Assembly: GCF_003610295.1 (NCBI RefSeq)
Contig: NZ_RAPV01000002.1
Span: 62,001-126,000 of the forward strand
Length of the DNA: 64,000 bases
Reading direction: 5' to 3'
Source of the DNA: Paraburkholderia sp. BL23I1N1
GTDB taxonomy: Bacteria > Pseudomonadota > Gammaproteobacteria > Burkholderiales > Burkholderiaceae
Shown here: piece after piece, positions 1 through 64,000 of the stretch
Position numbering within the stretch: the stretch's first letter is position 1
Layout of the letters: each line of letters opens with the position of its first letter
The notes under the pieces: model-generated
Seen by the model: only the letters and a program-made list of their open reading frames with translations
What the model was told of the DNA's origin: nothing
The model's database searches: none
Translations under genes and position numbers: made by a program

Positions 1-290
1 CTGGCCGCCTCGATGGCGGTGGCGATCATGGCTTCAGACAACGAACGGGGACGTCCGCCTTTATGACCGACCAGCAGCCCACATATGCCGGATTCCCGCC
101 ACGCGCGCGCCCAGTTGTAGACCGACTGCCCGCTCACGCTGAGCTGCGCAGCCACTTCAGTCAGTTTGATCTTGCGGCCGAGCATCATCACGCCCGCGGC
201 CCGGATGCGCATGTCGCGATGCTGGTGGTTCAACGACATCTGTTGCAAGGTCTTTTCCTCGGCTTCGCTCAGCTCTACAACACACTTCAT
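1..290 (-). CDS. IS630-type transposase, N-terminal part (runs off window)
   Basis: Reading leftward from an ATG at 290, about 96 residues remain open to the window edge. The visible part is a helix-turn-helix region (KLTEVAAQLSVSGQSVYNW) followed by a GHKGGRPRSLSE segment. This is the DNA-binding N-terminus typical of IS630/Tc1-like transposases and related winged-helix proteins. The catalytic DDE domain would lie outside the window, so family and integrity cannot be confirmed. Lysine at residue 2 and the early acidic stretch (VELSEAEEK) fit the usual start. It marks the left side as mobile-element territory. Confidence 0.75.
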   Translation of the reverse strand, partial: MKCVVELSEAEEKTLQQMSLNHQHRDMRIRAAGVMMLGRKIKLTEVAAQLSVSGQSVYNWARAWRESGICGLLVGHKGGRPRSLSEAMIATAIEAA

Positions 291-1182
291 CTGGACTCCG
301 GCGCAATGGGTTCGCCGAAGTTAACAAAATTCAAACGCGTTTACCAGCAACACTTACCGCGCCACAACTCGACTCTACCGGGTTCTGCCCGATGCAGATT
401 GCATATCCACGCTTTGCTCCTCGGCGGGGGGGGCGGCGATACTCGACCCAAGGCAGCCCGTGGCTATCTGTAAAGCGGCCGTTCAACGGTCGATTTTCCG
501 GGCTACACCGTATATGAAAATGATATTGCGCGTCGCATCGGACATTTCAGCCCCAAGGCTGAGGAAGGCGCCGTGGTTGTAGGTCGGAAGAACCAGAAGG
601 CTTTCGTCGAATACATTCGATGAGGGCGAGAGGCCTCGAGGTTTGTTAAGTCGCGGCGTGGGGCCGGCCGTACGGGCTTTGCGTTCCTCTATCAAGGCCG
701 ACGGTCTCTTCCACTGCATGCACCCGGCGGTTCAGACCTTGGTTGCAATGCGCGAAAGTGCATTGTTACGCATCTTGTTCCTATAGTTATTGTCATTAAG
801 CGTAGACGTGAAGCGAGTTTGCGAACGTATATCTTAGTTGCATTTCATTCAATTTTGCTGAACAGATTTTAACCGCGAAGGTGGGCGCAAGCTCGATGAT
901 TCACCTGGCCAGCCGAGGTTTGGCTCGCTGCGTCGACGCCCGATGCGAGGGAGGCGAACACTTCGCCGAACCCGCAGTGGATGCTCTCGCCGTTGAGCAG
1001 TTCGTCCAGCACCGCGAGAGCCGGTATCGATGTCGAACTAGACTTGCTTCGAGCGGTCCTGCCAACGCTATCGAATTGCCGCCATTTTAAGAAAAAGGCC
1101 GGATATTGAGCATACGGTGCCGTGCGCTATCGGCCGTTTCGGAGCTATACACTGGCGACCGAAGCGAGCAGGCGCATCGAAC
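291..1182. other. Gap without recognisable gene
   Basis: Just under 900 bases lie between the transposase start and the SRAP remnant. Short open frames exist (for example 483-719 leftward, 78 codons), but none resembles a known family or has a convincing ribosome binding site. The outer end of the IS630-type element should be within the first tens of bases after 290, but I could not identify its terminal inverted repeat without the other end. Confidence 0.5.
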
Positions 1183-1410
1183 ATGAGTGAATTCACTGAC
1201 GAACACATAGCGAACCTCTTGTCGTTTGCGGCCATCACGGATGAGCCGCCGCCAGAGATTGAAGCGGTCAGCCATGACCGGTGCATCATCCCCATCAAGC
1301 CCGAGAACATCGAAGCGTGGTTCAATCCGAGCGCGTCGAGCCTGGCAGCGATGTACGCCATCCTCGATGACAAGGACTGGCCCTATTACGAGCACAAGCT
1401 CGCAGCGTGA
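1183..1410 (+). pseudogene. SRAP (YedK/HMCES-like) protein, C-terminal remnant
   Basis: The frame gives 75 residues with the C-terminal half of an SOS-response-associated peptidase (SRAP) domain: a phenylalanine-rich strand (LLSFAAITDEPPPEI), then HDRCIIPIKPENIEAWF, which matches the family's conserved HDR(M)P(V)I-P-W block, then a PYYEHKLAA tail. The family's catalytic Cys2 and the N-terminal half are missing, and no full-length frame precedes it. SRAP proteins normally have about 200-240 residues. It is therefore a 5'-truncated remnant. The ATG at 1183 is only a convenient internal methionine. Confidence 0.6.
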
Positions 1411-1491
1411 GAAGGGCGACACGCCATCTGCATCTCTCCGCATGCGCCGAAGCGGAGACTTGGTGGTGTATTAACTAAAGCCCCCTGACAG

Positions 1492-2419
1492 TTACGGTGC
1501 TCCGCCAGACTGCAATGGCAGGACCTCAAAGCACTCGAACGGAATGATGCCGTTGAACCAGATGGCACGGGCTTCGGGGCGTAAATCGGCACCTCTATCA
1601 TAGTTACGTAAGATGCCGTTCACCTCGAGAAACGGCTGAGCAAGCAGCGAGAAGAAACCGTCCTCTAACGAAGGCTGTTCGCGCAAACGAAGCAGATGTC
1701 CGGGCGTTGCCGGCGCGCGCTCCAATCTACCGAGCGCATGAGCGGTATCGCCATCGTGAAATCGAGCTATCGATTCAAGTGCCTCGGGCGCGAACTGCTT
1801 CGAGAACTGAAGCATCGCACGCAACTTCCTGTTTGGTTCGGATGTTTCGTTCAAACCGGCCAAGGCGTCGTCCTGCGTGAGAGACAGGAGCACGCCGCTG
1901 TAATGCGGAGGTGCGAGAGACAACTGCTCCCATAGGCTCAATTCGAGCGGGTAGTAATCCCCATGCGTGCGGGTGAACCGGCGAGCCGTCTCCTCAAGTG
2001 CCGGTGCCATTCGCTCCTGCAGGCGCCCAATGAGCTTGTGCACGGTGTAGTCCGCGAGCGCGTTCGCTCGCAGGCCTTTTTTGCGCAGCACATCGAGCGG
2101 TGTGTGCGTGAGGTGGAACACCACCGAGTTCTCCGCGGTTGGTGATGCACTGAAGGGTTCTGTTGGCGCGCAGACGTCTGCCGTTCCTCACGAAAATTGC
2201 TTCTTCCTGAGCGTAGACGACGCTCCAGATGTCGCGACGCAAGGCTGAGTCGAGATTCATGGCGTTCACCTGCACCTCAATTGACCGTTGACGTGCCGCG
2301 ACCACGAGATGCGGATATTTGTCGCCGGCATTCTTCGCAAGCTGCGCGCAATCATCGCGAGTTTTCAGATACGACACGCGTTTGCGGTCCTCAGGACTCA
2401 GGTTCTCAAAGCTGTTCAT
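1492..2419 (-). pseudogene. Frameshifted gene of unknown family, partner of XRE regulator
   Basis: The first part starts at an ATG at 2419 (MNSFENLSPEDRKRVSYLK) and reads well to about residue 76 (EEAIFVRNG). The continuation lies in another frame (TADVCAPTEPFSASPTAENS, then VVFHLTHTPLDVLRKK) to a stop at 1492. Joining the frames near 2175-2188 gives a protein of about 310 residues, so a single small indel breaks the gene. I do not recognise the family. It sits 18 bp downstream of the XRE gene on the same strand, so the two were probably one transcriptional unit. A sequencing error cannot be excluded. Confidence 0.55.
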
Positions 2420-2437
2420 CTGACTATCTTCAGGCGG

Positions 2438-2773
2438 TTACCAGTTGATTGCGACCGATTCGGCGCCGCGACGCTTTAGCTCCGCGACGATTTCTTCCAC
2501 CGAGGCATCTTTCAGGCACACCTCGTCCTGCGATGTAGCTGACTCTGCCGCCTCGATGTCAACCGGGAACAGTGCCGCGTTGAGCTTCTCCCAAGTGGCG
2601 TAACTGGGCAGAGTCGCGTCCGCGCTATCCGCATTTTCATAGCGAGATGGCATTACGGCATGAATGCCAGCGCGGCGGGCAAGCTCGCGATACGAAAACC
2701 GCATGTTTTCGCGCGCTGCTTTCAAAGCAGACCGGAAGCTCGGGTCGGTGACAGGCGGAAGCTGTCTCGTCAT
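2438..2773 (-). CDS. XRE-family helix-turn-helix regulator
   Basis: This 111-residue protein has an N-terminal Cro/CI-type HTH (about residues 10-65: FRSALKAARENMRFSYREL, ARRAGIHAVMPSRYEN). The acidic C-terminal tail ends in VEEIVAELKRRGAESVAINW and may bind a partner or dimerise. The ATG at 2773 is preferred over an upstream ATG at 2788 because GGAGG lies 9 bases before it. It probably represses its own promoter and the adjacent frameshifted gene. Two-gene units of this layout occur in toxin-antitoxin and phage-type modules, but the partner family is unknown here, so that role is only a guess. Confidence 0.75.
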   Translation of the reverse strand: MTRQLPPVTDPSFRSALKAARENMRFSYRELARRAGIHAVMPSRYENADSADATLPSYATWEKLNAALFPVDIEAAESATSQDEVCLKDASVEEIVAELKRRGAESVAINW

Positions 2774-2898
2774 CGTAACTACCTCCATACATAGAGAACC
2801 GTCATTGTATGCCGATATATACGATATGTATACTTGTAGCTACGTTTTGAAACCCTCTCGTGTTCTTGGCCCGACCAATCGGGTGCGCCCCGTTGCGC

Positions 2899-3246
2899 CT
2901 AGGTGCCCGAGCCTGCGAAGCCCTCGAGATCGACAGGATCCTTGCGTCCGACGAACTGGATCTGTGTGGCGAGGTAGTCAGAGATGGCGCCGCCCGGCGC
3001 GACCCATTGACCATCAGACGGAAAGTAGTAATGCGGCGAATGAATGACGGGAAAGCCGCACTCCTTTGCACATTGCAGCAGCTGCTCGAGATGATCGTGA
3101 ACCTTGTTAGCTTTCAGGCTCTCTTCAATCATCGGGTAATAACTTCCCGTTTCCGAAAGGAATTCGTTCTGGATGTCCGCCAGCACGAGAGCCGTGTGGT
3201 GCCGATCCAGTTGCATCGCGGGATTGCGGTGAGTGAACGTAAACAT
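2899..3246 (-). pseudogene. Isochorismatase-family hydrolase, truncated
   Basis: The gene begins at an ATG at 3246 (AGGAG lies 7 bases upstream) with MFTFTHRNPAMQLD, then TALVLADIQNEFLSETG, which carries the first catalytic Asp of the cysteine-hydrolase fold, and continues to FVGRKDPVDLEGFAGSG. The frame stops at about 115 residues where family members normally continue to about 200-230. The lost part contains the catalytic cysteine region (A-NLCVE). The product would be inactive. The truncation point near 2900 may mark a rearrangement joining it to the XRE island. Confidence 0.75.
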
Positions 3247-3447
3247 GTGCAAGCTCCTGAGAAACGACTAATTACCGAAAGCAGGATCGCCAGAAATTAA
3301 AGACGTCAGTTTCTGCCGGAATGATTAGGCGAAAACCGTGCCGGCCCCCGTGATATCGAGAGTCCCATAGCAATCCAGTAAGGGCGAGTGTTTACACTCC
3401 GCAAGCAAAAAAGCCTGGAGAGTCCTTGACGAATTGGATGCCATGGG

Positions 3448-3523
3448 GGAGACTTGAGTTGATGACTCGGTTCTCCTTACGGCGATCCGGAAAAGCGAGA
3501 GGTTGGCGCCTCTCGTTTTTTTT
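3448..3523 (+). ncRNA. Candidate structured RNA ending in a terminator
   Basis: Two consecutive hairpins end in a U8 run. The first pairs GGAGA (3448-3452) with TCTCC (3472-3476) and contains an inner GAGT/ACTC stem. The second is the strong terminator described separately. No gene ends just upstream on this strand, so the terminator needs a transcript that starts nearby. A small RNA or attenuated leader is possible. No known RNA family was recognised. Confidence 0.35.
3496..3523 (+). terminator. Rho-independent terminator
   Basis: A perfect 7-bp stem CGAGAGG (3496-3502) / CCTCTCG (3509-3515) with a 6-base loop is followed immediately by eight T residues. This is a textbook intrinsic terminator for rightward transcription. 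Confidence 0.8.
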
Positions 3524-3673
3524 CGTCCGCTATTTAATTAAATAAGTTTTTACTTACATTGCGAGCCTTCTGATCGATAACATCGCCACGTACGCCGACA
3601 GTATTAATTCATTACTTTTTGTATTGTAATCAGCGGCTTGGGTGCTTGATTACGGTACTGAATGTTAGGCCCC

Positions 3674-3696
3674 AAGGGCTCGTCTGTCGAGCCCTT
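3674..3696. other. Perfect 9-bp inverted repeat
   Basis: AAGGGCTCG (3674-3682) and CGAGCCCTT (3688-3696) form a perfect hairpin with loop TCTGT. A T7 run occurs 15 bases later (from 3712), too far for a standard terminator. It lies between the rightward terminator and the candidate transposon-end repeats, and may be a decayed terminator or part of the element end. Confidence 0.5.
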
Positions 3697-3765
3697 CCGG
3701 ACATAAAGCGCTTTTTTTCACCACTTGAGGAGTGGTCATTGGTTCCAAGAGGCCCCGGCCCACGG

Positions 3766-3888
3766 TATGTGCTTTTGTTCGAACAATCGCAGCGGGATAA
3801 GCCTCAGCGAGACTTTTTCCGAGAGATATGCGTTTCTGTTGACGCAAAGATATGCGCTTCTGTTCGAACGTCACACATCTGTTCGCAC
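3766..3888 (+). repeat. Imperfect ~20-bp repeats, candidate TnsB-binding sites
   Basis: Four related copies occur: TATGTGCTTTTGTTCGAACA (3766), TATGCGTTTCTGTTGACGCA (3827), TATGCGCTTCTGTTCGAACG (3851) and a diverged one with core ATCTGTTCGCAC (within 3870-3888). The shared core is TTYTGTTCGAAC. Tn7-like elements carry several spaced, imperfect, same-orientation transposase-binding repeats near each end, and these copies lie about 480 bp beyond the stop of tnsB. I infer that this is one end of the element. A terminal TGT next to the first copy and matching inverted copies at the other end were not found, so the exact boundary is open. Confidence 0.5.
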
Positions 3889-4324
3889 CAAATGAAAGCG
3901 TACCGCCAATTTCTCTCACTTGAGAGTAGTTCAGGTAAATCAACGACTTGTGTTTGGCAGGCATTTCAAAAAATTGCCGAGCGCCCCCCCGCAGCCACCA
4001 AGATTCGCAAAAAACCTCCTTCTACCAATGAAAGCGTTCTGCGCTCCGTCAATGCTGGCTTCCAGCTAAATTCAACCCCTCGCTCAACTTCGACTGCGTC
4101 GCCGTTTATAGCCGGCCCCGCGCCTCCTCGTCCGGCATCCAGTTCGCCTGCGTCCACAGGCTAAGATACTGAGGGGGCTCCTCTACGGCCTCAACGTGAC
4201 GCGCGACGCAAAGCAATGAAAAAACTATCAAATCTCAACCTGCAGAGTTCCGTGGCCGCAATGGTCGTTAGCGCGCAGACTCCGTAGAGAGCGCCCGCTC
4301 CATCAGTTTAGAATCACGCGCGAC

Positions 4325-4359
4325 GGAGTTGCGTTTGAGGCAACTCCCCCAAACGCAAC
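4325..4359 (-). terminator. Overlapping alternative hairpins after tnsB
   Basis: Two mutually exclusive stems share sequence just past the tnsB stop: GGAGTTGC/GCAACTCC (4325-4332 and 4340-4347) and GTTGCGTTTG/CAAACGCAAC (4328-4337 and 4350-4359). No T run follows on the leftward strand, so termination would be Rho-assisted or the stem only protects the transcript end. Confidence 0.4.
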
Positions 4360-4366
4360 GCTCTCG

Positions 4367-6631
4367 CTAGAAATTGATGTCGATAACGCGGCGGCTACCG
4401 GAGCGAGTCGGTGGCTCTGCCACCGCCGGCACACGGGCGTTGCTGTCCAGCGCTGACGTCTTCTGCGCCGAAGCTAGCACCGCGCGAGTGTGAGCCGCGC
4501 TGGCATGTGCCTCTGCAGTTTTGCGAGCCCTTCTGTTGTTGACTGTCGGTGGCAGGCCTTCTGTTGCCTCCATTCGCCTCTGCGTCGCCTGCGAGACACC
4601 GCCTCGTTTGACGGCCTGCTCGACGGTGGGATGCAACCGGTTTTTGTCTCTCTGTTTTTCGAGGTCCGCTAGGTCCCGCATCTGGATGTAGTCACGCAAG
4701 TCGGGAATTGCGATGCCAAACTTCTCGAGGGTCTGCTCGGAGGGCCCCAGTTCCACGAGATAGCCATCATCGTCCCACAAAGCATGAAGCTTGGAAGTGA
4801 ACAGCTCGTAGCCCTTAATCGGCATCGAACTCCCATTGTGCGTGGCTTCGTGCTCAATCGCTCTAATTCGAAGTTCGTCACAGGTGAACTCTCTCTTGTC
4901 AAAGCTAACAATTCCGCTCGGCGCCGTCATGTCGGGAGAGAACGGCTTAGCGAGTCGGCGGATTATCGCTTCCTCCGTAAGGTCCCACGCAGCATCACCA
5001 GCCCGCATCGCTACATTGAACAGAAACATATGCTTCGGCACCGGCGGCACCTCGGCTTCCGCCATCAAGCGAGTCCGTGCTCGACGCATGTCTGAGTTCA
5101 AGTTATGCCTGCTTATTGCAGTGAGAAGCGCTCGCATAAATTGCTCAAGCGTCAACTTTGCACTCGCCACCGCTTTCCTCAGCTTTTCTCGATTGCGCTT
5201 GCGCGCCGCGTCCTTCTCTGGGCCTTTTCCTTTGACCGGCTCGCCATGCGTCGAGCCAATGATGTCAGCGACTTCTTCCTGAAAAAAATCCATCGTCTGC
5301 TCGACGTCACCCTTTGCCTGCGGCTTTCCCGGCTCGGCCATAAGCAGTCGCTGCCGCATCCCACTGACAATGGCGCGATGCACTTTTTCCGAAATGCCTG
5401 GACCGCGGTCTACGAAAATCGCACTCGGACAACCGTAGACCATCCCATCTAAGTGAGAGACACGCCATCGTGCGAGTTCGTCCTCCTTGTCCGTACATGC
5501 ACTAAAGACACACGCCAGGTAGGAGTTGGCGTCCTCTGGCCGGTAGGTCACATACCATCCGATAATCGCACGGCTTGAACGGTCAATCGCGAGAAGCACC
5601 GTCGGCTTCAATACGCTGTCGATGCCAACAATTGAGTCGCCGAAACGAATGAAGCAGTCGGCCACGGTGCCGTCAATATCCACCACATTGAGGTCCCCGT
5701 TCGCAATCTGCGCTGAATAGCCTCGCCCTCGCGCGGAGCTTCGGAGCAGCGCCAACTTCGCCTTCTCCTCGTGAAAGATTGGCGTGACCTTTCTTATAGT
5801 GTTTCGCTCGCTCGGCAACGTCCGCGGGTCGACAGCGAATGTTTGTTTCTTGCCGTCGGCATCACGGTTGTGTCCCACCTGGCTCCGCAGAAAACCTCGT
5901 GCAATGTCCGTAATGGTAGCTCCGGGAACGTGTGCTTCGCGCCTTACGTACTTCTTCAATCTCTCGAATAGGTACACCGGAAACTGCATCCGTGAGAGAT
6001 GTGTCGACGGGTCGATAACTTCTGCGAACGTCTTCCGACCCGACTCAATAAGGGTACCGTCAGCACGTCTCGCTCCGAGGCGCTCGACGCCTTCGCCACC
6101 TTTGTCCCAGTCTCGAGGCGCCTGTGCGAACTCGTGCCCCCCATAGAAAAGAAAGTGCTCGTAATATTTACGTACCGACTTTTCCGTAAAGCCGAACTTT
6201 CTCGCTGCATTGGCGACTGCCTCAGAATAGGTCTTTTTGTCCTTGAATGGGCTATCCCCATAGACACGAACAATATGTGACACGACGTCATTCTTTTCCC
6301 GTAGCGCCTCTTTATCCTCTTTGTCTGCGAGCGAAAATTTCGACATACCTTTCGGTATCCCGCATTCGTCGACACGCCACGCGAGTTCCCGGTCCCTGAG
6401 GTTCCGCATCACTTCGATAGGGAACTTCATTCGATATTTCATCGTATCGGGGTCTTTGTGGAATGTAGCGACGCCGTTCTCCACATAGCCCAGTCGTACC
6501 AGATATACGTATGCGTTGTCTTCTCCTAGATACCTAGCGAGCAAGTGCGGGCCCTTAGGAAGCACCACGGTCACATTTGAGAACTTGCGAAATAGCGTAA
6601 TTTTTTCTGTTGCCGGATTCGGACAATTCAT
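4367..6631 (-). CDS. tnsB: Tn7-like transposase TnsB (DDE/rve family)
   Basis: This 754-residue protein is the DDE transposase that binds the transposon ends and joins 3' ends to target DNA. The integrase-core fold is visible from about residue 315. Likely catalytic residues are D320 (in DIDGTVAD), D408 (in AIFVDRGPG) and E444 (in PQAKGDVEQ), the last two 36 residues apart as expected. The region before it should hold the DNA-binding domains. The basic, alanine-rich C-terminus probably contacts the ATPase. It starts 30 bp after tnsA and is the last gene of the leftward operon. Length fits TnsB (about 700). No disruption is visible, so it may be active. Confidence 0.9.
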   Translation of the reverse strand: MNCPNPATEKITLFRKFSNVTVVLPKGPHLLARYLGEDNAYVYLVRLGYVENGVATFHKDPDTMKYRMKFPIEVMRNLRDRELAWRVDECGIPKGMSKFSLADKEDKEALREKNDVVSHIVRVYGDSPFKDKKTYSEAVANAARKFGFTEKSVRKYYEHFLFYGGHEFAQAPRDWDKGGEGVERLGARRADGTLIESGRKTFAEVIDPSTHLSRMQFPVYLFERLKKYVRREAHVPGATITDIARGFLRSQVGHNRDADGKKQTFAVDPRTLPSERNTIRKVTPIFHEEKAKLALLRSSARGRGYSAQIANGDLNVVDIDGTVADCFIRFGDSIVGIDSVLKPTVLLAIDRSSRAIIGWYVTYRPEDANSYLACVFSACTDKEDELARWRVSHLDGMVYGCPSAIFVDRGPGISEKVHRAIVSGMRQRLLMAEPGKPQAKGDVEQTMDFFQEEVADIIGSTHGEPVKGKGPEKDAARKRNREKLRKAVASAKLTLEQFMRALLTAISRHNLNSDMRRARTRLMAEAEVPPVPKHMFLFNVAMRAGDAAWDLTEEAIIRRLAKPFSPDMTAPSGIVSFDKREFTCDELRIRAIEHEATHNGSSMPIKGYELFTSKLHALWDDDGYLVELGPSEQTLEKFGIAIPDLRDYIQMRDLADLEKQRDKNRLHPTVEQAVKRGGVSQATQRRMEATEGLPPTVNNRRARKTAEAHASAAHTRAVLASAQKTSALDSNARVPAVAEPPTRSGSRRVIDINF

Positions 6632-6661
6632 GATGATTCTCGATGCAACTCGAAGCGTGCC

Positions 6662-7672
6662 TCAGTTCGATTTCGGGCGAACGAAATTTAGCGGCTCTCC
6701 GAGTTCGTAGCTGAAACGAACATCCCATTTGAGGTGGCCGAGGAAAAGAGCGACGGCAAGCATCCGGAAGGATTTTTCCTTGTTCCACCCACGCCGTTTG
6801 CCTAGCATAGAAACGACACGTTCGGCGTTGCCGCTAGCTCTCGTGGCGAGAAGGTCCTGCGCGAACGGCCCAGCGACTCCACCAAGCCCCCCAATCTCGT
6901 CTAGCTCCACATGTTGCATGTGCGAAAGCATCCGCAGATAGCTCCAGTATTCAAGCTCCGTGACGCTCAGTTCGGTCATGATTTCGTGGGTCGCACACCA
7001 TTCCGCCGCCCCCTTTTTCTCGCGTTCGTGTCTTGCCCTAACTTTGGGAAGTGAAAGATGCTCATGCGGCTTTGCCGAAACAGCGTGGTAAATCAGATAC
7101 GGCACTCCTGGTATCCTCAACGTGAGCATGAAGTCGATTGTTGCTAGCTCGTTCCGAGGGAACATGCGGTCTGCCCGACAGTACGCCAGAAACGCTTCTC
7201 GATTCCATTGCGGGTACTGCGTTCGTATCTCGACGACGAAGGGACACATTTCGAAGTACACCAGAAGGCGTGCTTCGAGGTGGGAATGACACGCAACCTT
7301 GCCGCCGGCCTTAAAGCTGAAGTAATAGCCAGCGATACCCACGCGGCTGTCGCTTGCCTTTTTCCAGCACTCGAACTTCGTGGCGCTCAACACACCACGT
7401 GGGTCAGTTTCGGGGAGAACGATTGGCCATTGAAGAACAGGCCAGCCGGCAAGCCGGCGAAGCTGGAATTCCTGACCTGTTCGCCCATCTTCCTCGACGT
7501 CACGCTCGTCGATTGCAAGACTCTTCGAAATGGTGACACTCATCGACCATGGATGCCACTCCGTCACCCGCAACCCGCTCGCGATAGCAATACCGCGCAA
7601 GAGCTTGCCTCTAGCGCGCGAAAACGACAGATGCGAGCAGTCACCGTTCAGTCTTTGTTTTTTTCTATCCAT
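6662..7672 (-). CDS. tnsA: TnsA-type endonuclease
   Basis: TnsA cuts the 5' strands at the transposon ends, allowing cut-and-paste transposition. In this 336-residue protein the restriction-enzyme-like active site is recognisable: E133 in SHLEARLL, Q152 in EIRTQYP, D180 in LATIDFML and K201 in HAVSAKPHEH, matching the family's E-D-Q/xK pattern. The N-terminus is longer than in Tn7 TnsA (273 residues). The start at 7672 overlaps the tniQ stop by 25 bp, and an ATG at 7543 (MSVTISKSL) is an alternative. Presence of an intact active site argues for cut-and-paste movement rather than cointegrate formation. Confidence 0.85.
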   Translation of the reverse strand: MDRKKQRLNGDCSHLSFSRARGKLLRGIAIASGLRVTEWHPWSMSVTISKSLAIDERDVEEDGRTGQEFQLRRLAGWPVLQWPIVLPETDPRGVLSATKFECWKKASDSRVGIAGYYFSFKAGGKVACHSHLEARLLVYFEMCPFVVEIRTQYPQWNREAFLAYCRADRMFPRNELATIDFMLTLRIPGVPYLIYHAVSAKPHEHLSLPKVRARHEREKKGAAEWCATHEIMTELSVTELEYWSYLRMLSHMQHVELDEIGGLGGVAGPFAQDLLATRASGNAERVVSMLGKRRGWNKEKSFRMLAVALFLGHLKWDVRFSYELGEPLNFVRPKSN

Positions 7673-9270
7673 TCTCTAGCCCTACAGATGCGTTTGGAAA
7701 AGGCATTTTTTGAGCGACCTTCGTACGTCTTACGAGTAGCCCATTTCGAATCTTTATCGACCTTCTTCGCTAGCGACGTATGCAACTCAATCTGTCGGTC
7801 ACGCCAGGTCTCGTACTTATCGGCGCATTGGTCCAACAGCGATTCAAGTTCGGGCGTGCCTGTTCCTCGCTTGTATGCCGACTCGCTGCCTGTCTCGCTG
7901 AGGAGAAACGCTCGCGAGATGCGACGCCTCGGGTCGTGGCGAATGGTGTCCTCATAGCGTTGTCGCACCAGCTCCATTTTTTTCGCCTCAAGCGTCTGCT
8001 TTCGCGCGACTACCTTTGGCAAGGCAGACTTTCTTGATTGCGACGGTAAGTTCTCGTCGAACCAATTTCGGTCGTAGTGGAATGCAAAGAACGCTAGCTT
8101 CTGGCCATCCGGCAGGTCGATAATGCTGTTACGCGTAAAGGTCGGTGTGAGGGTCTTTCCGGCCAGAATTGCAGAGCGACACTGTTCGCGGTAGTGCTCC
8201 ATCTCGACCGCATCAAGCTGCTCGAAATTGCGACGCCATCGCTCGATTTTTTTATCCGGTGTCCGACGCACGTACTTCGGCGGAATTCGAGCTTGGGCGT
8301 CGTATTCCTTGGGGCTGACCTCACGAGCGTTCACTTCATTCAGAAAGTCGTGCCATCCTCCGAATAGACTCCATATAGCCGCGATGTTCTGGACTGGGTT
8401 TATCAGAGGTCCATCAGACGCCTCATGGCCAGTGACCCGAACGAAGGTATGTCCCGCAAAACCGAGGAGCGGAGTCAACTCGGCCCCCAATCGCCACTCG
8501 AGGTTCTCCTGTGCCACCTGATGATAGTCACGGCGGTCGGACGTATGAGCGATGTGCCGAATCTTTCGCCGAAGAATCGGCCCCGTATTTTCTGCGAGTG
8601 CCGATGTATCAATGTGACCTTCGAGCACTTCCTGCGCCATCTGCGCAATGGCGACTGCCGCTTCCACGCTATCGTGGTTTGTCATTCTGCCAAGGGCACG
8701 CAGTTCATCACCGCGCGGGCATTGATGTCGAGGATGCCATGTCGGGGGGCTTCTGCGATGGCTAACGTCACGACCAGGAGCGAATGTCATAAGCGCCTCC
8801 TTGTGCTTCGGACAGTAGCGTATCGATGGCATGAGATGAAGGCGATGCCAGATAGCGTGTCCATGCGTCGCAAAGTCAGACTCCATGCAGCTCCGACAGA
8901 TTTGCAGGCGACCACGGAGAACTGCCTTGTGCTTTGGCACATGGCTTATCGAACCCGGCAGGGTGCCAAGTCGATACTGTTCAAGCAACGCCTGGCTCTT
9001 CGACTCGGGAAGAAATGCGCTGTTCAGGCGGTAGCGCGTGTGATTCATAACGAGCGACTCCCAGCCCGGCAAGCTCCCCGGAAACAAGCTCGCTATTCCT
9101 TCAATATTTGATGGGTGTACGAATGCTGGTCTATGGTGGACCTTGTCCATCACTGCCATCACGCCACGGTGATTGTTCACGTCGCTCAACTCAGCCTGCC
9201 GCACCACAAATCCAGTGAAATCCTCTTCATGCTTGATACCTGTCCCGTGAAACAAATTTACCGTGCTCAT
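7648..9270 (-). CDS. tniQ: TniQ-family target-selection protein
   Basis: This 540-residue TniQ-family protein carries the family zinc-binding region: ICRSCMESDFATHGHAIWHR followed by RYCPKHKEAL (about residues 121-157), matching the usual CxxC ... WHR ... C-xxH pattern. TniQ/TnsD proteins bind target DNA or a guide complex and recruit the TnsC ATPase. The C-terminal half is rich in charged residues and has no recognised domain. It is the second TniQ-family gene of this operon, overlapping the first by 44 bp and tnsA by 25 bp. Two TniQ-type proteins suggest two targeting routes, as in other Tn7 relatives with paired TniQ/TnsD genes. Confidence 0.85.
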   Translation of the reverse strand: MSTVNLFHGTGIKHEEDFTGFVVRQAELSDVNNHRGVMAVMDKVHHRPAFVHPSNIEGIASLFPGSLPGWESLVMNHTRYRLNSAFLPESKSQALLEQYRLGTLPGSISHVPKHKAVLRGRLQICRSCMESDFATHGHAIWHRLHLMPSIRYCPKHKEALMTFAPGRDVSHRRSPPTWHPRHQCPRGDELRALGRMTNHDSVEAAVAIAQMAQEVLEGHIDTSALAENTGPILRRKIRHIAHTSDRRDYHQVAQENLEWRLGAELTPLLGFAGHTFVRVTGHEASDGPLINPVQNIAAIWSLFGGWHDFLNEVNAREVSPKEYDAQARIPPKYVRRTPDKKIERWRRNFEQLDAVEMEHYREQCRSAILAGKTLTPTFTRNSIIDLPDGQKLAFFAFHYDRNWFDENLPSQSRKSALPKVVARKQTLEAKKMELVRQRYEDTIRHDPRRRISRAFLLSETGSESAYKRGTGTPELESLLDQCADKYETWRDRQIELHTSLAKKVDKDSKWATRKTYEGRSKNAFSKRICRAREWIEKNKD

Positions 9271-11011
9271 CTTTCACTGTTTGTGCTTCGTCTTGTCGAC
9301 GAGCTTCCCAATTTTTTAGTGTTGTTTGTCGCAGCTTTACCGCTCGTGCCATGCGCCAGTGGCCTACACGAGCGCTCGCTCCTTGCCGTGTCCCCCATTC
9401 CACACGAGCGGCGATATACCCATCGCGAGTTTGTGAGAACGCTTGCGTCGCGATGCTCGGCAAGGATGAGGTCAGTGCGTACTCGCTGATGCCCAGTAGT
9501 TCGCGAAGTCGATATGCACTTCGCCGCATAGGAGGGCCTTCGAGGGAAACGAGATGTGATTCAGCAGCATCGATTGCGCGAGCTAACGCTGAAAGTCCTG
9601 CATGAGGCCTGGATGCGGGCGCCGTCGAGTGTTTGGTCTGTTTCGTGCGGCGTTGCCGCTTGAGCCACTCGGGCGCATTCCGACGCAGCAATGCGAATGC
9701 CGCCGGTGCCAAATCCCGGAGTTGAGTTTGCGTGGCGTCCGGATGCTCGCGGCGCAGCTTCAGCCAGAGCGACTTCGTTTCATCAGTCGAACGTGTCAGG
9801 TATGTCCGATAGTGCGATTCGACGGATGGCATTGCGGCGAGTACGCGATATACGGAACTCGTAGACATGCCTGTGGCAAGCGCGATGTCCTGCGGGCGCA
9901 TGCCAGTAACGAGAAGTCGCTGAATGTTGGCCAACGTCGCATCGGCCAACTTCGACGGGCGCGCATCGATAGGTATTCCTGAGCAGCGACAGAGGATGGT
10001 CAGCGCGTGTGCGCTCGTGCCTAGCTCATTGGCAGCAGAAACAACTGTCCCGTGCTGCAACAGTGCTGCTCTCGCCTGGTCGACCGAGAAGCACTTTACG
10101 TCCCGATGAGTGCGGTCCGCGCCGGACGGGTGCGGGCACTCACAGTGCTGGCTGAACCATCTAAGCAAAATACACCACACCGGGTGTATCGCGCGGTGGT
10201 CACGCATGAGGGTGCGAAGCGCCGCGTCGACATAGTCGGGCGTCGAGACGAGGGTGTCCAGCCGAGAGTCGTCGAAAGATTCTCGATAGAAAGCCTCGAA
10301 CGTTGAGATGAGTTCCGAAAGCCGAAGGCGGCCGCTGTTCATCAACCAGCGCGCATCTCGCAGGGCGTCAATCACGCCAGACTTGCCGTATTCAGTCGCT
10401 GCCTCCATACCCGCGACGCACGTGTCGGAGCGCTTCGCGAACTCGATGGCGTTCCGGAGTTTCACAGCCGAACGAGCACAATGACACTGCGCATCAAACA
10501 GTGGCTCCTGCGTCAATGATGTTCTGAGCCAGCAAAAGTGGACCGGGCACGCTGCAACAAATGGAGCAACGTTGCGACGGTGCGTGAAGGAGAAACCATG
10601 TTGGTCCTGCGCCTCCTCCGCACACTCGGGGCACAAAAAAAATGCTCGTTCAGACGGCGCCAGCAGGACAGGCAGCCTTGACGACCGAATCGGTCCTTTG
10701 CATGGCGCTCTCAGCCGCCTTTTCTGCTCGGATTGTCGCTCCTTCGGCACCCCTAGCAACTCATAGGCAAGCAGCGTGTGTTTCGCCTCAAGCTCGTTTC
10801 GGTCGCCGAACAGGTACCCAATGCGAGCCTGAAATTCATCTAACCGGCTTGGCATACCATCTAGGCCAATGCCCCTCGTGAGCAACTGCCGGCTAATCTT
10901 GCGAAGCGTGCTATCGCCGGCGAAGTCCGCAGTTCGCCGCAGCAGCGAGTTTACGGTCTCACCATCGGGGAAGGGGGTTATCAACACCCTTGAAGGGAGA
11001 TACTCAGACAT
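9227..11011 (-). CDS. tnsD: TnsD-like TniQ-family protein with C-terminal HTH segments
   Basis: From the ATG at 11011 the protein has 594 residues (MSEYLPSRVLITPFPDGETV). A TniQ N-terminus is followed by the zinc site LCPECAEEAQDQHGFSFTHR with ACPVHFC downstream. The long C-terminus has repeated HTH-like stretches, for example LVTGMRPQDIALATGMSTSS and ARAVKLRQTTLKNWEARR. This layout resembles TnsD, which recognises a fixed chromosomal attachment site. An upstream in-frame ATG at 11161 was rejected because it would extend far into the ATPase gene, while 11011 gives a short 8-bp overlap with its stop. Confidence 0.8.
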   Translation of the reverse strand: MSEYLPSRVLITPFPDGETVNSLLRRTADFAGDSTLRKISRQLLTRGIGLDGMPSRLDEFQARIGYLFGDRNELEAKHTLLAYELLGVPKERQSEQKRRLRAPCKGPIRSSRLPVLLAPSERAFFLCPECAEEAQDQHGFSFTHRRNVAPFVAACPVHFCWLRTSLTQEPLFDAQCHCARSAVKLRNAIEFAKRSDTCVAGMEAATEYGKSGVIDALRDARWLMNSGRLRLSELISTFEAFYRESFDDSRLDTLVSTPDYVDAALRTLMRDHRAIHPVWCILLRWFSQHCECPHPSGADRTHRDVKCFSVDQARAALLQHGTVVSAANELGTSAHALTILCRCSGIPIDARPSKLADATLANIQRLLVTGMRPQDIALATGMSTSSVYRVLAAMPSVESHYRTYLTRSTDETKSLWLKLRREHPDATQTQLRDLAPAAFALLRRNAPEWLKRQRRTKQTKHSTAPASRPHAGLSALARAIDAAESHLVSLEGPPMRRSAYRLRELLGISEYALTSSLPSIATQAFSQTRDGYIAARVEWGTRQGASARVGHWRMARAVKLRQTTLKNWEARRQDEAQTVKDEHGKFVSRDRYQA

Positions 11012-12413
11012 GGCCGCCTCCGAGCCTGGGCCGGGTCGGAAGTCCCGCGAGAATAGTGCCGGCGCCAAAGGGCAAGTGGTCGAGGTATAGTTTGACAGCG
11101 GGACGTGATATCGATGCGGGGTCCTCCACGTATGCTGCAATGGCCCTACAGGCAGGCTCATATGTTTGGAGCTGCGCTTCGAAGATTTCCGCGACCACCT
11201 CCTTCGAGGGGCCGCCGTTTTTCAGCAATTCCGGCTCCCATGCGAGACGTTCGTGGAGTGCACGAAAACCTGCAGCTAGCCAACCGATACGACCACGACA
11301 GACTTTGAAAGTCCACTTCGGCAAACCATGCGGCATCTCGAGAAGCGGCGAAAGCAGCCCTGCTTTCCAGAACCACAGATTGAATTGGTACCAAAAATCC
11401 AGTTTGTCGAGGTCATCCGCGGTCACGTCATGCAGGCTGCGCCCGCAGAGAATGGCTTCGATGTTGTCTGGGGGGGCGGCCATCGGCATAAAGGCGAAAA
11501 TTCGGCCACTTAGCACAGCGTCGACGTCCGAATCCAACTGCTTCGCGCCGGCCATGAACACGTCCGTGCATGAAAGCAGAAGCGGGATGTTCGTGTGCCC
11601 CTGGAGTCGGCACAAAAACTTGAGAATGTCGCGAATTTGTCCTTTAAGACTTTGAGCGTTGGCACCGTCAATGACGAACAGACCCACGTTCAATAGAACT
11701 GACGCTGCAATGACTGCGGACGCTGCACTCTTTCCGCGCATTTTCCGAAATACGGGGGCGAGGCTCGCTGGGTCTTTAATCTCCGATACGAACTTCTCTC
11801 GAATCTGCTCAAGCAGTCCCTTCAGCGTTCCGCAGCTGGGCCACTGCAAAACCACAATGGGGAAGTACCAGACGAGCTTGATGTCGGCCAACGATGACGC
11901 CACCACACGAAACGGTGGTCCAAAAAGATTGCGCAGGCGCTGTATGTATGCCGTCCGGCCCGACTGGGAGCAACCAGTTATGACGAAATTGACGCCGGTG
12001 AGCGTATCGAGGTTGTCGCGACTCGGAATGGAGCCCCGTCCTTGGACCGCTTGTTGGAACGAATAGAAATACCGGCGGTACCTCGGATTGGTAATGCATT
12101 TGTCCTGCATGCAGTCGACGTAAGCCGAGACGAGCGTGTACGTGTACCTCACAATGTCCTCGGTTGCGAGATACCCCTTGTCGAACTGCGTCATTGCTCG
12201 AATCTTCGCTTCAGGGCCGGCCTTCCACAAATCCCTGTCTTCAGGGACGAGCCTCTTGCGCAACCGCTTGAGAACGGCCGCCTTACTCGGCGCATGCGCG
12301 AACTCTGGTAGCTCCGAGGTCTGGCAGACGTATGACTCAAGGCTGTCAGCCTGCATGACTACCAACCCGCGGCGGAACACCGGCCACGTGGGTACTTCGA
12401 TGAGTTCCATCAT
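11004..12413 (-). CDS. tnsC: TnsC-like AAA+ protein with altered Walker motifs
   Basis: This 469-residue protein occupies the regulator-ATPase position and aligns in pattern with TnsC/TniB AAA+ proteins. The Walker A region reads ITGCSQSGRTAYIQ, with Arg replacing the invariant Lys. Next comes a TnsC-like WPSCGTLKGLLEQI strand. The Walker B region is LFVIDGANAQ, with Gly replacing the catalytic Glu. I read both codons in the DNA (CGG near 11952-11975 and GGT near 11664-11684). ATP hydrolysis should be weak or lost, although nucleotide binding cannot be excluded. It is the first gene of the leftward operon, which is unusual. It may be a divergent active form or an inactivated copy. Confidence 0.75.
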   Translation of the reverse strand: MMELIEVPTWPVFRRGLVVMQADSLESYVCQTSELPEFAHAPSKAAVLKRLRKRLVPEDRDLWKAGPEAKIRAMTQFDKGYLATEDIVRYTYTLVSAYVDCMQDKCITNPRYRRYFYSFQQAVQGRGSIPSRDNLDTLTGVNFVITGCSQSGRTAYIQRLRNLFGPPFRVVASSLADIKLVWYFPIVVLQWPSCGTLKGLLEQIREKFVSEIKDPASLAPVFRKMRGKSAASAVIAASVLLNVGLFVIDGANAQSLKGQIRDILKFLCRLQGHTNIPLLLSCTDVFMAGAKQLDSDVDAVLSGRIFAFMPMAAPPDNIEAILCGRSLHDVTADDLDKLDFWYQFNLWFWKAGLLSPLLEMPHGLPKWTFKVCRGRIGWLAAGFRALHERLAWEPELLKNGGPSKEVVAEIFEAQLQTYEPACRAIAAYVEDPASISRPAVKLYLDHLPFGAGTILAGLPTRPRLGGGHV

Positions 12414-12745
12414 CCACCCGCCCGAATGTCACAGGCAACGGTGCGACAGAACCACGCATCGAGAGTCCGACCGCGATTGGCGGACCATGGCGTGGCGTCG
12501 AAGGCCACGCTATGGTGCTGCGGCGTTGACCGCTCCTTACGGCCGGACGATGGAGGGGCTGGAGAACGGATTGCGGGACAAAGAGCGGCGCAGAGAAATG
12601 CGCTCTCAGGTCTCTCCGTGGACGATGCAGATGGCGTAGTCGGACCCAGACAGCATCGGTCCGTGCCGGAAAGGATTGGCGTCGACATAGAAATCTCACT
12701 GTTTGAGGTGCGTCCGCGACGTCTTCAAAAGCGTCCGGACAGGGG

Positions 12746-12856
12746 TTGACACGACGCACCCAGTGTGAGAATCTACGCGCGCGTAAGCGGTGGAATGTCT
12801 CTCTTGGGATGCGCCATCTAACGGAGGCTCGGGCTGCAACCCTCGCCTCCGTTTTT
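12746..12856 (+). ncRNA. Candidate small RNA unit: promoter plus terminator
   Basis: A perfect -35 box TTGACA (12746-12751) is followed after 17 bp by a weak -10 (GAATCT, 12769-12774). About 45 bases later comes an intrinsic terminator: ACGGAGGC (12821-12828) pairs with GCCTCCGT (12845-12852) and runs into five T residues. No open frame with a ribosome site fits between them, so a transcript of about 75 bases is possible. It lies 330 bp upstream of the tnsC start on the opposite strand. Confidence 0.35.
12821..12856 (+). terminator. Rho-independent terminator
   Basis: An 8-bp perfect stem (12821-12828 with 12845-12852) with a 16-base loop is followed by TTTTT. Orientation is rightward. Confidence 0.65.
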
Positions 12857-12947
12857 CATTTGGGCATACGATGCCGATGCGTGACTGCGGTGTTACGCCT
12901 CCTTAACTGGATAAAAAGCTCGATTCGTCGGTCGCCCGCACGGTGAC

Positions 12948-12974
12948 TTGACAAATTCGCATTTAAAGTATACT
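12948..12974 (+). promoter_or_regulatory. Sigma-70-like promoter
   Basis: TTGACA (12948-12953) and TATACT (12969-12974) are near-consensus boxes but separated by only 15 bp. It faces the DUF6471 gene, whose start is about 340 bases away. Confidence 0.4.
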
Positions 12975-13278
12975 AGCTGCCATATTCCCGGTGCCGATGG
13001 TACTTGACGCCCGCCCACATCGCAAGACCCCTTAGTTCCATCTCCTTTTCGTCTCGAATTGCCGCACGCTCGCAAGCGAGCGTCACAGGTTTGGCGTTGA
13101 CATCCCTACGACGCATCCGGGCCTCTGCAAGACGGAACCGGTGCCGCCTCTCAGATACGAGCAAGCTCGTAGTTGACACGCCTGGTACAATTCCCGCAGC
13201 GCACTCGCTCACATCGCGAGCACTTTGCGCCAGCCCATGCATTGACATCAAAAATAAATCGGCGATTTTTACTGTCAT
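12973..13278 (-). CDS. Small hypothetical protein
   Basis: A 101-residue frame diverges from the DUF6471 gene. It starts MTVKIADLFLMSMHGLAQSA and ends ELRGLAMWAGVKYHRHREYG, with a mixed charged composition that looks protein-like. No family is recognised and no good ribosome binding site precedes the ATG. It may be spurious. One copy of a 13-bp repeat falls in its first codons. Confidence 0.35.
   Translation of the reverse strand: MTVKIADLFLMSMHGLAQSARDVSECAAGIVPGVSTTSLLVSERRHRFRLAEARMRRRDVNAKPVTLACERAAIRDEKEMELRGLAMWAGVKYHRHREYGS
13260..13272 (+). repeat. 13-bp direct repeat, copy 1
   Basis: CGGCGATTTTTAC occurs here and again at 13891-13903 in the same orientation. The two copies flank the DUF6471 gene. 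Confidence 0.6.
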
Positions 13279-13317
13279 TTCATTTTAGTCCATGTTTTCC
13301 CTGAGACAAGGAAAGTT

Positions 13318-13836
13318 GTGAGCGACGCAGACCCACCTTGGGCCGGTCTGGCCTCCCGCGTAGTGCGCGTAGTTCTCGCACGCAAGGACTTCAGTTATGC
13401 ACAATTGTCTGAGGCGCTGTCTTCGGTCAGAGTGAGGGAGAGTGAGCGGTCCCTCGCTTCTCGCGTCTCCCGCGGAAGGATTAAGCTGGAATTGTTATTG
13501 CAGATACTCTCTGTCACAGGTGCCAAAATACCGTCGTTATGGGATGAGGCATTGTGCGCATCAGGCACATGGGAACACCGTGCAAGCGCTGTTGTCGCTG
13601 CGGAGCTGTCGCGGCAGCCGACCGTTACCATCGACGAGTTGGCGCTGAGAATGGTTCGTCTCGGGGCCGACCTTACCGAAAAGACCCTTGCGTCACACCT
13701 CTCTCGGGGAACGCTGTCTCTTCCGGAATTTCTTCAGTGCCTGGTCGCACTGGGCAGCTCCAGTCTCGAGCGCTACGTGGATTACGAAGACCTGATAGCC
13801 GCCGTTCAGGTGACCAACAACGCACAGGTCGAATGA
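13318..13836 (+). CDS. DUF6471 protein with two domain copies
   Basis: The 172-residue product starts at a GTG preceded by AAGGAAAG. It contains two tandem copies of a DUF6471-like helical domain: WAGLASRVVRVVLARKDFSY through LASRVSRGRIKLELLLQIL (about residues 8-75), and a second from about 85 (ASAVVAAELSRQ through LASHLSRGTLSLPEFLQCL). The motif LAS(R/H)(V/L)SRG resembles a DNA-binding HTH, so it may be a regulator, but the molecular function of the family is unknown. It is the first rightward gene beyond the transposition operon and probable cargo. Confidence 0.75.
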   Translation: MSDADPPWAGLASRVVRVVLARKDFSYAQLSEALSSVRVRESERSLASRVSRGRIKLELLLQILSVTGAKIPSLWDEALCASGTWEHRASAVVAAELSRQPTVTIDELALRMVRLGADLTEKTLASHLSRGTLSLPEFLQCLVALGSSSLERYVDYEDLIAAVQVTNNAQVE

Positions 13837-13890
13837 ACTCCAGCTCATTCCGGTCTTGCTATTTTCTCAAGCTTTTCTAAACTTCAAATA

Positions 13891-13903
13891 CGGCGATTTT
13901 TAC
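13891..13903 (+). repeat. 13-bp direct repeat, copy 2
   Basis: Second copy of CGGCGATTTTTAC, 55 bp after the DUF6471 stop and 631 bp from the first copy. Confidence 0.6.
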
Positions 13904-14025
13904 GTTGTTTTTTTGGTTGGAAAACGCGGTGACTTAGAACCGTCACGCACGTGCGATTTCCCGGCCACTGAGCAACGAAGGAGCCTGCGACAACACTTTC
14001 AAGCTATTGCTACGAGGGCACTGAA

Positions 14026-14235
14026 ATGACGACCCCTGACGAGCGCACCAAAGCCGTCGTGAAGACGCGCGACTTTTTGCGAATGATTGTTCATGCAGAC
14101 GAAGTCGCTATCCCTGGCCTTGTCCAGACTGTTGCAGCGGACCTCCTTAGGCACTATCCGCTCGACGTTGACCTTTCTGTGTCTGCTTCGGCGCTACCTG
14201 GCGTTTGGGCACAGCCAGTAATTGGCCAAGGATGA
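14026..14235 (+). CDS. BPSL0761-family protein
   Basis: A 69-residue protein beginning MTTPDERTKAVVKTRDFLRM, with LLRHYPLDVD in the middle, matches the small BPSL0761 family found in Burkholderia and relatives. Its function is unknown. The C-terminus (SVSASALPGVWAQPVIGQG) is longer than I expect for the family and may be diverged. An ATG preceded by a purine-rich stretch was taken as the start. It is 32 bp upstream of the next hypothetical gene and may be co-transcribed with it. Confidence 0.75.
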   Translation: MTTPDERTKAVVKTRDFLRMIVHADEVAIPGLVQTVAADLLRHYPLDVDLSVSASALPGVWAQPVIGQG

Positions 14236-14267
14236 TTGCGCCCCGACCATAGGTAGGCGCGAGCAAA

Positions 14268-14600
14268 ATGGAAATCCACGATGATGTCCCTGCCAGTTTT
14301 CCGCGAGACATGATGCCCCCGGTTGTCTCCGGAGCCCAACCAAAGCTCTACGCGGTATTGGTCGACGGAATCTATGTCACGGGACAAACAGATACGGCGA
14401 GATACGAGCGCTGGCTCATCTGCGAATACATCGCAAACCAGTTCGTTCCTATTGTGCGCAAGGAGGGAGCGGCGCATCCCCAGCACTCAAATGACCGGAC
14501 GCTCGACCACGTATGCAGGGCCGTTGCGGGCAAGGCCTGGATATCGCCAGACGAACTGACGTGGCTCGCTCAGCGACTACGAACACTAGTCGGTTCGTAA
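14268..14600 (+). CDS. Hypothetical protein of Burkholderia islands
   Basis: The 110-residue product (MEIHDDVPASFPRDMMPPVV) has the conserved-looking core AQPKLYAVLVDGIYVTGQT and YERWLICEYIANQFVPIVRK, followed by a tail with WISPDELTWLAQRLR. I recall similar hypotheticals adjacent to BPSL0761 genes in Burkholderia accessory regions, but no function is known. It is probably soluble and cytoplasmic, as there is no signal or membrane segment. It sits between the BPSL0761 and HTH-HAD genes. Confidence 0.7.
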   Translation: MEIHDDVPASFPRDMMPPVVSGAQPKLYAVLVDGIYVTGQTDTARYERWLICEYIANQFVPIVRKEGAAHPQHSNDRTLDHVCRAVAGKAWISPDELTWLAQRLRTLVGS

Positions 14601-14656
14601 GGGACATCCGCGGCTATCCTCAATCCACGGAACCAACCACTTGATGTGTCGCTACC

Positions 14657-15532
14657 ATGCCTGTCTCTTCGTCGGCTCAGGACAACAGTGCAAACCCGCT
14701 CGCATTTAATCTGCCGGCGCTCGGGAAGTTGGTAAAAGACACCCGTTTGCGCTGCATGCTCAATGTACGCGACGCCGCCGATTCGATTGGTGTCTCGTCT
14801 GGCGTACTCACCCGTATCGAGAACGGAAAATCTGTAAGGACCGAGCGCCTGTTCAAAGTGCTGACGGGGTTTGGCCTTGCCATGCTGGTGATGCCTAGGG
14901 GCGACGCCGACATCGTCACGCAGGCGCTCGGCCAAACTGTGAACTGGCATGACGTCATGGCGAGCCAGTCACGTGCCAGGAAACCCGACACGAAGCCGAC
15001 CGTTGCGCTAGATATGACAACGCCGACTCTCTTCGTTGACTACGATGGCACGCTTCACGCTGGTCACGCGTTTGTCGATGAGCGCGGCCAGATAACTCTC
15101 GACTCTGGTCGCCCATTGTTCGAATTCGCTCCGCTTCTGATTGGAATGCTTGAACCATATCCGGCCGTGCAAATCGTCCTTACGACATCATGGCTTCAAA
15201 CGATGCCAACGGAGATAGTCATTTCGTACCTGCCGCCGGAATTGGCGCGGAGGGTTGTCGACACCACTCGTGGCAGGAAAGCACGGTTCAGTTACATGCA
15301 GAACGGCTCTGGGCGCACCGACATAATCACCTGCTACGCCTTTGGGAAGGGCTTGAAGAACTGGCTAGCACTCGATGATTCCGTGTACGACGCTTCCAAT
15401 TTTGGCCGAGAGCCTGGTGAGCTGGTGCAGAACTTCGTGCTCCTAGACTCGACGCTCGGCATCAGTGACGAAGGCGCACAGCAACGCGTTCGGGAATGGC
15501 TTGTCAGGGTACACAATAACAGAAACACCTAG
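14657..15532 (+). CDS. HTH-HAD fusion protein (HipB-like HTH plus HAD_SAK-like domain)
   Basis: This 291-residue protein joins two domains. Residues about 20-80 form an XRE/HipB-like HTH (LGKLVKDTRLRCMLNVRDAA, SGVLTRIENGK). Residues about 122-285 resemble the HAD domain of the Swiss-Army-Knife RNA-repair class (HAD_SAK). Seen motifs are D128-Y-D130-G-T (motif I, nucleophile and acid), TTSW (motif II threonine), a Lys in YAFGKGLKNW and ALDDS (motif IV acidic pair). It could be a phosphatase or nucleotide-end-processing enzyme coupled to DNA-binding autoregulation. The substrate is unknown. It is one of the more unusual genes of the presumed cargo. Confidence 0.75.
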   Translation: MPVSSSAQDNSANPLAFNLPALGKLVKDTRLRCMLNVRDAADSIGVSSGVLTRIENGKSVRTERLFKVLTGFGLAMLVMPRGDADIVTQALGQTVNWHDVMASQSRARKPDTKPTVALDMTTPTLFVDYDGTLHAGHAFVDERGQITLDSGRPLFEFAPLLIGMLEPYPAVQIVLTTSWLQTMPTEIVISYLPPELARRVVDTTRGRKARFSYMQNGSGRTDIITCYAFGKGLKNWLALDDSVYDASNFGREPGELVQNFVLLDSTLGISDEGAQQRVREWLVRVHNNRNT

Positions 15533-15630
15533 TTTTCCTAACCAGTTCGATTCGGTGCATCGAATTCGCGAACCAAGGCGTTCCTGGTTTGAAAATTCTT
15601 GAACCGAAATATGTGACCGAGGCAGCGTTG

Positions 15631-16077
15631 ATGCTCAAAGTAACTGTCGAATTATGGCCGGGCGGCCGCGAGAGCGGCAGTCGGGTGTTGGCAACCGCGA
15701 AGATTGGCCGGGTTAAAAGTGGTTCCCTCGCGAACTATAAGGTCGAACTAAGCGAGGACCCGCATGGGAAAATATGCGGGTCCTTGGACGACTACCCACG
15801 CTATGCCTCCACCCTATGGGACCTCGTAGCTCGTGCAGTTGCGGTCGCGCTGACAGGGAAGGAGGAGCTACCCCCACGCCCCCAACAACTCGATGTTCCC
15901 GTTCGCATCTCAGGCAATACTCCGTATGTGCGCTTTCGGGAGATACCGGAACCTGCGCGAAGCCTGTTCAAAAAACGTATGGCGTTTTCGACACGCCCAT
16001 TAATTGACGAGGACCCGGAGCCCATGGAGTGCGCTTACGCGTGGGACTGGCGCGATTTTCTGGATGGCGGCAGATAG
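15631..16077 (+). CDS. Hypothetical protein, conserved in Burkholderiales islands
   Basis: The 148-residue protein starts at the ATG at 15631 (MLKVTVELWPGGRESGSRVL), chosen over an upstream start because this methionine begins a conserved-looking domain and a purine-rich stretch with GAGG precedes it. The first 60 residues form a beta-rich domain (LATAKIGRVKSGSLANYKVE). The tail contains FSTRPLIDEDPEPMECAYAW ending DWRDFLDGG. I recall similar unannotated proteins in Burkholderia islands, but no function. Upstream, 15546-15564 holds an inverted repeat TTCGAT/ATCGAA that may be an operator. Confidence 0.65.
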   Translation: MLKVTVELWPGGRESGSRVLATAKIGRVKSGSLANYKVELSEDPHGKICGSLDDYPRYASTLWDLVARAVAVALTGKEELPPRPQQLDVPVRISGNTPYVRFREIPEPARSLFKKRMAFSTRPLIDEDPEPMECAYAWDWRDFLDGGR

Positions 16078-16325
16078 TGGCGTCGACGTTAGCTAGGCGC
16101 GCCGTCACATGAAGTGGCTACTCCGTTTCGCTTCATCGCAGAAGAATATCAATTGCGTCGCGAAGTGGTTCGATGTGTCCATGGCCGTAATTGCTACGCT
16201 GTTCGTCCTCGGGCTTTAAATCGCCAAGATTTTCAAATAATTCCGACGTATAAGCGCCGGTGACGGCGACTGTATCTTGCCGGCATCGGTCTTGTCGTGA
16301 AGCGGGTGCATTCGGGAGGTCCGAG

Positions 16326-16496
16326 ATGAACATCAAAGAAGTAGCCAGGTACCTTTTTGTCAGACAAGTGCACGTAAAGCGGCTTCTTGAGCGTGGCGAT
16401 TTGACCGGAACGCTCGCTGACAATGGACAGTACCTTGTCGACGACGCGTCTGTCGAATACTACCGCGCACGACTGGAGTTCGCCCGAAAAGAGTAA
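16326..16496 (+). CDS. Small excisionase/MerR-like HTH protein
   Basis: A 56-residue protein, MNIKEVARYLFVRQVHVKRL and on, is a compact winged-HTH of the excisionase/antitoxin type, with YLVDDASVEYYRARLEFARK as its C-terminal helix. The start ATG has GGGAGG 6-11 bases upstream. Such proteins serve as antitoxin DNA-binding halves (often beside PIN toxins) or recombination directionality factors. No toxin or integrase adjoins it, so it is an orphan or regulates the cargo. Confidence 0.65.
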   Translation: MNIKEVARYLFVRQVHVKRLLERGDLTGTLADNGQYLVDDASVEYYRARLEFARKE

Positions 16497-16670
16497 TTCG
16501 ACTCGCAGGAAGAAAGTCGTGACCTGCGCGGAACCTGAGAAGCGCGTGTGCATGGGTGGCTTGAGCACCGAGCGGTCGACCGCTGTGAGCCCCCGGCCAT
16601 CACAGGGTGAGAGCACTGTACCGGCAGCCTTACCGCGGTGGGCTGCCAGGTTGATTTTCGCCGTCGGTCG

Positions 16671-17336
16671 TCAGGCGCTTGAGCGCTTTGTGTCGCTCGC
16701 ATGCTGAGGCGGTTCGACCCATCGCTGCGGCGCCCTTGCAGCTTCGGTTTGAAGGCGACGCAATACATCCACGAAATCGATAATCGCGGTGGCCGCCCTT
16801 TGTTCCAGATGGGATTGTTCCCGAAGGTCTGAGGCGTGCATGTCACCGAAAACGATTTGGTCCAGTATATGAACTTCGAAATGGAATCGGGCTTCTGCAG
16901 TCTTCCCCATCGTTTGTTTCGCCACCTGCCAGTCCTCGGTGATTTGTGCGACGCTCGCTGCCGCCGCTTTGGCAAGAGCAGGCTCGATTTGGCCTGATTC
17001 TGTCTGAGACTGCGATTGACGGACGGACTTTGCCAGGCCGCCATACCTTGCGAGGAGACCCTCAAAAACGACGAACCACAACTGGCCGCCGAACGCCGGT
17101 ATCGCCAAGCTGGCGGGCGTCTCCGGCTGCTCAGCCCTCGCGCCGGAACCGGACGGCGAAGCGTCCTTGTCGTCGACAGCAGGGTTATCCGTGGTCGGCG
17201 CCGCGCGGCCAAAAAGGACACCTTTGCTCAAATATCTCATCTTGATGCGTACCAGCCATAAGGACGCAAGAAAGCCTATTGCTGGCACAACCAGCATTGC
17301 TGGGTTCTCCTGCGCGAACGACAGAAATCCGCTCAT
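16671..17336 (-). CDS. Membrane-anchored protein of unknown family (second of coupled pair)
   Basis: From the ATG at 17336 the protein has 221 residues. A single membrane segment (about 13-33, NPAMLVVPAIGFLASLWLVR) is followed by a short proline- and charge-rich linker and a soluble alpha-helical domain (about 90-215) with AQITEDWQVAKQTMGKTAEA and AATAIIDFVDVLRRLQTEAA. The start overlaps the stop of the upstream membrane gene as ATGA, so translation is coupled. I recognise no family. The pairing of a four-helix membrane protein with a membrane-tethered helical protein inside transposon cargo suggests a two-component membrane complex, possibly defensive, but nothing in the sequence proves that. 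Confidence 0.6.
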   Translation of the reverse strand: MSGFLSFAQENPAMLVVPAIGFLASLWLVRIKMRYLSKGVLFGRAAPTTDNPAVDDKDASPSGSGARAEQPETPASLAIPAFGGQLWFVVFEGLLARYGGLAKSVRQSQSQTESGQIEPALAKAAAASVAQITEDWQVAKQTMGKTAEARFHFEVHILDQIVFGDMHASDLREQSHLEQRAATAIIDFVDVLRRLQTEAARAPQRWVEPPQHASDTKRSSA

Positions 17337-17794
17337 GGTTTCACCAGTTTGGCAATGGCCAGCATCGTCGCCGGCACGTAAAACGCGAGAGTCTCGGAAC
17401 CTGATACGCCGATTGCCTTGTTGAACGTGAACTCTGGCCACCAGACGGGAAGGGTCCCTTTTATGGAATGGACGAGGATGACCGCCCAAAGGAGACTTCC
17501 CACGATGAACCATCCTCCCGCGAGCAGTAGCACACCCGCATTCCAATTGTAGTCCCAGCGCCTGCGCGCCGCCTCCGTTGACTCTCCCGGCGCAGCCGGT
17601 TCCGGTCGCGGTCCGACGGAAAAGCATGGCAGGAGGGCGGCAAGTCCGGCTGCGGCTAACGCCGGCAGGAAGAACTGCGGGTCATTGTCACCTGCGGCGC
17701 CCCGTAGCGTCGACTCGAACGCGCCGAGCAAAAAAGGGAAGAGGAATCCAAACGCCAACGAGCCAAAATTCCAGACTTTACGTAGGTCGAACAT
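17333..17794 (-). CDS. Four-helix membrane protein of unknown family (first of coupled pair)
   Basis: The 153-residue product has four predicted membrane segments, at about 9-27 (FGSLAFGFLFPFLLG), 40-60 (FFLPALAAAGLAALLPCFSV), 85-108 (AGVLLLAGGWFIVGSLLWAV) and 130-151 (SETLAFYVPATMLAIAKLV). A short cytoplasmic charged loop (EAARRRWDYN) lies between segments 2 and 3. There is no recognised family. Its stop overlaps the start of the next gene by 4 bp. No other gene is co-oriented nearby, so the pair forms its own transcriptional unit. Confidence 0.6.
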   Translation of the reverse strand: MFDLRKVWNFGSLAFGFLFPFLLGAFESTLRGAAGDNDPQFFLPALAAAGLAALLPCFSVGPRPEPAAPGESTEAARRRWDYNWNAGVLLLAGGWFIVGSLLWAVILVHSIKGTLPVWWPEFTFNKAIGVSGSETLAFYVPATMLAIAKLVKP

Positions 17795-18229
17795 GGCCTT
17801 TCCTTTGGCTTACGGGCTTATTGGCGCACTGCTTAGGCGGGCTCTATATTCGCACGGTAGCGCGTAATGCGGCGTTGCCGCGCGCGGCGGGTCTGCCCCG
17901 ATAGACCGTTTTCTTTGTGCGCTAGTGCACGGACTACGACTTCGATGGCGCTCCGGCTTGCCAAACGCCGTCCATCGTAGCTTCTGCCCAGTGGGAGCCG
18001 ACAAGATGAAATGAAACCTCAATCAATCGGCCTGACTCGTCACCTTTCTAACAGCGTGCGCCGTACTTTCCGACGCGACCATCACTTACTACCTGCCTAA
18101 ATCCCAAACAGCAGTACCCTTGGGGATAGGTAGAAGATGTCTAAAGACTGCAGGACGTCAACCGCAAGCATGCGGAAAAAGGGAGCGTCTCGCTCGGGAA
18201 TCCGCCAAAGCTGGCCGAAGGCGACCCCT
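17795..18229. other. Gap without recognisable gene
   Basis: This 435-bp stretch lies between the membrane pair, which it should contain the promoter for, and the broken DUF262 gene. An imperfect inverted repeat (CTACGA ... TCGTAG arms near 17934 and 17983) is present. No convincing coding frame was found. Confidence 0.5.
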
Positions 18230-19017
18230 TTACCCTTCTTCGGCCTGAGTCTCAACGATGCGACCCGGCGGCGTGTGGCTGTCCGACTCCGCCACCTTCA
18301 GCCCGAGACTCTTGAGTCGATTCACGAGTTGGTCAATGCGGTGCTCAATGAAGGTCTTCAGGGCGTCAATCGGCATCGTCTCCTTCCCCGCGAGCTCGAG
18401 AATCGTTCTAGGAATGATGTGGCCCTCCAGGACGTCAGGGAATTTCGGCTGACTGGCAATGTCCTTCAAGTAGTCCACCGGGTTACGCGCGGAAATCTGA
18501 AGGTTGGTGAGCTGGGTGATGTACGCAACCGTTTGCGGTAGCTGTTGTCATCGGTGTCACAGTCGAGCTCTACAGAAAGGTCCACATACAGGTCCGGCTT
18601 GAAATCCTCGCGACCGGCAATCGTGCCACCCAAAATGGAAGTGTAGAGCGCAGTGGTCCTCTGACCGTCGAGCAGATACTGATACTCGGTCTGCTTTTCG
18701 TGCGGCGATATCAGCAGACGACCAATCTGGCGGTGGCTGTGCAAAGCTACGCCAGTTCGCCATACCAGCAGGCTGCCAAGCGGATAGAACTTGAAAAGAC
18801 TGTCCCACAGCTTCTTGACGTTTTCGGGCATCCAGACGACGTCGCGCTGGAAGGTCGGAATCTGGTATTTACGCTGCTCCAAGTTCATCAGGAACAGGCT
18901 GATGCTTATGCCCTTCGGCACGATGCGGTCTGAGAAGCCGATGGCCTTCGCGCCGATGCCTGCCTGTTCGAGGATGGCAGAGTCGTCCTGAAAATCGTCG
19001 TCCTGTCGCTGGTTCAT
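18230..19017 (-). pseudogene. DUF262 (GmrS/ParB-like nuclease) gene with frameshift
   Basis: The N-terminal frame (start 19017) shows a DUF262 domain: IPTFQRDVVWMPENVKKLWD, then FKFYPLGSLLVWRTG, then the nucleotide-site motif YQYLLDGQRTTALYTSILGG. It runs to DDNSYRK near 18535. The continuation in another frame (TVAYITQLTNLQISARNPVD through TILELAGKETMPIDALKTFI) ends at 18230. Restoring one A in an A run near 18532 joins them into about 262 residues. DUF262 domains occur in type IV restriction enzymes (GmrSD) and other defence proteins. The partner DUF1524/HNH half is absent. It is probably an inactivated defence gene, or one base is wrong in the assembly. Confidence 0.7.
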
Positions 19018-19182
19018 CCTGTCTCGCCCTGTCGTTGGTAGCGTGCTCTCGCTCCGGAACGTCGAACACTAACCGAAACCGCGTCATAGCAGCAACCGGA
19101 GCTGAAAATATCCCTTGATAATGGGTTGGGCCGATAAAATTCAAGCCAGCATGAGGCGCCGTGGACTGAAGTCCGCCAGGCA

Positions 19183-19401
19183 CTATCCGTGGTTATCGAC
19201 CCACGCGCGCGCCCAGTCTAATCCCGCGAGTTGAGCCTCTTCTTCCGTATAAAAAACGCCGAGTACCCCGGAGGCTTCAACCATCTTTGCGTCACGGGTG
19301 ATGGTCCCGCCGCCTGCATATCGCTCAGACGAAAGGATGTCCTCTTGATGAACTATGGCGTGACCGAAGATGCGGTATCTCTTGTAGCTTGCCGATTCCA
19401 T
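19183..19401 (-). CDS. Small protein, paralogue of 30206-30469
   Basis: The 72-residue protein contains YRIFGHAIVHQEDILSSERY, then GGGTITRDAKMVEASGVLG and ending TEEEAQLAGLDWARAWVDN. It is clearly related to the product at 30206-30469 (GHAILQQDAILLPERYAAGG, TEDEARHAGLAWALAWIDS) and more distantly to the one at 34874-35104 (ALGTFPTEVEARQFAIEYAK). It is soluble, probably cytoplasmic, and of unknown function. Three family members in one window suggest repeated retention of a stress-related small protein. Confidence 0.65.
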   Translation of the reverse strand: MESASYKRYRIFGHAIVHQEDILSSERYAGGGTITRDAKMVEASGVLGVFYTEEEAQLAGLDWARAWVDNHG

Positions 19402-19578
19402 CTGCGCACGACCTCAACATGCGAGTCGTGAGCATCAATGCGCAGCGCGTTCCCCTCGGGCGTTATCAGACGAGGAATTTCCGACACGTCAGGCTGAATT
19501 GCCGGACGAGCTTCCGGCATGCGGGCTGCTTCGCCATGACACTAGGTGCAGCGGTCCGCGCGTGTCGCGCGCGCACTC

Positions 19579-19821
19579 TCACCGCACGCGGAACTCCATG
19601 TCGATGGGGCCGCGAACTTGCCCGCAGGCCCGGCGCGCTCGCGGTATGAAGGCAAAGGACCTGAAGCGCTCACGGGTCATGACAAGCGAGACATTGTCTT
19701 CCACTGCGCCATGAACATAGCCAAAGATTGGGCGTGGGAGATACCGTTTGGCTGCCGCCTCGAAGTCGTCAAGGCTGAGAATCTTGCTGAAGCGAGATGT
19801 GCCGCCGGCTTGCGATGTCAT
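19579..19821 (-). pseudogene. FMN-dependent alpha-hydroxyacid dehydrogenase, truncated
   Basis: From the ATG at 19821 (MTSQAGGTSRFSKILSLDDF) about 55 residues match the N-terminus of lactate/glycolate-type FMN-dependent dehydrogenases: LSLDDFEAAAKRYLPRPIFG, YVHGAVEDNVSL, FIPRARRA. Family members have about 370-390 residues. Here the frame ends after 80. The catalytic His/Arg and FMN-binding region are gone. Its start overlaps the LysR stop as ATGA, so the gene was once translationally coupled to its regulator. The break near 19580-19640 may be an insertion or deletion junction at the right side of the transposon region. Confidence 0.75.
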
Positions 19822-20750
19822 TGTCCTGTTGTCGTCGAATTGTGTGCCGTCTGGGAGCCAAGCGAGAGCGTGTAGTCCGCTTCCTCTTTGGCAAATTGAG
19901 CAAGCGCCGAAATGAAGGCCCTCGTGTCGTCCGTGCGCCACTTGAAGCAATACTCGATGCTTGGGAGTTCCGGAACCGTCTTGAAGGCGTTCAGCTGACC
20001 TGCTTCGACAAGGTTGCGCATGAACAGCCGCGGCAGGAAGCTAATGCCGACGTCAGCCACCGTCAGACCGACGATGGCGCTGAGGCTGTTGCAGGCCAGG
20101 ATACGTCGACCGTGAATCTTGTTCGAGGCGGCCCAGGACTCGTAAGTCGCAGTCAGGCGAGACTCCGCTGTCATGGTCAGGATTGGGTGACGCGCAATGT
20201 CCTCGGATTTCAGGACCGCGCCAGTGGGAATTCGCCTGGGCGAGGACATCCACGCAAACTCGAGCGTCGCTAGCGGAACCGACGTCAGCGTTGGGTTCTC
20301 TTCGCTGCTTTGCGGAAGGATAGCGAAATCAATCTCACCGCGAACGAGGCGGCGCTCCAGTCCCGCTGCCAGGTCTACATACGGCTCCAATGCCAAGTCG
20401 GGGTGTTCGGTTGTAATTCGTGCCACGAACTTCGGGAACCAGGTGAGAGCCGTGAGTTCACTGACGCCGAAGCGGCAGAGGCCTGATAGATGCGGTGGAG
20501 TACCGAGGAGTTCGTGAATCTCCCCCTCGAACTGAAGAATCTTGTGAGCATGGCCGAGAATCCGAGTCCCATGCTCTGTTAACACCGACCGTTGGGCCGA
20601 CCGGTCAAAGAGCGGTACGTTCAGAGCGGCTTCCAGTTCGGCAATGCGTTTCGAGAGCGTAGACTGCGTTACGTGCAACCGGGTTGCGGCTATCGAGAAG
20701 CTGCCAAGGCTCGCCGCCCAATAAAAGGCCTCAAGCTGTTTGAGAGTCAT
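19818..20750 (-). CDS. LysR-family transcriptional regulator
   Basis: The 310-residue LTTR has a canonical N-terminal winged HTH (MTLKQLEAFYWAASLGSFS, LHVTQSTLSKRIAELEAAL) and a periplasmic-binding-like effector domain (about 90-295). Neighbours are the truncated FMN dehydrogenase downstream and an MFS transporter upstream, all leftward, with a divergent hydroxyacid operon beyond. It most likely senses a hydroxy acid or sugar acid and controls this catabolic cluster. It starts at 20750, 106 bp from the transporter stop. Confidence 0.9.
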   Translation of the reverse strand: MTLKQLEAFYWAASLGSFSIAATRLHVTQSTLSKRIAELEAALNVPLFDRSAQRSVLTEHGTRILGHAHKILQFEGEIHELLGTPPHLSGLCRFGVSELTALTWFPKFVARITTEHPDLALEPYVDLAAGLERRLVRGEIDFAILPQSSEENPTLTSVPLATLEFAWMSSPRRIPTGAVLKSEDIARHPILTMTAESRLTATYESWAASNKIHGRRILACNSLSAIVGLTVADVGISFLPRLFMRNLVEAGQLNAFKTVPELPSIEYCFKWRTDDTRAFISALAQFAKEEADYTLSLGSQTAHNSTTTGQ

Positions 20751-20856
20751 ATCGCGTTGGATAACCTACTGGGACACCGCGAACTCGCGGCGTCCCATTA
20801 TAGGAGTGCATGGCAGCGGTCGCTGCAGGTGAGCAGAAGTACATCGCAAAGATTGA

Positions 20857-22248
20857 TTAAGCGCTTCTCTCGACGAGTTGCCTGTCGGTTCCGTGACCGG
20901 GGCTTGCAACTGCTGGTTGCTCATCGCCAGATGCTGCGCTTCGCGGTTCGATGATGCTGAGCAGAAGCAGGAACGTTGCGGCCGAGCATGCAGCCAGGAA
21001 AGCGAACACCCACGGCCAGCCGGAGTTGTCGAGAATGAGACCGACGATGAACGGAGCGAATGCACCACCGAGAGAGCCACCGGTGTTCACGATAGAAGCG
21101 GCGAGCGGTACCTTATCGCGGGTCGCAATGCCCATCGGATACACCAGGAACGTCGAGTATCCGAGATTCAGCAGCACGCCTGCGGTGAAGAACAGGAGTG
21201 CAAGCAGCATCGGGTCATTGGGGGCAAACAGCAGCGCGTACATCATGCCGACCGTTGCCACTGAGGTAATCATCATGACGGGCTTACGACGCCGCGCAAA
21301 TACCGTGTCCGAAAGCCAACCCCCGAGCAGGTTGCCGACAATGGCGCCGACCCAAGGTGCGGAAGCGACTGCTCCCATCTTCATCACCGACAAGTGCTTC
21401 ACGCTTACCAGGTATGTGGGAACCCAGGTCATGATGGCGTAGGTAATGCCCACCAGGAAGAAATAGCCGAGCGCGCATCCCCAGACGTTCCATGACGTAA
21501 AGATGGAGCGACCTGTAGACAGCAGTTCCACCCGGCGAGTCCGAATAAGGCGGTCTACCCACGAGTGCTCAACGGTCGTGCCATCTTTCATCGGGCTCTT
21601 CACCTGCTCTACCGACGGCACCGCCTTGATGTAGTCGACCTCGCTCTGCGAAACGAAGCGTGATTCTTTGGGCTCGTCGCGGACCAGCCAGAACCAGAGC
21701 AGCGAACTGATAAGTCCGGGTATGGCAAAGAAGAAGAACACATCTCGCCAGCCGAACTTTAGAAGCAACAGAGCGCACAGCGGCGGAACGAATGCAGGAG
21801 AGAATTTGATGGCCGAGATGAATACACCTGCTGCAAGCCCCTTCTCTTGAGGCGGAAACCACCGATTGATGGTTGACACAATACCGATGTTGATTGGACC
21901 TTCGGCGAGTCCGAGGATTGCGCGAGCCGCCTTGAGCTGGAAGACGCTTCCTGTCAAGCCCATGAACAGGGTCGCGAGGGAAGTCAAGACCATGGAGCCG
22001 ACCATGAGTCCTCGCACGCCGAGCTTGCCGAAGAGGTATCCGGTCGGAATCTGCACGATGGCGTAGCCGAAGTAGAACAGGCTCGCCATGGCCCCAATGT
22101 CGGTATTGCTAAGGTGGTATTCGTTTCGAATCGTTGGGATGACCACACCAAGATTGGCGCGGTCTGCTCCTGCGATGGAGTAAGTCAAAAATATCATCGC
22201 GAGAACAATCCAGCGATAGCCCGTCCGGGCGTTGCTGCTGCCTTTCAT
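20857..22248 (-). CDS. MFS transporter, anion:cation symporter type
   Basis: This 463-residue protein has 12 predicted membrane segments of the major facilitator superfamily. YSIAGADRANLGVVIPTIRN at the first segment and GYLFGKLGVRGLM in the 2-3 loop are typical of the anion:cation symporter (glucarate/galactonate/phthalate) family. A long central cytoplasmic loop lies around residues 200-245. It probably imports the organic acid consumed by the cluster. It begins at 22248 and faces the divergent dehydrogenase operon. Confidence 0.85.
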   Translation of the reverse strand: MKGSSNARTGYRWIVLAMIFLTYSIAGADRANLGVVIPTIRNEYHLSNTDIGAMASLFYFGYAIVQIPTGYLFGKLGVRGLMVGSMVLTSLATLFMGLTGSVFQLKAARAILGLAEGPINIGIVSTINRWFPPQEKGLAAGVFISAIKFSPAFVPPLCALLLLKFGWRDVFFFFAIPGLISSLLWFWLVRDEPKESRFVSQSEVDYIKAVPSVEQVKSPMKDGTTVEHSWVDRLIRTRRVELLSTGRSIFTSWNVWGCALGYFFLVGITYAIMTWVPTYLVSVKHLSVMKMGAVASAPWVGAIVGNLLGGWLSDTVFARRRKPVMMITSVATVGMMYALLFAPNDPMLLALLFFTAGVLLNLGYSTFLVYPMGIATRDKVPLAASIVNTGGSLGGAFAPFIVGLILDNSGWPWVFAFLAACSAATFLLLLSIIEPRSAASGDEQPAVASPGHGTDRQLVERSA

Positions 22249-22600
22249 GCATGTCTCCTTCTAGCCCGGCGGCGCCGGTTACTGTTCCGGTTCTCTGACC
22301 GTGGCCCATCCTAAGCCGCCTGAAAGGTCAAGGCATAACGACTTTTGTCGATGTTCCTGCATTCCTTTTCTGACTTGCGTAATAACCCCTAGTTGGCCCG
22401 CAAGCGGCCTGAAAGCCCACCGAGAAAGGTGTGCTACATCACCAACCTCATCGCTATCTGCCTGATTCAGCGTTTGCTATTAAGGGTTATACCGGACAGT
22501 CGCGAATTGAATGGTCCCGCGTCGAGAAATGTCGCTACGTATCGGCCCCACGACGCTCTTATGCTTGGCCCCACTACCTCTCCAACAGCGGAACAAGCAC
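22249..22600. promoter_or_regulatory. Divergent control region between two operons
   Basis: This 352-bp region separates the leftward transporter from the rightward dehydrogenase operon. It contains an interrupted inverted repeat ATAACCC (22382-22388) / GGGTTAT (22484-22490). LysR-type regulators act at such sites, but the T-N11-A core was not clearly resolved, so the assignment is tentative. There is no coding frame of note. Confidence 0.4.
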
Positions 22601-23557
22601 ATGAAAGTCTTCGTCATGGACCCGATTGACCCGAGCGCAGTTGAACTGCTCTCGAAGGCTCACACGGTCGTCAATTACCCCCAATCGCGAAACGCCGACT
22701 GGCACGCCAACGCAGATGCCATCGTCGTCAGAACGTTTGAAGTTAGAGCGTCTGATTTTCCGAAGGCCAAAAATCTCAAGATTATCGCGAAGCACGGCAC
22801 TGGCGTGGATAACGTCGATATCGAGGCAGCGAGCGAAGCTGGCGTCCTGGTGACGAACACGCCGGGAGCCAATGCAAACGCTGTCGCCGAGTACGCACTC
22901 GCTATCGCGCTGGCGCTCGCCAGGAAGGTCAGTGTGGCGGACCGGGAACTGCGTCAACCGCGGCAAACGCAACTCCAGGGCGGCGTCGAACTGACCGGAA
23001 AGACCGTCGGTCTTCTCGGCTTCGGTGACATCGGCCGAAGAACGGCGCGTCTGTTCAGGGCCGCGTTCGGTACCGGGTTGATGGTGTACGACCCATACGT
23101 TCCCGGCGCTGCATTTGAAGAGCTTGGCGCCGTTCGTGTGAATTCCATCCAGGAACTGCTTCCGCTCTGCGACGTTGTCAGCCTGCACTTGCCACTCCTG
23201 GCTTCCACGAAGAACCTCGTCGGCAAAGCCGAATTCGAGCTCATGCGCAACTCAGCGCTCTTCATCAACGTGGCGCGCGGCGGCATTGTCGACGAATGCG
23301 CTCTTTATCAGGCGCTGGTCGATGGACAAATTGCAGGCGCGGCGAGCGACGTGTTCGAAACCGAACCGGTCCCGGCGTCGCATCCGCTGCTGACGCTCGA
23401 GAACTTCGTAGCTTCTCCTCATATTGCAGCCAGCAGCAAGGAATCGCTGGTCCGGATGGGCCACGCGGCCGCGCACGCGGTCATCGAAGCTCTGGCTGGC
23501 CGCACTCCGCCGCACCAGGTTCTCCCGAAGCCGAACGCCATCAACGCAACTGTTTAA
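22601..23557 (+). CDS. D-isomer-specific 2-hydroxyacid dehydrogenase
   Basis: The 318-residue enzyme interconverts a 2-hydroxy acid and a 2-keto acid with NAD(P)H. The Rossmann motif is LLGFGDIGRRTARLFRAAFG. Catalytic residues are the Arg in FINVARGGIVDE, Glu in FETEP and His in VASPHIAAS. It resembles hydroxypyruvate reductase/phosphoglycerate dehydrogenase-like enzymes. The start at 22601 (MKVFVMDPIDPSAVELL) is preferred, and upstream starts add non-conserved sequence. It leads a rightward operon and is followed after 9 bp by the RraA gene. Confidence 0.9.
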   Translation: MKVFVMDPIDPSAVELLSKAHTVVNYPQSRNADWHANADAIVVRTFEVRASDFPKAKNLKIIAKHGTGVDNVDIEAASEAGVLVTNTPGANANAVAEYALAIALALARKVSVADRELRQPRQTQLQGGVELTGKTVGLLGFGDIGRRTARLFRAAFGTGLMVYDPYVPGAAFEELGAVRVNSIQELLPLCDVVSLHLPLLASTKNLVGKAEFELMRNSALFINVARGGIVDECALYQALVDGQIAGAASDVFETEPVPASHPLLTLENFVASPHIAASSKESLVRMGHAAAHAVIEALAGRTPPHQVLPKPNAINATV

Positions 23558-23566
23558 GGTCATCCC

Positions 23567-24259
23567 ATGAAGACGAACCGTTTCAATGAAACCGCAAACT
23601 TCGAACGCGTCACGCCGGAACAAATCGAGCGTGCCCGTGAATTTCAATCCGCGGTTCTGTGCGACGTCGCTGGCCGTCGCGGCGCTCTGCACGGCGACAT
23701 CCAGCCGCTCGTTCCGAGCATGGTCGTTGCAGGCCCCGCGTTCCCAGTCGAAGTGCGCCCTGGCGACAACCTGATGTTCCACGTGGCGTTGGCACTTGCA
23801 AAGCCGGGTGACGTCATAGTTGTCGACGGCAAGGGCTTTCAGTCGAGCGCGCTCCTCGGCGAATTGATGGTGACCCAGGCCATCGCTGCCAGGCTGGGCG
23901 GTCTGGTTGTCGACGGCGCTGCGCGCGATGTGGCGACGCTTCGTGATAGCAGCATGCCGATTTTTGCGAATGGCCGTAACCCCGCTGGCCCGACCAAGGG
24001 CCTCGACGGTCGCATCGGCGTTCCCATCTCGTTGGGCGGCGTCTCGGTCGAACCGGGCGATTTGGTTATCGGTGACTGCGACGGCGTCGTCGTTATCCCG
24101 CGTGCGGACGTGGACAGGGTTCTGAAAGCAGCTGAGAAGAAGCTCGAAGCAGAGGCTCAACGCCTCGCCGAAATCCGTGACGGCATCCTCGTTTCGCCGT
24201 GGCTCGATGACGCGCTGCGCGCCGCCGGCGTGATGGGCAAGGACGAAACGCTCGAGTAA
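23567..24259 (+). CDS. RraA-family aldolase/decarboxylase
   Basis: The 230-residue protein belongs to the RraA/dimethylmenaquinone-methyltransferase-like fold. The diagnostic block GGLVVDGAARDVATLRD supplies the Arg and Asp of the metal and substrate site, with GKGFQSSALLGELM upstream. Members act as 4-hydroxy-4-methyl-2-oxoglutarate/oxaloacetate-type aldolases or decarboxylases. Some are ribonuclease E regulators, but the enzymatic role fits this operon better. It probably cleaves a keto acid made by the dehydrogenase upstream. It is 9 bp from that gene and 42 bp from the following transporter. Confidence 0.85.
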   Translation: MKTNRFNETANFERVTPEQIERAREFQSAVLCDVAGRRGALHGDIQPLVPSMVVAGPAFPVEVRPGDNLMFHVALALAKPGDVIVVDGKGFQSSALLGELMVTQAIAARLGGLVVDGAARDVATLRDSSMPIFANGRNPAGPTKGLDGRIGVPISLGGVSVEPGDLVIGDCDGVVVIPRADVDRVLKAAEKKLEAEAQRLAEIRDGILVSPWLDDALRAAGVMGKDETLE

Positions 24260-24301
24260 TCAGCTTCGAGGTTCGAAAACTACATATTTGGAGACGATGC
24301 A

Positions 24302-25594
24302 ATGAAGCGCCGATATTGGATATACCTGTTCTTATTTTTGCTGACGGTCGTGAACTATGTCGACCGTGTGGCGTTGTCCATCGCATCGTCCCAGATAAGC
24401 AAGGAATTCTCGTTGTCGCCGGTGATGCTCGGCTACCTGTTCTCATCGTTCTTGTGGCTTTACTTCATTGCCCTCATTCCGATGGGACTGTTGGTCGACA
24501 TGTACGGCACGAAGCGTTTGAACGCCTGGGGCATCGGCTTCTGGTCGCTCGCAACGGCGCTCACGGCAGCAACGGGCGGATTCGTCTCTCTTCTGGTGAC
24601 TCGCTTGCTGATGGGACTCGGCGAATCGACGTCTTATCCGGCAGGCGGGCGAGTGTTGCGTGAGTGGGCTCCGGCGTCCGAGCGCGGTATCGCGACGTCT
24701 GTCTTTCATGCCGGCAGTCTTCTCGGCCCCGCAATTGGCGCAATTGGGCTCAGTTGGGTCGTCACGACCTATGGTTGGCGCGCTGCATTTCTCGTCGCCG
24801 CTTCGATGGGTTTAGTCTGGCTGGCAGCATGGCTCATCTGGTTCCGTCAGCCTGGAGACGCAAAGTGGCTGAGTGCTGAGGAACGCAAATACATCCTCGA
24901 ATCCCGTGACGCTTTCGGCACGTCCAAAGCGCCGGAACCTGAGCGCCTCGGCTTTGAAGCGCTGGTTCGCTCAAAGACCATCTGGGCTATCGCGTTCGCT
25001 CACGGTTGCGCCGTGTACGCGACGTACCTCTTCCTGACCTGGATGCCGAGCTACCTCCAGGCGGAGAAGGGCATGAGTATTACGCGAAGCGGCTTTTTTA
25101 CCGCGTTTCCCTATGCCGGTGCGGCAGTGCTTGGCGTGCTGGTTGGTATCTGCAGTGACCGCTATCTGCGCAACAAAAAGATTTCCGATGGCAATCGTCG
25201 CGTAGTGGTCGCTGCCTGCCTGGTGTTGTCCGCGCTCATCCTGCTGATTCCGACGGTGAACGAACTTTGGTTGGTTATGACGTTGCTGACCCTCTCGCTC
25301 ACCGGCTGCACGGCGGCGGTCGCGTCGAATCTTTCGCTGGTCAACGACTTGCTGCCGTCGAAGAAGGACTCGGGCACCGCGATTGCCATGATTAGCACTG
25401 GTGGCAACCTGTTCGGCCTCATGGCTCCTATCGCTACCGGTTACGTCGTGTCGATGACACATAGCTATCACGCCGGCTTCGTCATCACGGGTATTCTGGT
25501 GCTGGCAGCTGCTGCGGCAACCCTGATGCTCACGCGTGGTCCCATCACCGTAACGGAGGCAACCAGCGATGTATGCACTACCCGAAACGCTTGA
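24302..25594 (+). CDS. MFS transporter
   Basis: The 430-residue protein has 12 membrane segments of the major facilitator superfamily. Markers are VVNYVDRVALSIASSQISKE in segment 1 and GLLVDMYGTKRLNAWG in the 2-3 loop (motif A-like). It resembles hexuronate/glucarate-type anion symporters, and is distinct in sequence from the leftward transporter at 20857. A purine-rich GGAGACG precedes the ATG. It presumably brings in the substrate or an alternative intermediate of the hydroxyacid operon. Its stop overlaps the next gene by 26 bp. Confidence 0.88.
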   Translation: MKRRYWIYLFLFLLTVVNYVDRVALSIASSQISKEFSLSPVMLGYLFSSFLWLYFIALIPMGLLVDMYGTKRLNAWGIGFWSLATALTAATGGFVSLLVTRLLMGLGESTSYPAGGRVLREWAPASERGIATSVFHAGSLLGPAIGAIGLSWVVTTYGWRAAFLVAASMGLVWLAAWLIWFRQPGDAKWLSAEERKYILESRDAFGTSKAPEPERLGFEALVRSKTIWAIAFAHGCAVYATYLFLTWMPSYLQAEKGMSITRSGFFTAFPYAGAAVLGVLVGICSDRYLRNKKISDGNRRVVVAACLVLSALILLIPTVNELWLVMTLLTLSLTGCTAAVASNLSLVNDLLPSKKDSGTAIAMISTGGNLFGLMAPIATGYVVSMTHSYHAGFVITGILVLAAAAATLMLTRGPITVTEATSDVCTTRNA

Positions 25595-26489
25595 AGCCAA
25601 GCCGTTCGCACGCTTACCGGACGAACTGCGCACCGGCACCGAGACAAGCGAATGGAACGCGGGCCAACCGGCTGGACTGCACGCCTCGAGCTTCCTTGAA
25701 GGACCGTCATTTGACCGCGATGGGATTCTCTGGTGCGTCGATGTAGTCAATGGCCGAATCCTGAATATCGACCAGAATGGTGAATTCTCGGTTGCTGTCG
25801 AATACGACGGTTGGCCTAACGGGCTCAAGATTCGCGAAGATGGTCTCGTGTTCATCGCTGACTACAAGCACGGCATCATGATGCATGAGCCCGGCTCGAA
25901 GGTTGTGAAGCCGTTCCTGGTGCGAGCCGGCATGGAGCGATTCAAGGCCGTCAATGACTTGTTCTTCGCGGCCAACGGTGACCTCATTTTCACCGACCAG
26001 GGACTCACGGGCCTGCACGACCCGACCGGACGTGTCTTCCGCGTGAGGCGAGATGGAAAGGTCGATTGCCTGCTATCGAATGTGCCCAGCCCGAACGGTC
26101 TGGTGATGGACCTCGATGAACACGCGCTGCTGCTCGCGGTAACGCGTGCGAACGCGGTGTGGCGAGTGCCAATCCTCAATGGTGGTGTCGCAAAGGTCGG
26201 TACGTTCATCCAGCTTTCGGGCGGCGTTGGCCCTGATGGATTGGCGCTCGATTCCTCGGGCGGTCTGCTGATTGCCCATGCAGGTATGGGCGCCGTTTGG
26301 GTCTTCAACGCACGAGGCGAGCCGACCTACCGAGTAAATACGCCGGCCGGCAATCTCTCCACGAACCTCGCTTTCGGCGGACCTGAGAACCGGGACATCT
26401 TTATCACTGAATCTTGCAGCGCTCAAATTTATCGAGCACGCGTCGAGGTTCCAGGGAAAGTGATGGTCTCGCACCGGACCGCAGGCTAA
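25569..26489 (+). CDS. SMP-30/gluconolactonase-family lactonase
   Basis: The 306-residue six-bladed beta-propeller shows EGPSFDRDGILWCVDVVNGR, VFIADYKHGIMMHEPG, VNDLFFAANGDLIFTDQG and SPNGLVMDLDEHALL. These correspond to the metal-binding Glu, Asn and Asp blades of SMP-30/gluconolactonase enzymes. It hydrolyses a sugar-acid lactone to the free acid. It overlaps the transporter by 26 bp and ends the operon. With dehydrogenase, RraA and two transporters, the cluster fits degradation of an aldonic or aldaric acid lactone. The exact substrate is unknown. Confidence 0.88.
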   Translation: MYALPETLEAKPFARLPDELRTGTETSEWNAGQPAGLHASSFLEGPSFDRDGILWCVDVVNGRILNIDQNGEFSVAVEYDGWPNGLKIREDGLVFIADYKHGIMMHEPGSKVVKPFLVRAGMERFKAVNDLFFAANGDLIFTDQGLTGLHDPTGRVFRVRRDGKVDCLLSNVPSPNGLVMDLDEHALLLAVTRANAVWRVPILNGGVAKVGTFIQLSGGVGPDGLALDSSGGLLIAHAGMGAVWVFNARGEPTYRVNTPAGNLSTNLAFGGPENRDIFITESCSAQIYRARVEVPGKVMVSHRTAG

Positions 26490-26801
26490 CGGCACGTCGT
26501 GGCGGGTGGAGCATCTTGCTGCGCCAGGCCGTCGCTGTCGCCACCCATCTATTTCTCTTGCTAGCCAAGGAGTTGCAACCTTGTCCGACGATGCACGTGT
26601 CGCGTATCCAGTCTAAGACAGCCATACGCTGTCTGCACTGTTCAGCAAGGGTGCCGGCCAGCTTTATATGAGCCGCGACGCGGCTTATCGATGCTGCTGG
26701 GTTCGTTTGACCGCCCCTCGCGTTGGGATTCGTGATGAAGCTGCCCGGCATACCTGCACGTGGAAAACTCCACCTGATTCGCCGTCGTGAATTACGCGCC
26801 T
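26490..26801. other. Gap without recognisable gene
   Basis: The 312-bp convergent space lies between the lactonase and the first acylphosphatase. A leaderless TTG frame at about 26580 stops after 12 codons. No terminator with a clear T run and no gene were seen. Confidence 0.5.
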
Positions 26802-27110
26802 TTACAGCGTGGGCAATGGCTCAAAGGAGTCAAAGCGAGCAAACGGCGGCTGCATCTCGGTCACCTCGAGCGTTTCGACCAGCGCTGCGGACATGCCCTC
26901 GCTTAGCCAGACGCACATGTCGGCAAGCTGCTCCGGTGAACCCTGCAGCATTACCTCCACTGAGCCATCCAGGCGGTTCCGTACCCATCCGGTGACGCCT
27001 GCCGTCTGGGCCTGGCGTACGCAGGCTTCCCGATAGCCGATGCCCTGCACCTGGCCACGCACCTGCACCAGCCGAGTCTCAAGCATTCCATCATTGTTGT
27101 TGGTTTCCAC
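26802..27110 (-). CDS. acyP: Acylphosphatase (copy 1)
   Basis: The 102-residue acylphosphatase hydrolyses carboxyl-phosphate bonds. Catalytic residues are visible: Arg in VQGIGYREACVRQA and Asn in GWVRNRLDGSVEV. The start is a GTG at 27110 with AAGGA upstream. A later ATG at 27086 (MLETRLV) is possible. It is 58 bp downstream of the hybrid histidine kinase on the same strand. A close paralogue (most residues identical) sits at 52692 behind another kinase/regulator operon. The C-terminus LSEGMSAALVETLEVTEMQP is longer than the minimal 90-residue enzyme. Confidence 0.88.
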   Translation of the reverse strand: METNNNDGMLETRLVQVRGQVQGIGYREACVRQAQTAGVTGWVRNRLDGSVEVMLQGSPEQLADMCVWLSEGMSAALVETLEVTEMQPPFARFDSFEPLPTL

Positions 27111-27168
27111 GTGTGTGGTCCTTGCAAAGTATTCACGCAGCTTCGCCGTTCAATGAAATGGCCCGGTT

Positions 27169-28926
27169 CTATGAGCGCCGCATGACATCCGCCAGGTCAT
27201 CAAGCGACAGTGGCTTGGTGAGATGGAAGTCAAATACCCGTTCGTCGGTCTGAGGTCCGCTGGCGGCATCGGTATGGCCCGTCAACGCGACCAGCTTCGT
27301 CTGGCAGCACTGGGCCCGAAGGCGGAGCAGTTGCGCAAGCTCGAGGCCATCCATGCCGGGCATGGTGATATCAACCAGGGCAACATCCGGGATGAACGAT
27401 TCCACAATCGAGAGCGCGTCGGGTCCGCTCTGAGCCCGTTTCACCTGATGTCCATCGAGCTCCAGCAACGTGCCCAGTGCCTCCATGGTGTCCGCGTTGT
27501 CGTCGACGAGGAGGATGCGAATCGGCGCCATCGGGCGGCTCGTGGTGACAACGGGTTCATCGATGCTTTTGCAGACAATGGGGAGCTGTACGGTGACTTC
27601 TGTCCCTTGACCTTCGCCCTCGCTTGCAATGGTAACCGTGCCGTTGTGTGCGGCGACCAGATGCTTCACAACCGCCAGTCCGATTCCGAGTCCACCTTCT
27701 GCATGCCCTCGCGCTGACGCCGCCTGGGTAAACATGTCGAAGACGTGCGGCAGCAGTGACGATGAAATGCCCGCGCCGTTGTCCTTCACCGTGATGACCG
27801 CATGGCAAACCGACGGGTCGTGTGACCCGGTGCTAAGGTCCGGCGCGTCTACGGATAAAGAAATGTCGCCGCCGGGAGGGGTGTATTTCACCGCGTTCGT
27901 CAACAAATTCGATATGACCTGGGTGAGTCGAGCCGCGTCGGCGTGAACGGTCACCGGATACGGCGGAACAGTGACATGCAGTCGGTGCTCGCCGTTTCTG
28001 GCATCGGCCTTCATCGCGGTCACCGCATCGGCCACGATATCCTGAAGCAGCCCGTATGAGAGGTGGACGGAAAGTTTGCCATGTCTTATCCGGGACGCGT
28101 CGAGCAGGTCTCCGACAAGCCGTTTCAGTATTCGCATCTGCCTGTCGGCGATGCCCAACGCAGCCAGCACGGCGGAATTGTCCGTAGCGAGTTTTCGTGC
28201 GACCGTCAGGGCGCTGTCGATGGGCGCAAGGGGATTGCGTAGTTCATGACTCAGGGTCGCAATGAAGTCATCCTTGCGTGATTCTTCCAGGGCCAGTGCA
28301 TTCCTGGCCGCCTCAGCTTCCGCCGCCCGGGCTTCCGCATCAGCCTTTGCCCGGGTCATCGTGAGCGCGGCGCAGGTGAAGTTCGCGAGGCTGGTCAGGA
28401 TTCGGCGGTCCTCCGCGTCGAAAAGATGCTCCCCGTCGTGAGACATGACCCACAGGGTGCCCCACGGTTCAGGTTGACCTGGAATCGGCACGACCAGTTC
28501 TTCGATAATCTCGGGGGAAACATCGTTCAGGCAGGCGAAGTGGCGCTGGGGAAACGAAAACAGTTGTCCTGCAGCCAGTTCGAGCGTCAAGCCGCTCGGG
28601 CTATCTGCAATCGGGGTGGTGGTGCCCAACGTGTCAACACATGCGCCCGAAACCGCGACCCAGCGGAACACAGGGGTGCCGTCAGTGTCGGTTTCCAGCA
28701 GGCCGATGCCCGCGCTACCCGCTTCACACAAACTGAGTGCCATGTCAGAGAGCGTCTGCAGCATGGCGCCGTCGGACGAAGTAAGTGCCTGCGCCAGACA
28801 GTGCATCGCGCTGCTTTCTGCCGCGTAGTCCGGCGGCCGATGCGCGCGCGTGTCGAGCGTCGGCGTGACAAGACCGTCCTCGCGCCGCGCGCGGTCCGCT
28901 GCCAATGACGCAGGCAGTCCGGCCAT
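27169..28926 (-). CDS. Hybrid histidine kinase with GAF and receiver domains
   Basis: From the ATG at 28926 (GGAGG 7 bases upstream) the protein has 585 residues. An N-terminal GAF-type sensor (about 40-195) is followed by an alanine-rich coiled coil, HisKA with phospho-acceptor His in LSHELRNPLAP (about residue 227), an HATPase domain and a C-terminal receiver with acceptor Asp in VALVDITMPGMDG. It has no membrane segment, so sensing is cytoplasmic. An upstream ATG at 29055 lacks a ribosome site. It is divergent from a response regulator gene 180 bp away and followed by acylphosphatase. The signal is unknown. Confidence 0.88.
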   Translation of the reverse strand: MAGLPASLAADRARREDGLVTPTLDTRAHRPPDYAAESSAMHCLAQALTSSDGAMLQTLSDMALSLCEAGSAGIGLLETDTDGTPVFRWVAVSGACVDTLGTTTPIADSPSGLTLELAAGQLFSFPQRHFACLNDVSPEIIEELVVPIPGQPEPWGTLWVMSHDGEHLFDAEDRRILTSLANFTCAALTMTRAKADAEARAAEAEAARNALALEESRKDDFIATLSHELRNPLAPIDSALTVARKLATDNSAVLAALGIADRQMRILKRLVGDLLDASRIRHGKLSVHLSYGLLQDIVADAVTAMKADARNGEHRLHVTVPPYPVTVHADAARLTQVISNLLTNAVKYTPPGGDISLSVDAPDLSTGSHDPSVCHAVITVKDNGAGISSSLLPHVFDMFTQAASARGHAEGGLGIGLAVVKHLVAAHNGTVTIASEGEGQGTEVTVQLPIVCKSIDEPVVTTSRPMAPIRILLVDDNADTMEALGTLLELDGHQVKRAQSGPDALSIVESFIPDVALVDITMPGMDGLELAQLLRLRAQCCQTKLVALTGHTDAASGPQTDERVFDFHLTKPLSLDDLADVMRRS

Positions 28927-29106
28927 ATAGCCTCCAGGTCGTAATCGGTGTGTGGCCGCACGGAAGAAATTACCATGCAGAATGAATTGTAGGCGCTGCA
29001 TCACAAGGGCCCGGTGTAACAATGCCCGCCAGGCGGTCGACGAGGCTGGGTACAACTATTGCTGCACTACACCATTACCCTTTGTGATTTAAACGCGGCT
29101 CCTAGA

Positions 29107-29496
29107 ATGGCGACAGTACTGCTCGTGGATGATGACCCGAATATTCTGCGCCCGCTTCGAGTGCTGGTGGAGCGGGAAGGATACCGCGTGCTTACGGCGG
29201 AGGATGGACAGGCCGCACTCGCGGTCGCCGCCATTGAGAGTCCAGGGCTGATTGTGACCGACTGGATGATGCCACGCCTGGACGGCGTCGACCTGTGCCG
29301 GCGCTTGAAGGGCGACACCGCTACGGCCGACATTCCGGTGGTCATGCTGTCGGCCGCGCTACCGCCTGAACCAGAGGAGCCGCTATGGGATGTGCTGTTG
29401 CTAAAGCCGGTCCCCATAGGCCGGTTGATAAAGGCGATTCATGGCCTGCTCGACGGACCGCCGCAGGAAGTATCGGGGCGGATGTCCGGGCACTAA
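29107..29496 (+). CDS. Single-domain response regulator
   Basis: The 129-residue CheY-like receiver starts at the ATG at 29107 (MATVLLVDDDPNILRPLRVL). The acidic pocket (DDD), acceptor Asp in LIVTDWMMPRLDG, Thr/Ser switch in VVMLSAA and Lys in LLLKPVP are all present. There is no output domain. It is probably the phosphorylation partner of the divergent hybrid kinase, or a phosphate sink for it. Confidence 0.85.
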   Translation: MATVLLVDDDPNILRPLRVLVEREGYRVLTAEDGQAALAVAAIESPGLIVTDWMMPRLDGVDLCRRLKGDTATADIPVVMLSAALPPEPEEPLWDVLLLKPVPIGRLIKAIHGLLDGPPQEVSGRMSGH

Positions 29497-29636
29497 CATT
29501 CGATTTGGGTTCCCGTCATTTGAACGGCAGGTGGACTCGGTCCTGGTGCCGCGAGTCTTCTTCTTTCAGGCGTTCTTTCCGGAACGCCACGGGCCGCGAC
29601 CTGTCCTATGACCTGTTTCCCATTCAGGAGATAATC

Positions 29637-29885
29637 ATGCGCGGTGCAGCAGTTGACGTGCGCTTTGACAGCAGCACGCATTTGCTTCTGGACCTGTCCG
29701 ACGGGCAGGCTGTCCGATTCCCATTGAACTGGTTTCCTGTTCTGGAAACAGCGACGCCAGCAGAGCGCGAACACTTTGCTATCTCGATGGACCGCCAGCA
29801 ATTGTTCTGGCCTGAAATCGGTGAGGATGTGAACGTGGCCGCGCTGCTAGCGCTCCTGTCTGCTACCGCGCGTCGCCAGGCTTGA
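29637..29885 (+). CDS. DUF2442 protein
   Basis: The 82-residue protein has the DUF2442 pattern: VDVRFDSSTHLLLDLSDGQ, then FPLNWFPVLETATPAEREHF and the W-E-DV ending WPEIGEDVNVAALLA. The ATG at 29637 has AGGAG 7 bases upstream. DUF2442 proteins are small, often paired with DUF4160 proteins in toxin-antitoxin-like loci, but no partner is present here. It may be transcribed with the response regulator, 140 bp upstream. Confidence 0.8.
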   Translation: MRGAAVDVRFDSSTHLLLDLSDGQAVRFPLNWFPVLETATPAEREHFAISMDRQQLFWPEIGEDVNVAALLALLSATARRQA

Positions 29886-30205
29886 GCGACTCCCGTCAGT
29901 TGCGCCGTCCAGGAATGCTCAACTGGCCAGTCCGTCTTTCCGGCCGAAAACGGCCTGCCTTTGCACAGCACGTCGGATTGTCGCGCTACAGTCCGGCGCG
30001 CCCGCCTCGATAGGCATGCGTTTCTAAAATTCAGGTGGCGCGCCGGCTAAAGCCGTTCGCTAGATATGTCTTTACATCTTCTTCAATCGAAGACTTCTTC
30101 TGACATATAAAGCCATAAGTTGCATGGGACTCTTTTAACGGGGGACCTCCGCAGGAGCGGGGTCTCTCGTGAGCAAGATTCAGAACAGGAAAGAGGTGCA
30201 CAGTG
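29886..30205. other. Gap without recognisable gene
   Basis: 320 bp between converging genes. An imperfect hairpin (GACC-CCGC / GCGG-GTC) occurs near 30145-30165 without a T run. No gene is supported. Confidence 0.45.
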
Positions 30206-30469
30206 TTAAAAGCGCCCCGGTCGAGGCAGTCGATAAGGCGTTCTTGCACCGACCAAAGTTGAATTCGACTGCCCGTGGCTATCTATCCAGGCCAGCGCCC
30301 AGGCAAGTCCGGCATGCCGTGCTTCATCCTCGGTGCTGAAATGGCCAAGGATTCCCGAAGTCTCAACGAGCCTGTTGTTTTGGGTAATAGTCCCACCAGC
30401 CGCGTACCGCTCGGGCAGCAGGATAGCATCCTGCTGAAGGATAGCGTGACCCCACACGCTGTATCCCAT
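30206..30469 (-). CDS. Small protein, paralogue of 19183-19401
   Basis: The 87-residue product has VWGHAILQQDAILLPERYAA, then GGTITQNNRLVETSGILG and TEDEARHAGLAWALAWIDS. Its core matches the 19183-19401 product nearly position for position and has an extra basic C-terminal tail (RTPYRLPRPGRF). It has no membrane or signal segment, and its function is unknown. The ATG at 30469 has only a weak ribosome site, so the start is uncertain. Confidence 0.65.
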   Translation of the reverse strand: MGYSVWGHAILQQDAILLPERYAAGGTITQNNRLVETSGILGHFSTEDEARHAGLAWALAWIDSHGQSNSTLVGARTPYRLPRPGRF

Positions 30470-30515
30470 AGGACACTGCCCGTTCTCGCGGGTCTATTTT
30501 TGTGGACAGTCGACG

Positions 30516-31021
30516 CTATTTTTCTCCTCGCATTCCTGGAGTAAACGTAATACCGACCAACAATCCTTCTGGCGAGATAAAACGGCTGACAGTCTGACCC
30601 CAAGGTTCTTTCTTGTTCTTGACAAGCATTCGATATCCTCGCGATTCAAGCTCCGCTGTTGCCTTTTCGACACTGTCAACATCAAACTCGAGCCTGGCTT
30701 GTGGAACGGGAATGTCGTCCGGCCAAGACTCCTTGCCGAAACACGACTGGGCCGCCTGAGAAAGTGGCCACAGGGCAAAACTCTTTGCGCCTTTCAGGGC
30801 CTCCGTATGAAGATAACCGCCACTCTCCTCTTTGAAGAGGATTGAGGTAGCCTGACTTTTTAAGACACTCCTTTTTGATAAACTTTATCAATGGGAGCAC
30901 AGATGACGAAACCAAGAATGCCGAGGTCCTCGCTGTAGAGCTTGCGGCTTGCCACTGCATCACGGACGATTGGACCAAAGCCCGCGATGAACAGAATTCT
31001 GAGGTTTCCGATTCGCTCCAT
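30516..31021 (-). pseudogene. VOC/glyoxalase-family protein, frameshifted
   Basis: Reading leftward from an ATG at 31021 gives MERIGNLRILFIAGFGPIVR and on to VICAPIDKVYQKGV, then a stop at 30860-30862. The next frame continues LKSQATSILFKEESGGYLHT, then PVPQARLEFDVDSVEKATAE and SRFISPEGLLVGITFTPGM to a stop at 30516. Removing two bases near 30865 restores one VOC (glyoxalase/bleomycin-resistance fold) protein of about 167 residues. The second half carries the conserved metal-ligand strand. The gene is inactivated unless this is an assembly error. Confidence 0.75.
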
Positions 31022-31136
31022 GACACTTCCTCTTCCAACAATGCATACAGTTCCCGACTGATTCCGGCCTCACGCCACCTGACGGCACTTGATATCCCAG
31101 CTTCCGGACAGCCATCGATTGTCCGTAACGTCGCAT

Positions 31137-31307
31137 CTATTTCGGCGCATCTTCATCGAACAGTTCATCGTCCTCTGACTGCAGGATGGGGGCGGCGGTG
31201 TCAGGCACCGGCGAGCCGACGTCACGGTCCGGGGCGTCCGCCGGCCGCTCGTCTTTATCATCGCCGCGGTTCACACCGCGCGTCTGTTCAATTGGGTGAT
31301 TCGTCAT
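31137..31307 (-). CDS. Short acidic hypothetical protein (56 aa)
   Basis: A 56-codon frame starts at an ATG at 31307 preceded by GAGGAGGATGCC, an unusually strong ribosome site. The product begins MTNHPIEQTRGVNRGDDKDE and ends QSEDDELFDEDAPK, and is hydrophilic, acidic and probably disordered. No family is recognised. The ribosome site and composition support translation. Confidence 0.5.
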   Translation of the reverse strand: MTNHPIEQTRGVNRGDDKDERPADAPDRDVGSPVPDTAAPILQSEDDELFDEDAPK

Positions 31308-31807
31308 GGCATCCTCCTCCTCGAACTAACATGTCCGTGCGTGTGAAAAGGGGCGCCGACAACCGCTGCTTCCATGCTTTTCGGAGGGCGGTCCCAGCTT
31401 TCTCCAGGCTAGGTGTCAAAACATCGTCTGCGCGTTCCTCGCCGCTGTACCAGACAAGGACATACTCGCTGCGGCCGCGGTTCAGGACGAGGCGCCCGAG
31501 CTTGGGGGCTCGGTCGGAAGCGCTGGACATCCTCGGCGACTACCGGTCGATGGGCTTGATGCTTGCGCGACGTCTTCTCGAATTGCGGCCTTGCAAACAG
31601 GCTGATGTCAGCGACAACTCTGCAGACGTACCCAAGCTGAACAACCGCGCCGAATGCGAGAAGCCGAAGCGCGAACATGGCGCGCACCGGAAAGAACGAC
31701 CCGCGCACTCGACAGTCGGGTTTGTCCGCTGGTGGCCACATCGCAGTGTGGCCACGCTCGTTACCTCGCCGGGCCGTGCGACCACGCGCGTCCACCGTTC
31801 CTTCAAA
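31308..31807. other. Gap with only weak coding signal
   Basis: 500 bp between the short acidic gene and the phasin. A leftward frame 31288-31530 (80 codons, with RSEYVLVWYSGEERADDVLT) looks partly protein-like, and an overlapping frame 31409-31795 has a hydrophobic start. Neither has a family match or good ribosome site, so neither is called. Confidence 0.4.
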
Positions 31808-32380
31808 TTACTGCTTTACCGGCTTCGCCGCTTTCTTGACTGCCAGGTCAGCCGCTTCGGTCACCTCCGATGCGGCTTCAGTTGTGGCGCTCAGGTCGCT
31901 TTGCTCGACTTCGACTGCCTGCTGCGTGGCTCCTTGCACGTCTTCGTAGGTGGTGTTGGCGAGCGAAGCACCTTGTTTCAGAAATGCGATGGCGGCCTCG
32001 GAGCCGACCGGGGCGTTTTGCGCGACATTCTCGACGAACCGTTGGACCAGGCGATTGACCTCTTGGTAATGGGCATTGACGACCTCTGCCAGCTGCGTTT
32101 GCATGGTCGATGCAATCTCGGCAACCTGACGCTCGTACGTCAGGACCTTCTCCGCCAGGGGCAGCGCCAGCGCGTTTTGCAAGCCGGTAACTTCCTGTCC
32201 CTCCTTTTGCGTCAGCCCCTCTTGCGTGCGTTGGTACCAATCGGCAAACGTCGTCTTCGCCGTTTCCAGATTCAGTCTGACAAGCTTTTCCTCGCCTTCC
32301 AGCATTTTGCCGGCCAGGCCAAAAAAGAAGTCAAGATTTGCTTGTCGGGCTGCAGCAACTTGCCCCTGAAATTCAGTCAT
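31808..32380 (-). CDS. phaP: Phasin-family protein
   Basis: This 190-residue all-helical protein coats polyhydroxyalkanoate granules. The start at 32380 (MTEFQGQVAAARQANLDFFF) is the typical phasin opening, with GGGGAC upstream. The body is amphipathic (LNLETAKTTFADWYQRTQEG) and the C-terminus is alanine- and lysine-rich (LAVKKAAKPVKQ) as in many Burkholderia phasins. There is no PHA gene nearby, so it acts with granule genes elsewhere. It is a single-gene unit. Confidence 0.82.
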   Translation of the reverse strand: MTEFQGQVAAARQANLDFFFGLAGKMLEGEEKLVRLNLETAKTTFADWYQRTQEGLTQKEGQEVTGLQNALALPLAEKVLTYERQVAEIASTMQTQLAEVVNAHYQEVNRLVQRFVENVAQNAPVGSEAAIAFLKQGASLANTTYEDVQGATQQAVEVEQSDLSATTEAASEVTEAADLAVKKAAKPVKQ

Positions 32381-33132
32381 GTTCGTCCCCTGAAGGCATA
32401 TATCCAAAGCTCAGCATGTTCGGCAACGGTGACCAAATGATGAAGCCCGTCGCCGGGAAGCCAGCGTGTCTTCATACATTTTAGAAAGCTCGGCAAGAGT
32501 CAACAGATGCAGAAACTGCAAACGACGAAGACTCCATTACAGGACGGTGACGGTTGATATGCCAATTGAATCGGCCTATCGTGGGGCACTCTGTCAGGAG
32601 GCGTTTTTCCTTGCCGCGGCGTAACGTATTGGCCGCCGTTCCTCATTGCGATGGCGTTTCCGCGCGGCGCTCATCTTCGCGATTCGTGACGAACTCGCGG
32701 AACAGTGCGGCACTTTTTTCAGGCAAGCCCGTGTTCTGAAAATGGAACTTCCAGGACCCGCTGGCGACAAAAAGCGGGTGACGCAAAACAGGAGCGCGCC
32801 TTTGCGCATGTGTTTCGACAGCTTCTTCGTCGGATGAGTTTTTTATTGCGCGCTCACTTCACTCGAGGAACACGGTGGAGCGACGTCTGACCGTGACCGC
32901 GATATCGGGAGCAGCGTCTGAGTCGATTGCCATCGACTGAACGTTGGCTTATCGCGGCGCGGGGACGACGTGCAGCAAGAAGCGTTTCAATGCATTGAAG
33001 CTCGCCTGAACGACACGCGTGTCTGGCGTTAGCGCTTGACTGCAAGCAGCCGCCTTCGTGCCGCGTCATACATTCGTGGCTTGAGACAAATAAGTTTGGT
33101 TGAGATGGAGTCAAACAGGAGCATTTCACGCC
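32381..33132. other. Gap without recognisable gene
   Basis: About 750 bp. Short rightward frames (for example 32552, MPIESAYRGALCQEAFF then stop) could be decayed coding sequence, but no family is recognisable. It contains the upstream regions of the phasin and of the HTH gene. Confidence 0.45.
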
Positions 33133-33396
33133 ATGAATCGTCGCCTGAATATGGATGCACATCTGGAGAGCGCCCTCAGAAACAACAGTTCCAGGCGGGC
33201 CTTCGCAGCACGTCTGGACATGACCATCAAGCGGGCAAAGGTCACATCAAGCCGGGTGGCCAGGTCGCTCGGCGTACCGGAACGCGAAGTGACCCTTTGG
33301 CGCGCCGGAGTCATCGTTCCGAAGAGCACTGATTGCGCGCGTCTTTCTGAACTTCTCGACGTGGACGTCGCCTGGCTATGTGCAGTTCAAGTGTAG
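33133..33396 (+). CDS. Small HTH (XRE-like) protein
   Basis: The 87-residue protein has a C-terminal HTH: AKVTSSRVARSLGVPEREVT, LWRAGVIVPKSTDCARLSEL, LDVDVAWLCAVQV. The N-terminus (about 1-35) is basic. The start at 33133 is uncertain, since AGGAG lies 14 bases upstream and a methionine at codon 7 is also possible. It is probably a regulator, oriented convergently to the Hfq paralogue. Confidence 0.55.
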   Translation: MNRRLNMDAHLESALRNNSSRRAFAARLDMTIKRAKVTSSRVARSLGVPEREVTLWRAGVIVPKSTDCARLSELLDVDVAWLCAVQV

Positions 33397-33419
33397 CGCA
33401 CAGCATGTCATCGCAGTTC

Positions 33420-33701
33420 TCATCGGGCGCGAACTCGCAATTGATTCGGCTTGTCGTGGCTCACCGAGGCGTCGGTCGGGTCGAGTGCCGGGCCCCTGCC
33501 ATTGACCGGCATCACGGTCGAAATGGCATGTTTGAAAACAAGTTGCACGCCTGGGCCAGACTCCAACAGAACTGCAAACTGGTCAAAGCCGGCCAGTTGA
33601 CCACTCAGTCTGATGCCGTTCACGAGGAACACGTTTACTGTGGTCTTGTCGTTTAAGAGCGTCTGCAGAAACTCGTCTTGTACGGATGGTCGCGCGGTCA
33701 T
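33420..33701 (-). CDS. hfq: Hfq-like RNA chaperone paralogue
   Basis: The 93-residue protein carries both Sm motifs of Hfq: VQDEFLQTLLNDKTTVNVFL, VNGIRLSGQLAGFDQFAVLL and VFKHAISTVMP. Canonical Hfq has VYKHAISTVVP. Here Tyr is replaced by Phe and the loop between strands 3 and 4 differs (ESGPGVQLV). A 30-residue tail follows (LDPTDASVSHDKPNQLRVRA). It is most likely a second Hfq, as Burkholderia species carry more than one, and not the housekeeping copy, because miaA and hflX are not adjacent. Confidence 0.82.
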   Translation of the reverse strand: MTARPSVQDEFLQTLLNDKTTVNVFLVNGIRLSGQLAGFDQFAVLLESGPGVQLVFKHAISTVMPVNGRGPALDPTDASVSHDKPNQLRVRAR

Positions 33702-34114
33702 GTTCTGAGGTCAAAGCGATAGGTGCTTCGATTGTACCGGCGATACCTGAAGCCGCCCTCCAGTCCGGAGATAGTGTGTTACTGCGACTCAAGGGCGTCG
33801 AGGCGCGCTTCCGCTATTTCGCCCAGGTAATGGCAGCGGTAGCCACGCAGTTGAGCGCCTAGCCGAGCCGTAACTCTGGTAGGCGAACTGTGCGTCGGCG
33901 CAATACTCGCGGTGTGTTCCTTCGTTGCCGCTGCGTGCCGCCCCGACCTCCGTCCAGCCGGGCGACGCCTATACCCGAACCTCGCGTTGATGCGGAATTT
34001 CGGTGCTTGCAGCAGGGCGCCACGTTTTCATCGGGCGCCTTTTCGCGACTCCTGCTTGAAAACTCGATGCGCCGCGACCGGGCATCGTGCGGGTCAAAGG
34101 CGCAGACTCCCCGC
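33702..34114. other. Gap without recognisable gene
   Basis: 413 bp between the Hfq-like gene, whose promoter should be here, and the cold-shock gene end. No coding frame is supported. Confidence 0.45.
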
Positions 34115-34321
34115 CTAGACCGGTTTGATATTTGCGGCCTGCTTGCCCTTTGGCCCCATCTTTACGTCGAAGCTGACCTTCTGGTTCTCTTGCAACGTCT
34201 TGAAACCTGCTGCGCTAATTTCCGAGAAATGGGCAAATAGGTCCTCTCCGCCATCGTCCGGCGTGATAAACCCGAAGCCCTTGGCGTCGTTAAACCACTT
34301 TACCGTGCCAGTCGCCATCAT
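34115..34321 (-). CDS. cspA: Cold-shock protein CspA family (copy 1)
   Basis: The 68-residue single-domain cold-shock protein binds single-stranded nucleic acids. RNP1 is [10 protein letters not shown] and RNP2 is LFAHFSEI. The ends are [10 protein letters not shown] and [11 protein letters not shown]. The start at 34321 aligns with the second copy at 47531-47737, from which it differs at only a few positions. A leader of about 90 bases conserved between both copies precedes it. Confidence 0.93.
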
Positions 34322-34412
34322 CCGTTCCCAATAAAATTTTCAGAGCACGCTTAATTCGGTGCGCGCGAGGCTTACATACCCTGCAACAGGGCAGCTAGTA
34401 CCTTGCGCTCAA
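34322..34412 (-). promoter_or_regulatory. Conserved cspA leader (copy 1)
   Basis: On the coding strand this 91-base stretch shares blocks with the leader of the second cspA gene: TTGAGCGC-AGGTACTA-CTG, TGTTGCA, TTAAGCG-GCTCT and AAATTTT-TTGG. This is a probable 5' untranslated region with post-transcriptional (cold-shock) control. Confidence 0.6.
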
Positions 34413-34873
34413 TTGCAGTTCCCGACCGCTATCAGAGAGGTCAACAGTGATGTTGTAGCCTACTGTAGTTCAGGGGTCAATCCGGATTAGGCGCGGATTC
34501 AGGCCGCTCGACACCGCGCTGGCAGCCGTCGCGGTCGCGACCGCATTGCGGTTCGCGAAGACGTCTCGGCGCCCGTCGCAGAGAACCAGATGTCTCAGGG
34601 GGCCGGATTCTTGTCACGGCATCGAAACCGTTGGGCTCGCACGACGGTTCTGTCGCTCCGACGAGGCCACGGTCGCCGGAGGGGATGCACAATAGCCGTG
34701 TTTGAATGAGTGGGATTGCCGCACAGGTGAAGTTTAGGAATACTCTACAACGAGAGCGTAGATGGGGCGACGCCATTGCTGAATCGGCAGTCCCTTGAAG
34801 CTTGTGCTGCGAGAGAAACGCGGCGGGCCAGTACATCGGCTTTCAGTATCTGACTTACAGGAGGAACTCCGTC
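34413..34873. other. Gap without recognisable gene
   Basis: About 460 bp between the cspA leader and the next rightward small gene. It must contain promoters for both. No coding frame with family support was found. Confidence 0.45.
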
Positions 34874-35104
34874 ATGTTACAGGTAGCATCCGTTGACTAC
34901 ATGGGGACCTTGATTTTCGCAGTCGTTGGGCAGGACATTAGAGGTTTCATCGCGAGCGCCGTCATCTCCGACGAAACAGGGCAGCACAGGCAGGCAACCG
35001 GGGCACTAGGCACCTTTCCGACCGAGGTTGAAGCGCGTCAATTTGCCATCGAATATGCGAAAGCCGAAATCGGGCGATGTGCCTTGATGAAACTGATGGG
35101 TTAG
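34874..35104 (+). CDS. Small protein, distant member of the local paralogue family
   Basis: The 76-residue product (MLQVASVDYMGTLIFAVVGQ, then ALGTFPTEVEARQFAIEYAK) begins at an ATG with AGGAGG upstream (34860-34865), a strong ribosome site. The pattern LG-F-TE-EA-and a following helix is shared with the products at 19183 and 30206, but the N-terminal half differs. It is soluble, and its function is unknown. Confidence 0.65.
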   Translation: MLQVASVDYMGTLIFAVVGQDIRGFIASAVISDETGQHRQATGALGTFPTEVEARQFAIEYAKAEIGRCALMKLMG

Positions 35105-35244
35105 CCCTGTCGAATCTCTGTCATAGCTGAGCAGTCTGGCATCGCCAATTAGTTCAATGCATGCAGGAGCATGGGGTGCGGTTGATGTCCTCCCTTCCTT
35201 CGGGGCAAGAGGACGTCAATTGTCATTCGGCGGCCCGGCTAACG

Positions 35245-35601
35245 CTATCCGCCTTCGCCGACGGCGTCCAGACTGGCTTTCCACACACGTGCCACGAGAG
35301 GGTCCTCATAGTTGACCGTCGTGGCATCGACGAACATACGTTGGGGTATCAATTTCTCCGGAGAAATCCTGCCCTGATGCACGACCTGCTTTACAACGTC
35401 GCCAGCACGCTGCGCGAGTGTGACGCGTTCAAGCCAGCCGGCGGACAGACAATTGCGGGCGAGCCATATCCGGGACGATTCGACGAGGTCTGCGGTCGTC
35501 AGCGATGCGCCTTGAAGAGCCATGACCGCGAGCTCGCAGACCGCCAGATAGCACAGGAGTGCGGCTGCATCTCCGGCGTTTAACTCTCGGGTGTTTTCCA
35601 T
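35245..35601 (-). CDS. Hypothetical protein
   Basis: The 118-residue frame (MENTRELNAGDAAALLCYLA) has a hydrophobic first third, possibly an amphipathic helix or weak membrane segment (ALLCYLAVCELAVMALQG). A charged helical body follows, with LTTADLVESSRIWLARN and a C-terminus RVWKASLDAVGEGG. No family is recognised. The composition looks like a real protein, but the ribosome site (GGACGTCGG) is weak. Confidence 0.5.
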   Translation of the reverse strand: MENTRELNAGDAAALLCYLAVCELAVMALQGASLTTADLVESSRIWLARNCLSAGWLERVTLAQRAGDVVKQVVHQGRISPEKLIPQRMFVDATTVNYEDPLVARVWKASLDAVGEGG

Positions 35602-35918
35602 CCGACGTCCGTCGTTCTGGTTTGCAACGAAAGAGAGTGCGCAGACGGCGGGAAAACCGCTGCGCGCGGGCTAGCAATATTACCGATGGCCGTTAAATCA
35701 TAGACAGGGTGTTTGCGCATTCAATCGCCGCTGTCTAATGAAAAATCGACGCCGCCACACACATAACCGTGTTCATTTTCGGATTACTTCGGCCGCGTTC
35801 GCTTGCATTTTGCAGCCCGAAGTATATCAAGGCATTTCTGGAAAACTGGCAACTAGCATCAGAGCGCATCGCCTGCCCGAGGAAACGCCTTCTGGAGCTT
35901 TGACGGCTCACAGGCGCA
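35602..35918. other. Gap without recognisable gene
   Basis: 317 bp downstream of the anti-sigma gene stop. Relatively AT-rich around 35740-35830. No gene or strong terminator was seen. Confidence 0.45.
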
Positions 35919-36572
35919 TTAGCCCCGCGTCAGCCAGACAAGAATCCGCTGGCCGTACCGACCGCTTACCGAAAGAAAAAGTGCAGCCACACCGAGATTC
36001 CACAGCAGTATCATCGCCGTCGCGTCGAGCGGGTGAAGGATTGAGAGCGCGACCGCAGTCATTGCGGCGACCGCGAGACTACCCGCCATCGTCACCGGGC
36101 CTGGGGAGAGGCGAGCTATGTAGCGCAGCATGATGAGCATCACCAGGGATAGCGGCACGCTAACCAGCACCAGCGTTGCGAAGCATCGGGCCGTTTCTCC
36201 CAACGACATACCGTCCGGCCCAATGGAGACCCAGCTGGTCAGGCAGCCATAGCCAATCGTCGCCACCCAGACGAGAGCAGCTGGTGCTGGCAACAGAAGC
36301 CAACGACGTGACCTACCCGGCACACTGGCGATAAACGCCCCCACTGCGGCAAGCACACCCGTCGTCATGGCTGCGGCCACGCCGATGACAAAAAGAGGTT
36401 GATGGAGTTTGAGCGCCAGGTCGACCCGCACTCCATGCGCGATACCGACGAAAAGCATCACAAGTCCCGCAAACAGCAGCCAGCATGCGGCTCTCGCCGC
36501 GGGCGGGCGCAGACGCCGGACCGGCGTTGCGTCCGCAACCAGCACGTCAATCAGTTCCGGGGTCCGCGTCAT
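35919..36572 (-). CDS. nrsF: NrsF-type anti-sigma factor (DUF1109)
   Basis: The 217-residue inner-membrane protein has six predicted membrane segments and the DUF1109 opening MTRTPELIDVLVADATPVRR, whose cytoplasmic N-terminus holds the cognate sigma factor. In Caulobacter, NrsF controls SigF in response to metals and oxidants, involving cysteines. Here Cys residues lie in AARAACWLLF, YGCLTSW and ETARCFATL. Its start overlaps the sigma stop by 4 bp (ATGA), so sigma and anti-sigma are made together. Confidence 0.88.
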   Translation of the reverse strand: MTRTPELIDVLVADATPVRRLRPPAARAACWLLFAGLVMLFVGIAHGVRVDLALKLHQPLFVIGVAAAMTTGVLAAVGAFIASVPGRSRRWLLLPAPAALVWVATIGYGCLTSWVSIGPDGMSLGETARCFATLVLVSVPLSLVMLIMLRYIARLSPGPVTMAGSLAVAAMTAVALSILHPLDATAMILLWNLGVAALFLSVSGRYGQRILVWLTRG

Positions 36573-37228
36573 GATTTGCTACCTCGCGGCAGGAACAGTC
36601 CGCGCAGCCGCTTCATTGCCCGGTGAGTGGCCACTTTTAACGCAGCAACCGACGTTCCGCTCGCAGTCGCGGCCTCCTGAAGAGACATTTCCTCGAGCTT
36701 CAGCATTCGCATGGCATCACGCTGTCCGACCGGCAACTGGTCAATCGCTTCCCTGACGAGGCGGGCGTTCATTGCCTCTTCCTGCAAGTTCGCCGCAGCA
36801 TCAGAAAAGGTTTCCAGGTCGGTTTCTACCGGCATTTCATGTGACCCGATGCGTCCGCGCCGACGCAGACCGTCGACGATGCGCCGGTTGGCGATGGCGA
36901 CCAGCCACGGTCCGAACGGGCGGGCCGGGTCGTACGTGTGGCGCGCGGCGTGCACGGTGAGCAGCACGTCCTGAACCGTGTCCTCCATGTCCTCGCCATT
37001 GCGGATGTGGCGTGCGGCGAGCGCACGAAGATAGGGCGTGATGTCGTTAAGCAGCGCACGATAGGCCTCCCTGTCACCCGCCTGTGCTCTCGCCATCGCA
37101 GTGGACCAGTCCAGCGTGCCGTCAGTACGGTTGGCCAGAGGCCCGGTCTGCCGGCGCGGCGCAACTGACTCCCGGTCCTCTTTCTTGGAACCTGGAACGG
37201 GACTGGGCGGGTGTGAATGCCGGCGCAT
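36569..37228 (-). CDS. sigF: ECF sigma factor, SigF-like
   Basis: This 219-residue sigma-70 family factor has region 2 (LRALAARHIRNGEDMEDTVQ, DVLLTVHAARHTYDPARPFG) and region 4 (AIDQLPVGQRDAMRMLKLEE, MSLQEAATASGTSVAALKV). A proline-rich 25-residue extension precedes region 2. The start at 37228 was chosen because upstream frame extension crosses into the divergent promoter region. It is translationally coupled to nrsF and divergent from the bufferin operon, whose promoter motif it should recognise. Confidence 0.88.
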   Translation of the reverse strand: MRRHSHPPSPVPGSKKEDRESVAPRRQTGPLANRTDGTLDWSTAMARAQAGDREAYRALLNDITPYLRALAARHIRNGEDMEDTVQDVLLTVHAARHTYDPARPFGPWLVAIANRRIVDGLRRRGRIGSHEMPVETDLETFSDAAANLQEEAMNARLVREAIDQLPVGQRDAMRMLKLEEMSLQEAATASGTSVAALKVATHRAMKRLRGLFLPRGSKS

Positions 37229-37285
37229 CCTGAAATTTTGCGGTTCAGGGGACAGTTTGTCACCCAGAAAAAGTTTTCCTGAGAC

Positions 37286-37311
37286 GTAACCTTTTGTGGT
37301 GACCGGCCGAA
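37286..37311 (+). promoter_or_regulatory. SigF-type ECF promoter of the bufferin operon
   Basis: GTAACC (37286-37291) and CGAA (37308-37311) are separated by 16 bp. This matches the GTAACC-N16-CGAA motif I recall for Caulobacter SigF targets. The distance to bufA (ATG 37362) is 50 bp. The linked sigF-nrsF pair makes the assignment likely. Confidence 0.7.
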
Positions 37312-37361
37312 CTTCTCTACACGGCCAGGATGCCGGGCCGCAACCCTCAGGAGGACGCGTG

Positions 37362-37682
37362 ATGAACAGACATCTAATGGCCGCTTCGACCCTGTCGTCG
37401 GCAATTGGCCTGGCGCTGGTCCTACAGGCGCTGCCGGCCCAGGCCCAGGAAATGAAGGACATGAGCAAGATGCCCCAGGTCGTCAAGGACAACATGGCCC
37501 GGATGGAGCAGAACAAACTCGAGAAGTGTTACGGCGTCAACGCCGTGTCGAAGAACGACTGCGCGGAGGGCGCCCACTCCTGCGCCGGCCAGGCCACCCA
37601 GGCACGCGATACGAAGTCATTCGTTCTGCTCCCCGCCGGAGATTGCAGCAAAATCCAGGGCGGCAAGCTGAAGCCCGCGTAA
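37362..37682 (+). CDS. bufA: Bufferin precursor BufA (DUF2282)
   Basis: The 106-residue precursor has a Sec signal peptide (about 1-28, ending ALPAQAQEM) and a core with four cysteines: KCYGVNAV, DCAEGAHSCAGQ and GDCSKIQ. This is the DUF2282 pattern of bufferins, ribosomally made periplasmic peptides whose cysteines are modified by an MNIO enzyme to bind copper. CAGGAGG precedes the ATG. bufB follows after 15 bp. It probably buffers excess copper in the periplasm under SigF-NrsF control. Confidence 0.88.
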   Translation: MNRHLMAASTLSSAIGLALVLQALPAQAQEMKDMSKMPQVVKDNMARMEQNKLEKCYGVNAVSKNDCAEGAHSCAGQATQARDTKSFVLLPAGDCSKIQGGKLKPA

Positions 37683-37697
37683 CCAACGGGGTAATCG

Positions 37698-38588
37698 ATG
37701 CCTACCGCTTCTGCTGCATCGCAATGTGCGTCCGGCCTGATTCCGGCGCGTGCCGGGATTGGGCTACGCTTCCGGCACCATCAGGAGGTTGTCGAAGTAT
37801 GTCCGCCGGTCGCGTGGTTTGAGGTGCATACCGAGAACTACATGGGTGGCGGCAGCGCGCCGGGCTATCTGGACGCCATACGCCGTGATTACCCGGTCTC
37901 TCTCCACGGGGTAGGGCTCTCTCTGGGTAGCGCCGAAGGCCTGGACGCGGCGCATCTGGAGCGCGTGCGCGCGGTCGTCGGGCGCGTGGAGCCGGGACTG
38001 GTTTCTGAACACCTGTCCTGGAGCATCAGCGGCGGCACCTACTTTGCCGACCTGTTGCCATTGCCGCTGACGGACGAGGCGCTGGCCGTTGTCTGTACCC
38101 ACGTCGACCATGTCCAGACCCATCTGCAGCGGCGCATCTCGATAGAGAACCCGTCGACCTACCTGGGCTTCCTGCACTCGACCATCCCGGAATGGGAATT
38201 TCTTGCAGAGGTCGCGTGTCGCACCGGCTGCGGCATCCTGTGCGACGTCAACAATATCTACGTCAGCGCCAGCAATCATGGCTGGAACGCACTGACTTAC
38301 CTGGATGCGCTGCCACCAGCGGCGATTACCGAGATTCACCTGGCCGGTCACGCCGTGCGGCAGCTTGACCATGGTCAGGTTATTCGCATCGACGACCACG
38401 GCTCGCGCGTCGCGCCTCCCGTGTGGGACCTGTTCGGGCAGGCTCTCAGGCGCTTCGGACCGGTTCCCACCCTCATTGAGTGGGACACGGACGTGCCGGC
38501 GCTTGGCATCCTGATGGAGGAGGCGGCGATTGCGCAAGCCTATATAGAGGGGCAGCAGAATGACGACGTATGCGCCAACGCTGCTTGA
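37698..38588 (+). CDS. bufB: Multinuclear non-haem iron oxidase BufB (DUF692)
   Basis: The 296-residue TIM-barrel enzyme of the DUF692/MNIO family modifies the cysteines of BufA. Metal-ligand positions are visible: His in SLHGVGLSLGS, Glu and His in LVSEHLSW, Asp/Asn in CDVNNIYVSASNHG, His in IHLAGH, Asp/His in DDHGSRV and Glu/Asp in LIEWD. ENYMGGG and RISIENPSTYLG are also family-typical. Length is normal. The next gene, for its partner BufC, overlaps by 29 bp. Confidence 0.9.
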   Translation: MPTASAASQCASGLIPARAGIGLRFRHHQEVVEVCPPVAWFEVHTENYMGGGSAPGYLDAIRRDYPVSLHGVGLSLGSAEGLDAAHLERVRAVVGRVEPGLVSEHLSWSISGGTYFADLLPLPLTDEALAVVCTHVDHVQTHLQRRISIENPSTYLGFLHSTIPEWEFLAEVACRTGCGILCDVNNIYVSASNHGWNALTYLDALPPAAITEIHLAGHAVRQLDHGQVIRIDDHGSRVAPPVWDLFGQALRRFGPVPTLIEWDTDVPALGILMEEAAIAQAYIEGQQNDDVCANAA

Positions 38589-39375
38589 GTTGCAACGCGC
38601 GGTCCGCAGCGACCTGCTCGGTCTTGCTGACGGCGGCGCTGCTGATTACGTGATACCCGAAGGGCTGACCCCGCAGGCACGGCTCGCCATCTATCGCAAT
38701 ACGGCGAACAGTACGCTGCTGAAAGCGCTGCAGCTTTCCTATCCGGCCGTACAGGCTCTGGTTGGAGAAGAATTCTTTGAAGGGGCCGCACGGTTGTTCA
38801 TCGGGCAATGCCCACCGTCGCATGCGCAGCTCGATAGCTACGGTGCGACGTTCCCGGATTTCCTGGCACAGATGCCGGAAGCGGTGTCACTCGACTATCT
38901 GCCGGACACCGCACGTCTCGAATGGGCCGTGACCGAAGTGCTGCATGCACCAGACGCAAGGCCGCTTGACCTGCCGCGCCTTGGGCAATTGAACGATGAC
39001 GGGCTGAAGTCCGTACGGTTCGTGCCGAACCCGGTTGTACGACTACTTCAATCCGCTTATCCAGTCGATGTCATCTGGCGTGCGGTATTGACCCGCGACG
39101 ATGGCGCACTGGCGGCCATCAGGCTGAGCGCTGGCCCGGTCTGGCTCCATGTTTTCCGGAGCACAGCCGGTGTAGAGGTCAGGCAGATAGCTGAGTGGCA
39201 ATGGCGGTTTGCGACGGCGTTGTTTGCTGGGTGCCCATTGCAGGATGTGCTTCCCGAGGCGCCGCACGGGGAAGCGCACCGCTGGCTCGCATCCCTCCTC
39301 GCGTCGGGGTGTTTTATCGATGTCTGCACATCAAACGACGCATGCGGACCCACGACCGGGAGCCAGTTCACATGA
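38560..39375 (+). CDS. bufC: BufC (DUF2063), MNIO partner protein
   Basis: The 271-residue protein has a DUF2063 N-terminus: LLELQRAVRSDLLGLADGG, ARLAIYRNTANSTLLKALQL, SYPAVQALVGEEFFEGAARL. In bufferin and related MNIO systems this partner binds the precursor leader and presents it to the oxidase. The C-terminal half is less conserved and ends with cysteines (FIDVCTSNDACG). It overlaps bufB by 29 bp and the DoxX gene by 4 bp, indicating tight coupling. Confidence 0.88.
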   Translation: MTTYAPTLLELQRAVRSDLLGLADGGAADYVIPEGLTPQARLAIYRNTANSTLLKALQLSYPAVQALVGEEFFEGAARLFIGQCPPSHAQLDSYGATFPDFLAQMPEAVSLDYLPDTARLEWAVTEVLHAPDARPLDLPRLGQLNDDGLKSVRFVPNPVVRLLQSAYPVDVIWRAVLTRDDGALAAIRLSAGPVWLHVFRSTAGVEVRQIAEWQWRFATALFAGCPLQDVLPEAPHGEAHRWLASLLASGCFIDVCTSNDACGPTTGSQFT

Positions 39376-39878
39376 CGCGCGAATCTCAATCCGTTTCTAA
39401 CACCTCTCGCGGGTCGACGCTGAACGACCGCATACGGAACGTCATTGGATGGCTGGAGCGAGTGCCATATACGGTCCTTGCGCTCCCACTGCGACTCGCG
39501 GTGGCAACGGTCTTCTGGAACTCGGCGATGACCAAACTGGCCGACTGGAATGCCGCACTTGAGCTGTTCAGGGAGGACTATCGGGTGCCGTTGCTTGCGC
39601 CCGAGTTCACGGCGTACCTCGCGGTGTCAATCGAACTGACGACACCTGTTCTACTTGTGCTGGGCCTGGCCACGCGACCCGTCGCGCTGCTGTTGCTCGG
39701 CATGACGACCGTCATCGAGGTGTTCGTGTATCCGCTCGCGTGGCCGACGCACATCCAGTGGGTTGCCATTCTGCTGGTTCTGCTGTGCCGCGGGGCCGGT
39801 AACTGGTCGCTGGACTACCTCTTATGTCGACGCTTCGGGACATTCTCCGACAACGGGTCACGTCGTCCGGCAGACTAA
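39372..39878 (+). CDS. DoxX-family membrane protein (BufD-like)
   Basis: The 168-residue product has four membrane helices of the DoxX type: PLRLAVATVFWNSAMTKLAD, EFTAYLAVSIELTTPVLLVL, VALLLLGMTTVIEVFVYPLA and HIQWVAILLVLLCRGAGN. The ATG at 39372 overlaps the bufC stop (ATGA). DoxX proteins are frequent last genes of bufferin operons and may transfer electrons or help respond to oxidative stress. The precise role is not established. Confidence 0.85.
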   Translation: MTRESQSVSNTSRGSTLNDRIRNVIGWLERVPYTVLALPLRLAVATVFWNSAMTKLADWNAALELFREDYRVPLLAPEFTAYLAVSIELTTPVLLVLGLATRPVALLLLGMTTVIEVFVYPLAWPTHIQWVAILLVLLCRGAGNWSLDYLLCRRFGTFSDNGSRRPAD

Positions 39879-39971
39879 GAGCGACCTTTTTTGTTAATAC
39901 GTGGCGCTACCGTCTGTACGGTTCTATCGGGAACTACCAGGTGGTCCGTTCAGGTTCCGGGAGATGAAGTG

Positions 39972-40187
39972 ATGAAGGCAGTCATACTGGAATCGACCAT
40001 TACGTGTCCGGTGTGCGGGTACGCCAAACGAGAAACGATGCCCACGGATGCCTGCGTGTGGTTTTACGAGTGCGAGCGCTGCAGGACGATTCTCAGGCCG
40101 AAGGCCGGGGACTGTTGCGTGTACTGCTCGTATGGCACGACGGCGTGTCCGTCGGTACAACAGGCGGGGTCATGCGGCGTCCGCTGA
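39972..40187 (+). CDS. GDCCVxC-domain small metal-binding protein
   Basis: The 71-residue protein has ten cysteines, arranged as CPVCGY, ECERCRTIL, GDCCVYCSYG, ACPSVQ and a final SCGVR. GDCCVYC is the signature of the GDCCVxC-domain (seleno)protein family. It should bind metal or react with thiol poisons. GGAGATGAAG precedes the ATG at 39972. It lies 93 bp behind the bufferin operon, in keeping with a metal-stress function, and may be cotranscribed. Confidence 0.8.
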   Translation: MKAVILESTITCPVCGYAKRETMPTDACVWFYECERCRTILRPKAGDCCVYCSYGTTACPSVQQAGSCGVR

Positions 40188-40398
40188 TTTGCCACCGTCA
40201 ACTACGCGGCCTCGGCGCTTCAACGCGGGGGCTGCCTGAATCCGGCAGGTCTGCTGGCCCGGAAAGCCGGAGGTACCCAGCTTCCTGGGGACCCGGCGCA
40301 GGCCAGTATCTGCGCGTCGTGCCCGTCAGCGAAACGTGGCATAGCCTTTCCTGTCAAACGAATATCACGTCTGCACCGTCAGTAACCGGAGAGTCAGC

Positions 40399-40785
40399 AT
40401 GTGGAAAACGATAGCGCGGATTTTTCTTGTTGCCATGCTCGCCTTTGCCGCAGGCGGAGCGGTCGGCGGCGAACAGCCGTTTGACCAGGCGCAGTTTGAC
40501 CAGCTTAACGCCGCCGGGAAGCCGGTCATCGTCTACTTCCACGCGACGTGGTGCCCCACCTGCAAGGTTCAGCAGCCGATTGTCGACCGCCTCTCGGCGC
40601 AACCCGACATGAAGCAGGTGACAATTTTCGTGGCGGACTACGACAGGGAAGTCGCGTTGAAGCGCGCCATGAAGGTGACACAGCAGTCGACTTTTGTTGT
40701 GTTCAAAGGTGGCCACGAAGTCGCCCGGTCGACCGGACAGACACGCGAGCGCGATATCAGGGATACCTTCGCGAAGGCATTGTGA
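40399..40785 (+). CDS. Periplasmic thioredoxin-like protein (CPTC)
   Basis: The 128-residue thioredoxin-fold protein has a signal peptide (about 1-24, IARIFLVAMLAFAAGGAVG) and an active site ATWCPTCKVQQP. The cis-proline strand appears to be degenerate (TQQSTFVVFKGG, with Ser-Thr in place of Thr-Pro). It is probably a periplasmic disulfide reductase that receives electrons from the adjacent CcdA protein. Its stop overlaps the ccdA start (TGATG). It probably keeps cysteine-rich periplasmic peptides or metal proteins reduced. Confidence 0.85.
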   Translation: MWKTIARIFLVAMLAFAAGGAVGGEQPFDQAQFDQLNAAGKPVIVYFHATWCPTCKVQQPIVDRLSAQPDMKQVTIFVADYDREVALKRAMKVTQQSTFVVFKGGHEVARSTGQTRERDIRDTFAKAL

Positions 40786-41513
40786 TGGACTTCGGGGTGG
40801 GTACTTATGGACTGGGTTTCGCGGCGGGCGCGCTGTCGACGTTGTCCCCCTGCGTGCTGCCGCTGGTTCCGGTTCTCGTCGCGTCGGCGTTGTCGGCGCA
40901 CCGGATGGCAGTCGTCGCACTCGCGCTCGGACTGGGTGTCTCCTTTTCAGCCATCGGCCTTTTTCTGGCGACGCTGGGCGCATCGCTCGGATTCGATGAC
41001 AGTGTATTTCGCAACGGCGCCGCTCTGTTGATGATTCTGTTTGGGCTGGTGATGCTTTCCGCCCGCCTGCAGACGATGTTCAGTCGTGCGACCGCGCGCT
41101 TCGGCAGTGCGGGCCAGAGGTGGCTGAGCAGGATAAGGGGCGAGACCATGCCCGGTCAGTTCGCTATCGGACTGCTCGTAGGGATTGTCTGGACACCCTG
41201 CGTTGGTCCGACATTGGGGGCGGCCACGACGCTCGCGTCCCAGGGACGAAACCTGGGCGAGGTTGCCCTGCTGATGATGGTGTTCGGTGTGGGCGCCGGC
41301 CTTCCGCTGGTCATACTGGGTGCACTCTCACGAGCGTCGATGACCAGGTGGCGCAATGGACTCGGCTCAGCAGCGAGGGTCGGGAAGGCCGTCTTCGGAG
41401 CATTTTTTGTCGCGTTCGGCGTACTCACGCTGACCGGGGTGGACAAGGTGCTCGAGACGGCGATTCTCTCGGCGAGTCCACCGTGGCTGACTGCCTTCAC
41501 GACGGCTTTGTGA
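40785..41513 (+). CDS. ccdA: CcdA/DsbD-type membrane electron carrier
   Basis: The 242-residue protein has about six membrane helices. The two redox cysteines are in LSPCVLPLVP (helix 1) and WTPCVGPTLG (helix 4), the diagnostic CcdA pair that passes electrons from cytoplasmic thioredoxin to the periplasm. It has neither the alpha nor gamma domain of full DsbD. The preceding thioredoxin-like gene overlaps by 1 bp and is the obvious partner. Confidence 0.9.
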   Translation: MDFGVGTYGLGFAAGALSTLSPCVLPLVPVLVASALSAHRMAVVALALGLGVSFSAIGLFLATLGASLGFDDSVFRNGAALLMILFGLVMLSARLQTMFSRATARFGSAGQRWLSRIRGETMPGQFAIGLLVGIVWTPCVGPTLGAATTLASQGRNLGEVALLMMVFGVGAGLPLVILGALSRASMTRWRNGLGSAARVGKAVFGAFFVAFGVLTLTGVDKVLETAILSASPPWLTAFTTAL

Positions 41514-41714
41514 CTGGCGACGTCTTCGTGGATGACCGACGCCACCTGGCAAGAGCGGCGGCTTGCAGTGGCGCGTTAAACCCCAGCACTTTTTCGCGTT
41601 GCTATCCGCTATGCGTCGCGCCGCTCGCCGTCACGCATTCTGGAATAGTCAGGGCCGCGCGTGGCAGCATCGTCTATCGTGTGACTGAAGAGGCAATGGC
41701 GGTCGAGGAATGAG

Positions 41715-42329
41715 ATGGACAGCAAGGAACACTGGGAAGAGCTCTACCGCTCAAAGGCACCGGACGCCGTAAGCTGGTATCGGCCGCACCTTGATACTTC
41801 GTTGAGACTGATTGGCGAAGTGGCGTCGGACCGGAACGCGACTATCATCGATGTCGGTGGCGGCGAGTCGACCCTGGTGGACGATTTGGTCGAACGCGGA
41901 TACCGGAATCTGACGGTTCTCGACACGTCCGCCGTTGCGCTCAACACGACGAAACGGCGGTTGGGTACGAGCGCCAGCCACATCGTGTGGGTTGAATCCG
42001 ATATCACAACGGCGCAGCTGCCGCAGGACCGGTACGACGTCTGGCACGACCGCGCCGTCTTTCACTTCCTGACCGAACCATCGCAACGAGACGCGTATGT
42101 CCAGCTGCTGTCGGCAGCGCTCAGGCCTGGCGGTCACGTGGTGATGGGCACTTTCGGCCCGGCAGGGCCCACCAGCTGTAGCGGACTGCACGTGATGAGA
42201 TACGATGCGAACAGTCTGTTCGCCGAAATGGGACCCGGGTTCGAACTCTCAGCGGCCATACTCGAAGACCACCATACGCCTGCAGGTGCCACACAACAGT
42301 TTCTTTACTGCTGCTTTCGCAAGCAATGA
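41715..42329 (+). CDS. Class I SAM-dependent methyltransferase
   Basis: The 204-residue methyltransferase has motif I IIDVGGGESTLVDDLVERGY, motif II (NLTVLDTSAVAL) and motif post-II VESDITT, with the active-site helix YDVWHDRAVFHFLTE. The opening HWEELYRSKAPDAVSWYRPH is typical of small-molecule or thiol/tellurite-type methyltransferases. The substrate is unknown. Its place in a metal-stress block suggests detoxification of a metalloid or reactive thiol. It starts at 41715 with GAGGAATGAG upstream. Confidence 0.85.
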   Translation: MDSKEHWEELYRSKAPDAVSWYRPHLDTSLRLIGEVASDRNATIIDVGGGESTLVDDLVERGYRNLTVLDTSAVALNTTKRRLGTSASHIVWVESDITTAQLPQDRYDVWHDRAVFHFLTEPSQRDAYVQLLSAALRPGGHVVMGTFGPAGPTSCSGLHVMRYDANSLFAEMGPGFELSAAILEDHHTPAGATQQFLYCCFRKQ

Positions 42330-42585
42330 CGGTGCGGCTATATTTCGTTGCTGGGCCGACCCCTCGCAGTTGACGGGCTATGTGTTCACGCGAGCCAGTC
42401 TCCCCAATCTGGAATCGGTAGATGAGCATGGACGCCGCGAGGAATGTATCCGGTCATCCACAGTAGATTTCCGCACTATGCCGAGCCGCAGTCGACTGCC
42501 ACGCTTTCGACTGGGAGTGGAGCGCGGCCGGGCGGCCGGACGCGCCCCGAGCAACGGCACGGGGCAGGTAGGCCGCGTGAACGCG

Positions 42586-43206
42586 TCACCGCTCTGAAAG
42601 CGCGGAAACCCCTCCGCCTTGATGGTGGGTCTGTCTCCAAATCTCGGCAGCTTCTTTTGCCACATAGATAGCGATGGTGAGGCCGACTACCAGGTCTGCA
42701 TAGCGCCAGCCTGTCGCCAGGACGACCAGGCCCGACGCCAGCACGCCAAAATTCGCCACCACGTCGGTGCGCGTACAAATCCAGCTGGCGCGCATATGGA
42801 CCTCGCCTCCGCGATACTTTGCGAGCATCCGCAGGACCGTGACGTTGACGCAGAGTGACAAAATGGAAAACCCGACCATCATGGCACCGAGCGGGTCGCT
42901 TCCGAACACAAAACGGCGTATGACGTCGGCGATGATGCCGGCGCTCAGGAGCATGAGTGTTGCGCCGGTCCAGCGAGCCGAGTACTGCTTGAATCGCATA
43001 CCCCGTGTCACCGCCATGAGCCCAAGTCCGTACGCGGTCGCGTCGGTGAGCATGTCCAGCGCGTCCGCCATCAATCCGCTTGACTGAGCCCAAAGGCCGG
43101 CCGCCATGCCGACCACGAACATCGTGGCGTTCAACACGAGTGCGACGCGCAGCGTCTTCCGTTCGTTTTCGGTGTTCGCCGACGCGTGGCTGCAATCGCA
43201 AGGCAT
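42586..43206 (-). CDS. Cation diffusion facilitator (CDF) transporter
   Basis: The 206-residue integral membrane protein of the CDF family exports divalent metal. Metal-site residues are in LMADALDMLTDATAY (helix 2, family HxxxD replaced by D-x3-D) and SWICTRTDVVAN (helix 5). MPCDCSHA at the N-terminus could also bind metal. The start at 43206 follows GGAGAG. The usual C-terminal cytoplasmic dimerisation domain is absent, so this is the short membrane-only class. Confidence 0.82.
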   Translation of the reverse strand: MPCDCSHASANTENERKTLRVALVLNATMFVVGMAAGLWAQSSGLMADALDMLTDATAYGLGLMAVTRGMRFKQYSARWTGATLMLLSAGIIADVIRRFVFGSDPLGAMMVGFSILSLCVNVTVLRMLAKYRGGEVHMRASWICTRTDVVANFGVLASGLVVLATGWRYADLVVGLTIAIYVAKEAAEIWRQTHHQGGGVSALSER

Positions 43207-43420
43207 AGCCGGCTCTCCAGTCACCAGGCGCTGGTTTCCATTTTAGTCCGTGTGTAGTCCGGCGTCTTCCGGTGACAACAACGGTAAAGGCCCCATGTCC
43301 GGCTTTCACTGCGAACGACAAGCGCTCCTATTCTCGCTCATGCCGCATACGCCCAGGTATCGTACGGCGGCCTGAGTGCCTTGTACCGTGTGCCGACCCG
43401 GCGCGCGCTGCATTCTTACG

Positions 43421-43570
43421 CTACGAGCGTTCTGACTGGTAACGGTCTGCGTCCTTCGCGTCGCGCTCATCGACTTCCTGCTCAGGGGATTGCCTGAGAT
43501 TCCAGATTCCCCAGATTGCAATCAGGAGGGCCAGCCCGAAACCACAGCCCAAGAGGACGTACGTGTCCAT
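43421..43570 (-). CDS. Small single-helix membrane protein
   Basis: A 49-residue protein starts at the ATG at 43570 (MDTYVLLGCGFGLALLIAIW), with one membrane helix, followed by a charged cytoplasmic tail (SPEQEVDERDAKDADRYQSE). GAGGATTTGAA precedes the ATG. It is of unknown function. It resembles small membrane accessory subunits, and none of the neighbours is an obvious complex partner apart from the divergent NRAMP-like transporter. Confidence 0.55.
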   Translation of the reverse strand: MDTYVLLGCGFGLALLIAIWGIWNLRQSPEQEVDERDAKDADRYQSERS

Positions 43571-43748
43571 TTCAAATCCTCGAAATCTCATTGCCTTGCG
43601 GGTCAACACACCAGTGCGGTAGCGGTGTCTCCGGCGCGCCCGTTACCCACCCGTGTATCGTTCATCGCTGAGGTTGGGACGTCAGTTGACCGTACTCGAC
43701 ACGCTACAATCAAACGTCAAATACTACCTTTGCTTCCTTTCAGAACGC

Positions 43749-44996
43749 ATGACTGGTTCCTCGCTTCTCAAACCGAAGGTCTCACCCAGTCTGCGCTGGG
43801 TTGCTTTGTGGGGACCTGGACTGCTCGTCATGCTTGCCGACTGCGATGCAGGGAATGTCGTCACGGCGGCGCAGGCCGGCGCGCAATGGGGCCTTCAGTT
43901 GCTGCTGGTGCTGCTTGGACTCATTCCGCTGCTTTACATGGTCCAGGAGCTCACAGTCCGGCTTGGCATCTTCACCGGACGAGGCCACGGCGAACTCATT
44001 CGCTCGAACTTCGGCCCGCTATGGGCATGGGTATCGGCAATCGGACTGGTCATTGCCGTATTCGGCTCACTCGTGACCGAATTCACAGGTGTCGCTGGTA
44101 TAGGTGAGATGTATGGGATTTCGCGCTCCGTTACATTGCCGTTTGCCGTCGTTGCCCTGATAGCCGTCGTGCTCACCGGCTCGCATAAGCGCGTAGACAA
44201 GGTCGCAATCGTCATTGGCGCCTTCGAATTGACGTTTTTTGTTGTTGCGTGGAAGGCGCATCCGCATATCCACGACCCGGTCAGGCAGTTAGCCAGTCTC
44301 CCGCTTGGTAATCGCCAGTTTGGATACCTCGCAGCTGCACTGATTGGCGCAACGTTCAATCCATGGATGGTCTTCTACCAGCAGGCGGCGGTGGCAGATA
44401 AAAAGCTGATTCCGCGAGACTACACATCGGCCCGGGTCGAAACGGCCGTTGGGGCAGTCCTTACTCAGCTGCTGACGGCAGCGGTTCTGGTTGCTGCGGC
44501 AGCAACGCTATCGGGACACGGTCATCCGCGCTCGTTACAAAGCGTCGGCGAAATCAGTAACGCTCTCGAGACCGTTGTGGGCCCACATGCGGGACGCCTT
44601 CTCTTCAGTGCCGGCGTTCTTGGCGCGTCGATGGTGGCCGCTATTGTCTGCTCGCTGTCGCTGGCGTGGGGGCTGGGTGAAGTGGCGGGATACAGACGGT
44701 CACTTGAAGACCGACCGGCGAGCGCGCCGTGGTTCTACGGCGTTTACGTGATTTCGGTCGCCGTCAGTGCATATCTCGTCTGGCTGGCGCCGAACCTCAT
44801 ATCACTAAATGTCGGTGCGCAGGTGGTCAACGCGCTGATGCTGCCACTTGTAGTCGGATTGCTTATCGCGCTCAGCGTCACTGCGCTACCTCGTCAGCAT
44901 CGTCCTCGCGGAGTTTACCTGTGGCTTGTCTCTGGCATATCCGCGGCGGTATGTGTTGCCGGCCTTCTTGGCGCCACCCTTGGCTTTCTCTCGTGA
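43749..44996 (+). CDS. NRAMP-related divalent metal transporter, non-canonical
   Basis: The 415-residue transporter has about 11 membrane helices. The helix-1 metal motif, normally DPGN, reads D33-A-G-N (LADCDAGNVVTAAQAG). Helix 6, normally MPH, reads ATFNPWMVFYQQAA. Both changes resemble NRAMP relatives with altered ion choice (Mg or other) rather than classic Mn/Fe NRAMPs. The start at 43749 (MTGSSLLKPKVSPSLRWVAL) has only a weak ribosome site. It is flanked by metal-stress genes and PhoU. The transported ion is unknown. Confidence 0.85.
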   Translation: MTGSSLLKPKVSPSLRWVALWGPGLLVMLADCDAGNVVTAAQAGAQWGLQLLLVLLGLIPLLYMVQELTVRLGIFTGRGHGELIRSNFGPLWAWVSAIGLVIAVFGSLVTEFTGVAGIGEMYGISRSVTLPFAVVALIAVVLTGSHKRVDKVAIVIGAFELTFFVVAWKAHPHIHDPVRQLASLPLGNRQFGYLAAALIGATFNPWMVFYQQAAVADKKLIPRDYTSARVETAVGAVLTQLLTAAVLVAAAATLSGHGHPRSLQSVGEISNALETVVGPHAGRLLFSAGVLGASMVAAIVCSLSLAWGLGEVAGYRRSLEDRPASAPWFYGVYVISVAVSAYLVWLAPNLISLNVGAQVVNALMLPLVVGLLIALSVTALPRQHRPRGVYLWLVSGISAAVCVAGLLGATLGFLS

Positions 44997-45104
44997 AAAG
45001 CGCTCGACGGTGCAATTGAGCGTATCCGCTTCGGCGACAAAGCGCGCGCTTACGTACACGCGGACAATTCAACAACAATTGCAACTCCAAGGCGTTGTCC
45101 AACG

Positions 45105-45269
45105 ATGGTCGACTTTCCTGATGGGGCGCCCGCCCCTGTCATTGGCGACAGGGTATGGCCGCACGAAGGCCACGTTGTTGTGTGCCTCGATTTCGAAGCG
45201 TACGATAATACGGTATATATTGTTTTGAAGGGCGCCGAAAGCGACGGACTCGACGGTCGGAACACCTAG
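45105..45269 (+). CDS. Short hypothetical protein (54 aa) in an otherwise empty gap
   Basis: Between the transporter and phoU (44997-45389) the only credible frame encodes MVDFPDGAPAPVIGDRVWPH and on, with HVVVCLDFEAYDNTVYIVLK. It is acidic and strand-forming, and looks like a genuine small beta protein. The ribosome site (CAAGG) is weak and no family is known. Confidence 0.4.
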   Translation: MVDFPDGAPAPVIGDRVWPHEGHVVVCLDFEAYDNTVYIVLKGAESDGLDGRNT

Positions 45270-45389
45270 GGCCAGGCGCCAGGTGAAACAAGTTGATGCC
45301 CGAGGTCGGAGCGGCAACCGAATGAATCTGTGCAACCCGACACGGCTACCGAAGATTAGTTGACTAGCCGCGCCGGCTGAGGAACGAAC

Positions 45390-46097
45390 ATGTCGGACAA
45401 GCATCTTTCCAGCAAGTTTGATGCGGACCTCAACCTCCTGTCATCCAGGCTGCTCGAAATGGGCGGACTTGTGGAGTCACAGATTGCGTACGCGCTGGAA
45501 GTCCTCAACGAATTCGATTTGGCACTCGTTGACCAGGTCCTCGAGGGTGAACATCGGCTCAATGCGATGGAAATCGAAATCGACGAAGAGGTTAGCAATA
45601 TCATTGCTCGTCGACAGCCCGCTGCGCGTGACCTGCGACTCCTGGTGGGCACTTCAAAATGCATTACCAACCTCGAGCGCGCGGGCGACGAGGCGCGGAA
45701 GATAGTAAAACGAATGCGGCGCATCCACGAGAACAGCGCAACGCTAACCGTCAACATCGCTGAAATCAAGGTCTCCGGCGAAATGGCCTTACACATCCTG
45801 CGCAGGGCGCTGGACGCGTTTGCGCGGATGGATACCGTTGCCGCTGCACGGATTGTGCGGGATGACGAAGCCATCGATAACGAGTTTCGAGCATTCGTGC
45901 GCAAGCTCGTCACATACATGACGGAAGACCCTCGAACAATCTCGATTGGATTGGACTACCTGTTCATTGCGAAGGCTATCGAGCGTATCGGCGACCACGC
46001 GACCAATATCGCCGAGTTTGTTGTCTATGTTGTCAAGGGTGCCGATGTTCGCCATGTATCCCGAGAGCAGCTTGAGCGCGACGCCTTGGGTAGTTAA
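45390..46097 (+). CDS. phoU: PhoU-family protein
   Basis: The 235-residue helical PhoU protein has two three-helix repeats with the acidic metal-cluster motifs NLERAGDEARKI (repeat 1) and AIERIGDHATNIAEF (repeat 2). PhoU represses the PhoR/PhoB system with the Pst transporter, or pairs with Na/Pi or metal transporters. No pst or pho genes are present here, so this is a stand-alone copy beside an NRAMP-like transporter, and might regulate it. It starts at 45390 (MSDKHLSSKFDADLNLLSSR). Confidence 0.9.
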   Translation: MSDKHLSSKFDADLNLLSSRLLEMGGLVESQIAYALEVLNEFDLALVDQVLEGEHRLNAMEIEIDEEVSNIIARRQPAARDLRLLVGTSKCITNLERAGDEARKIVKRMRRIHENSATLTVNIAEIKVSGEMALHILRRALDAFARMDTVAAARIVRDDEAIDNEFRAFVRKLVTYMTEDPRTISIGLDYLFIAKAIERIGDHATNIAEFVVYVVKGADVRHVSREQLERDALGS

Positions 46098-46620
46098 GCC
46101 TGAAGAAGGAGGTGCGACGCCCGTAACTTTTATGATTGTCGAAATATTCAGAGCGCAGGGTAAAGAGAATAGTCGTGCAGCGTTGCGCAGTGGTATTTCT
46201 GATTCATGAGGGGACGTGGGTAGTTCGCGGTATCGATTGGCGAATCGTGCCAACGGGTTGCGCATTATCCCAAGTGGCCTGTCGGATGCTTCCCTTGTCC
46301 TCAACCCTGGTCAATTTTCAGACAGGGGCATGAGGCGCGCGTACTGGGTAGTGACCCAGATTCCAGCAGTACTGAACAAACTCTACTGCTGGTGCGGTTG
46401 CGAAAATCGTGGCGAGCATCGCTCCAACCCGCAATGCTTTTAAGACCAGATGGACAGTGACTTGTCCGGTTCCCCAAGGTATGGCAGAGATACACTATCA
46501 GATGACACAAGACGAAATTCGAGATACAGGGAAGATTAGGCAGTAGTTGATGCAAGGTCGGCGCCGAAGGGGTAGCAGTGCATGACGTCCCTCCGTCAAG
46601 TAGTTAACGAGGAGCAAGAC
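46098..46620. other. Gap without recognisable gene
   Basis: About 520 bp between phoU and the PII-like gene. No coding frame with family support was found. The promoter of the PII-like gene is expected here. Confidence 0.45.
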
Positions 46621-46938
46621 ATGGAACTTAAATGTGTTGTGGCGGTTGTCCGGCCGGACGTTCTGAAAACTCTGGAAAAGAGGCTCGGCGCTATTGATAT
46701 CCACGGCATAACCGTCAGCAAGGTAAAAGGGTTCGGCGCGCATCCAAACCTGTTTGCCGATGATTGGACGACCGAGCACCTCAAAATCGAAATTTTCGCC
46801 CAGGCATCGGACGTTGAAACCCTCGTAAGAGCAATAATGGATATCGCTCACGTCGGGCCGGCCGGAGACGGCATAGTCGCGATTATTCCCGTCGAAAGGT
46901 TTTTCCGCGTCCGCACGCAGTCTGAGGCAATACCTTGA
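46621..46938 (+). CDS. PII-family signalling protein with shortened T-loop
   Basis: The 105-residue protein has the PII core (MELKCVVAVVRPDVLKTLEK, HGITVSKVKGFG, ending GPAGDGIVAIIPVERFFRV). Between KGFG and KIEI only 15 residues remain (AHPNLFADDWTTEHL) where GlnB/GlnK have about 22, and the uridylylated Tyr51 is missing. It probably binds nucleotides but is not controlled by GlnD. A GAGGAGC ribosome site precedes the ATG. Such PII variants often sit beside transporters. PhoU and the NRAMP-like gene are upstream. Confidence 0.82.
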   Translation: MELKCVVAVVRPDVLKTLEKRLGAIDIHGITVSKVKGFGAHPNLFADDWTTEHLKIEIFAQASDVETLVRAIMDIAHVGPAGDGIVAIIPVERFFRVRTQSEAIP

Positions 46939-47083
46939 CCTGACGGCTCATGCCAATGGTCCCGAGTGCGGTCGCCCCTGCTTTGGCACCGGGGGCCGAA
47001 AAAGACAATGGTGCGGATTGGGTCCGTGCGTTGCTCGGTGAAATGAGCCGGTCTTGTCACCGGCCATTGCGTCGGAGCATTAA

Positions 47084-47459
47084 ATGGCACATGAACAGCA
47101 TCAACCTGGCATCTCGGCCTGCCACGCATGCGCGACGGCTTGCGACCACTGCGTCGCTTCCCGTTCGTGAGTGGAACATGCGACCGAAATGGCCGAACGC
47201 ATAAAACTCGATGTCGATTGCGCGGCGTTCTGCCGCCTTGCATCCGGTGCCATGGTGTGCAGCAGCCGGCACGCGACGGCTATCTGCTCCTTGTGCGTGC
47301 AGGTGTGTGTTGCGTGCGCGGCAGAATGCGAGGAGCATCAGGAAGATATATTGCAAACGCGGTACAGAAGCGTGTCGCAAGTGTGCCAGCGAATGGCTAG
47401 CAAAACCGCAAAGCCTGGCGGCAGAAAAATTCCGTCAGCCGGCATCCATGCTCTCATAG
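47084..47459 (+). pseudogene. Four-helix copper-storage protein (Csp-like), broken
   Basis: The frame begins MAHEQHQPGISACHACATAC, DHCVASRS, then an in-frame TGA at 47168-47170, and continues HATEMAERIKLDVDCAAFCR, ICSLCVQVCVACAAECEEHQ. An extra A near 47348 shifts the frame, and the expected end YCKRGTEACRKCASEW lies one frame over. Cysteine spacing (CxxxC pairs on four helices) is that of cytosolic Csp copper-storage or four-helix-bundle copper proteins. One nonsense and one frameshift lesion mean it is inactive. The neighbouring bufferin system may have taken over copper buffering. Confidence 0.75.
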
Positions 47460-47489
47460 CTGAACGCCGCGCAAAAGTCGAAAATGCCC

Positions 47490-47508
47490 GGCGAACCGGG
47501 GATTCGCC
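47490..47508 (-). terminator. Weak hairpin after second cspA gene
   Basis: GGCGAA (47490-47495) pairs with TTCGCC (47503-47508). On the leftward strand it is followed by interrupted T runs. A modest intrinsic terminator is possible. Confidence 0.35.
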
Positions 47509-47530
47509 ACTGCAAAGGATGAACTGGCCG

Positions 47531-47737
47531 TTAGACCGGCTTAATGTTTGCAGCCTGCTTGCCCTTCGGGCCCATCTTCACGTCGAAGCTGACCTTCTGA
47601 TTCTCTTGCAGCGACTTGAAGCCCTCTGCCTTGATTTCCGAGAAGTGGGCGAACAGGTCTTCTCCGCCGTCATCCGGCGTGATAAAGCCGAAGCCTTTTG
47701 CGTCGTTGAACCACTTCACTGTTCCAGTTGCTACCAT
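47531..47737 (-). CDS. cspA: Cold-shock protein CspA family (copy 2)
   Basis: The 68-residue cold-shock protein starts at 47737 ([20 protein letters not shown]). It differs from the copy at 34115 only in about five residues, around [11 protein letters not shown] versus [14 protein letters not shown]1 and RNP2 are intact. Upstream frame extension to 47854 was rejected because the extension is the conserved leader. It is presumably an RNA chaperone, with control through that leader. Confidence 0.93.
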
Positions 47738-47829
47738 TCGTTTCCAACAAAATTTGAAGAGCGCGCTTAATCCGATGTGGCTGAGTCTTGTATATATTGC
47801 AACAGCGGCAGTTAGTACCTGGCGCTCAA
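47738..47829 (-). promoter_or_regulatory. Conserved cspA leader (copy 2)
   Basis: This 92-base leader shares four sequence blocks with the leader of copy 1 at 34322-34412, in the same order and spacing. This suggests a functional 5' untranslated element and not only gene duplication. Beyond it, up to 48103, nothing further is recognised apart from a fragmentary rightward frame with LELARFAAAMQELRDAREAF. Confidence 0.6.
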
Positions 47830-48103
47830 CCACAGTAGGTATACGCGGCTTCAACAGCGCTTGAGGCGCACTTCGACGAGGAAGAAAATCGGCAGCCTTC
47901 TACGTTGGAACTCGCAAGATTCGCCGCCGCAATGCAGGAACTGAGGGACGCGCGCGAAGCGTTCGACGTGCTGGTTTCAGGCGGCCAGCAGACGCGTCAC
48001 TGACTAACCGCGCGCGTGAGACGACAAGGTCACAGGACAGCCGGGATGAGCGGTGCGTCAAACGCTTTCCACGACGACCCGAACCGACACAACTGAAGCA
48101 AGG

Positions 48104-48541
48104 TCACGGAAGCGTTTTCTGCAAACAAACCGCCGTGGCGGGACACAGCGCCGAGAACTGCGTGCTGGCTTGCAGTTCAGCCGGCGCCGCCGCCCTGCCG
48201 GCCACGCGATAGCCGGCATTGAGGAAGTAATCGCTCGCCGTTGTTGTTAGCAGGTACCGCCTCGAAACACCGCTAGAAGCAGCCGTGGTCTCGGCGAGTT
48301 GCAGCAAGGCCTTTCCGACGCCGGTGCCGCGAGCGCCAACGGACACCGCCAGAGACCGAAGCAATGCGTCCGAGTCGAAACGCTCAAGCCCCACGCAGCC
48401 GAGAAGTGTCCCGTCTGCATGGGCAGCAACCAGAAAGTCGGTGAGCAGTTTGGCAGTCACATCCGTGTTCGTCAGGTCGGCGCTCGCCAACAGCGCGCGA
48501 ACGGTCTCAAGGTCGGTGGATTGCGCGGCACGAATTTCCAT
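48104..48541 (-). CDS. arsN2: ArsN2-type GNAT acetyltransferase
   Basis: The 145-residue GNAT protein starts at 48541 (MEIRAAQSTDLETVRALLAS). The acetyl-CoA motif is VSVGARGTGVGKALLQLAET, with LLTTTASDYFLNAGYRVAGR downstream. The sequence resembles ArsN2 proteins of arsenic clusters, though the arsenic substrate is not established. It lies 144 bp downstream of arsH on the same strand and is the last gene of the leftward arsenic operon. Confidence 0.8.
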   Translation of the reverse strand: MEIRAAQSTDLETVRALLASADLTNTDVTAKLLTDFLVAAHADGTLLGCVGLERFDSDALLRSLAVSVGARGTGVGKALLQLAETTAASSGVSRRYLLTTTASDYFLNAGYRVAGRAAAPAELQASTQFSALCPATAVCLQKTLP

Positions 48542-48685
48542 CAGAGCACCTCTAAAAACCAATTCCGTTAGTCGTTGACTGGCCGCTCAGCGGCGCCCAA
48601 CCACTGCTTCCGCTCGCGCGTGCTTGCCCGTAAGGCATAAAGGAACGCTATCGCCGACTCGAATGTCACGGCGAGCAAGGTTCAT

Positions 48686-49453
48686 TCATTCAACTTCATC
48701 ACCGTCGGTGTCAGAGGTCCCCGCAGCCTTCTCGTGAGCCATCGCCGCGCGAGCCAGGGTGTTGGCCAGTTCGGGCGTCGCCTCCTTGCGTTCACTATAC
48801 CGGTCGGTCAGATAATCAGACCGGTCGCGGACTAGCAACGTGAACTTGTAAAGCTCTTCCATCACGTCGACGACTCTATCGTAGTAAGACGACGGCATCA
48901 TGCGCCCATTCGAATCGAACTCCTGGTAGGCCTTCGCGACCGACGACTGATTGGGGATGGTGACCATCCGCATCCATCGTCCGAGCACGCGTAGCGCATT
49001 GACTGCGTTGAACGACTGGGAGCCGCCACAAACCTGCATGACCGCCAGCGTTCTCCCTTGCGTGGGACGAATGCTGCCCAGTTCAAGAGGCAGCCAGTCA
49101 ATCTGGTTCTTGAAAACTGCGGTCAGTGTGCCGTGCCGCTCGGGGCTGCACCACACCTGCCCCTCCGACCATTCGGACAATTTTCGGAGCTCGACCACCT
49201 TCGGATGGTCGGCTGGCACGCTGTCCGCAATGGGCAGTCCGTGCGGGTCGAACACCCTGGTTTCCGCGCCGAAGTGTTTCAGGATGCGTTCAGCTTCGAG
49301 CGCGAGGAGCCGGCTGTAGGACGTCGGCCGCAGCGAACCATAGAGCAACAGGATGCGCGGTGCGTGCGTTGAGACAGTGCACGGTTCGAGCTTTTGCAGG
49401 TCAGGCGTGTCCAGATGCGGCGCGCTGATGTTAGGCATGTCCTTTGTCATCAA
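48686..49453 (-). CDS. arsH: ArsH NADPH-dependent organoarsenical oxidase
   Basis: The 255-residue flavoprotein oxidises trivalent methyl- and aromatic arsenicals. It shows the FMN-binding [60 protein letters not shown] and [20 protein letters not shown] blocks typical of ArsH. The start at 49453 overlaps the arsC stop by 4 bp, and a second Met immediately follows. An acidic C-terminal tail ([11 protein letters not shown]) is unremarkable. Confidence 0.93.
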
Positions 49454-49872
49454 AGAACTCTCCGCCCCTGCGCGTCAATAACGACCTCGCCATCTTCCTT
49501 CGTAAATGGCCCCTGCTGTGGTGACGGGAGAATATCCAGCACAACCTCGGATGGCCGGCACAGGCGTACGCCCAGTAGCGTCACGACAAACGGCCGGTTA
49601 ATCAGAATCGGATGCTCGAGCATGGCGTCGAGCAGTTGCTCGTCCGCCAGCGCCGGGTTGTCGAGTCCGAGTTCGGCGTACGGCGTACCTTTTTCACGCA
49701 GCGCGCCACGCACCGTCAGGCCGGCCTTTTCAATCATGTCCTTCACTTGTTCGCGGCCCGGTGGCTGCTGCACATACTCGACAATATTGGGCTCGATGCC
49801 CGCATTCCGGATGAGCGCAAGCGTGTTGCGCGATGTCCCGCAGTTCGGGTTATGAAAGATAGTGACGGTCAT
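49450..49872 (-). CDS. arsC: Glutaredoxin-coupled arsenate reductase ArsC
   Basis: The 140-residue ArsC reduces arsenate to arsenite using glutathione and glutaredoxin. The active-site cysteine lies in [20 protein letters not shown]. The substrate-binding arginines are in LREKGTPY (partly) and [20 protein letters not shown]. The start at 49872 ([10 protein letters not shown]) is fixed by homology. An upstream frame extension overlaps the promoter region. It is the first gene of arsC-arsH-arsN2, divergent from arsR. Confidence 0.93.
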
Positions 49873-49983
49873 GTCGGTCTGCTCAAATTGGTAAGTGACG
49901 CGTGCGCTATGCCCGGGCATTAAGAGCGGGGCGCCGTGCACGCCTGGAGAGTGCATGCAGTGTTTGCCTCATTTTAACACTTC

Positions 49984-50012
49984 TTGAAATATTGAAAATG
50001 CGCGACTATCAT
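49984..50012 (+). promoter_or_regulatory. arsR promoter, probably leaderless transcript
   Basis: TTGAAA (49984-49989), a 17-bp spacer and TATCAT (50007-50012) form a good sigma-70 promoter. The arsR ATG begins at 50020, seven bases after the -10, so transcription should begin at or next to the start codon. No ribosome binding site is present. The AT-rich, partly palindromic 49970-50012 stretch is a likely ArsR operator. Confidence 0.6.
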
Positions 50013-50019
50013 TCACGAT

Positions 50020-50355
50020 ATGGACTCGAACCTTGCCATCCGCTCACTTGCCGCGCTCGCCCACGAATCGAGGCTTGCCGTATTCCGCATGCTCGTCACG
50101 GCGGGCCCCAATGGTCTGCCGGCTGGCGAGATAGCTCAACAACTGGGCGTCTCGCCGTCGAGCCTCTCGTTCCACCTGAAGGACCTGTCTTACGCCGAAC
50201 TCGTTTCCTCGCGACAGGAGGGTCGCTACGTGTTCTATTCGGCCAACTTCGAGGCGATGAACGAACTCATCGGGTTCCTGACTGAAAACTGCTGCGCGGG
50301 CGCGCCCTGTGCGGTCGCCGACGCCCTCAAGCCTTGCTGTGGAGAAGAGTCATGA
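50020..50355 (+). CDS. arsR: ArsR-family arsenite-responsive repressor
   Basis: The 111-residue winged-HTH repressor has MDSNLAIRSLAALAHESRLA, then recognition helix QQLGVSPSSLSFHLKDL and strand RQEGRYVFYSANF. The arsenite-binding cysteines are near the C-terminus, as NCCAGAPC and KPCCGEE, a placement found in the ArsR class that lacks the CVC helix-4 site. Binding of As(III) should release the divergent promoters. It overlaps arsI by 4 bp and heads the rightward operon. Confidence 0.92.
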   Translation: MDSNLAIRSLAALAHESRLAVFRMLVTAGPNGLPAGEIAQQLGVSPSSLSFHLKDLSYAELVSSRQEGRYVFYSANFEAMNELIGFLTENCCAGAPCAVADALKPCCGEES

Positions 50356-50810
50356 AACGCATGCATGTGCACGTATCCGTCGAGAATCTGGCTGACAGTA
50401 TTCGCTTCTACTCTGTGCTCTTCGATGCACAGCCAGTTGTTACGAAGGGTGACTACGCCAAGTGGATGCTCGACGACCCGCGGGTCAATTTCGCGATTTC
50501 GCAACGCGGGCAACCAGTCGGGGTGGACCACCTGGGCATCCAGGTCGAGTCGGATGAGGAATTGGCGGAAATGAATGCGCGCCTTGATACAGCTGCGCTT
50601 CCCAAGGAAACACAAACCGGCACAGCGTGCTGCTATGCCAGGTCCGACAAGTACTGGACCGTGGACCCTCAAGGCGTCGCCTGGGAGACTTACCATACGC
50701 TGGATTCGATTCCGGTTTTTGGTGAATCGCGGGCGAAGCCTCCGGAAGAATTGATAGGCGCATGCTGCGCACCCACGGCGCCGGCTACCTCGTTCCGGAG
50801 CCGTTCATGA
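50352..50810 (+). CDS. arsI: ArsI/CadI-family metalloenzyme (C-As lyase)
   Basis: The 152-residue VOC-fold enzyme cleaves the carbon-arsenic bond of trivalent organoarsenicals. The Fe(II) ligands should be His in MKRMHVHVSVENL, His in VGVDHLGIQVES and Glu in QGVAWETYHTL. The substrate thiols are the pair in GTACCYARSDKYWTVDPQ. It overlaps arsR and the following reductase by 4 bp each (ATGA). A further Cys pair, GACCAPTAP, lies near the C-terminus. Confidence 0.9.
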   Translation: MKRMHVHVSVENLADSIRFYSVLFDAQPVVTKGDYAKWMLDDPRVNFAISQRGQPVGVDHLGIQVESDEELAEMNARLDTAALPKETQTGTACCYARSDKYWTVDPQGVAWETYHTLDSIPVFGESRAKPPEELIGACCAPTAPATSFRSRS

Positions 50811-51319
50811 GCGACCGGACATACAACGCACTCTTCCTCTGCACGGGCAACTCTGCGCGCAGCGTGATGGCGGAAGCGCTTCTCGCCACGTTGGGGCAAG
50901 GTCGCGTCCATACGTTCAGCGCTGGCAGTCATCCGACCGGAAAGGTCAATCCTTTCGCCGTCGAACAGGTAATGAAGACGGGCTACGAAGTATCGAATCT
51001 CCGTAGCAAGTCGTGGGATGAGTTCGCCGAACCGGGCGCACCGCATATGGACTTCATCATCACGGTGTGCGACCAGGCTGCAGGCGAGGTATGTCCGCTG
51101 TGGCCGGGACATCCCGCGTCAGCGCATTGGGGCTTCTACGACCCGGCTGCCATCGAAGGTACCGATGACACGAAGCGCGCTGCATTTGAGCAGGTCTATC
51201 GGCAGATAAAGCACCGGGTCGAGGTGTTCCTGAAAGTGCCGCTGGACGAACTCGATGACGCCGCCATTCGTGCCGAGTTGCGACGGGTTGGCGACATCGA
51301 CGTCACCACCATCGGGTAA
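50807..51319 (+). CDS. arsC: LMW-PTP-type arsenate reductase (copy 1)
   Basis: The 170-residue protein has the phosphate/arsenate loop LFLCTGNSARSVMAEALL, CxxNSxRS of the low-molecular-weight phosphatase fold, and FIITVCDQAAGEVCPLWPGH carrying the additional cysteines used for thiol relay. The start at 50807 is set by overlap with arsI. It reduces arsenate, distinct in mechanism from the glutaredoxin ArsC at 49450. A related gene follows after 45 bp. Confidence 0.9.
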   Translation: MSDRTYNALFLCTGNSARSVMAEALLATLGQGRVHTFSAGSHPTGKVNPFAVEQVMKTGYEVSNLRSKSWDEFAEPGAPHMDFIITVCDQAAGEVCPLWPGHPASAHWGFYDPAAIEGTDDTKRAAFEQVYRQIKHRVEVFLKVPLDELDDAAIRAELRRVGDIDVTTIG

Positions 51320-51364
51320 TAACTACGAACGGTCTTTCGACCGCGTATCCGCCAGGGATTCGAC

Positions 51365-51865
51365 ATGAGCGATAAGGTCTACAACGTGCTGTTTCTCTGC
51401 ACGGGCAATTCGGCTCGCAGCATACTCGCCGAGGTTCAATTGAACGTGCTCGGCGGTGGGCGCTTCAGGGGCTACTCCGCTGGCAGTCACCCCAAGGGAG
51501 AAATCAACCCGTTGACACTGCAGCTCCTGAAGCAAATGAGACTTTCCACCGACGGACTTCGAAGCAAGTCATGGGACGAATTTGCAACCCCAGATGCGCC
51601 GGTGATGGACTTCGTCTTCACGGTGTGCGACCGGGCCGCCGGCGAGCAATGCCCGGTCTGGCCGGGGCAACCCATCACTGCACATTGGGGTGTTCCAGAC
51701 CCGGCGGCTGTCGAGGGCTCCGACGACGCGAAAATGCGCGCCTTCAAGGATGCTGCCGCGACACTTCGCAAGCGCATCGAACTCTTCAGGAGCCTTCCGC
51801 TCGCATCGCTCGACCGTCTTGCTCTGAAGAACGAAGTGACTGATATCGGGAAGTCGACACCATGA
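51365..51865 (+). CDS. arsC: LMW-PTP-type arsenate reductase (copy 2)
   Basis: The 166-residue paralogue of the preceding gene has LFLCTGNSARSILAEVQLNV and FVFTVCDRAAGEQCPVWPGQ. About half of its residues match copy 1, so the duplication is old or the two came separately. The conserved block LRSKSWDEFA-PDAPVMDF is shared. It overlaps aqpS by 4 bp. Two reductases plus the ArsC at 49450 give three arsenate-reducing enzymes in one locus. Confidence 0.9.
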   Translation: MSDKVYNVLFLCTGNSARSILAEVQLNVLGGGRFRGYSAGSHPKGEINPLTLQLLKQMRLSTDGLRSKSWDEFATPDAPVMDFVFTVCDRAAGEQCPVWPGQPITAHWGVPDPAAVEGSDDAKMRAFKDAAATLRKRIELFRSLPLASLDRLALKNEVTDIGKSTP

Positions 51866-52539
51866 GGTTGCGTCATGCTGTCGTCGCCGAGTTTCTTGGC
51901 TCGGCGCTGCTTCTCGCAACCGTCGTGGGTTCCGGCATCATGGGGGAACGACTTGCCGGCGGCAATGTGGGAATCGCCCTTTTGGCGAATACGCTAGCGA
52001 CGGGCGCGGGTCTGGTGGCCCTGATTGCGACGTTTATCAGTATCTCGGGTGCACACTTTAACCCGCTGGTCACGCTCGCCGAGGTCTGCCTTGGCAAACT
52101 TCGGTGGAAGCACGCTGGCGCCTATATCGCGGCACAAGCTGTCGGTGCCATCGCCGGGGTCATAGCTGCTCACGGTATGTTCGACCTGCCGTTGATAGAG
52201 GCATCCAGACACGTTCGTACAGGTCCGTCACAGTGGTGGAGTGAGGTAGTCGCGTCATTCGGCCTGCTCACCGTGATTCTGAACGTGGCAAAGCGACGTA
52301 TCGAATTCGTTCCGGTCGCCGTGGGCGGCTATATCACCGCCGCTTACTGGTTCACCGCTTCGACCTCGTTTGCTAATCCGACGGTGACTATCGCGCGTTC
52401 GCTGACGGATACCTTTGCCGGCATCCGCCCTGTCGATGCGCCGGGATTCATCGTGAGTGAACTGGTAGGCGGAGCCCTCGCAGTCGTCGTCTTCCTTTGG
52501 ATGGAGCGCTCGCATGTTCCAACGGCAACCACGCTTTAA
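51862..52539 (+). CDS. aqpS: Aquaglyceroporin AqpS (arsenite channel)
   Basis: The 225-residue MIP channel has six membrane helices and two half-helix loops. The NPA motifs read NPL (GAHFNPLVTLAEV) and NPT (SFANPTVTIARSL), as reported for some arsenic-operon aquaporins. The opening RHAVVAEFLGSALLLATVVG is typical. In rhizobial ars operons AqpS lets internally produced arsenite flow out. No ArsB or Acr3 is intact in the window, so this may be the exit route. It ends the rightward ars operon. Confidence 0.9.
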   Translation: MRLRHAVVAEFLGSALLLATVVGSGIMGERLAGGNVGIALLANTLATGAGLVALIATFISISGAHFNPLVTLAEVCLGKLRWKHAGAYIAAQAVGAIAGVIAAHGMFDLPLIEASRHVRTGPSQWWSEVVASFGLLTVILNVAKRRIEFVPVAVGGYITAAYWFTASTSFANPTVTIARSLTDTFAGIRPVDAPGFIVSELVGGALAVVVFLWMERSHVPTATTL

Positions 52540-52691
52540 GGGAGCCGACAAGGAAGCTGTCGTGGTTGAAGGTGGAAGCCCGCGTGAACAGGCCGCCGGG
52601 CGGATTGACCAGGCCGAATTCCATAGCGCGCGGAAGCGCTAGCGCCGATGGTGTGGCGAAAGGCCTCGCCCCTTCGCCACGCTGCCCATCC

Positions 52692-52994
52692 TCACAAGGT
52701 GGGTAACCGTTCGAAATCGTCAAAGCGGGTAAATGGTGGTTGCACTTCGGTGACCGCAAGTTCGTCGACAAGTGCGGCGGACATTCCCTCGCTTAACCAG
52801 GCGCACATGTCAGCAAGCTGCTCCGGCGAGCCCTGCAGCAATGCCTCTACTGAACCGTCCATGCGGTTACGGACCCAGCCGGTAACGCCCAGCTCAGTCG
52901 CATAGCGCACGCAGGCTTCCCGGTACCCGATTCCCTGCACCTGGCCATGTACCCGGACCAGCCGGGTCTCAAGCATCCCGTCTTCAGCTCCCAT
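52692..52994 (-). CDS. acyP: Acylphosphatase (copy 2)
   Basis: The 100-residue acylphosphatase has catalytic Arg in VQGIGYREACVRYA and Asn in GWVRNRMDGSVEA. It is strongly similar to copy 1 at 26802 over its whole length, including the extended LSEGMSAALVDELAVTEVQP end. AGGAGG lies 7 bases before the ATG at 52994. It begins 24 bp after aioR on the same strand and is therefore the last gene of the aioXSR operon. Confidence 0.88.
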   Translation of the reverse strand: MGAEDGMLETRLVRVHGQVQGIGYREACVRYATELGVTGWVRNRMDGSVEALLQGSPEQLADMCAWLSEGMSAALVDELAVTEVQPPFTRFDDFERLPTL

Positions 52995-53018
52995 ACACGG
53001 TCCTCCTAAGCGGTAGCG

Positions 53019-54368
<1,350 letters not shown>

Positions 54369-54382
54369 GATGCTCTCCCGCT

Positions 54383-55840
54383 TCAACGAGAAGTAACCGG
54401 CAACAGCACGGCAAAGCATGTCTGACCCGGTTCGCTATCAACTGAAATTGTGCCGCCGAGCTGCGTGACGATTTGATAGCTCACCCACAGCCCGAGGCTA
54501 TATGAGCGCCGCCCCTCGGATGCAGCGACCGACCCAAACGGCTCGAACAGATGTTCCATGGCGACGCCGGCTATGTACTGGCCGGTATTCGACACCGTAA
54601 TTCGTAGAGCACCTTCGCGGACCGCTACCAGGCAGTTGACGTGCCCGCCAGTCTCGACCGCCTTCACTGCATTCAGAAGCAGGTTGAGCACGAGCTGGCG
54701 CACGAGGTGGGCTGGCAATGCGACGTCCTCGTCTAGAGCAATGTCCCAATGAAACGTTGCCTGCTTCGCCTGTATCTGTGGCGCAACCAGCAACTTCAAG
54801 TCCTGCCAGTCCGACAAACTCATCGCCGGTGAGTCCAGCCGCGCCTCGAACAGCAATGCTCCGACTGTCGCGCGGATTTGGGCCAAACCGCGCTCGAGGA
54901 GCCCCAAAGTCTTCCTCGTCTGCGCGTCGGGCTCGCCGTGGGTGTTGAGCGTGTCGATGGCGTTCAACATGCCGCCCAATGGGTTATTGATTTCGTGCGC
55001 GATGCCCGCCGCGACGCGCCCGACGGCCGCGAGTCTTTCTGAGATAACGACTTCGCGTTCGAGCGCCTGCTTTTGTTCGAGTTCGGAGAGCATCGCCTGG
55101 AACTGTTGTCCCAGTTGGCCTATTTCGTCGTTGCTCTGTGTCGTGATGTCTGCGCCCACTTTCTCCGGAGGCTCCTTCCCAATGCGGGCCATGGCTGCAG
55201 TGAGGCGCAGGAGCGGCTTCGCCATCCGGTCTCCCCAGACCCAACCCACCGGTATGAGGAGCAACAGGACCGGCACGGTGGCCACCGCGAGTTTGACGAG
55301 CGTTGACCGTACGCGGCCATAGAAGGTGTCGGCGTCGTAGACCAGAACCACATAGCCGAGGCGACTGCCGTCATCGGAATCTACCGACATGCCTGCGGTG
55401 ACATCACGGCGCGCGAAGAATCCCGGGAAGTCGAAAAAGAACGGGTCGCCGGGGCCGCCCAGATGCGAGATGACCGAAGCGAACTGGGCAGGAAGCTGGG
55501 CGACCGGACGCTGGATGGGTTCTGTCCGGGGTGAGGTCGAAACATATACGCGAGCCCTGGCATCGAAGAGGACGATTTCCTTTAGCGGATTTGTCGGTTC
55601 CCTGACCGCCACGGGTGTTCGAATCACCTCGAACGCATGCCACAAGTCATCCTTCACCATGGGGTTGCGAAGCGACAGTGTGAGCACTTGACACAGATTC
55701 TTCGCGCTGCTTTCCAGGTCATTTCTTGCGTCGGAGACTGCGACGCTCACCAGCGCGATGGTCACGAGCAATTCCGTCAACAGGATGACTGCGCTCAGCG
55801 CGAGCGGAATCTTGTAGCGGTAGCTGAGGTGAGAAAACAT
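54383..55840 (-). CDS. aioS: AioS membrane sensor histidine kinase
   Basis: The 485-residue kinase has two membrane helices (about 10-32 and 185-208), a periplasmic sensor region, a HAMP segment, a HisKA motif with His in AAGIAHEINNPLGGML and an HATPase domain (LRQLVLNLLLNAVKAVETGG, then VSNTGQ). The C-terminal N- and G-box residues are intact, though SLGLWVSYQIV is used in place of GLGL. It forms the aioXSR operon, 10 bp after aioX, and phosphorylates AioR on arsenite signalling from AioX. Confidence 0.9.
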   Translation of the reverse strand: MFSHLSYRYKIPLALSAVILLTELLVTIALVSVAVSDARNDLESSAKNLCQVLTLSLRNPMVKDDLWHAFEVIRTPVAVREPTNPLKEIVLFDARARVYVSTSPRTEPIQRPVAQLPAQFASVISHLGGPGDPFFFDFPGFFARRDVTAGMSVDSDDGSRLGYVVLVYDADTFYGRVRSTLVKLAVATVPVLLLLIPVGWVWGDRMAKPLLRLTAAMARIGKEPPEKVGADITTQSNDEIGQLGQQFQAMLSELEQKQALEREVVISERLAAVGRVAAGIAHEINNPLGGMLNAIDTLNTHGEPDAQTRKTLGLLERGLAQIRATVGALLFEARLDSPAMSLSDWQDLKLLVAPQIQAKQATFHWDIALDEDVALPAHLVRQLVLNLLLNAVKAVETGGHVNCLVAVREGALRITVSNTGQYIAGVAMEHLFEPFGSVAASEGRRSYSLGLWVSYQIVTQLGGTISVDSEPGQTCFAVLLPVTSR

Positions 55841-55850
55841 CTGCGCGACC

Positions 55851-56729
55851 CTAGACCGGCCCGGCGTTCAGGATGGCGACCAGGCGGCGGATGCCGTCGA
55901 ACACCCTGTCGTCGTCAGGCACAAAGCCATCAAGGTTCAGTCGCTGCAGGACGTCCCGCCCGTCCGCACGGTCCTTCATGCCGACGAGTGCGTGCTGGAT
56001 ACGAAGAAATGAGTCGTCGTCGAGAGAGCGACGCGCCACGATGGGTGGGAAGCCGTACTGCGGAGACTGCCATGCTACCCGTACATCACGAGTGCGTTCC
56101 GGGTGCTCCTTCTCGATGGTGTCAAACACGTATCCGTCAATTTCTCCCCCGTCGGCAATCCCGGAAGTCACAGCGTCAACGACCTTCCTGTGCGCATAAG
56201 TGAAAAAGGACTTCCTGAAAAAACGGCTTGGCCGGATACCGGCGCGAATCAATTCGGTGGTCGGAACCAGGAAGCCTGAATTCGACTGCGGGTCGCTGAA
56301 GGCAAACACGCGGCTCCGGAGCTGGGTGATGTGGGTCGTAGTCGAATCGCTCCTGGGAACAAGCAGATACGAGCGGTACAGCGGCTGGCCTTGATAGTCC
56401 GGTATCGCCATCAATCGCATCGTCTGCATGTGCGTGACGTACGGGAACCCGCAGACCCAGGCGACGTCAACTCGGTCGTCAGCCAGCAGGTCATTGATTT
56501 CCCGATAGCTATTGCGCTGCACAAACCTCACGTCTGCACTGCAAATCTCTCCCAGTTCCCGGCTCCACTGGTCGAGCAGGCCGATTTCGTTATCGAGGAA
56601 CACGGCGGTCGTGCCAAACGCGACCGCTGGATTTTCGTTGCCGACAGCGAACCTGAATTTCGAGAGGAGCGGAACGCTTAGCGCGAAACGCAGAATCTGC
56701 CGCCGCCGGATGTTACGAATTGGTGACAT
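55851..56729 (-). CDS. aioX: AioX periplasmic arsenite-binding protein
   Basis: The 292-residue PhnD-like periplasmic binding protein has an N-terminal RRRQILRFALSVPLLS export signal that resembles a Tat motif. Body motifs are DVAWVCGFPYVTHMQTM and AFSDPQSNSGFLVPTTELI, as in AioX. The conserved cysteine needed for As(III) sensing is probably that in VCGFPYV. It is the first gene of the leftward aioXSR operon, divergent from aioBA. Confidence 0.9.
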   Translation of the reverse strand: MSPIRNIRRRQILRFALSVPLLSKFRFAVGNENPAVAFGTTAVFLDNEIGLLDQWSRELGEICSADVRFVQRNSYREINDLLADDRVDVAWVCGFPYVTHMQTMRLMAIPDYQGQPLYRSYLLVPRSDSTTTHITQLRSRVFAFSDPQSNSGFLVPTTELIRAGIRPSRFFRKSFFTYAHRKVVDAVTSGIADGGEIDGYVFDTIEKEHPERTRDVRVAWQSPQYGFPPIVARRSLDDDSFLRIQHALVGMKDRADGRDVLQRLNLDGFVPDDDRVFDGIRRLVAILNAGPV

Positions 56730-56755
56730 AACGGCTCACTCCCCATCACGAACCG

Positions 56756-56769
56756 TTACCGGACGGTAA
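56756..56769. promoter_or_regulatory. Inverted repeat, candidate AioR upstream activator site
   Basis: TTACCG (56756-56761) and CGGTAA (56764-56769) form a perfect palindrome with a 2-base centre. It lies about 75 bp before the sigma-54 promoter, in the position of an activator site. A second repeat GCCGTC/GACGGC follows at 56771-56791. Confidence 0.55.
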
Positions 56770-56836
56770 TGCCGTCCAGCAACCCGACGGCGGCAACGCT
56801 ACCGCGCGCGGGCCTCTCAGCAAAGGTCAAGCCGGG

Positions 56837-56852
56837 TGGCATACCTCTTGCC
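56837..56852 (+). promoter_or_regulatory. Sigma-54 promoter of aioBA
   Basis: TGGCATACCTCTTGCC has GG at -24 (56838-56839) and GC at -12 (56850-56851), with the required 10-bp separation, and matches the TGGCAC-N5-TTGCW consensus closely. It is 54 bp upstream of aioB. Confidence 0.85.
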
Positions 56853-56905
56853 CTTCAATCGATGCTAACGACAACACCTGCAAGATTCAAGCAAAGGAGG
56901 AGGCC

Positions 56906-57430
56906 ATGTCAGAGCTGAAAATCGCGCGCCGGACTTTCCTGAAGCTCGGTGCCGGCTCGGTCGCCGCAACGGCTGCGTCGGCCCTTGCGCCGAAAGCGGT
57001 CGCTGCCGCGAATCCAATGGATACAAGTAAGACGAATCTTCCCTATCCGAAAAAGGCAGTGGCCCAGGTCGGGCGCATGGCGCTGAACACACCGGTCTCC
57101 TTCACCTATCCCGACGCCGCGTCACCCTGTACAGCCCTCAAACTGGGTAGCCGCGTACCTGGCGGCGTCGGCCCTGACGGCGACATCGTGGCCTTTAGCG
57201 CCATGTGTACTCACATGGGCTGCCCCGTCTCGTACGAGCCGAAGACAAAGGTCTTCAAATGCCCGTGCCATTTCAGCATGTTCGATGCGGAGAAGGCCGG
57301 ACAGATGATTGCCGGGCAGGCTACGGAAAATCTACCGCGTGTGCGACTTCATTTCGACGAGAAGAGCGGCACCGTATCCGCAGTGGGCATCGAAGGTTTG
57401 ATATACGGCCGTCAGGCCAACGTTCTTTGA
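56906..57430 (+). CDS. aioB: Arsenite oxidase small subunit AioB (Rieske)
   Basis: The 174-residue Rieske protein carries a twin-arginine signal ([20 protein letters not shown]). The [2Fe-2S] motifs are MCTHMGCPV and CPCHFSMF, with a Cys-Cys pair available for the Rieske disulfide. It takes electrons from AioA and passes them to a cytochrome or azurin. An AAGGAGGAGG ribosome site precedes the ATG at 56906. aioA follows after 16 bp. Confidence 0.95.
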
Positions 57431-57446
57431 GTTCGAGGAGCTGAAA

Positions 57447-59924
57447 ATGGCTAAGGACAAGGACCGCATTGTGCTACCGCCGGTCACGGCCCAGCGAACC
57501 AACATGACCTGCCACTTCTGCATCGTTGGATGCGGGTATCACGTCTACAAGTGGCCGGAAGACCAGGAAGGTGGCCGCGCACCGAATCAGAATGCGCTCG
57601 GCGTGGATTTCCGCAAGCAGTTGCCGCCTCTCACACTCATCATGACGCCCGCGATGGAGAACGTGGTCACCGACCACGACGGCTCTCGACACACCATCAT
57701 GATTGTTCCGGACAAGAATTGCGTCGTGAATAGCGGGCTGAGCTCGACGCGCGGCGGCAAGATGGCCACTTACATGTACACGCCGGACGGCATCACCCAG
57801 GACCGGTTGAGAAATCCTCGGGTGTTCTTGAGCGACCAATGGGTCGACACGACCTGGGACGACGCGATGGCACTCTACGCCGGCCTGTTGAAGAAGGTGC
57901 TCGACAAGGACGGGCCAAACGGGATTGTGTTTTCCGCCTTCGACCATGGTGGCGCGGGAGGCGGATTCGAGAACACGTGGGGTTCCGGCAAGCTGATGTT
58001 CACTGCGTTGCAGACGCCGATGGTGCGCATCCACAATCGCCCGGCATACAACTCGGAGTGTCACGCCACGCGCGAGATGGGCATCGGCGAGCTGAACAAC
58101 TCATACGAGGACGCTGAACTGGCCGATGTCATCTGGTCCATCGGCGCGAACTCCTACGAGACGCAGACGAACTACTTTCTCAATCACTGGGTGCCCAACC
58201 TGCAGGGCGGCACGCTCGACAAGAAAAGGAAGTGGTTCCAGGGTGAGACATTTCCGAAGACGAAGGTCGTGTTCGTCGACCCGAGACGAACCCCGACCAT
58301 CGCGGTTGCCGAGCAGGTGGCCGGGAAGGACAACGTACTGCATCTCGACATTCAGCCGGGTACCGATGTCGCGCTCTTCAACGGCCTCTTCACCTACGTG
58401 GTCCAGCAGGGGTGGATTGACCGCGACTTCGTCGCTGCTCACACGAACGGGTTCGATGACGCCGTGAAGGCGAACAGGCTGTCTCTGGACGAATGCAGCA
58501 AGATTACCGGCGTACCCGTCGAAAAGATTCAGACGGCGGCGGAATGGTCGTACAAGCCGAAGGCGCCGGGCCAGTCACCGCGGACGATGCACACCTATGA
58601 AAAGGGCATCATCTGGGGCAACGACAACTATCTGATTCAGTCGTCGCTCGTAGACCTCGTTCTCGCCACACACAACGTCGGCCGGCGAGGCACGGGATGC
58701 GTGCGCATGGGTGGTCACCAGGAGGGATACACGCGACCGCCTTATCCGGGCAGCACCAAGATATACATCGACCAGGAACTCATTCACGGCAGGGGAAGGA
58801 TGATGACGTGGTGGGCGTGCAACAACTTCCAGACCAGCAACAACGCGCAGGGATTGCGCGAGGTCGTGCTGCGCCGCTCGCAAATCGTGAAGGACGCGAT
58901 GCAGGGAGCACGCGGTGCGACCACAGAGCAGATGGTAGATGTCGTCTATGACGCGACATCCAAGGGCGGCCTCTTCGTGGCGAGCATCAACATCTATCCG
59001 ACGAAACTGGCCGAAGCCGCACATCTCATGCTGCCCGCGACGCATCCTGGCGAAATGAATCTGACGTCGATGAACGGTGAACGTCGCATGCGGCTGTCGG
59101 AACGGTTCATGGACCCGCCGGGAACGGCGATGCCGGATTGCCTCATCGCGGCACGTGTGGCCAACACGCTGCGCGACATGTATCGCAAGGATGGCAACAC
59201 GAAGATGGCCGCGCGGTTTGACGGCTTCGACTGGAAGACCGAAGAGGACGCATTCAACGACGGATTCCGGCGCGCGGGACAACCGGGGGTGGAAAAGATA
59301 GACAGCCAGGGCGGCAGCACAGGCAACCTTGTCACGTACCAACGGCTGCGCGTGATGGCGAACAATGGCGTGCAGTTGCCGGCAAAGGCGTGGGAAGGCG
59401 GCAAACTCGTCGGCACGGAAATGATGTACATGGACGGCAAGTTCGATACGCCGGACGGCAAGGCGCAGTTCAAGCAATCGCCGTGGCCGGGACTGCCGAA
59501 ACTGGTCTCGGACCTGAAAGGGAAGTACCGTTTCTGGATTAACAACGGTCGTACGAACGAAGTGTGGCAGACGGTGTATCACGACCAGTACAACGAGTTC
59601 GTCCGCGCACGTGACCCGATGGCCTACATCGAAATCAACCCCGGTGACGCGCAGGAACTTGGAATTGCCGCCGGCGATATCGTCGAGGTCTACAACGACT
59701 TTGGGTCCACCTACGCGATGGCCTACCCGGCAGCCGAAATAAAGCATGACCAGACCTTCATGGTCTTCGGCCATATCAATGGCATCCAGGATGATGTCAC
59801 GACTACCTGGACGGACCGCAATATCGTCCCTTACTACAAGGGGACGTGGGCGAACATACGTCGCGTCGGGTCGATGGAGGATTACAAGCGTACGGTCAGC
59901 TTCAAGAGCCGACGCTATACCTAG
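57447..59924 (+). CDS. aioA: Arsenite oxidase large subunit AioA
   Basis: The 825-residue molybdopterin enzyme oxidises arsenite to arsenate. The [3Fe-4S] cluster cysteines are C22, C25 and C29 ([14 protein letters not shown]), and the fourth position is Ser as is typical of AioA. Other blocks are [20 protein letters not shown] and [20 protein letters not shown]. Length matches the family (about 820-830). No cytochrome c gene follows. A terminator follows directly and then moaA. Confidence 0.95.
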
Positions 59925-59929
59925 GCGCC

Positions 59930-59964
59930 TGCGGCCGGTGCATCGCCGGCCGCACTCTCTTTTT
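59930..59964 (+). terminator. Rho-independent terminator after aioA
   Basis: A perfect 9-bp stem TGCGGCCGG (59930-59938) / CCGGCCGCA (59946-59954) with loop TGCATCG is followed by T5. It lies between aioA and moaA and should reduce moaA read-through. Confidence 0.8.
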
Positions 59965-60004
59965 CCTGGCCGGCGACTATCTGCGCGCGGGGATGGGTGG
60001 AGCG

Positions 60005-61132
60005 ATGAGGTCATTCACGCTGGGACGAGTCATTCCGCTGGTGGAAGTCTCTGTCGCTGACTCGGCGGAGCGCACCTTCCGTGTCGCCGATGTCACGGCA
60101 GCTGAGTTGCCGCTTCGCGACGCGCGTCGGCGGCCGCTGCGGGACCTGCGTATCTCGGTAACCGACCGGTGCAACTTCCGATGTATTTACTGCATGCCGA
60201 AGGAGGTGTTTGGGAGGGACTACGCGTTCCTGCCACGGCGTGAGCTGCTCAGCTTCGAAGAAATTGAGCGCATTGCGCGGGTGTTCGTTGGCCTTGGTGT
60301 TGAGAAAGTCCGGCTGACGGGCGGAGAACCATTGTTACGGAAAGACCTTGAATATCTTGTCGAGCGGTTGGCCACGTTGCGAACGCCTCGCGACGAGGAC
60401 ATCGACCTGACGCTGACGACCAACGGCTCGCTCCTGAGTCGCAAGGTGCAGTCCCTTCGCGATGCGGGATTGAAGCGTATCAGCGTCAGTCTCGACGCAA
60501 TTGACGAATCCGTCTTCCAGCAAATGAACGGCGTCGACTTTCCTGCCGCGCTGGTGCTGGAAGGTATCGACGCAGCACTGCATGTCGGCCTCTCTCCGGT
60601 CAAGGTCAACATGGTGGTCAAGCGCGGCGTGAACGACACGCAGATTCTGCCGATGGCGGGCCATTTCCGGGGAACCGGCGTGGAGCTCCGCTTCATCGAG
60701 TTCATGGACGTCGGCACGAGCAACGGGTGGAATATGGAGTCGGTCGTGCCGTCATCGGAGGTCGTTGGTTGCATCGATGCGGCTTTCCCGCTCGCACCAG
60801 TTGGCCGCGAAAAGTCCTCAGACACGTCGGTTCGGTTTCGCTATGCCGACGGTCAGGGAACAATCGGTATCATCTCGAGCGTTTCACAGCCTTTCTGCGG
60901 CGACTGCACGCGGCTGCGCTTGTCGGCAGACGGTCAGCTCTTCACCTGTCTGTTTGCCTCTCATGGCCTGGACATACGCGCGCCAATACGAAACGGAGAG
61001 TCTGATGACGCATTGCGTCGACGTGTGGCAGACCTTTGGAGGCGACGGGCGGACCGCTATTCGGAGCTACGGGGCGAGAACAGTGCCGCCCTTAATCAGC
61101 ACAGAGTCGACATGTCGTTCATCGGTGGTTGA
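60005..61132 (+). CDS. moaA: GTP 3',8-cyclase MoaA
   Basis: The 375-residue radical-SAM enzyme catalyses the first step of molybdenum-cofactor synthesis. The SAM cluster motif is CNFRCIYC in RISVTDRCNFRCIYCMPKE. The second cluster is in PFCGDCTRLRLSADGQLFTC. The C-terminal GG is present. The ATG at 60005 has GGTGGAG upstream. Its place behind aioA suggests dedicated cofactor supply for arsenite oxidase, although other moa genes must lie elsewhere. Confidence 0.93.
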   Translation: MRSFTLGRVIPLVEVSVADSAERTFRVADVTAAELPLRDARRRPLRDLRISVTDRCNFRCIYCMPKEVFGRDYAFLPRRELLSFEEIERIARVFVGLGVEKVRLTGGEPLLRKDLEYLVERLATLRTPRDEDIDLTLTTNGSLLSRKVQSLRDAGLKRISVSLDAIDESVFQQMNGVDFPAALVLEGIDAALHVGLSPVKVNMVVKRGVNDTQILPMAGHFRGTGVELRFIEFMDVGTSNGWNMESVVPSSEVVGCIDAAFPLAPVGREKSSDTSVRFRYADGQGTIGIISSVSQPFCGDCTRLRLSADGQLFTCLFASHGLDIRAPIRNGESDDALRRRVADLWRRRADRYSELRGENSAALNQHRVDMSFIGG

Positions 61133-61417
61133 TGAAGTGCCTGCGACTTATCGACCGCTTACCCAGGTGTAACTGCCCGCCGCAAGTGTGACCGTTTCGC
61201 CGCCAACGGCTAGCATGACGTAAGCGGCATTCGATTACTGTTTGCATTGCGGCCGGTCCGTCTGCGAAATCGCCGACGCGTCAACGAGTTGGCGTTCGCG
61301 TACTCAGGATATCCACAATCTTGCCGACAAAATATGTGGATAACATAGGCGACGCAATGGTGCATGTGGAAATAGTGATGCGAGGTCGTGTCCTGACGTC
61401 ACGGACAACGGGCGACA

Positions 61418-61795
61418 CTATCTTTTCGTTGTCGCCTTGACGCGCCGTTTCCCGTTGGGAGATGGCGCCTTCGCGAATGACACCGCCTCTTCAAAGAGCA
61501 CCGCGAGCGCGCTAAACGCGGGACTGCTCGTTCCAAACGCCAGCCATTGCCGCATGGGCGTCCGGTCATATGGCTTGAAGTACGAGCAGCCCGGCGTTTG
61601 CAGTAACGTGGTGACACGGTCCGCAGGCAGCTTGAGTACTATCTGGTCGCCATACACGCAGGCAACCATCGACGTGCCTGCAAAAAAACCTGGGCATCCG
61701 AACATCGCTCGCTCGTGAATGTCGTCATATTGGCTGGCCACCGCACGCAACGAAGCGAGCAGGCTGATGCTTTCGTCCTGATTCAGTTTCTGCAT
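61418..61795 (-). CDS. TfoX N-terminal domain protein
   Basis: The 125-residue protein starts at 61795 (MQKLNQDESISLLASLRAVA). It carries the TfoX/Sxy N-terminal fold (RAMFGCPGFFAGTSMVACVY, VLKLPADRVTTLL, MRQWLAFG) and a lysine- and arginine-rich tail (NGKRRVKATTKR). The competence function of Sxy is not implied, as single-domain TfoX proteins are common in many bacteria. A longer upstream frame belongs to the transporter region in another frame. 45 bp separate it from the transporter upstream. Confidence 0.85.
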   Translation of the reverse strand: MQKLNQDESISLLASLRAVASQYDDIHERAMFGCPGFFAGTSMVACVYGDQIVLKLPADRVTTLLQTPGCSYFKPYDRTPMRQWLAFGTSSPAFSALAVLFEEAVSFAKAPSPNGKRRVKATTKR

Positions 61796-61839
61796 GGTCG
61801 GCCTCGTCAATGCCACAAAGTTTCGGCGGGCGTCACCGT

Positions 61840-63051
61840 TCAGGCGGCGTTTTTGTTTCGAATCGCTGTGCCAATTGCCAGCGCAACCAGCGTCAAAAGA
61901 CAGAATCCCACCCCTGCGTAAAACGTCGCGCTGGCTCCGAATTTGTCCCACAGTTCGCCAGCGACGACGCTCGCAACCAGCATGGCCACGCCGCTCATCA
62001 GGTTGAAAAAGCCGAATGCGGTGCCTTTCAACTCTGGCGGTGCCGAATGTGCAACCATGGTCGCGAGCAGACCCTGCGTGAGCCCCATATGCAGACCCCA
62101 CAGCGCCACACCAATCAGCACGATTGGCCACGAACTGCCGTGTGCCAGAACAATGTCAGACGCGATTAGCACCACGAGGCCGACGGCCAGTATTCTGGTG
62201 TGACTCATGGAGTCGGCGAGTTTTCCGAACGGGTACGCCGACAGCGAATACACGACGTTCATCGCGACCATGACCAGAGGCACGAGGGCTATCGGGACGC
62301 CGCCTTGCATGGCGCGCAGCACGAGGAAGGCTTCACTGAAGCGTGCAAGCGTGAAGACTGCACCGACACCGACGACCCACCAATACGGCCGGCTGAGTTT
62401 CTTCAGGTTCTCGAGCGTAATCGGGTTGACGCGTTTTGCTCCCGGCTGCCGTGGTGGTTCCCTGATGCCGAACGCCAGCAACGCAACGGCAACGAGCCCC
62501 GGAACGACCGCGACCCAGAATACCCAACGGAAATTGTCCGCCCACATCAGCATCAGCGCGACCGCGAGCAACGGCCCTAGAAACGCACCGACAGTGTCAA
62601 GGGCCTGTCGCAAGCCGTAGGCGGCCCCGCGAAGTTGTGCGGGCGTGATGTCAGCCACGAGGGCGTCACGCGGTGCTCCCCGGATTCCCTTGCCGACCCT
62701 GTCGACCACACGTGCGGCCAACACAACGCCCGCAGTGGGCGCCAACGCAAACAGCGGTTTGCTCAACGCTCCCATACCGTATCCAATGACCGCAAGCCAC
62801 TTGCGATTGCCCAGGTAGTCACTCAGTGCCCCGGAAAACACCTTTACGATGGGCGAGGTCGCCTCGGCGATGCCTTCAATCAGTCCGACCGCCATGGCAC
62901 TCGAGCCGAGACTCGTCACGAGGAACATCGGCAGCAGGCTGTGAATGACCTCCGACGATATGTCCATGAACATGCTTACGAAACCGAGCATCCAGATGCC
63001 ACGGGGAATCTGGCCAAGCGTGCTGGTCCGCTCGTTGGAATCAGTCTGCAC
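61840..63051 (-). CDS. MFS transporter next to the aio locus
   Basis: The 403-residue protein has 12 membrane segments. MLGFVSMFMDISSEVIHSLL opens the first helix, and ARVVDRVGKGIRGAPRDALV is a typical motif of an MFS subgroup found near arsenic and phosphate-stress genes. The transported substrate is unknown. It lies leftward at the right end of the arsenic island, upstream of the TfoX-like gene, and may form a two-gene unit with it. It might export an arsenic compound, but this is inference. Confidence 0.85.
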   Translation of the reverse strand: MQTDSNERTSTLGQIPRGIWMLGFVSMFMDISSEVIHSLLPMFLVTSLGSSAMAVGLIEGIAEATSPIVKVFSGALSDYLGNRKWLAVIGYGMGALSKPLFALAPTAGVVLAARVVDRVGKGIRGAPRDALVADITPAQLRGAAYGLRQALDTVGAFLGPLLAVALMLMWADNFRWVFWVAVVPGLVAVALLAFGIREPPRQPGAKRVNPITLENLKKLSRPYWWVVGVGAVFTLARFSEAFLVLRAMQGGVPIALVPLVMVAMNVVYSLSAYPFGKLADSMSHTRILAVGLVVLIASDIVLAHGSSWPIVLIGVALWGLHMGLTQGLLATMVAHSAPPELKGTAFGFFNLMSGVAMLVASVVAGELWDKFGASATFYAGVGFCLLTLVALAIGTAIRNKNAA

Positions 63052-63183
63052 GTGTCCTCTTTTCAGTGCTGGTCTGTGTGAACGCTGATATTGTCATGCA
63101 TTCGCGCAACTGAAGAATGAATCTGAACAGCTATCTGTGATGCTCGGGAAATCAGGGCGCGCAAGATGCGTATCGATAGTCGT

Positions 63184-63420
63184 TCAAAATCGGCTCGCAA
63201 GGTCCGGCACCGCAAGGGCGACAATCAGCGCTGGCAACATCATCACGATTCCCATCTTGAGGAACTCGAACGCGCCTACCTGAACGCGTTCGCGCCGGAG
63301 TGCGCTCGACCACAGAAGCGTAGCAAGAGACCCGGTATCACCGAGAACGATGGACGTTTCATCGGGATGCAGATGGAATGCACAGAAGAAGCATATCCAA
63401 AGCGAAAAAGGGGCCGGGCG
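63184..63420 (-). pseudogene. arsB: ArsB-type arsenite efflux pump, C-terminal remnant
   Basis: Reading leftward, about 75 codons give DETSIVLGDTGSLATLLWSS, ALRRERVQVGAFEFLKMGIV and MMLPALIVALAVPDLASRF before a stop at 63184-63186. These resemble the last two transmembrane helices of ArsB (GSLATLLW, then LRR-, then a hydrophobic helix near the end). The frame is lost upstream of about 63420. No other part of ArsB is in the window. A decayed efflux gene beside an intact arsenic island is the simplest reading. Confidence 0.6.
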
Positions 63421-63609
63421 TTCCGGGCCGCCTTCTCGCGCGATTGTCCTATCTAGTCCTCTCCAGGTCTCCAGCTCTCCGGCCGTCGGCGATTTTAAGA
63501 GTTGCTTAAGTTTGCCGCCCTACTCTCAAATCGACGCGGTGTAGATGTACAGTTCTTGGCCGACCTTTGGGGGGCGCAGAGCAATTCTCGCACCGCCTGG
63601 AGTGATGTC

Positions 63610-64000
63610 ATGCACACCGGAAATCTGATGCGCGCACGGCTCGTGGTATGTCTGGTGGCGGCTTTGTCTGCCGGATGCATGCCCCGGTCGGCCCAGCCGT
63701 CGGTCGCGCCGGATGCGGTAATCACCGGCGCTAAACCCGCGACGCAGCACCAACCAGCGCCAGGGATTGTGACGGACTTTGCGGATATCGTGCGGCGGAA
63801 CGGGCCTGCGGTGGTCAATATCAGTGCAGCTCGCGGGAGGTCCGTCGCCAATCTGACGCCGCTCTGGCCACCCGCGTCGAACGAACATGACCCATTTGTC
63901 CAATTTTTCAGACAATTCTCGCCCGGCCGGCCCAGTGAAAGCATATTGTCGTCGGGAACCCTCGGCTCCGGCTTCATCATCAGCTCGGATGGATACATCC
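63610..64000 (+). CDS. HtrA/DegP-type serine protease, N-terminal part (runs off window)
   Basis: The frame starts at an ATG at 63610 (MHTGNLMRARLVVCLVAALS), with GGAG about 9 bases upstream and a lipobox-like LSAGC. A linker follows, then DFADIVRRNGPAVVNISAAR and the trypsin-like opening GTLGSGFIISSDGYI. This is the N-terminus of periplasmic DegP/DegQ-type proteases, with the His of the triad just beyond the edge. The second Met at 63628 is an alternative start. It may respond to envelope stress. It is probably lipid-anchored or periplasmic. Confidence 0.8.
   Translation, partial: MHTGNLMRARLVVCLVAALSAGCMPRSAQPSVAPDAVITGAKPATQHQPAPGIVTDFADIVRRNGPAVVNISAARGRSVANLTPLWPPASNEHDPFVQFFRQFSPGRPSESILSSGTLGSGFIISSDGYI

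Follow-up and report, generated by a model that had tools for sequence, protein, structure and literature searches.

Organization of the operon

The window analyzed here is a 64,000-nucleotide stretch of the Paraburkholderia sp. BL23I1N1 genome (G000). Five of its open reading frames, all on the minus strand and ordered C-D-Q-A-B, had been read in an initial annotation as a Tn7-like operon, and the operon is real: open reading frames, Pfam, phmmer, alignment and fold matches support the gene identities. The features are as follows.

3875..3879, no strand: left copy of the 5-bp target-site duplication ACATC (right copy at G000:C2:151198-151202)
3880..4043, plus strand: left end (tnsB-side, glmS-distal), with terminus TGTTCGCACC and two direct TnsB-type sites
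4367..6631, minus strand: tnsB, DDE transposase (phmmer to Tn7 TnsB 7pik, E 6e-10, acids aligned)
6662..7672, minus strand: tnsA, 5'-strand endonuclease (E, D and K retained in alignment with Tn7 TnsA)
7648..9270, minus strand: Q, second TniQ-family gene, 540 aa and TnsD-sized, proposed second selector (Pfam TniQ 1.8e-9)
9227..11011, minus strand: tnsD, proposed glmS-directed target selector (Pfam TnsD 4.2e-14, TniQ 1.1e-6; adjoining glmS)
11004..12413, minus strand: tnsC, its ATPase motifs degenerate: Arg replaces Lys in Walker A (GCSQSGRT) and Gly replaces Glu in Walker B (VIDG)
12414..64000, no strand: cargo, continuing to G000:C2:151197, 25,197 bp past the window
48686..59924, no strand: arsenic cluster of the cargo (Pfam)

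Stops and starts had been described as overlapping throughout. This holds for three junctions: C and D share 8 nt if the likely D start is used, D and Q share 44 nt, and Q and A share 25 nt. Between tnsA and tnsB, however, lies a gap of 30 nt. The D open frame extends to 11161; its likely start is the ATG at 11011, in agreement with the P. phenazinium start. The order is indeed unusual when compared to the A-B-C-D-E of Tn7 from plasmid R721 (NC_002525.1). No NCBIfam entry was matched over the cut-off by any of the five proteins. Profile searches of the whole element found no second TnsC, nor a TnsE at E values up to 1e-3 with a one-sequence Tn7 TnsE profile, which a divergent TnsE could slip past.

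The three acids of TnsB that align with 7pik are taken here to be the DDE triad, and the aligned E, D and K of Tn7 TnsA are its known catalytic residues. S130, E133, D180 and K201 are invariant across all 15 aligned TnsA sequences of the lineage described below. As judged from these alignments, the active-site residues of TnsA and TnsB are in place. The window TnsB matched no Pfam family even at E values up to 1, and the window TnsA matched none either. Across the lineage, Pfam transposase families matched 0 of 7 TnsB tested (20 in hand), and the TnsA family was matched at any strength in 6 of 15 TnsA tested (20 in hand). A PDB sequence search returned nothing for TnsA or TnsC, and a match at E 0.04 for TnsD.

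Extent, ends and insertion site

The initial span of 4367..12413 covers the operon but missed the ends and the target: the whole element is approximately 85 kb in length and runs from 3880 to G000:C2:151197, beyond the window. The end boundary was set from two identical P. phenazinium copies with differing flanks, and the window matches the end so defined with 1 mismatch in 20, where 0 matches were expected. At the left junction, sequence ending in CACACATC meets TGTTCGCACC; at the right junction, GGTGCGAACA meets ACATCCTCG (G000). The direct sites of the left end start at +13 and +149 (3892 and 4028), and TnsB is predicted to bind them, while the right end, located at G000:C2:151178-151197, carries inverted sites in both G000 and G249. 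TGT/ACA ends, arrays of predicted TnsB-type sites and a 5-bp duplication are thus all present. Duplications were identified together with ends in three elements: ACATC (G000), ACTAC (G020) and AAAAC (G249, on two contigs).

The insertion point is 25 nt behind the glmS stop, which is the attTn7 position, and the C-D-Q-A-B operon occupies the left end, distal to glmS, and is oriented away from that gene. Of 13 glmS flanks examined, 11 have a TG-type end that begins approximately 24-26 nt past the glmS stop; six of these ends were identified by the AATGAAAG-type site of the lineage and five were called from position. In P. phenazinium, the element sequence is identical between two contigs over 34 kb or more. 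The second copy sits away from glmS, and a search for its far end did not locate it. An Rfam scan of the window gave no matches.

Target selectors and cargo

Both D and Q exceed the Pfam cut-off, D for TnsD and TniQ and Q for TniQ, and both are large (about 594 aa and 540 aa, respectively). Q matches Tn7 TnsD by phmmer (E 1.4e-5); the best Foldseek match of a Q model (pTM 0.53) was TnsD 8v32_J, weak evidence at E 0.013. Of the dual targeting that had been suggested, the glmS site is shown by the insertion position and by 5-bp duplications, but a second target is hinted at only by the non-glmS copy of P. phenazinium. The tnsB-side flanks of ten lineage loci were compared for a common second target and had no shared DNA.

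The arsenic cluster contains, by Pfam, an FMN reductase of the ArsH type, ArsC, an LMW phosphatase-type ArsC, an aquaglyceroporin, a sensor kinase, a sigma-54 regulator, and arsenite-oxidase-type Rieske and molybdopterin subunits, for which we assume the corresponding ars and aio names. The absence of cas genes noted initially was borne out for a subset of the cargo ORFs and the five tns genes: no Cas match was found among 20 window proteins scanned with Pfam or 10 with PADLOC. No tandem array or CRISPR-like repeat family was found in the window, where the scan stops 25 kb short of the element end. Within the proteins and window scanned, the cas genes and CRISPR array of a CRISPR-associated transposon are therefore missing. 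The PADLOC scan of 10 proteins did produce three matches, of the E1-E2/JAB, PDC-M48B and PDC-M55C/HEC-05 types.

Comparison with known transposons

The element belongs to the Tn7-like transposons in the broad sense, with TnsB, TnsA bearing E-D-K, a TnsC of the matchmaker type, TniQ/TnsD proteins, and ends with a duplication. Tn5053/Tn402 (tniABQR) elements have a resolvase gene and no TnsA; the presence of TnsA here rules them out. The attachment site of Tn7 is glmS. With Tn7, the element shares homologues of TnsA, TnsB, TnsC and TnsD, TGT/ACA and asymmetric ends, a 5-bp duplication, and the glmS site as given in the available text of PMC11406308. It departs from prototypic Tn7 in its gene order and its outward-reading, glmS-distal operon, in its second TniQ with no TnsE found, in a TnsC that lacks the Walker residues, and in its inverted right-end sites.

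Tandem tniQ-tnsD genes were previously known from 1,048 loci (PMC10293859, available text). Dual TniQ-TnsD elements such as the type I-B1 CAST resemble the present element in this tandem and, for I-B1, in glmS homing, but, as far as the available texts describe them (PMC11406308, PMC10293859), differ in TnsC motifs and gene order; the type I-B1 CAST has one small TniQ where both selectors are large here, and cas genes and a CRISPR array that were not found here. Burkholderia BGImetal (PMC10702557) and Cupriavidus CMGI-E (PMC3384475) are likewise Burkholderiales Tn7-like islands with catabolic or metal cargo. In the portions of these papers available, BGImetal has the order tnsA-tnsB-tnsC-tniQ, whereas CMGI-E, linked to two tnsD genes, has tnsABC, from which an inversion has split off tnsD1 and tnsD2, and is located outside attTn7. 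The L032-type element of genome G104 also has two TniQ-family genes, and its TnsA and TnsB are related to those of the lineage; however, its layout is convergent (A-B facing Q-D-C) and its TnsC is canonical (GPTGSGKT, VIDD).

A conserved lineage

Of 17 family-survey loci, 15 have the C-D-Q-A-B order, which was also observed in two additional families. Since it recurs in relatives, it is more than chance, and the survey of related genomes reveals an order conserved in a lineage rather than a single oddity. No description of it as a standard family was found in the open-access literature. Trees of TnsA, TnsB and TnsC agree, consistent with a co-inherited core; D and Q were placed in no tree, and L123, L132 and L133 were included in none. 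On the TnsB tree, L104 (D-A-Q-B, long branch) lies within the lineage, which keeps the C-D-Q-A-B loci from forming a strict single clade; no profile matched the ORF at the C position of L104. The L031/L033 pair is 84% identical in TnsA but 59% in TnsB, so that some local exchange between elements is possible.

A class-level survey of 369 genomes identified the element itself and one distant A-B-C-D-Q element, and the genome-contig search led to a single species, P. phenazinium. Viral contigs contained no relative of TnsB. Among plasmids, 103 records match TnsB, none covering over 80% of it; on Paraburkholderia plasmid H2 (L087) the order is C-D-A-B, where D is short and Q is missing.

Loss of the TnsC ATPase motifs

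The initial annotation placed an ATPase gene first. While tnsC does lead the operon, it had been overlooked that its ATPase motifs are lost. The closest fold match is Tn7 TnsC and the AAA+ fold is kept; an hhalign comparison shows eroded TnsC to be homologous to canonical TnsC (probability 99.7, E 3.9e-26, 378 columns). Among 19 lineage loci, one has the Walker A K-S/T and none has the Walker B catalytic acid, while both are retained in 9 of 9 other Tn7-like loci. Not counted were L025, whose contig starts past tnsC, L104, and two partial and dissimilar loci, L111 and L135, in which weak TnsC matches show GKT and GKS. As the 19 loci are one lineage, order and motif loss coincide once, not 19 times. 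None of 20 TnsC met the AAA_22 cut-off; precomputed Pfam of the protein database lists PF13401 for P0001 and P0003.

Four pairs gave a TnsC dN/dS of 0.09-0.14 and one more gave 0.25, while the ratio was undefined for two; the values are rough owing to the high dS (from 0.7 to more than 3). Between the window and L002 or L021, none of the other four proteins is conserved as well as TnsC; this does not hold for L023/L024 or L031/L033, and in L029/L034 TnsC ranks last. From these ratios, TnsC is under purifying selection, although its ATPase residues are lost across the lineage.

An ordinary ATP-driven element, unusual only in order, would require that TnsC bind and hydrolyze ATP through substituted residues, with Arg in place of Lys and another acid or water path in place of Glu. 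The window, L002, L021, L022 and L102 do retain GxxxxGR[TS] and the Walker B Asp, and this P-loop-like subgroup could bind nucleotide. Lys persists in homologue P0003 and locus L103, and the loss is thus stepwise. We nevertheless regard this explanation as rather unlikely: the catalytic acid is absent throughout, and in L028, L029, L030, L034, L087, L132 and L133 the Lys is replaced by G, Q, E, E, C, E and V and the Asp by T, E, H, P, E, P and Y, respectively (L133 was scored on its last 480 residues at a low 44 bits, and its row is unsure).

It is less probable still that a canonical TnsC or another AAA+ protein encoded elsewhere supplies the ATPase in trans or in mixed oligomers with the present TnsC. 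TniB-family genes do occur elsewhere in G020 (one place, also L032-TnsC-like) and G496 (four places), but TniB and L032-TnsC profiles found none in G000, G160, G017 and G249, the TniB profile matching 13 of 14 control genomes, and the element holds no second TnsC. A decaying remnant whose unused TnsC erodes would account for the motif loss and the short TnsD frames of L031 and L033 (292 and 350 aa), but is very improbable given the perfect duplications, open frames, catalytic residues, identical P. phenazinium copies and purifying selection. Least credible of all is a chimera of five genes from different elements or an assembly error: the unusual order, the L031/L033 disparity and the unplaced D and Q would permit it, but it is refuted in the main by the agreeing trees, and the order recurs across loci.

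Proposed mechanism and significance

The reading that we favor, as somewhat probable, is a distinct lineage of Tn7-like cut-and-paste transposon in which TnsC may work as a matchmaker without ATP hydrolysis. TnsD would bind the end of glmS, TnsC would bridge TnsD and TnsB without hydrolysis (perhaps nucleotide-free in the most eroded branch), and TnsA and TnsB would carry out the cleavage of both strands and the joining of the ends. In place of TnsE, the other TniQ protein may direct a second target class. ATP-dependent target immunity would be expected to be weak or absent, with specificity arising from TnsD and the TnsC assembly alone. In the available text of PMC11208146, ATPase-deficient mutants of IstB, MuB and TnsC remain able to support transposition, and loss of target immunity is linked to missing hydrolysis. 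Speaking against this reading, ShCAST inserts untargeted with a non-hydrolyzable analogue (PMC9876797, available text); the present lineage, in contrast, stays targeted.

Extending the reading to the whole lineage is a possibility that we place just short of even: site-specific transposition would proceed with a non-hydrolyzing TnsC (non-binding where most eroded), the ATP switch would be dispensable in nature, and TnsD-TnsC-TnsB contacts alone would license insertion. The ATP cycle of TnsC is held to govern target immunity and TnsC assembly length in Tn7 and CASTs, and the ATP switch is thought central to Tn7-type target choice. A natural lineage in which TnsC is folded, conserved and, for the well-placed copies, mostly glmS-directed after the loss of ATPase residues makes this role directly testable through a comparison of TnsC proteins of the L103 type (with Lys), the window type (with Arg) and the fully eroded type. 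Pfam-based mining has a blind spot here, as TnsB, TnsC and TnsA of the lineage fall largely under or without family matches. A glmS-aimed integration machinery without ATP control, if true, could serve genome insertion tools.

Operon composition

The five open reading frames named in the initial annotation are all present on the minus strand in the order tnsC-tnsD-tniQ-tnsA-tnsB (C-D-Q-A-B).

Genes of the operon (window coordinates)
12413-11004, minus strand: tnsC (C), open reading frame
ending at 9227, minus strand: tnsD (D), open reading frame; Pfam TnsD and TniQ
9270-7648, minus strand: second TniQ-family gene (Q), open reading frame; Pfam TniQ
7672-6662, minus strand: tnsA (A), open reading frame; alignment with Tn7 TnsA
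6631-4367, minus strand: tnsB (B), open reading frame; PDB match to Tn7 TnsB

TnsC scored slightly below the Pfam cut-off for AAA_22 (26.5 against 27 bits), and no Pfam family was matched by TnsA or TnsB at E-values up to 1. Tn7 TnsB in the PDB was matched by the window TnsB (6e-10) with three aligned acids that we take for the DDE triad, and the window TnsA aligns with Tn7 TnsA (R721 copy, L085) at the catalytic E, D and K of the latter. The second TniQ protein is similar in size to TnsD, which its weak predicted model also resembles.

Gene order and shared ancestry

Searching 249 genomes of the family for TnsA identified 17 places in 15 genomes, and the surroundings of all 17 were inspected. 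The order is C-D-Q-A-B in 15; in G238 the contig start truncates the operon, leaving a Q fragment, A and B visible, and in L032, the element of G104 with a canonical TnsC, A-B faces Q-D-C. When 399 genomes of the order were searched with a TnsB profile, 14 matches emerged: C-D-Q-A-B in the window genome (G000), G020 and G011, and in G496 and G423 from two other families; D-A-Q-B in G002; A-B-C-D in G602, G509, G448 and G354, the last being Tn7 itself with TnsE; A-B-C-D-Q in G358; B-C-D in G506; and partial loci of unlike types in G425 and G581. A class-level search (369 genomes) added one distant element, ordered A-B-C-D-Q.

The TnsB tree separates 17 C-D-Q-A-B rows plus L104 (from G002) from all others with support of 100/98. 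The C-D-Q-A-B loci likewise form one side of a branch in the TnsC tree (16 rows, SH-aLRT 99) and the TnsA tree (17 rows, SH-aLRT 98), some branches being long. Thus, as regards the possibility that the genes come from different elements, the trees establish TnsA, TnsB and TnsC as one inherited unit, while for D and Q the shared order suggests common inheritance with them.

L104 (G002:C141) carries a 437-aa ORF, recognized by no TnsC profile, in the tnsC position and is perhaps an even more derived member. Between L031 and L033, identity is 84% for TnsA, 59% for TnsB, 50% for TnsC and 35% for Q, reflecting part exchange or very uneven rates inside one subgroup. The tnsD frames are short in L031 (292 aa), L033 (350 aa) and L087 (293 aa), the last also having no second tniQ.

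For TnsC, dN/dS was 0.134 (window-L002), 0.103 (window-L021), 0.091 (L023-L024), 0.138 (L031-L033) and 0.252 (L029-L034), with two further pairs saturated. Among the five proteins, TnsC shows the highest conservation for window-L002 (83%) and window-L021 (71%), though not for most other pairs. A profile search found no TniB-family or L032-type TnsC elsewhere in G000, G160, G017 or P. phenazinium (G249), and some in G020 and G496.

Element ends and the glmS target

Two copies of a relative in P. phenazinium LMG 2247 (L002 and L003) are identical up to one base, beyond which their flanks differ, and the terminus was therefore placed at TGTTCTCACCAAATGAAAGC. This terminus occurs at window position 3880 with 1 mismatch, and a whole-genome pattern search located the inverted partner end at G000:C2:151178-151197, also with 1 mismatch; the remaining nine G000 matches have two or three mismatches, and a reversed control gave nine matches. 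From these ends, the element spans C2:65880-151197 (85,318 bp), reaching 25,197 bp beyond the window, with ACATC common to both flanks. The G020 element (C7:44267-119648, 75,382 bp) has ACTAC at both sides, and in P. phenazinium AAAAC flanks the element on contigs C39 and C19, which are linked solely by this match. At least 34 kb of the latter is 100% identical between two contigs with different left flanks, which suggests recent movement; in this draft assembly, a search for the far end of the second copy was negative.

TnsB-type sites were predicted with a 16-base core and at most 5 mismatches. All three elements (G000, G020, G249) have left-end (tnsB-side) sites beginning at +13 and +148/149, and in G020 and G249 a further match, inverted and overlapping, lies at +25. 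Right-end (glmS-side) sites begin at +13, in G000 and G020 also at +36, and G000 and G249 have inverted ones beginning at +91/92 and +182/183. In Tn7 the operon adjoins the glmS-side end, whereas the window operon sits against the opposite end, and ~77 kb of cargo separates it from glmS. The close direct pair on the glmS-facing side (2/3 elements) is a feature that the window element shares with many Tn7-like elements, according to the review PMC11406308.

Beyond the right end lies glmS, the 3' end of which encodes ...NLAKSVTVE. Of 13 glmS 3' flanks inspected, 11 have a TG-type end ~24-26 nt after the stop (23 or 25 in G208); none was seen in G104 or at the second G020 glmS. Six calls (G000, G020, G249, G160, G203, G146) are solid, with a AATGAAAG-type site of the lineage immediately inside the end; those starting with TGT (G238, G423, G496, G208) or TGG (G017) have the right position with another inner sequence and are called by position. 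The operon is on the glmS contig, pointing away from glmS and 2 to 80 kb off, in G000, G020, G160, G017, G423, G496 and G208 (L123), and on a separate contig from the glmS end in three draft assemblies (G203, G146, G238). Element copies and the glmS orthologue are on different contigs in G011, G110, G205 and G148, with a GlmS paralogue (64-65%) 19 kb from the copy in G205 and 7 kb in G148. L031 and L033 are also on contigs other than that of the glmS orthologue. The lineage is real, mobile, Tn7-like and glmS-directed.

Cargo and a possible neighboring island

Cargo features
window 48686-59924: arsenic cluster (ArsC, ArsH-type reductase, aquaglyceroporin, two-component regulators, arsenite-oxidase-type Rieske and molybdopterin subunits)
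L073 10558-11799, L073 14101-16410 and window 18466-19017: possible defence genes (PADLOC)

The PADLOC candidates comprise one protein of PDC-M48B type, one resembling E1-E2/JAB, and the beginning of one of PDC-M55C/HEC-05 type. A 274-bp direct repeat (82% identical) lies within the cargo at window 34116-34389 and 47532-47805. Reading by eye (L002 13336-16034, L037 12187-18891) shows, in the P. phenazinium copy, an ATPase gene paired with an HNH-like gene in the interval from tnsB to the left end; deeper in the element, a nucleotidyltransferase/AAA cluster resembles defence cargo.

The left flank (window 3824-3877) resembles the right terminus of a different Tn7-like element (TGTGACGTTCGAACAGAAGCGCATATC..., 24-bp repeats) and looks to have stood 24 nt behind glmS before the present insertion. 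Its matching end is ~23 kb leftwards (G000:C2 ~43220-43385, L131), and a second site follows 137 bp deeper inside. Since profiles detected no tns gene in C2:5001-65000, two Tn7-like islands seem to be stacked at attTn7, one non-autonomous; the 5-bp flanks of the left element gave no clean match.

Novelty and proposed mechanism

Tandem tniQ-tnsD is already known. Searches of an open-access library returned no description of the C-D-Q-A-B order, nor of any TnsC lacking ATPase motifs. Earlier mining was by Pfam gathering cut-offs with two distinct components demanded (Faure 2023, PMC10293859), or by Pfam and CAST-derived profiles with a TnsB score of 60 demanded (Benler 2021, PMC8649781). With current Pfam, a transposase model was matched by 0/7 TnsB tested, the AAA_22 cut-off was reached by 0/20 TnsC, and a TnsA model was matched, at any strength, by 6/15 TnsA tested. 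Counting against a Pfam blind spot, PF13401 is annotated on two TnsC homologues in the protein database. Both studies probably overlooked this lineage or captured few of its members.

From the anatomy, TnsD would bind the glmS end and then recruit TnsC, which, with its AAA+ fold kept but ATPase residues gone, may relay the signal to TnsB at the asymmetric ends; cutting and joining would fall to TnsA and TnsB. One P. phenazinium copy adjoins a polysaccharide gene, a site that fits, without proving, the choice of a second class of target by the second TniQ protein. In ShCAST, as PMC9876797 describes, insertion is untargeted with a non-hydrolysable analogue; therefore this lineage, still targeted, must have gained another control.
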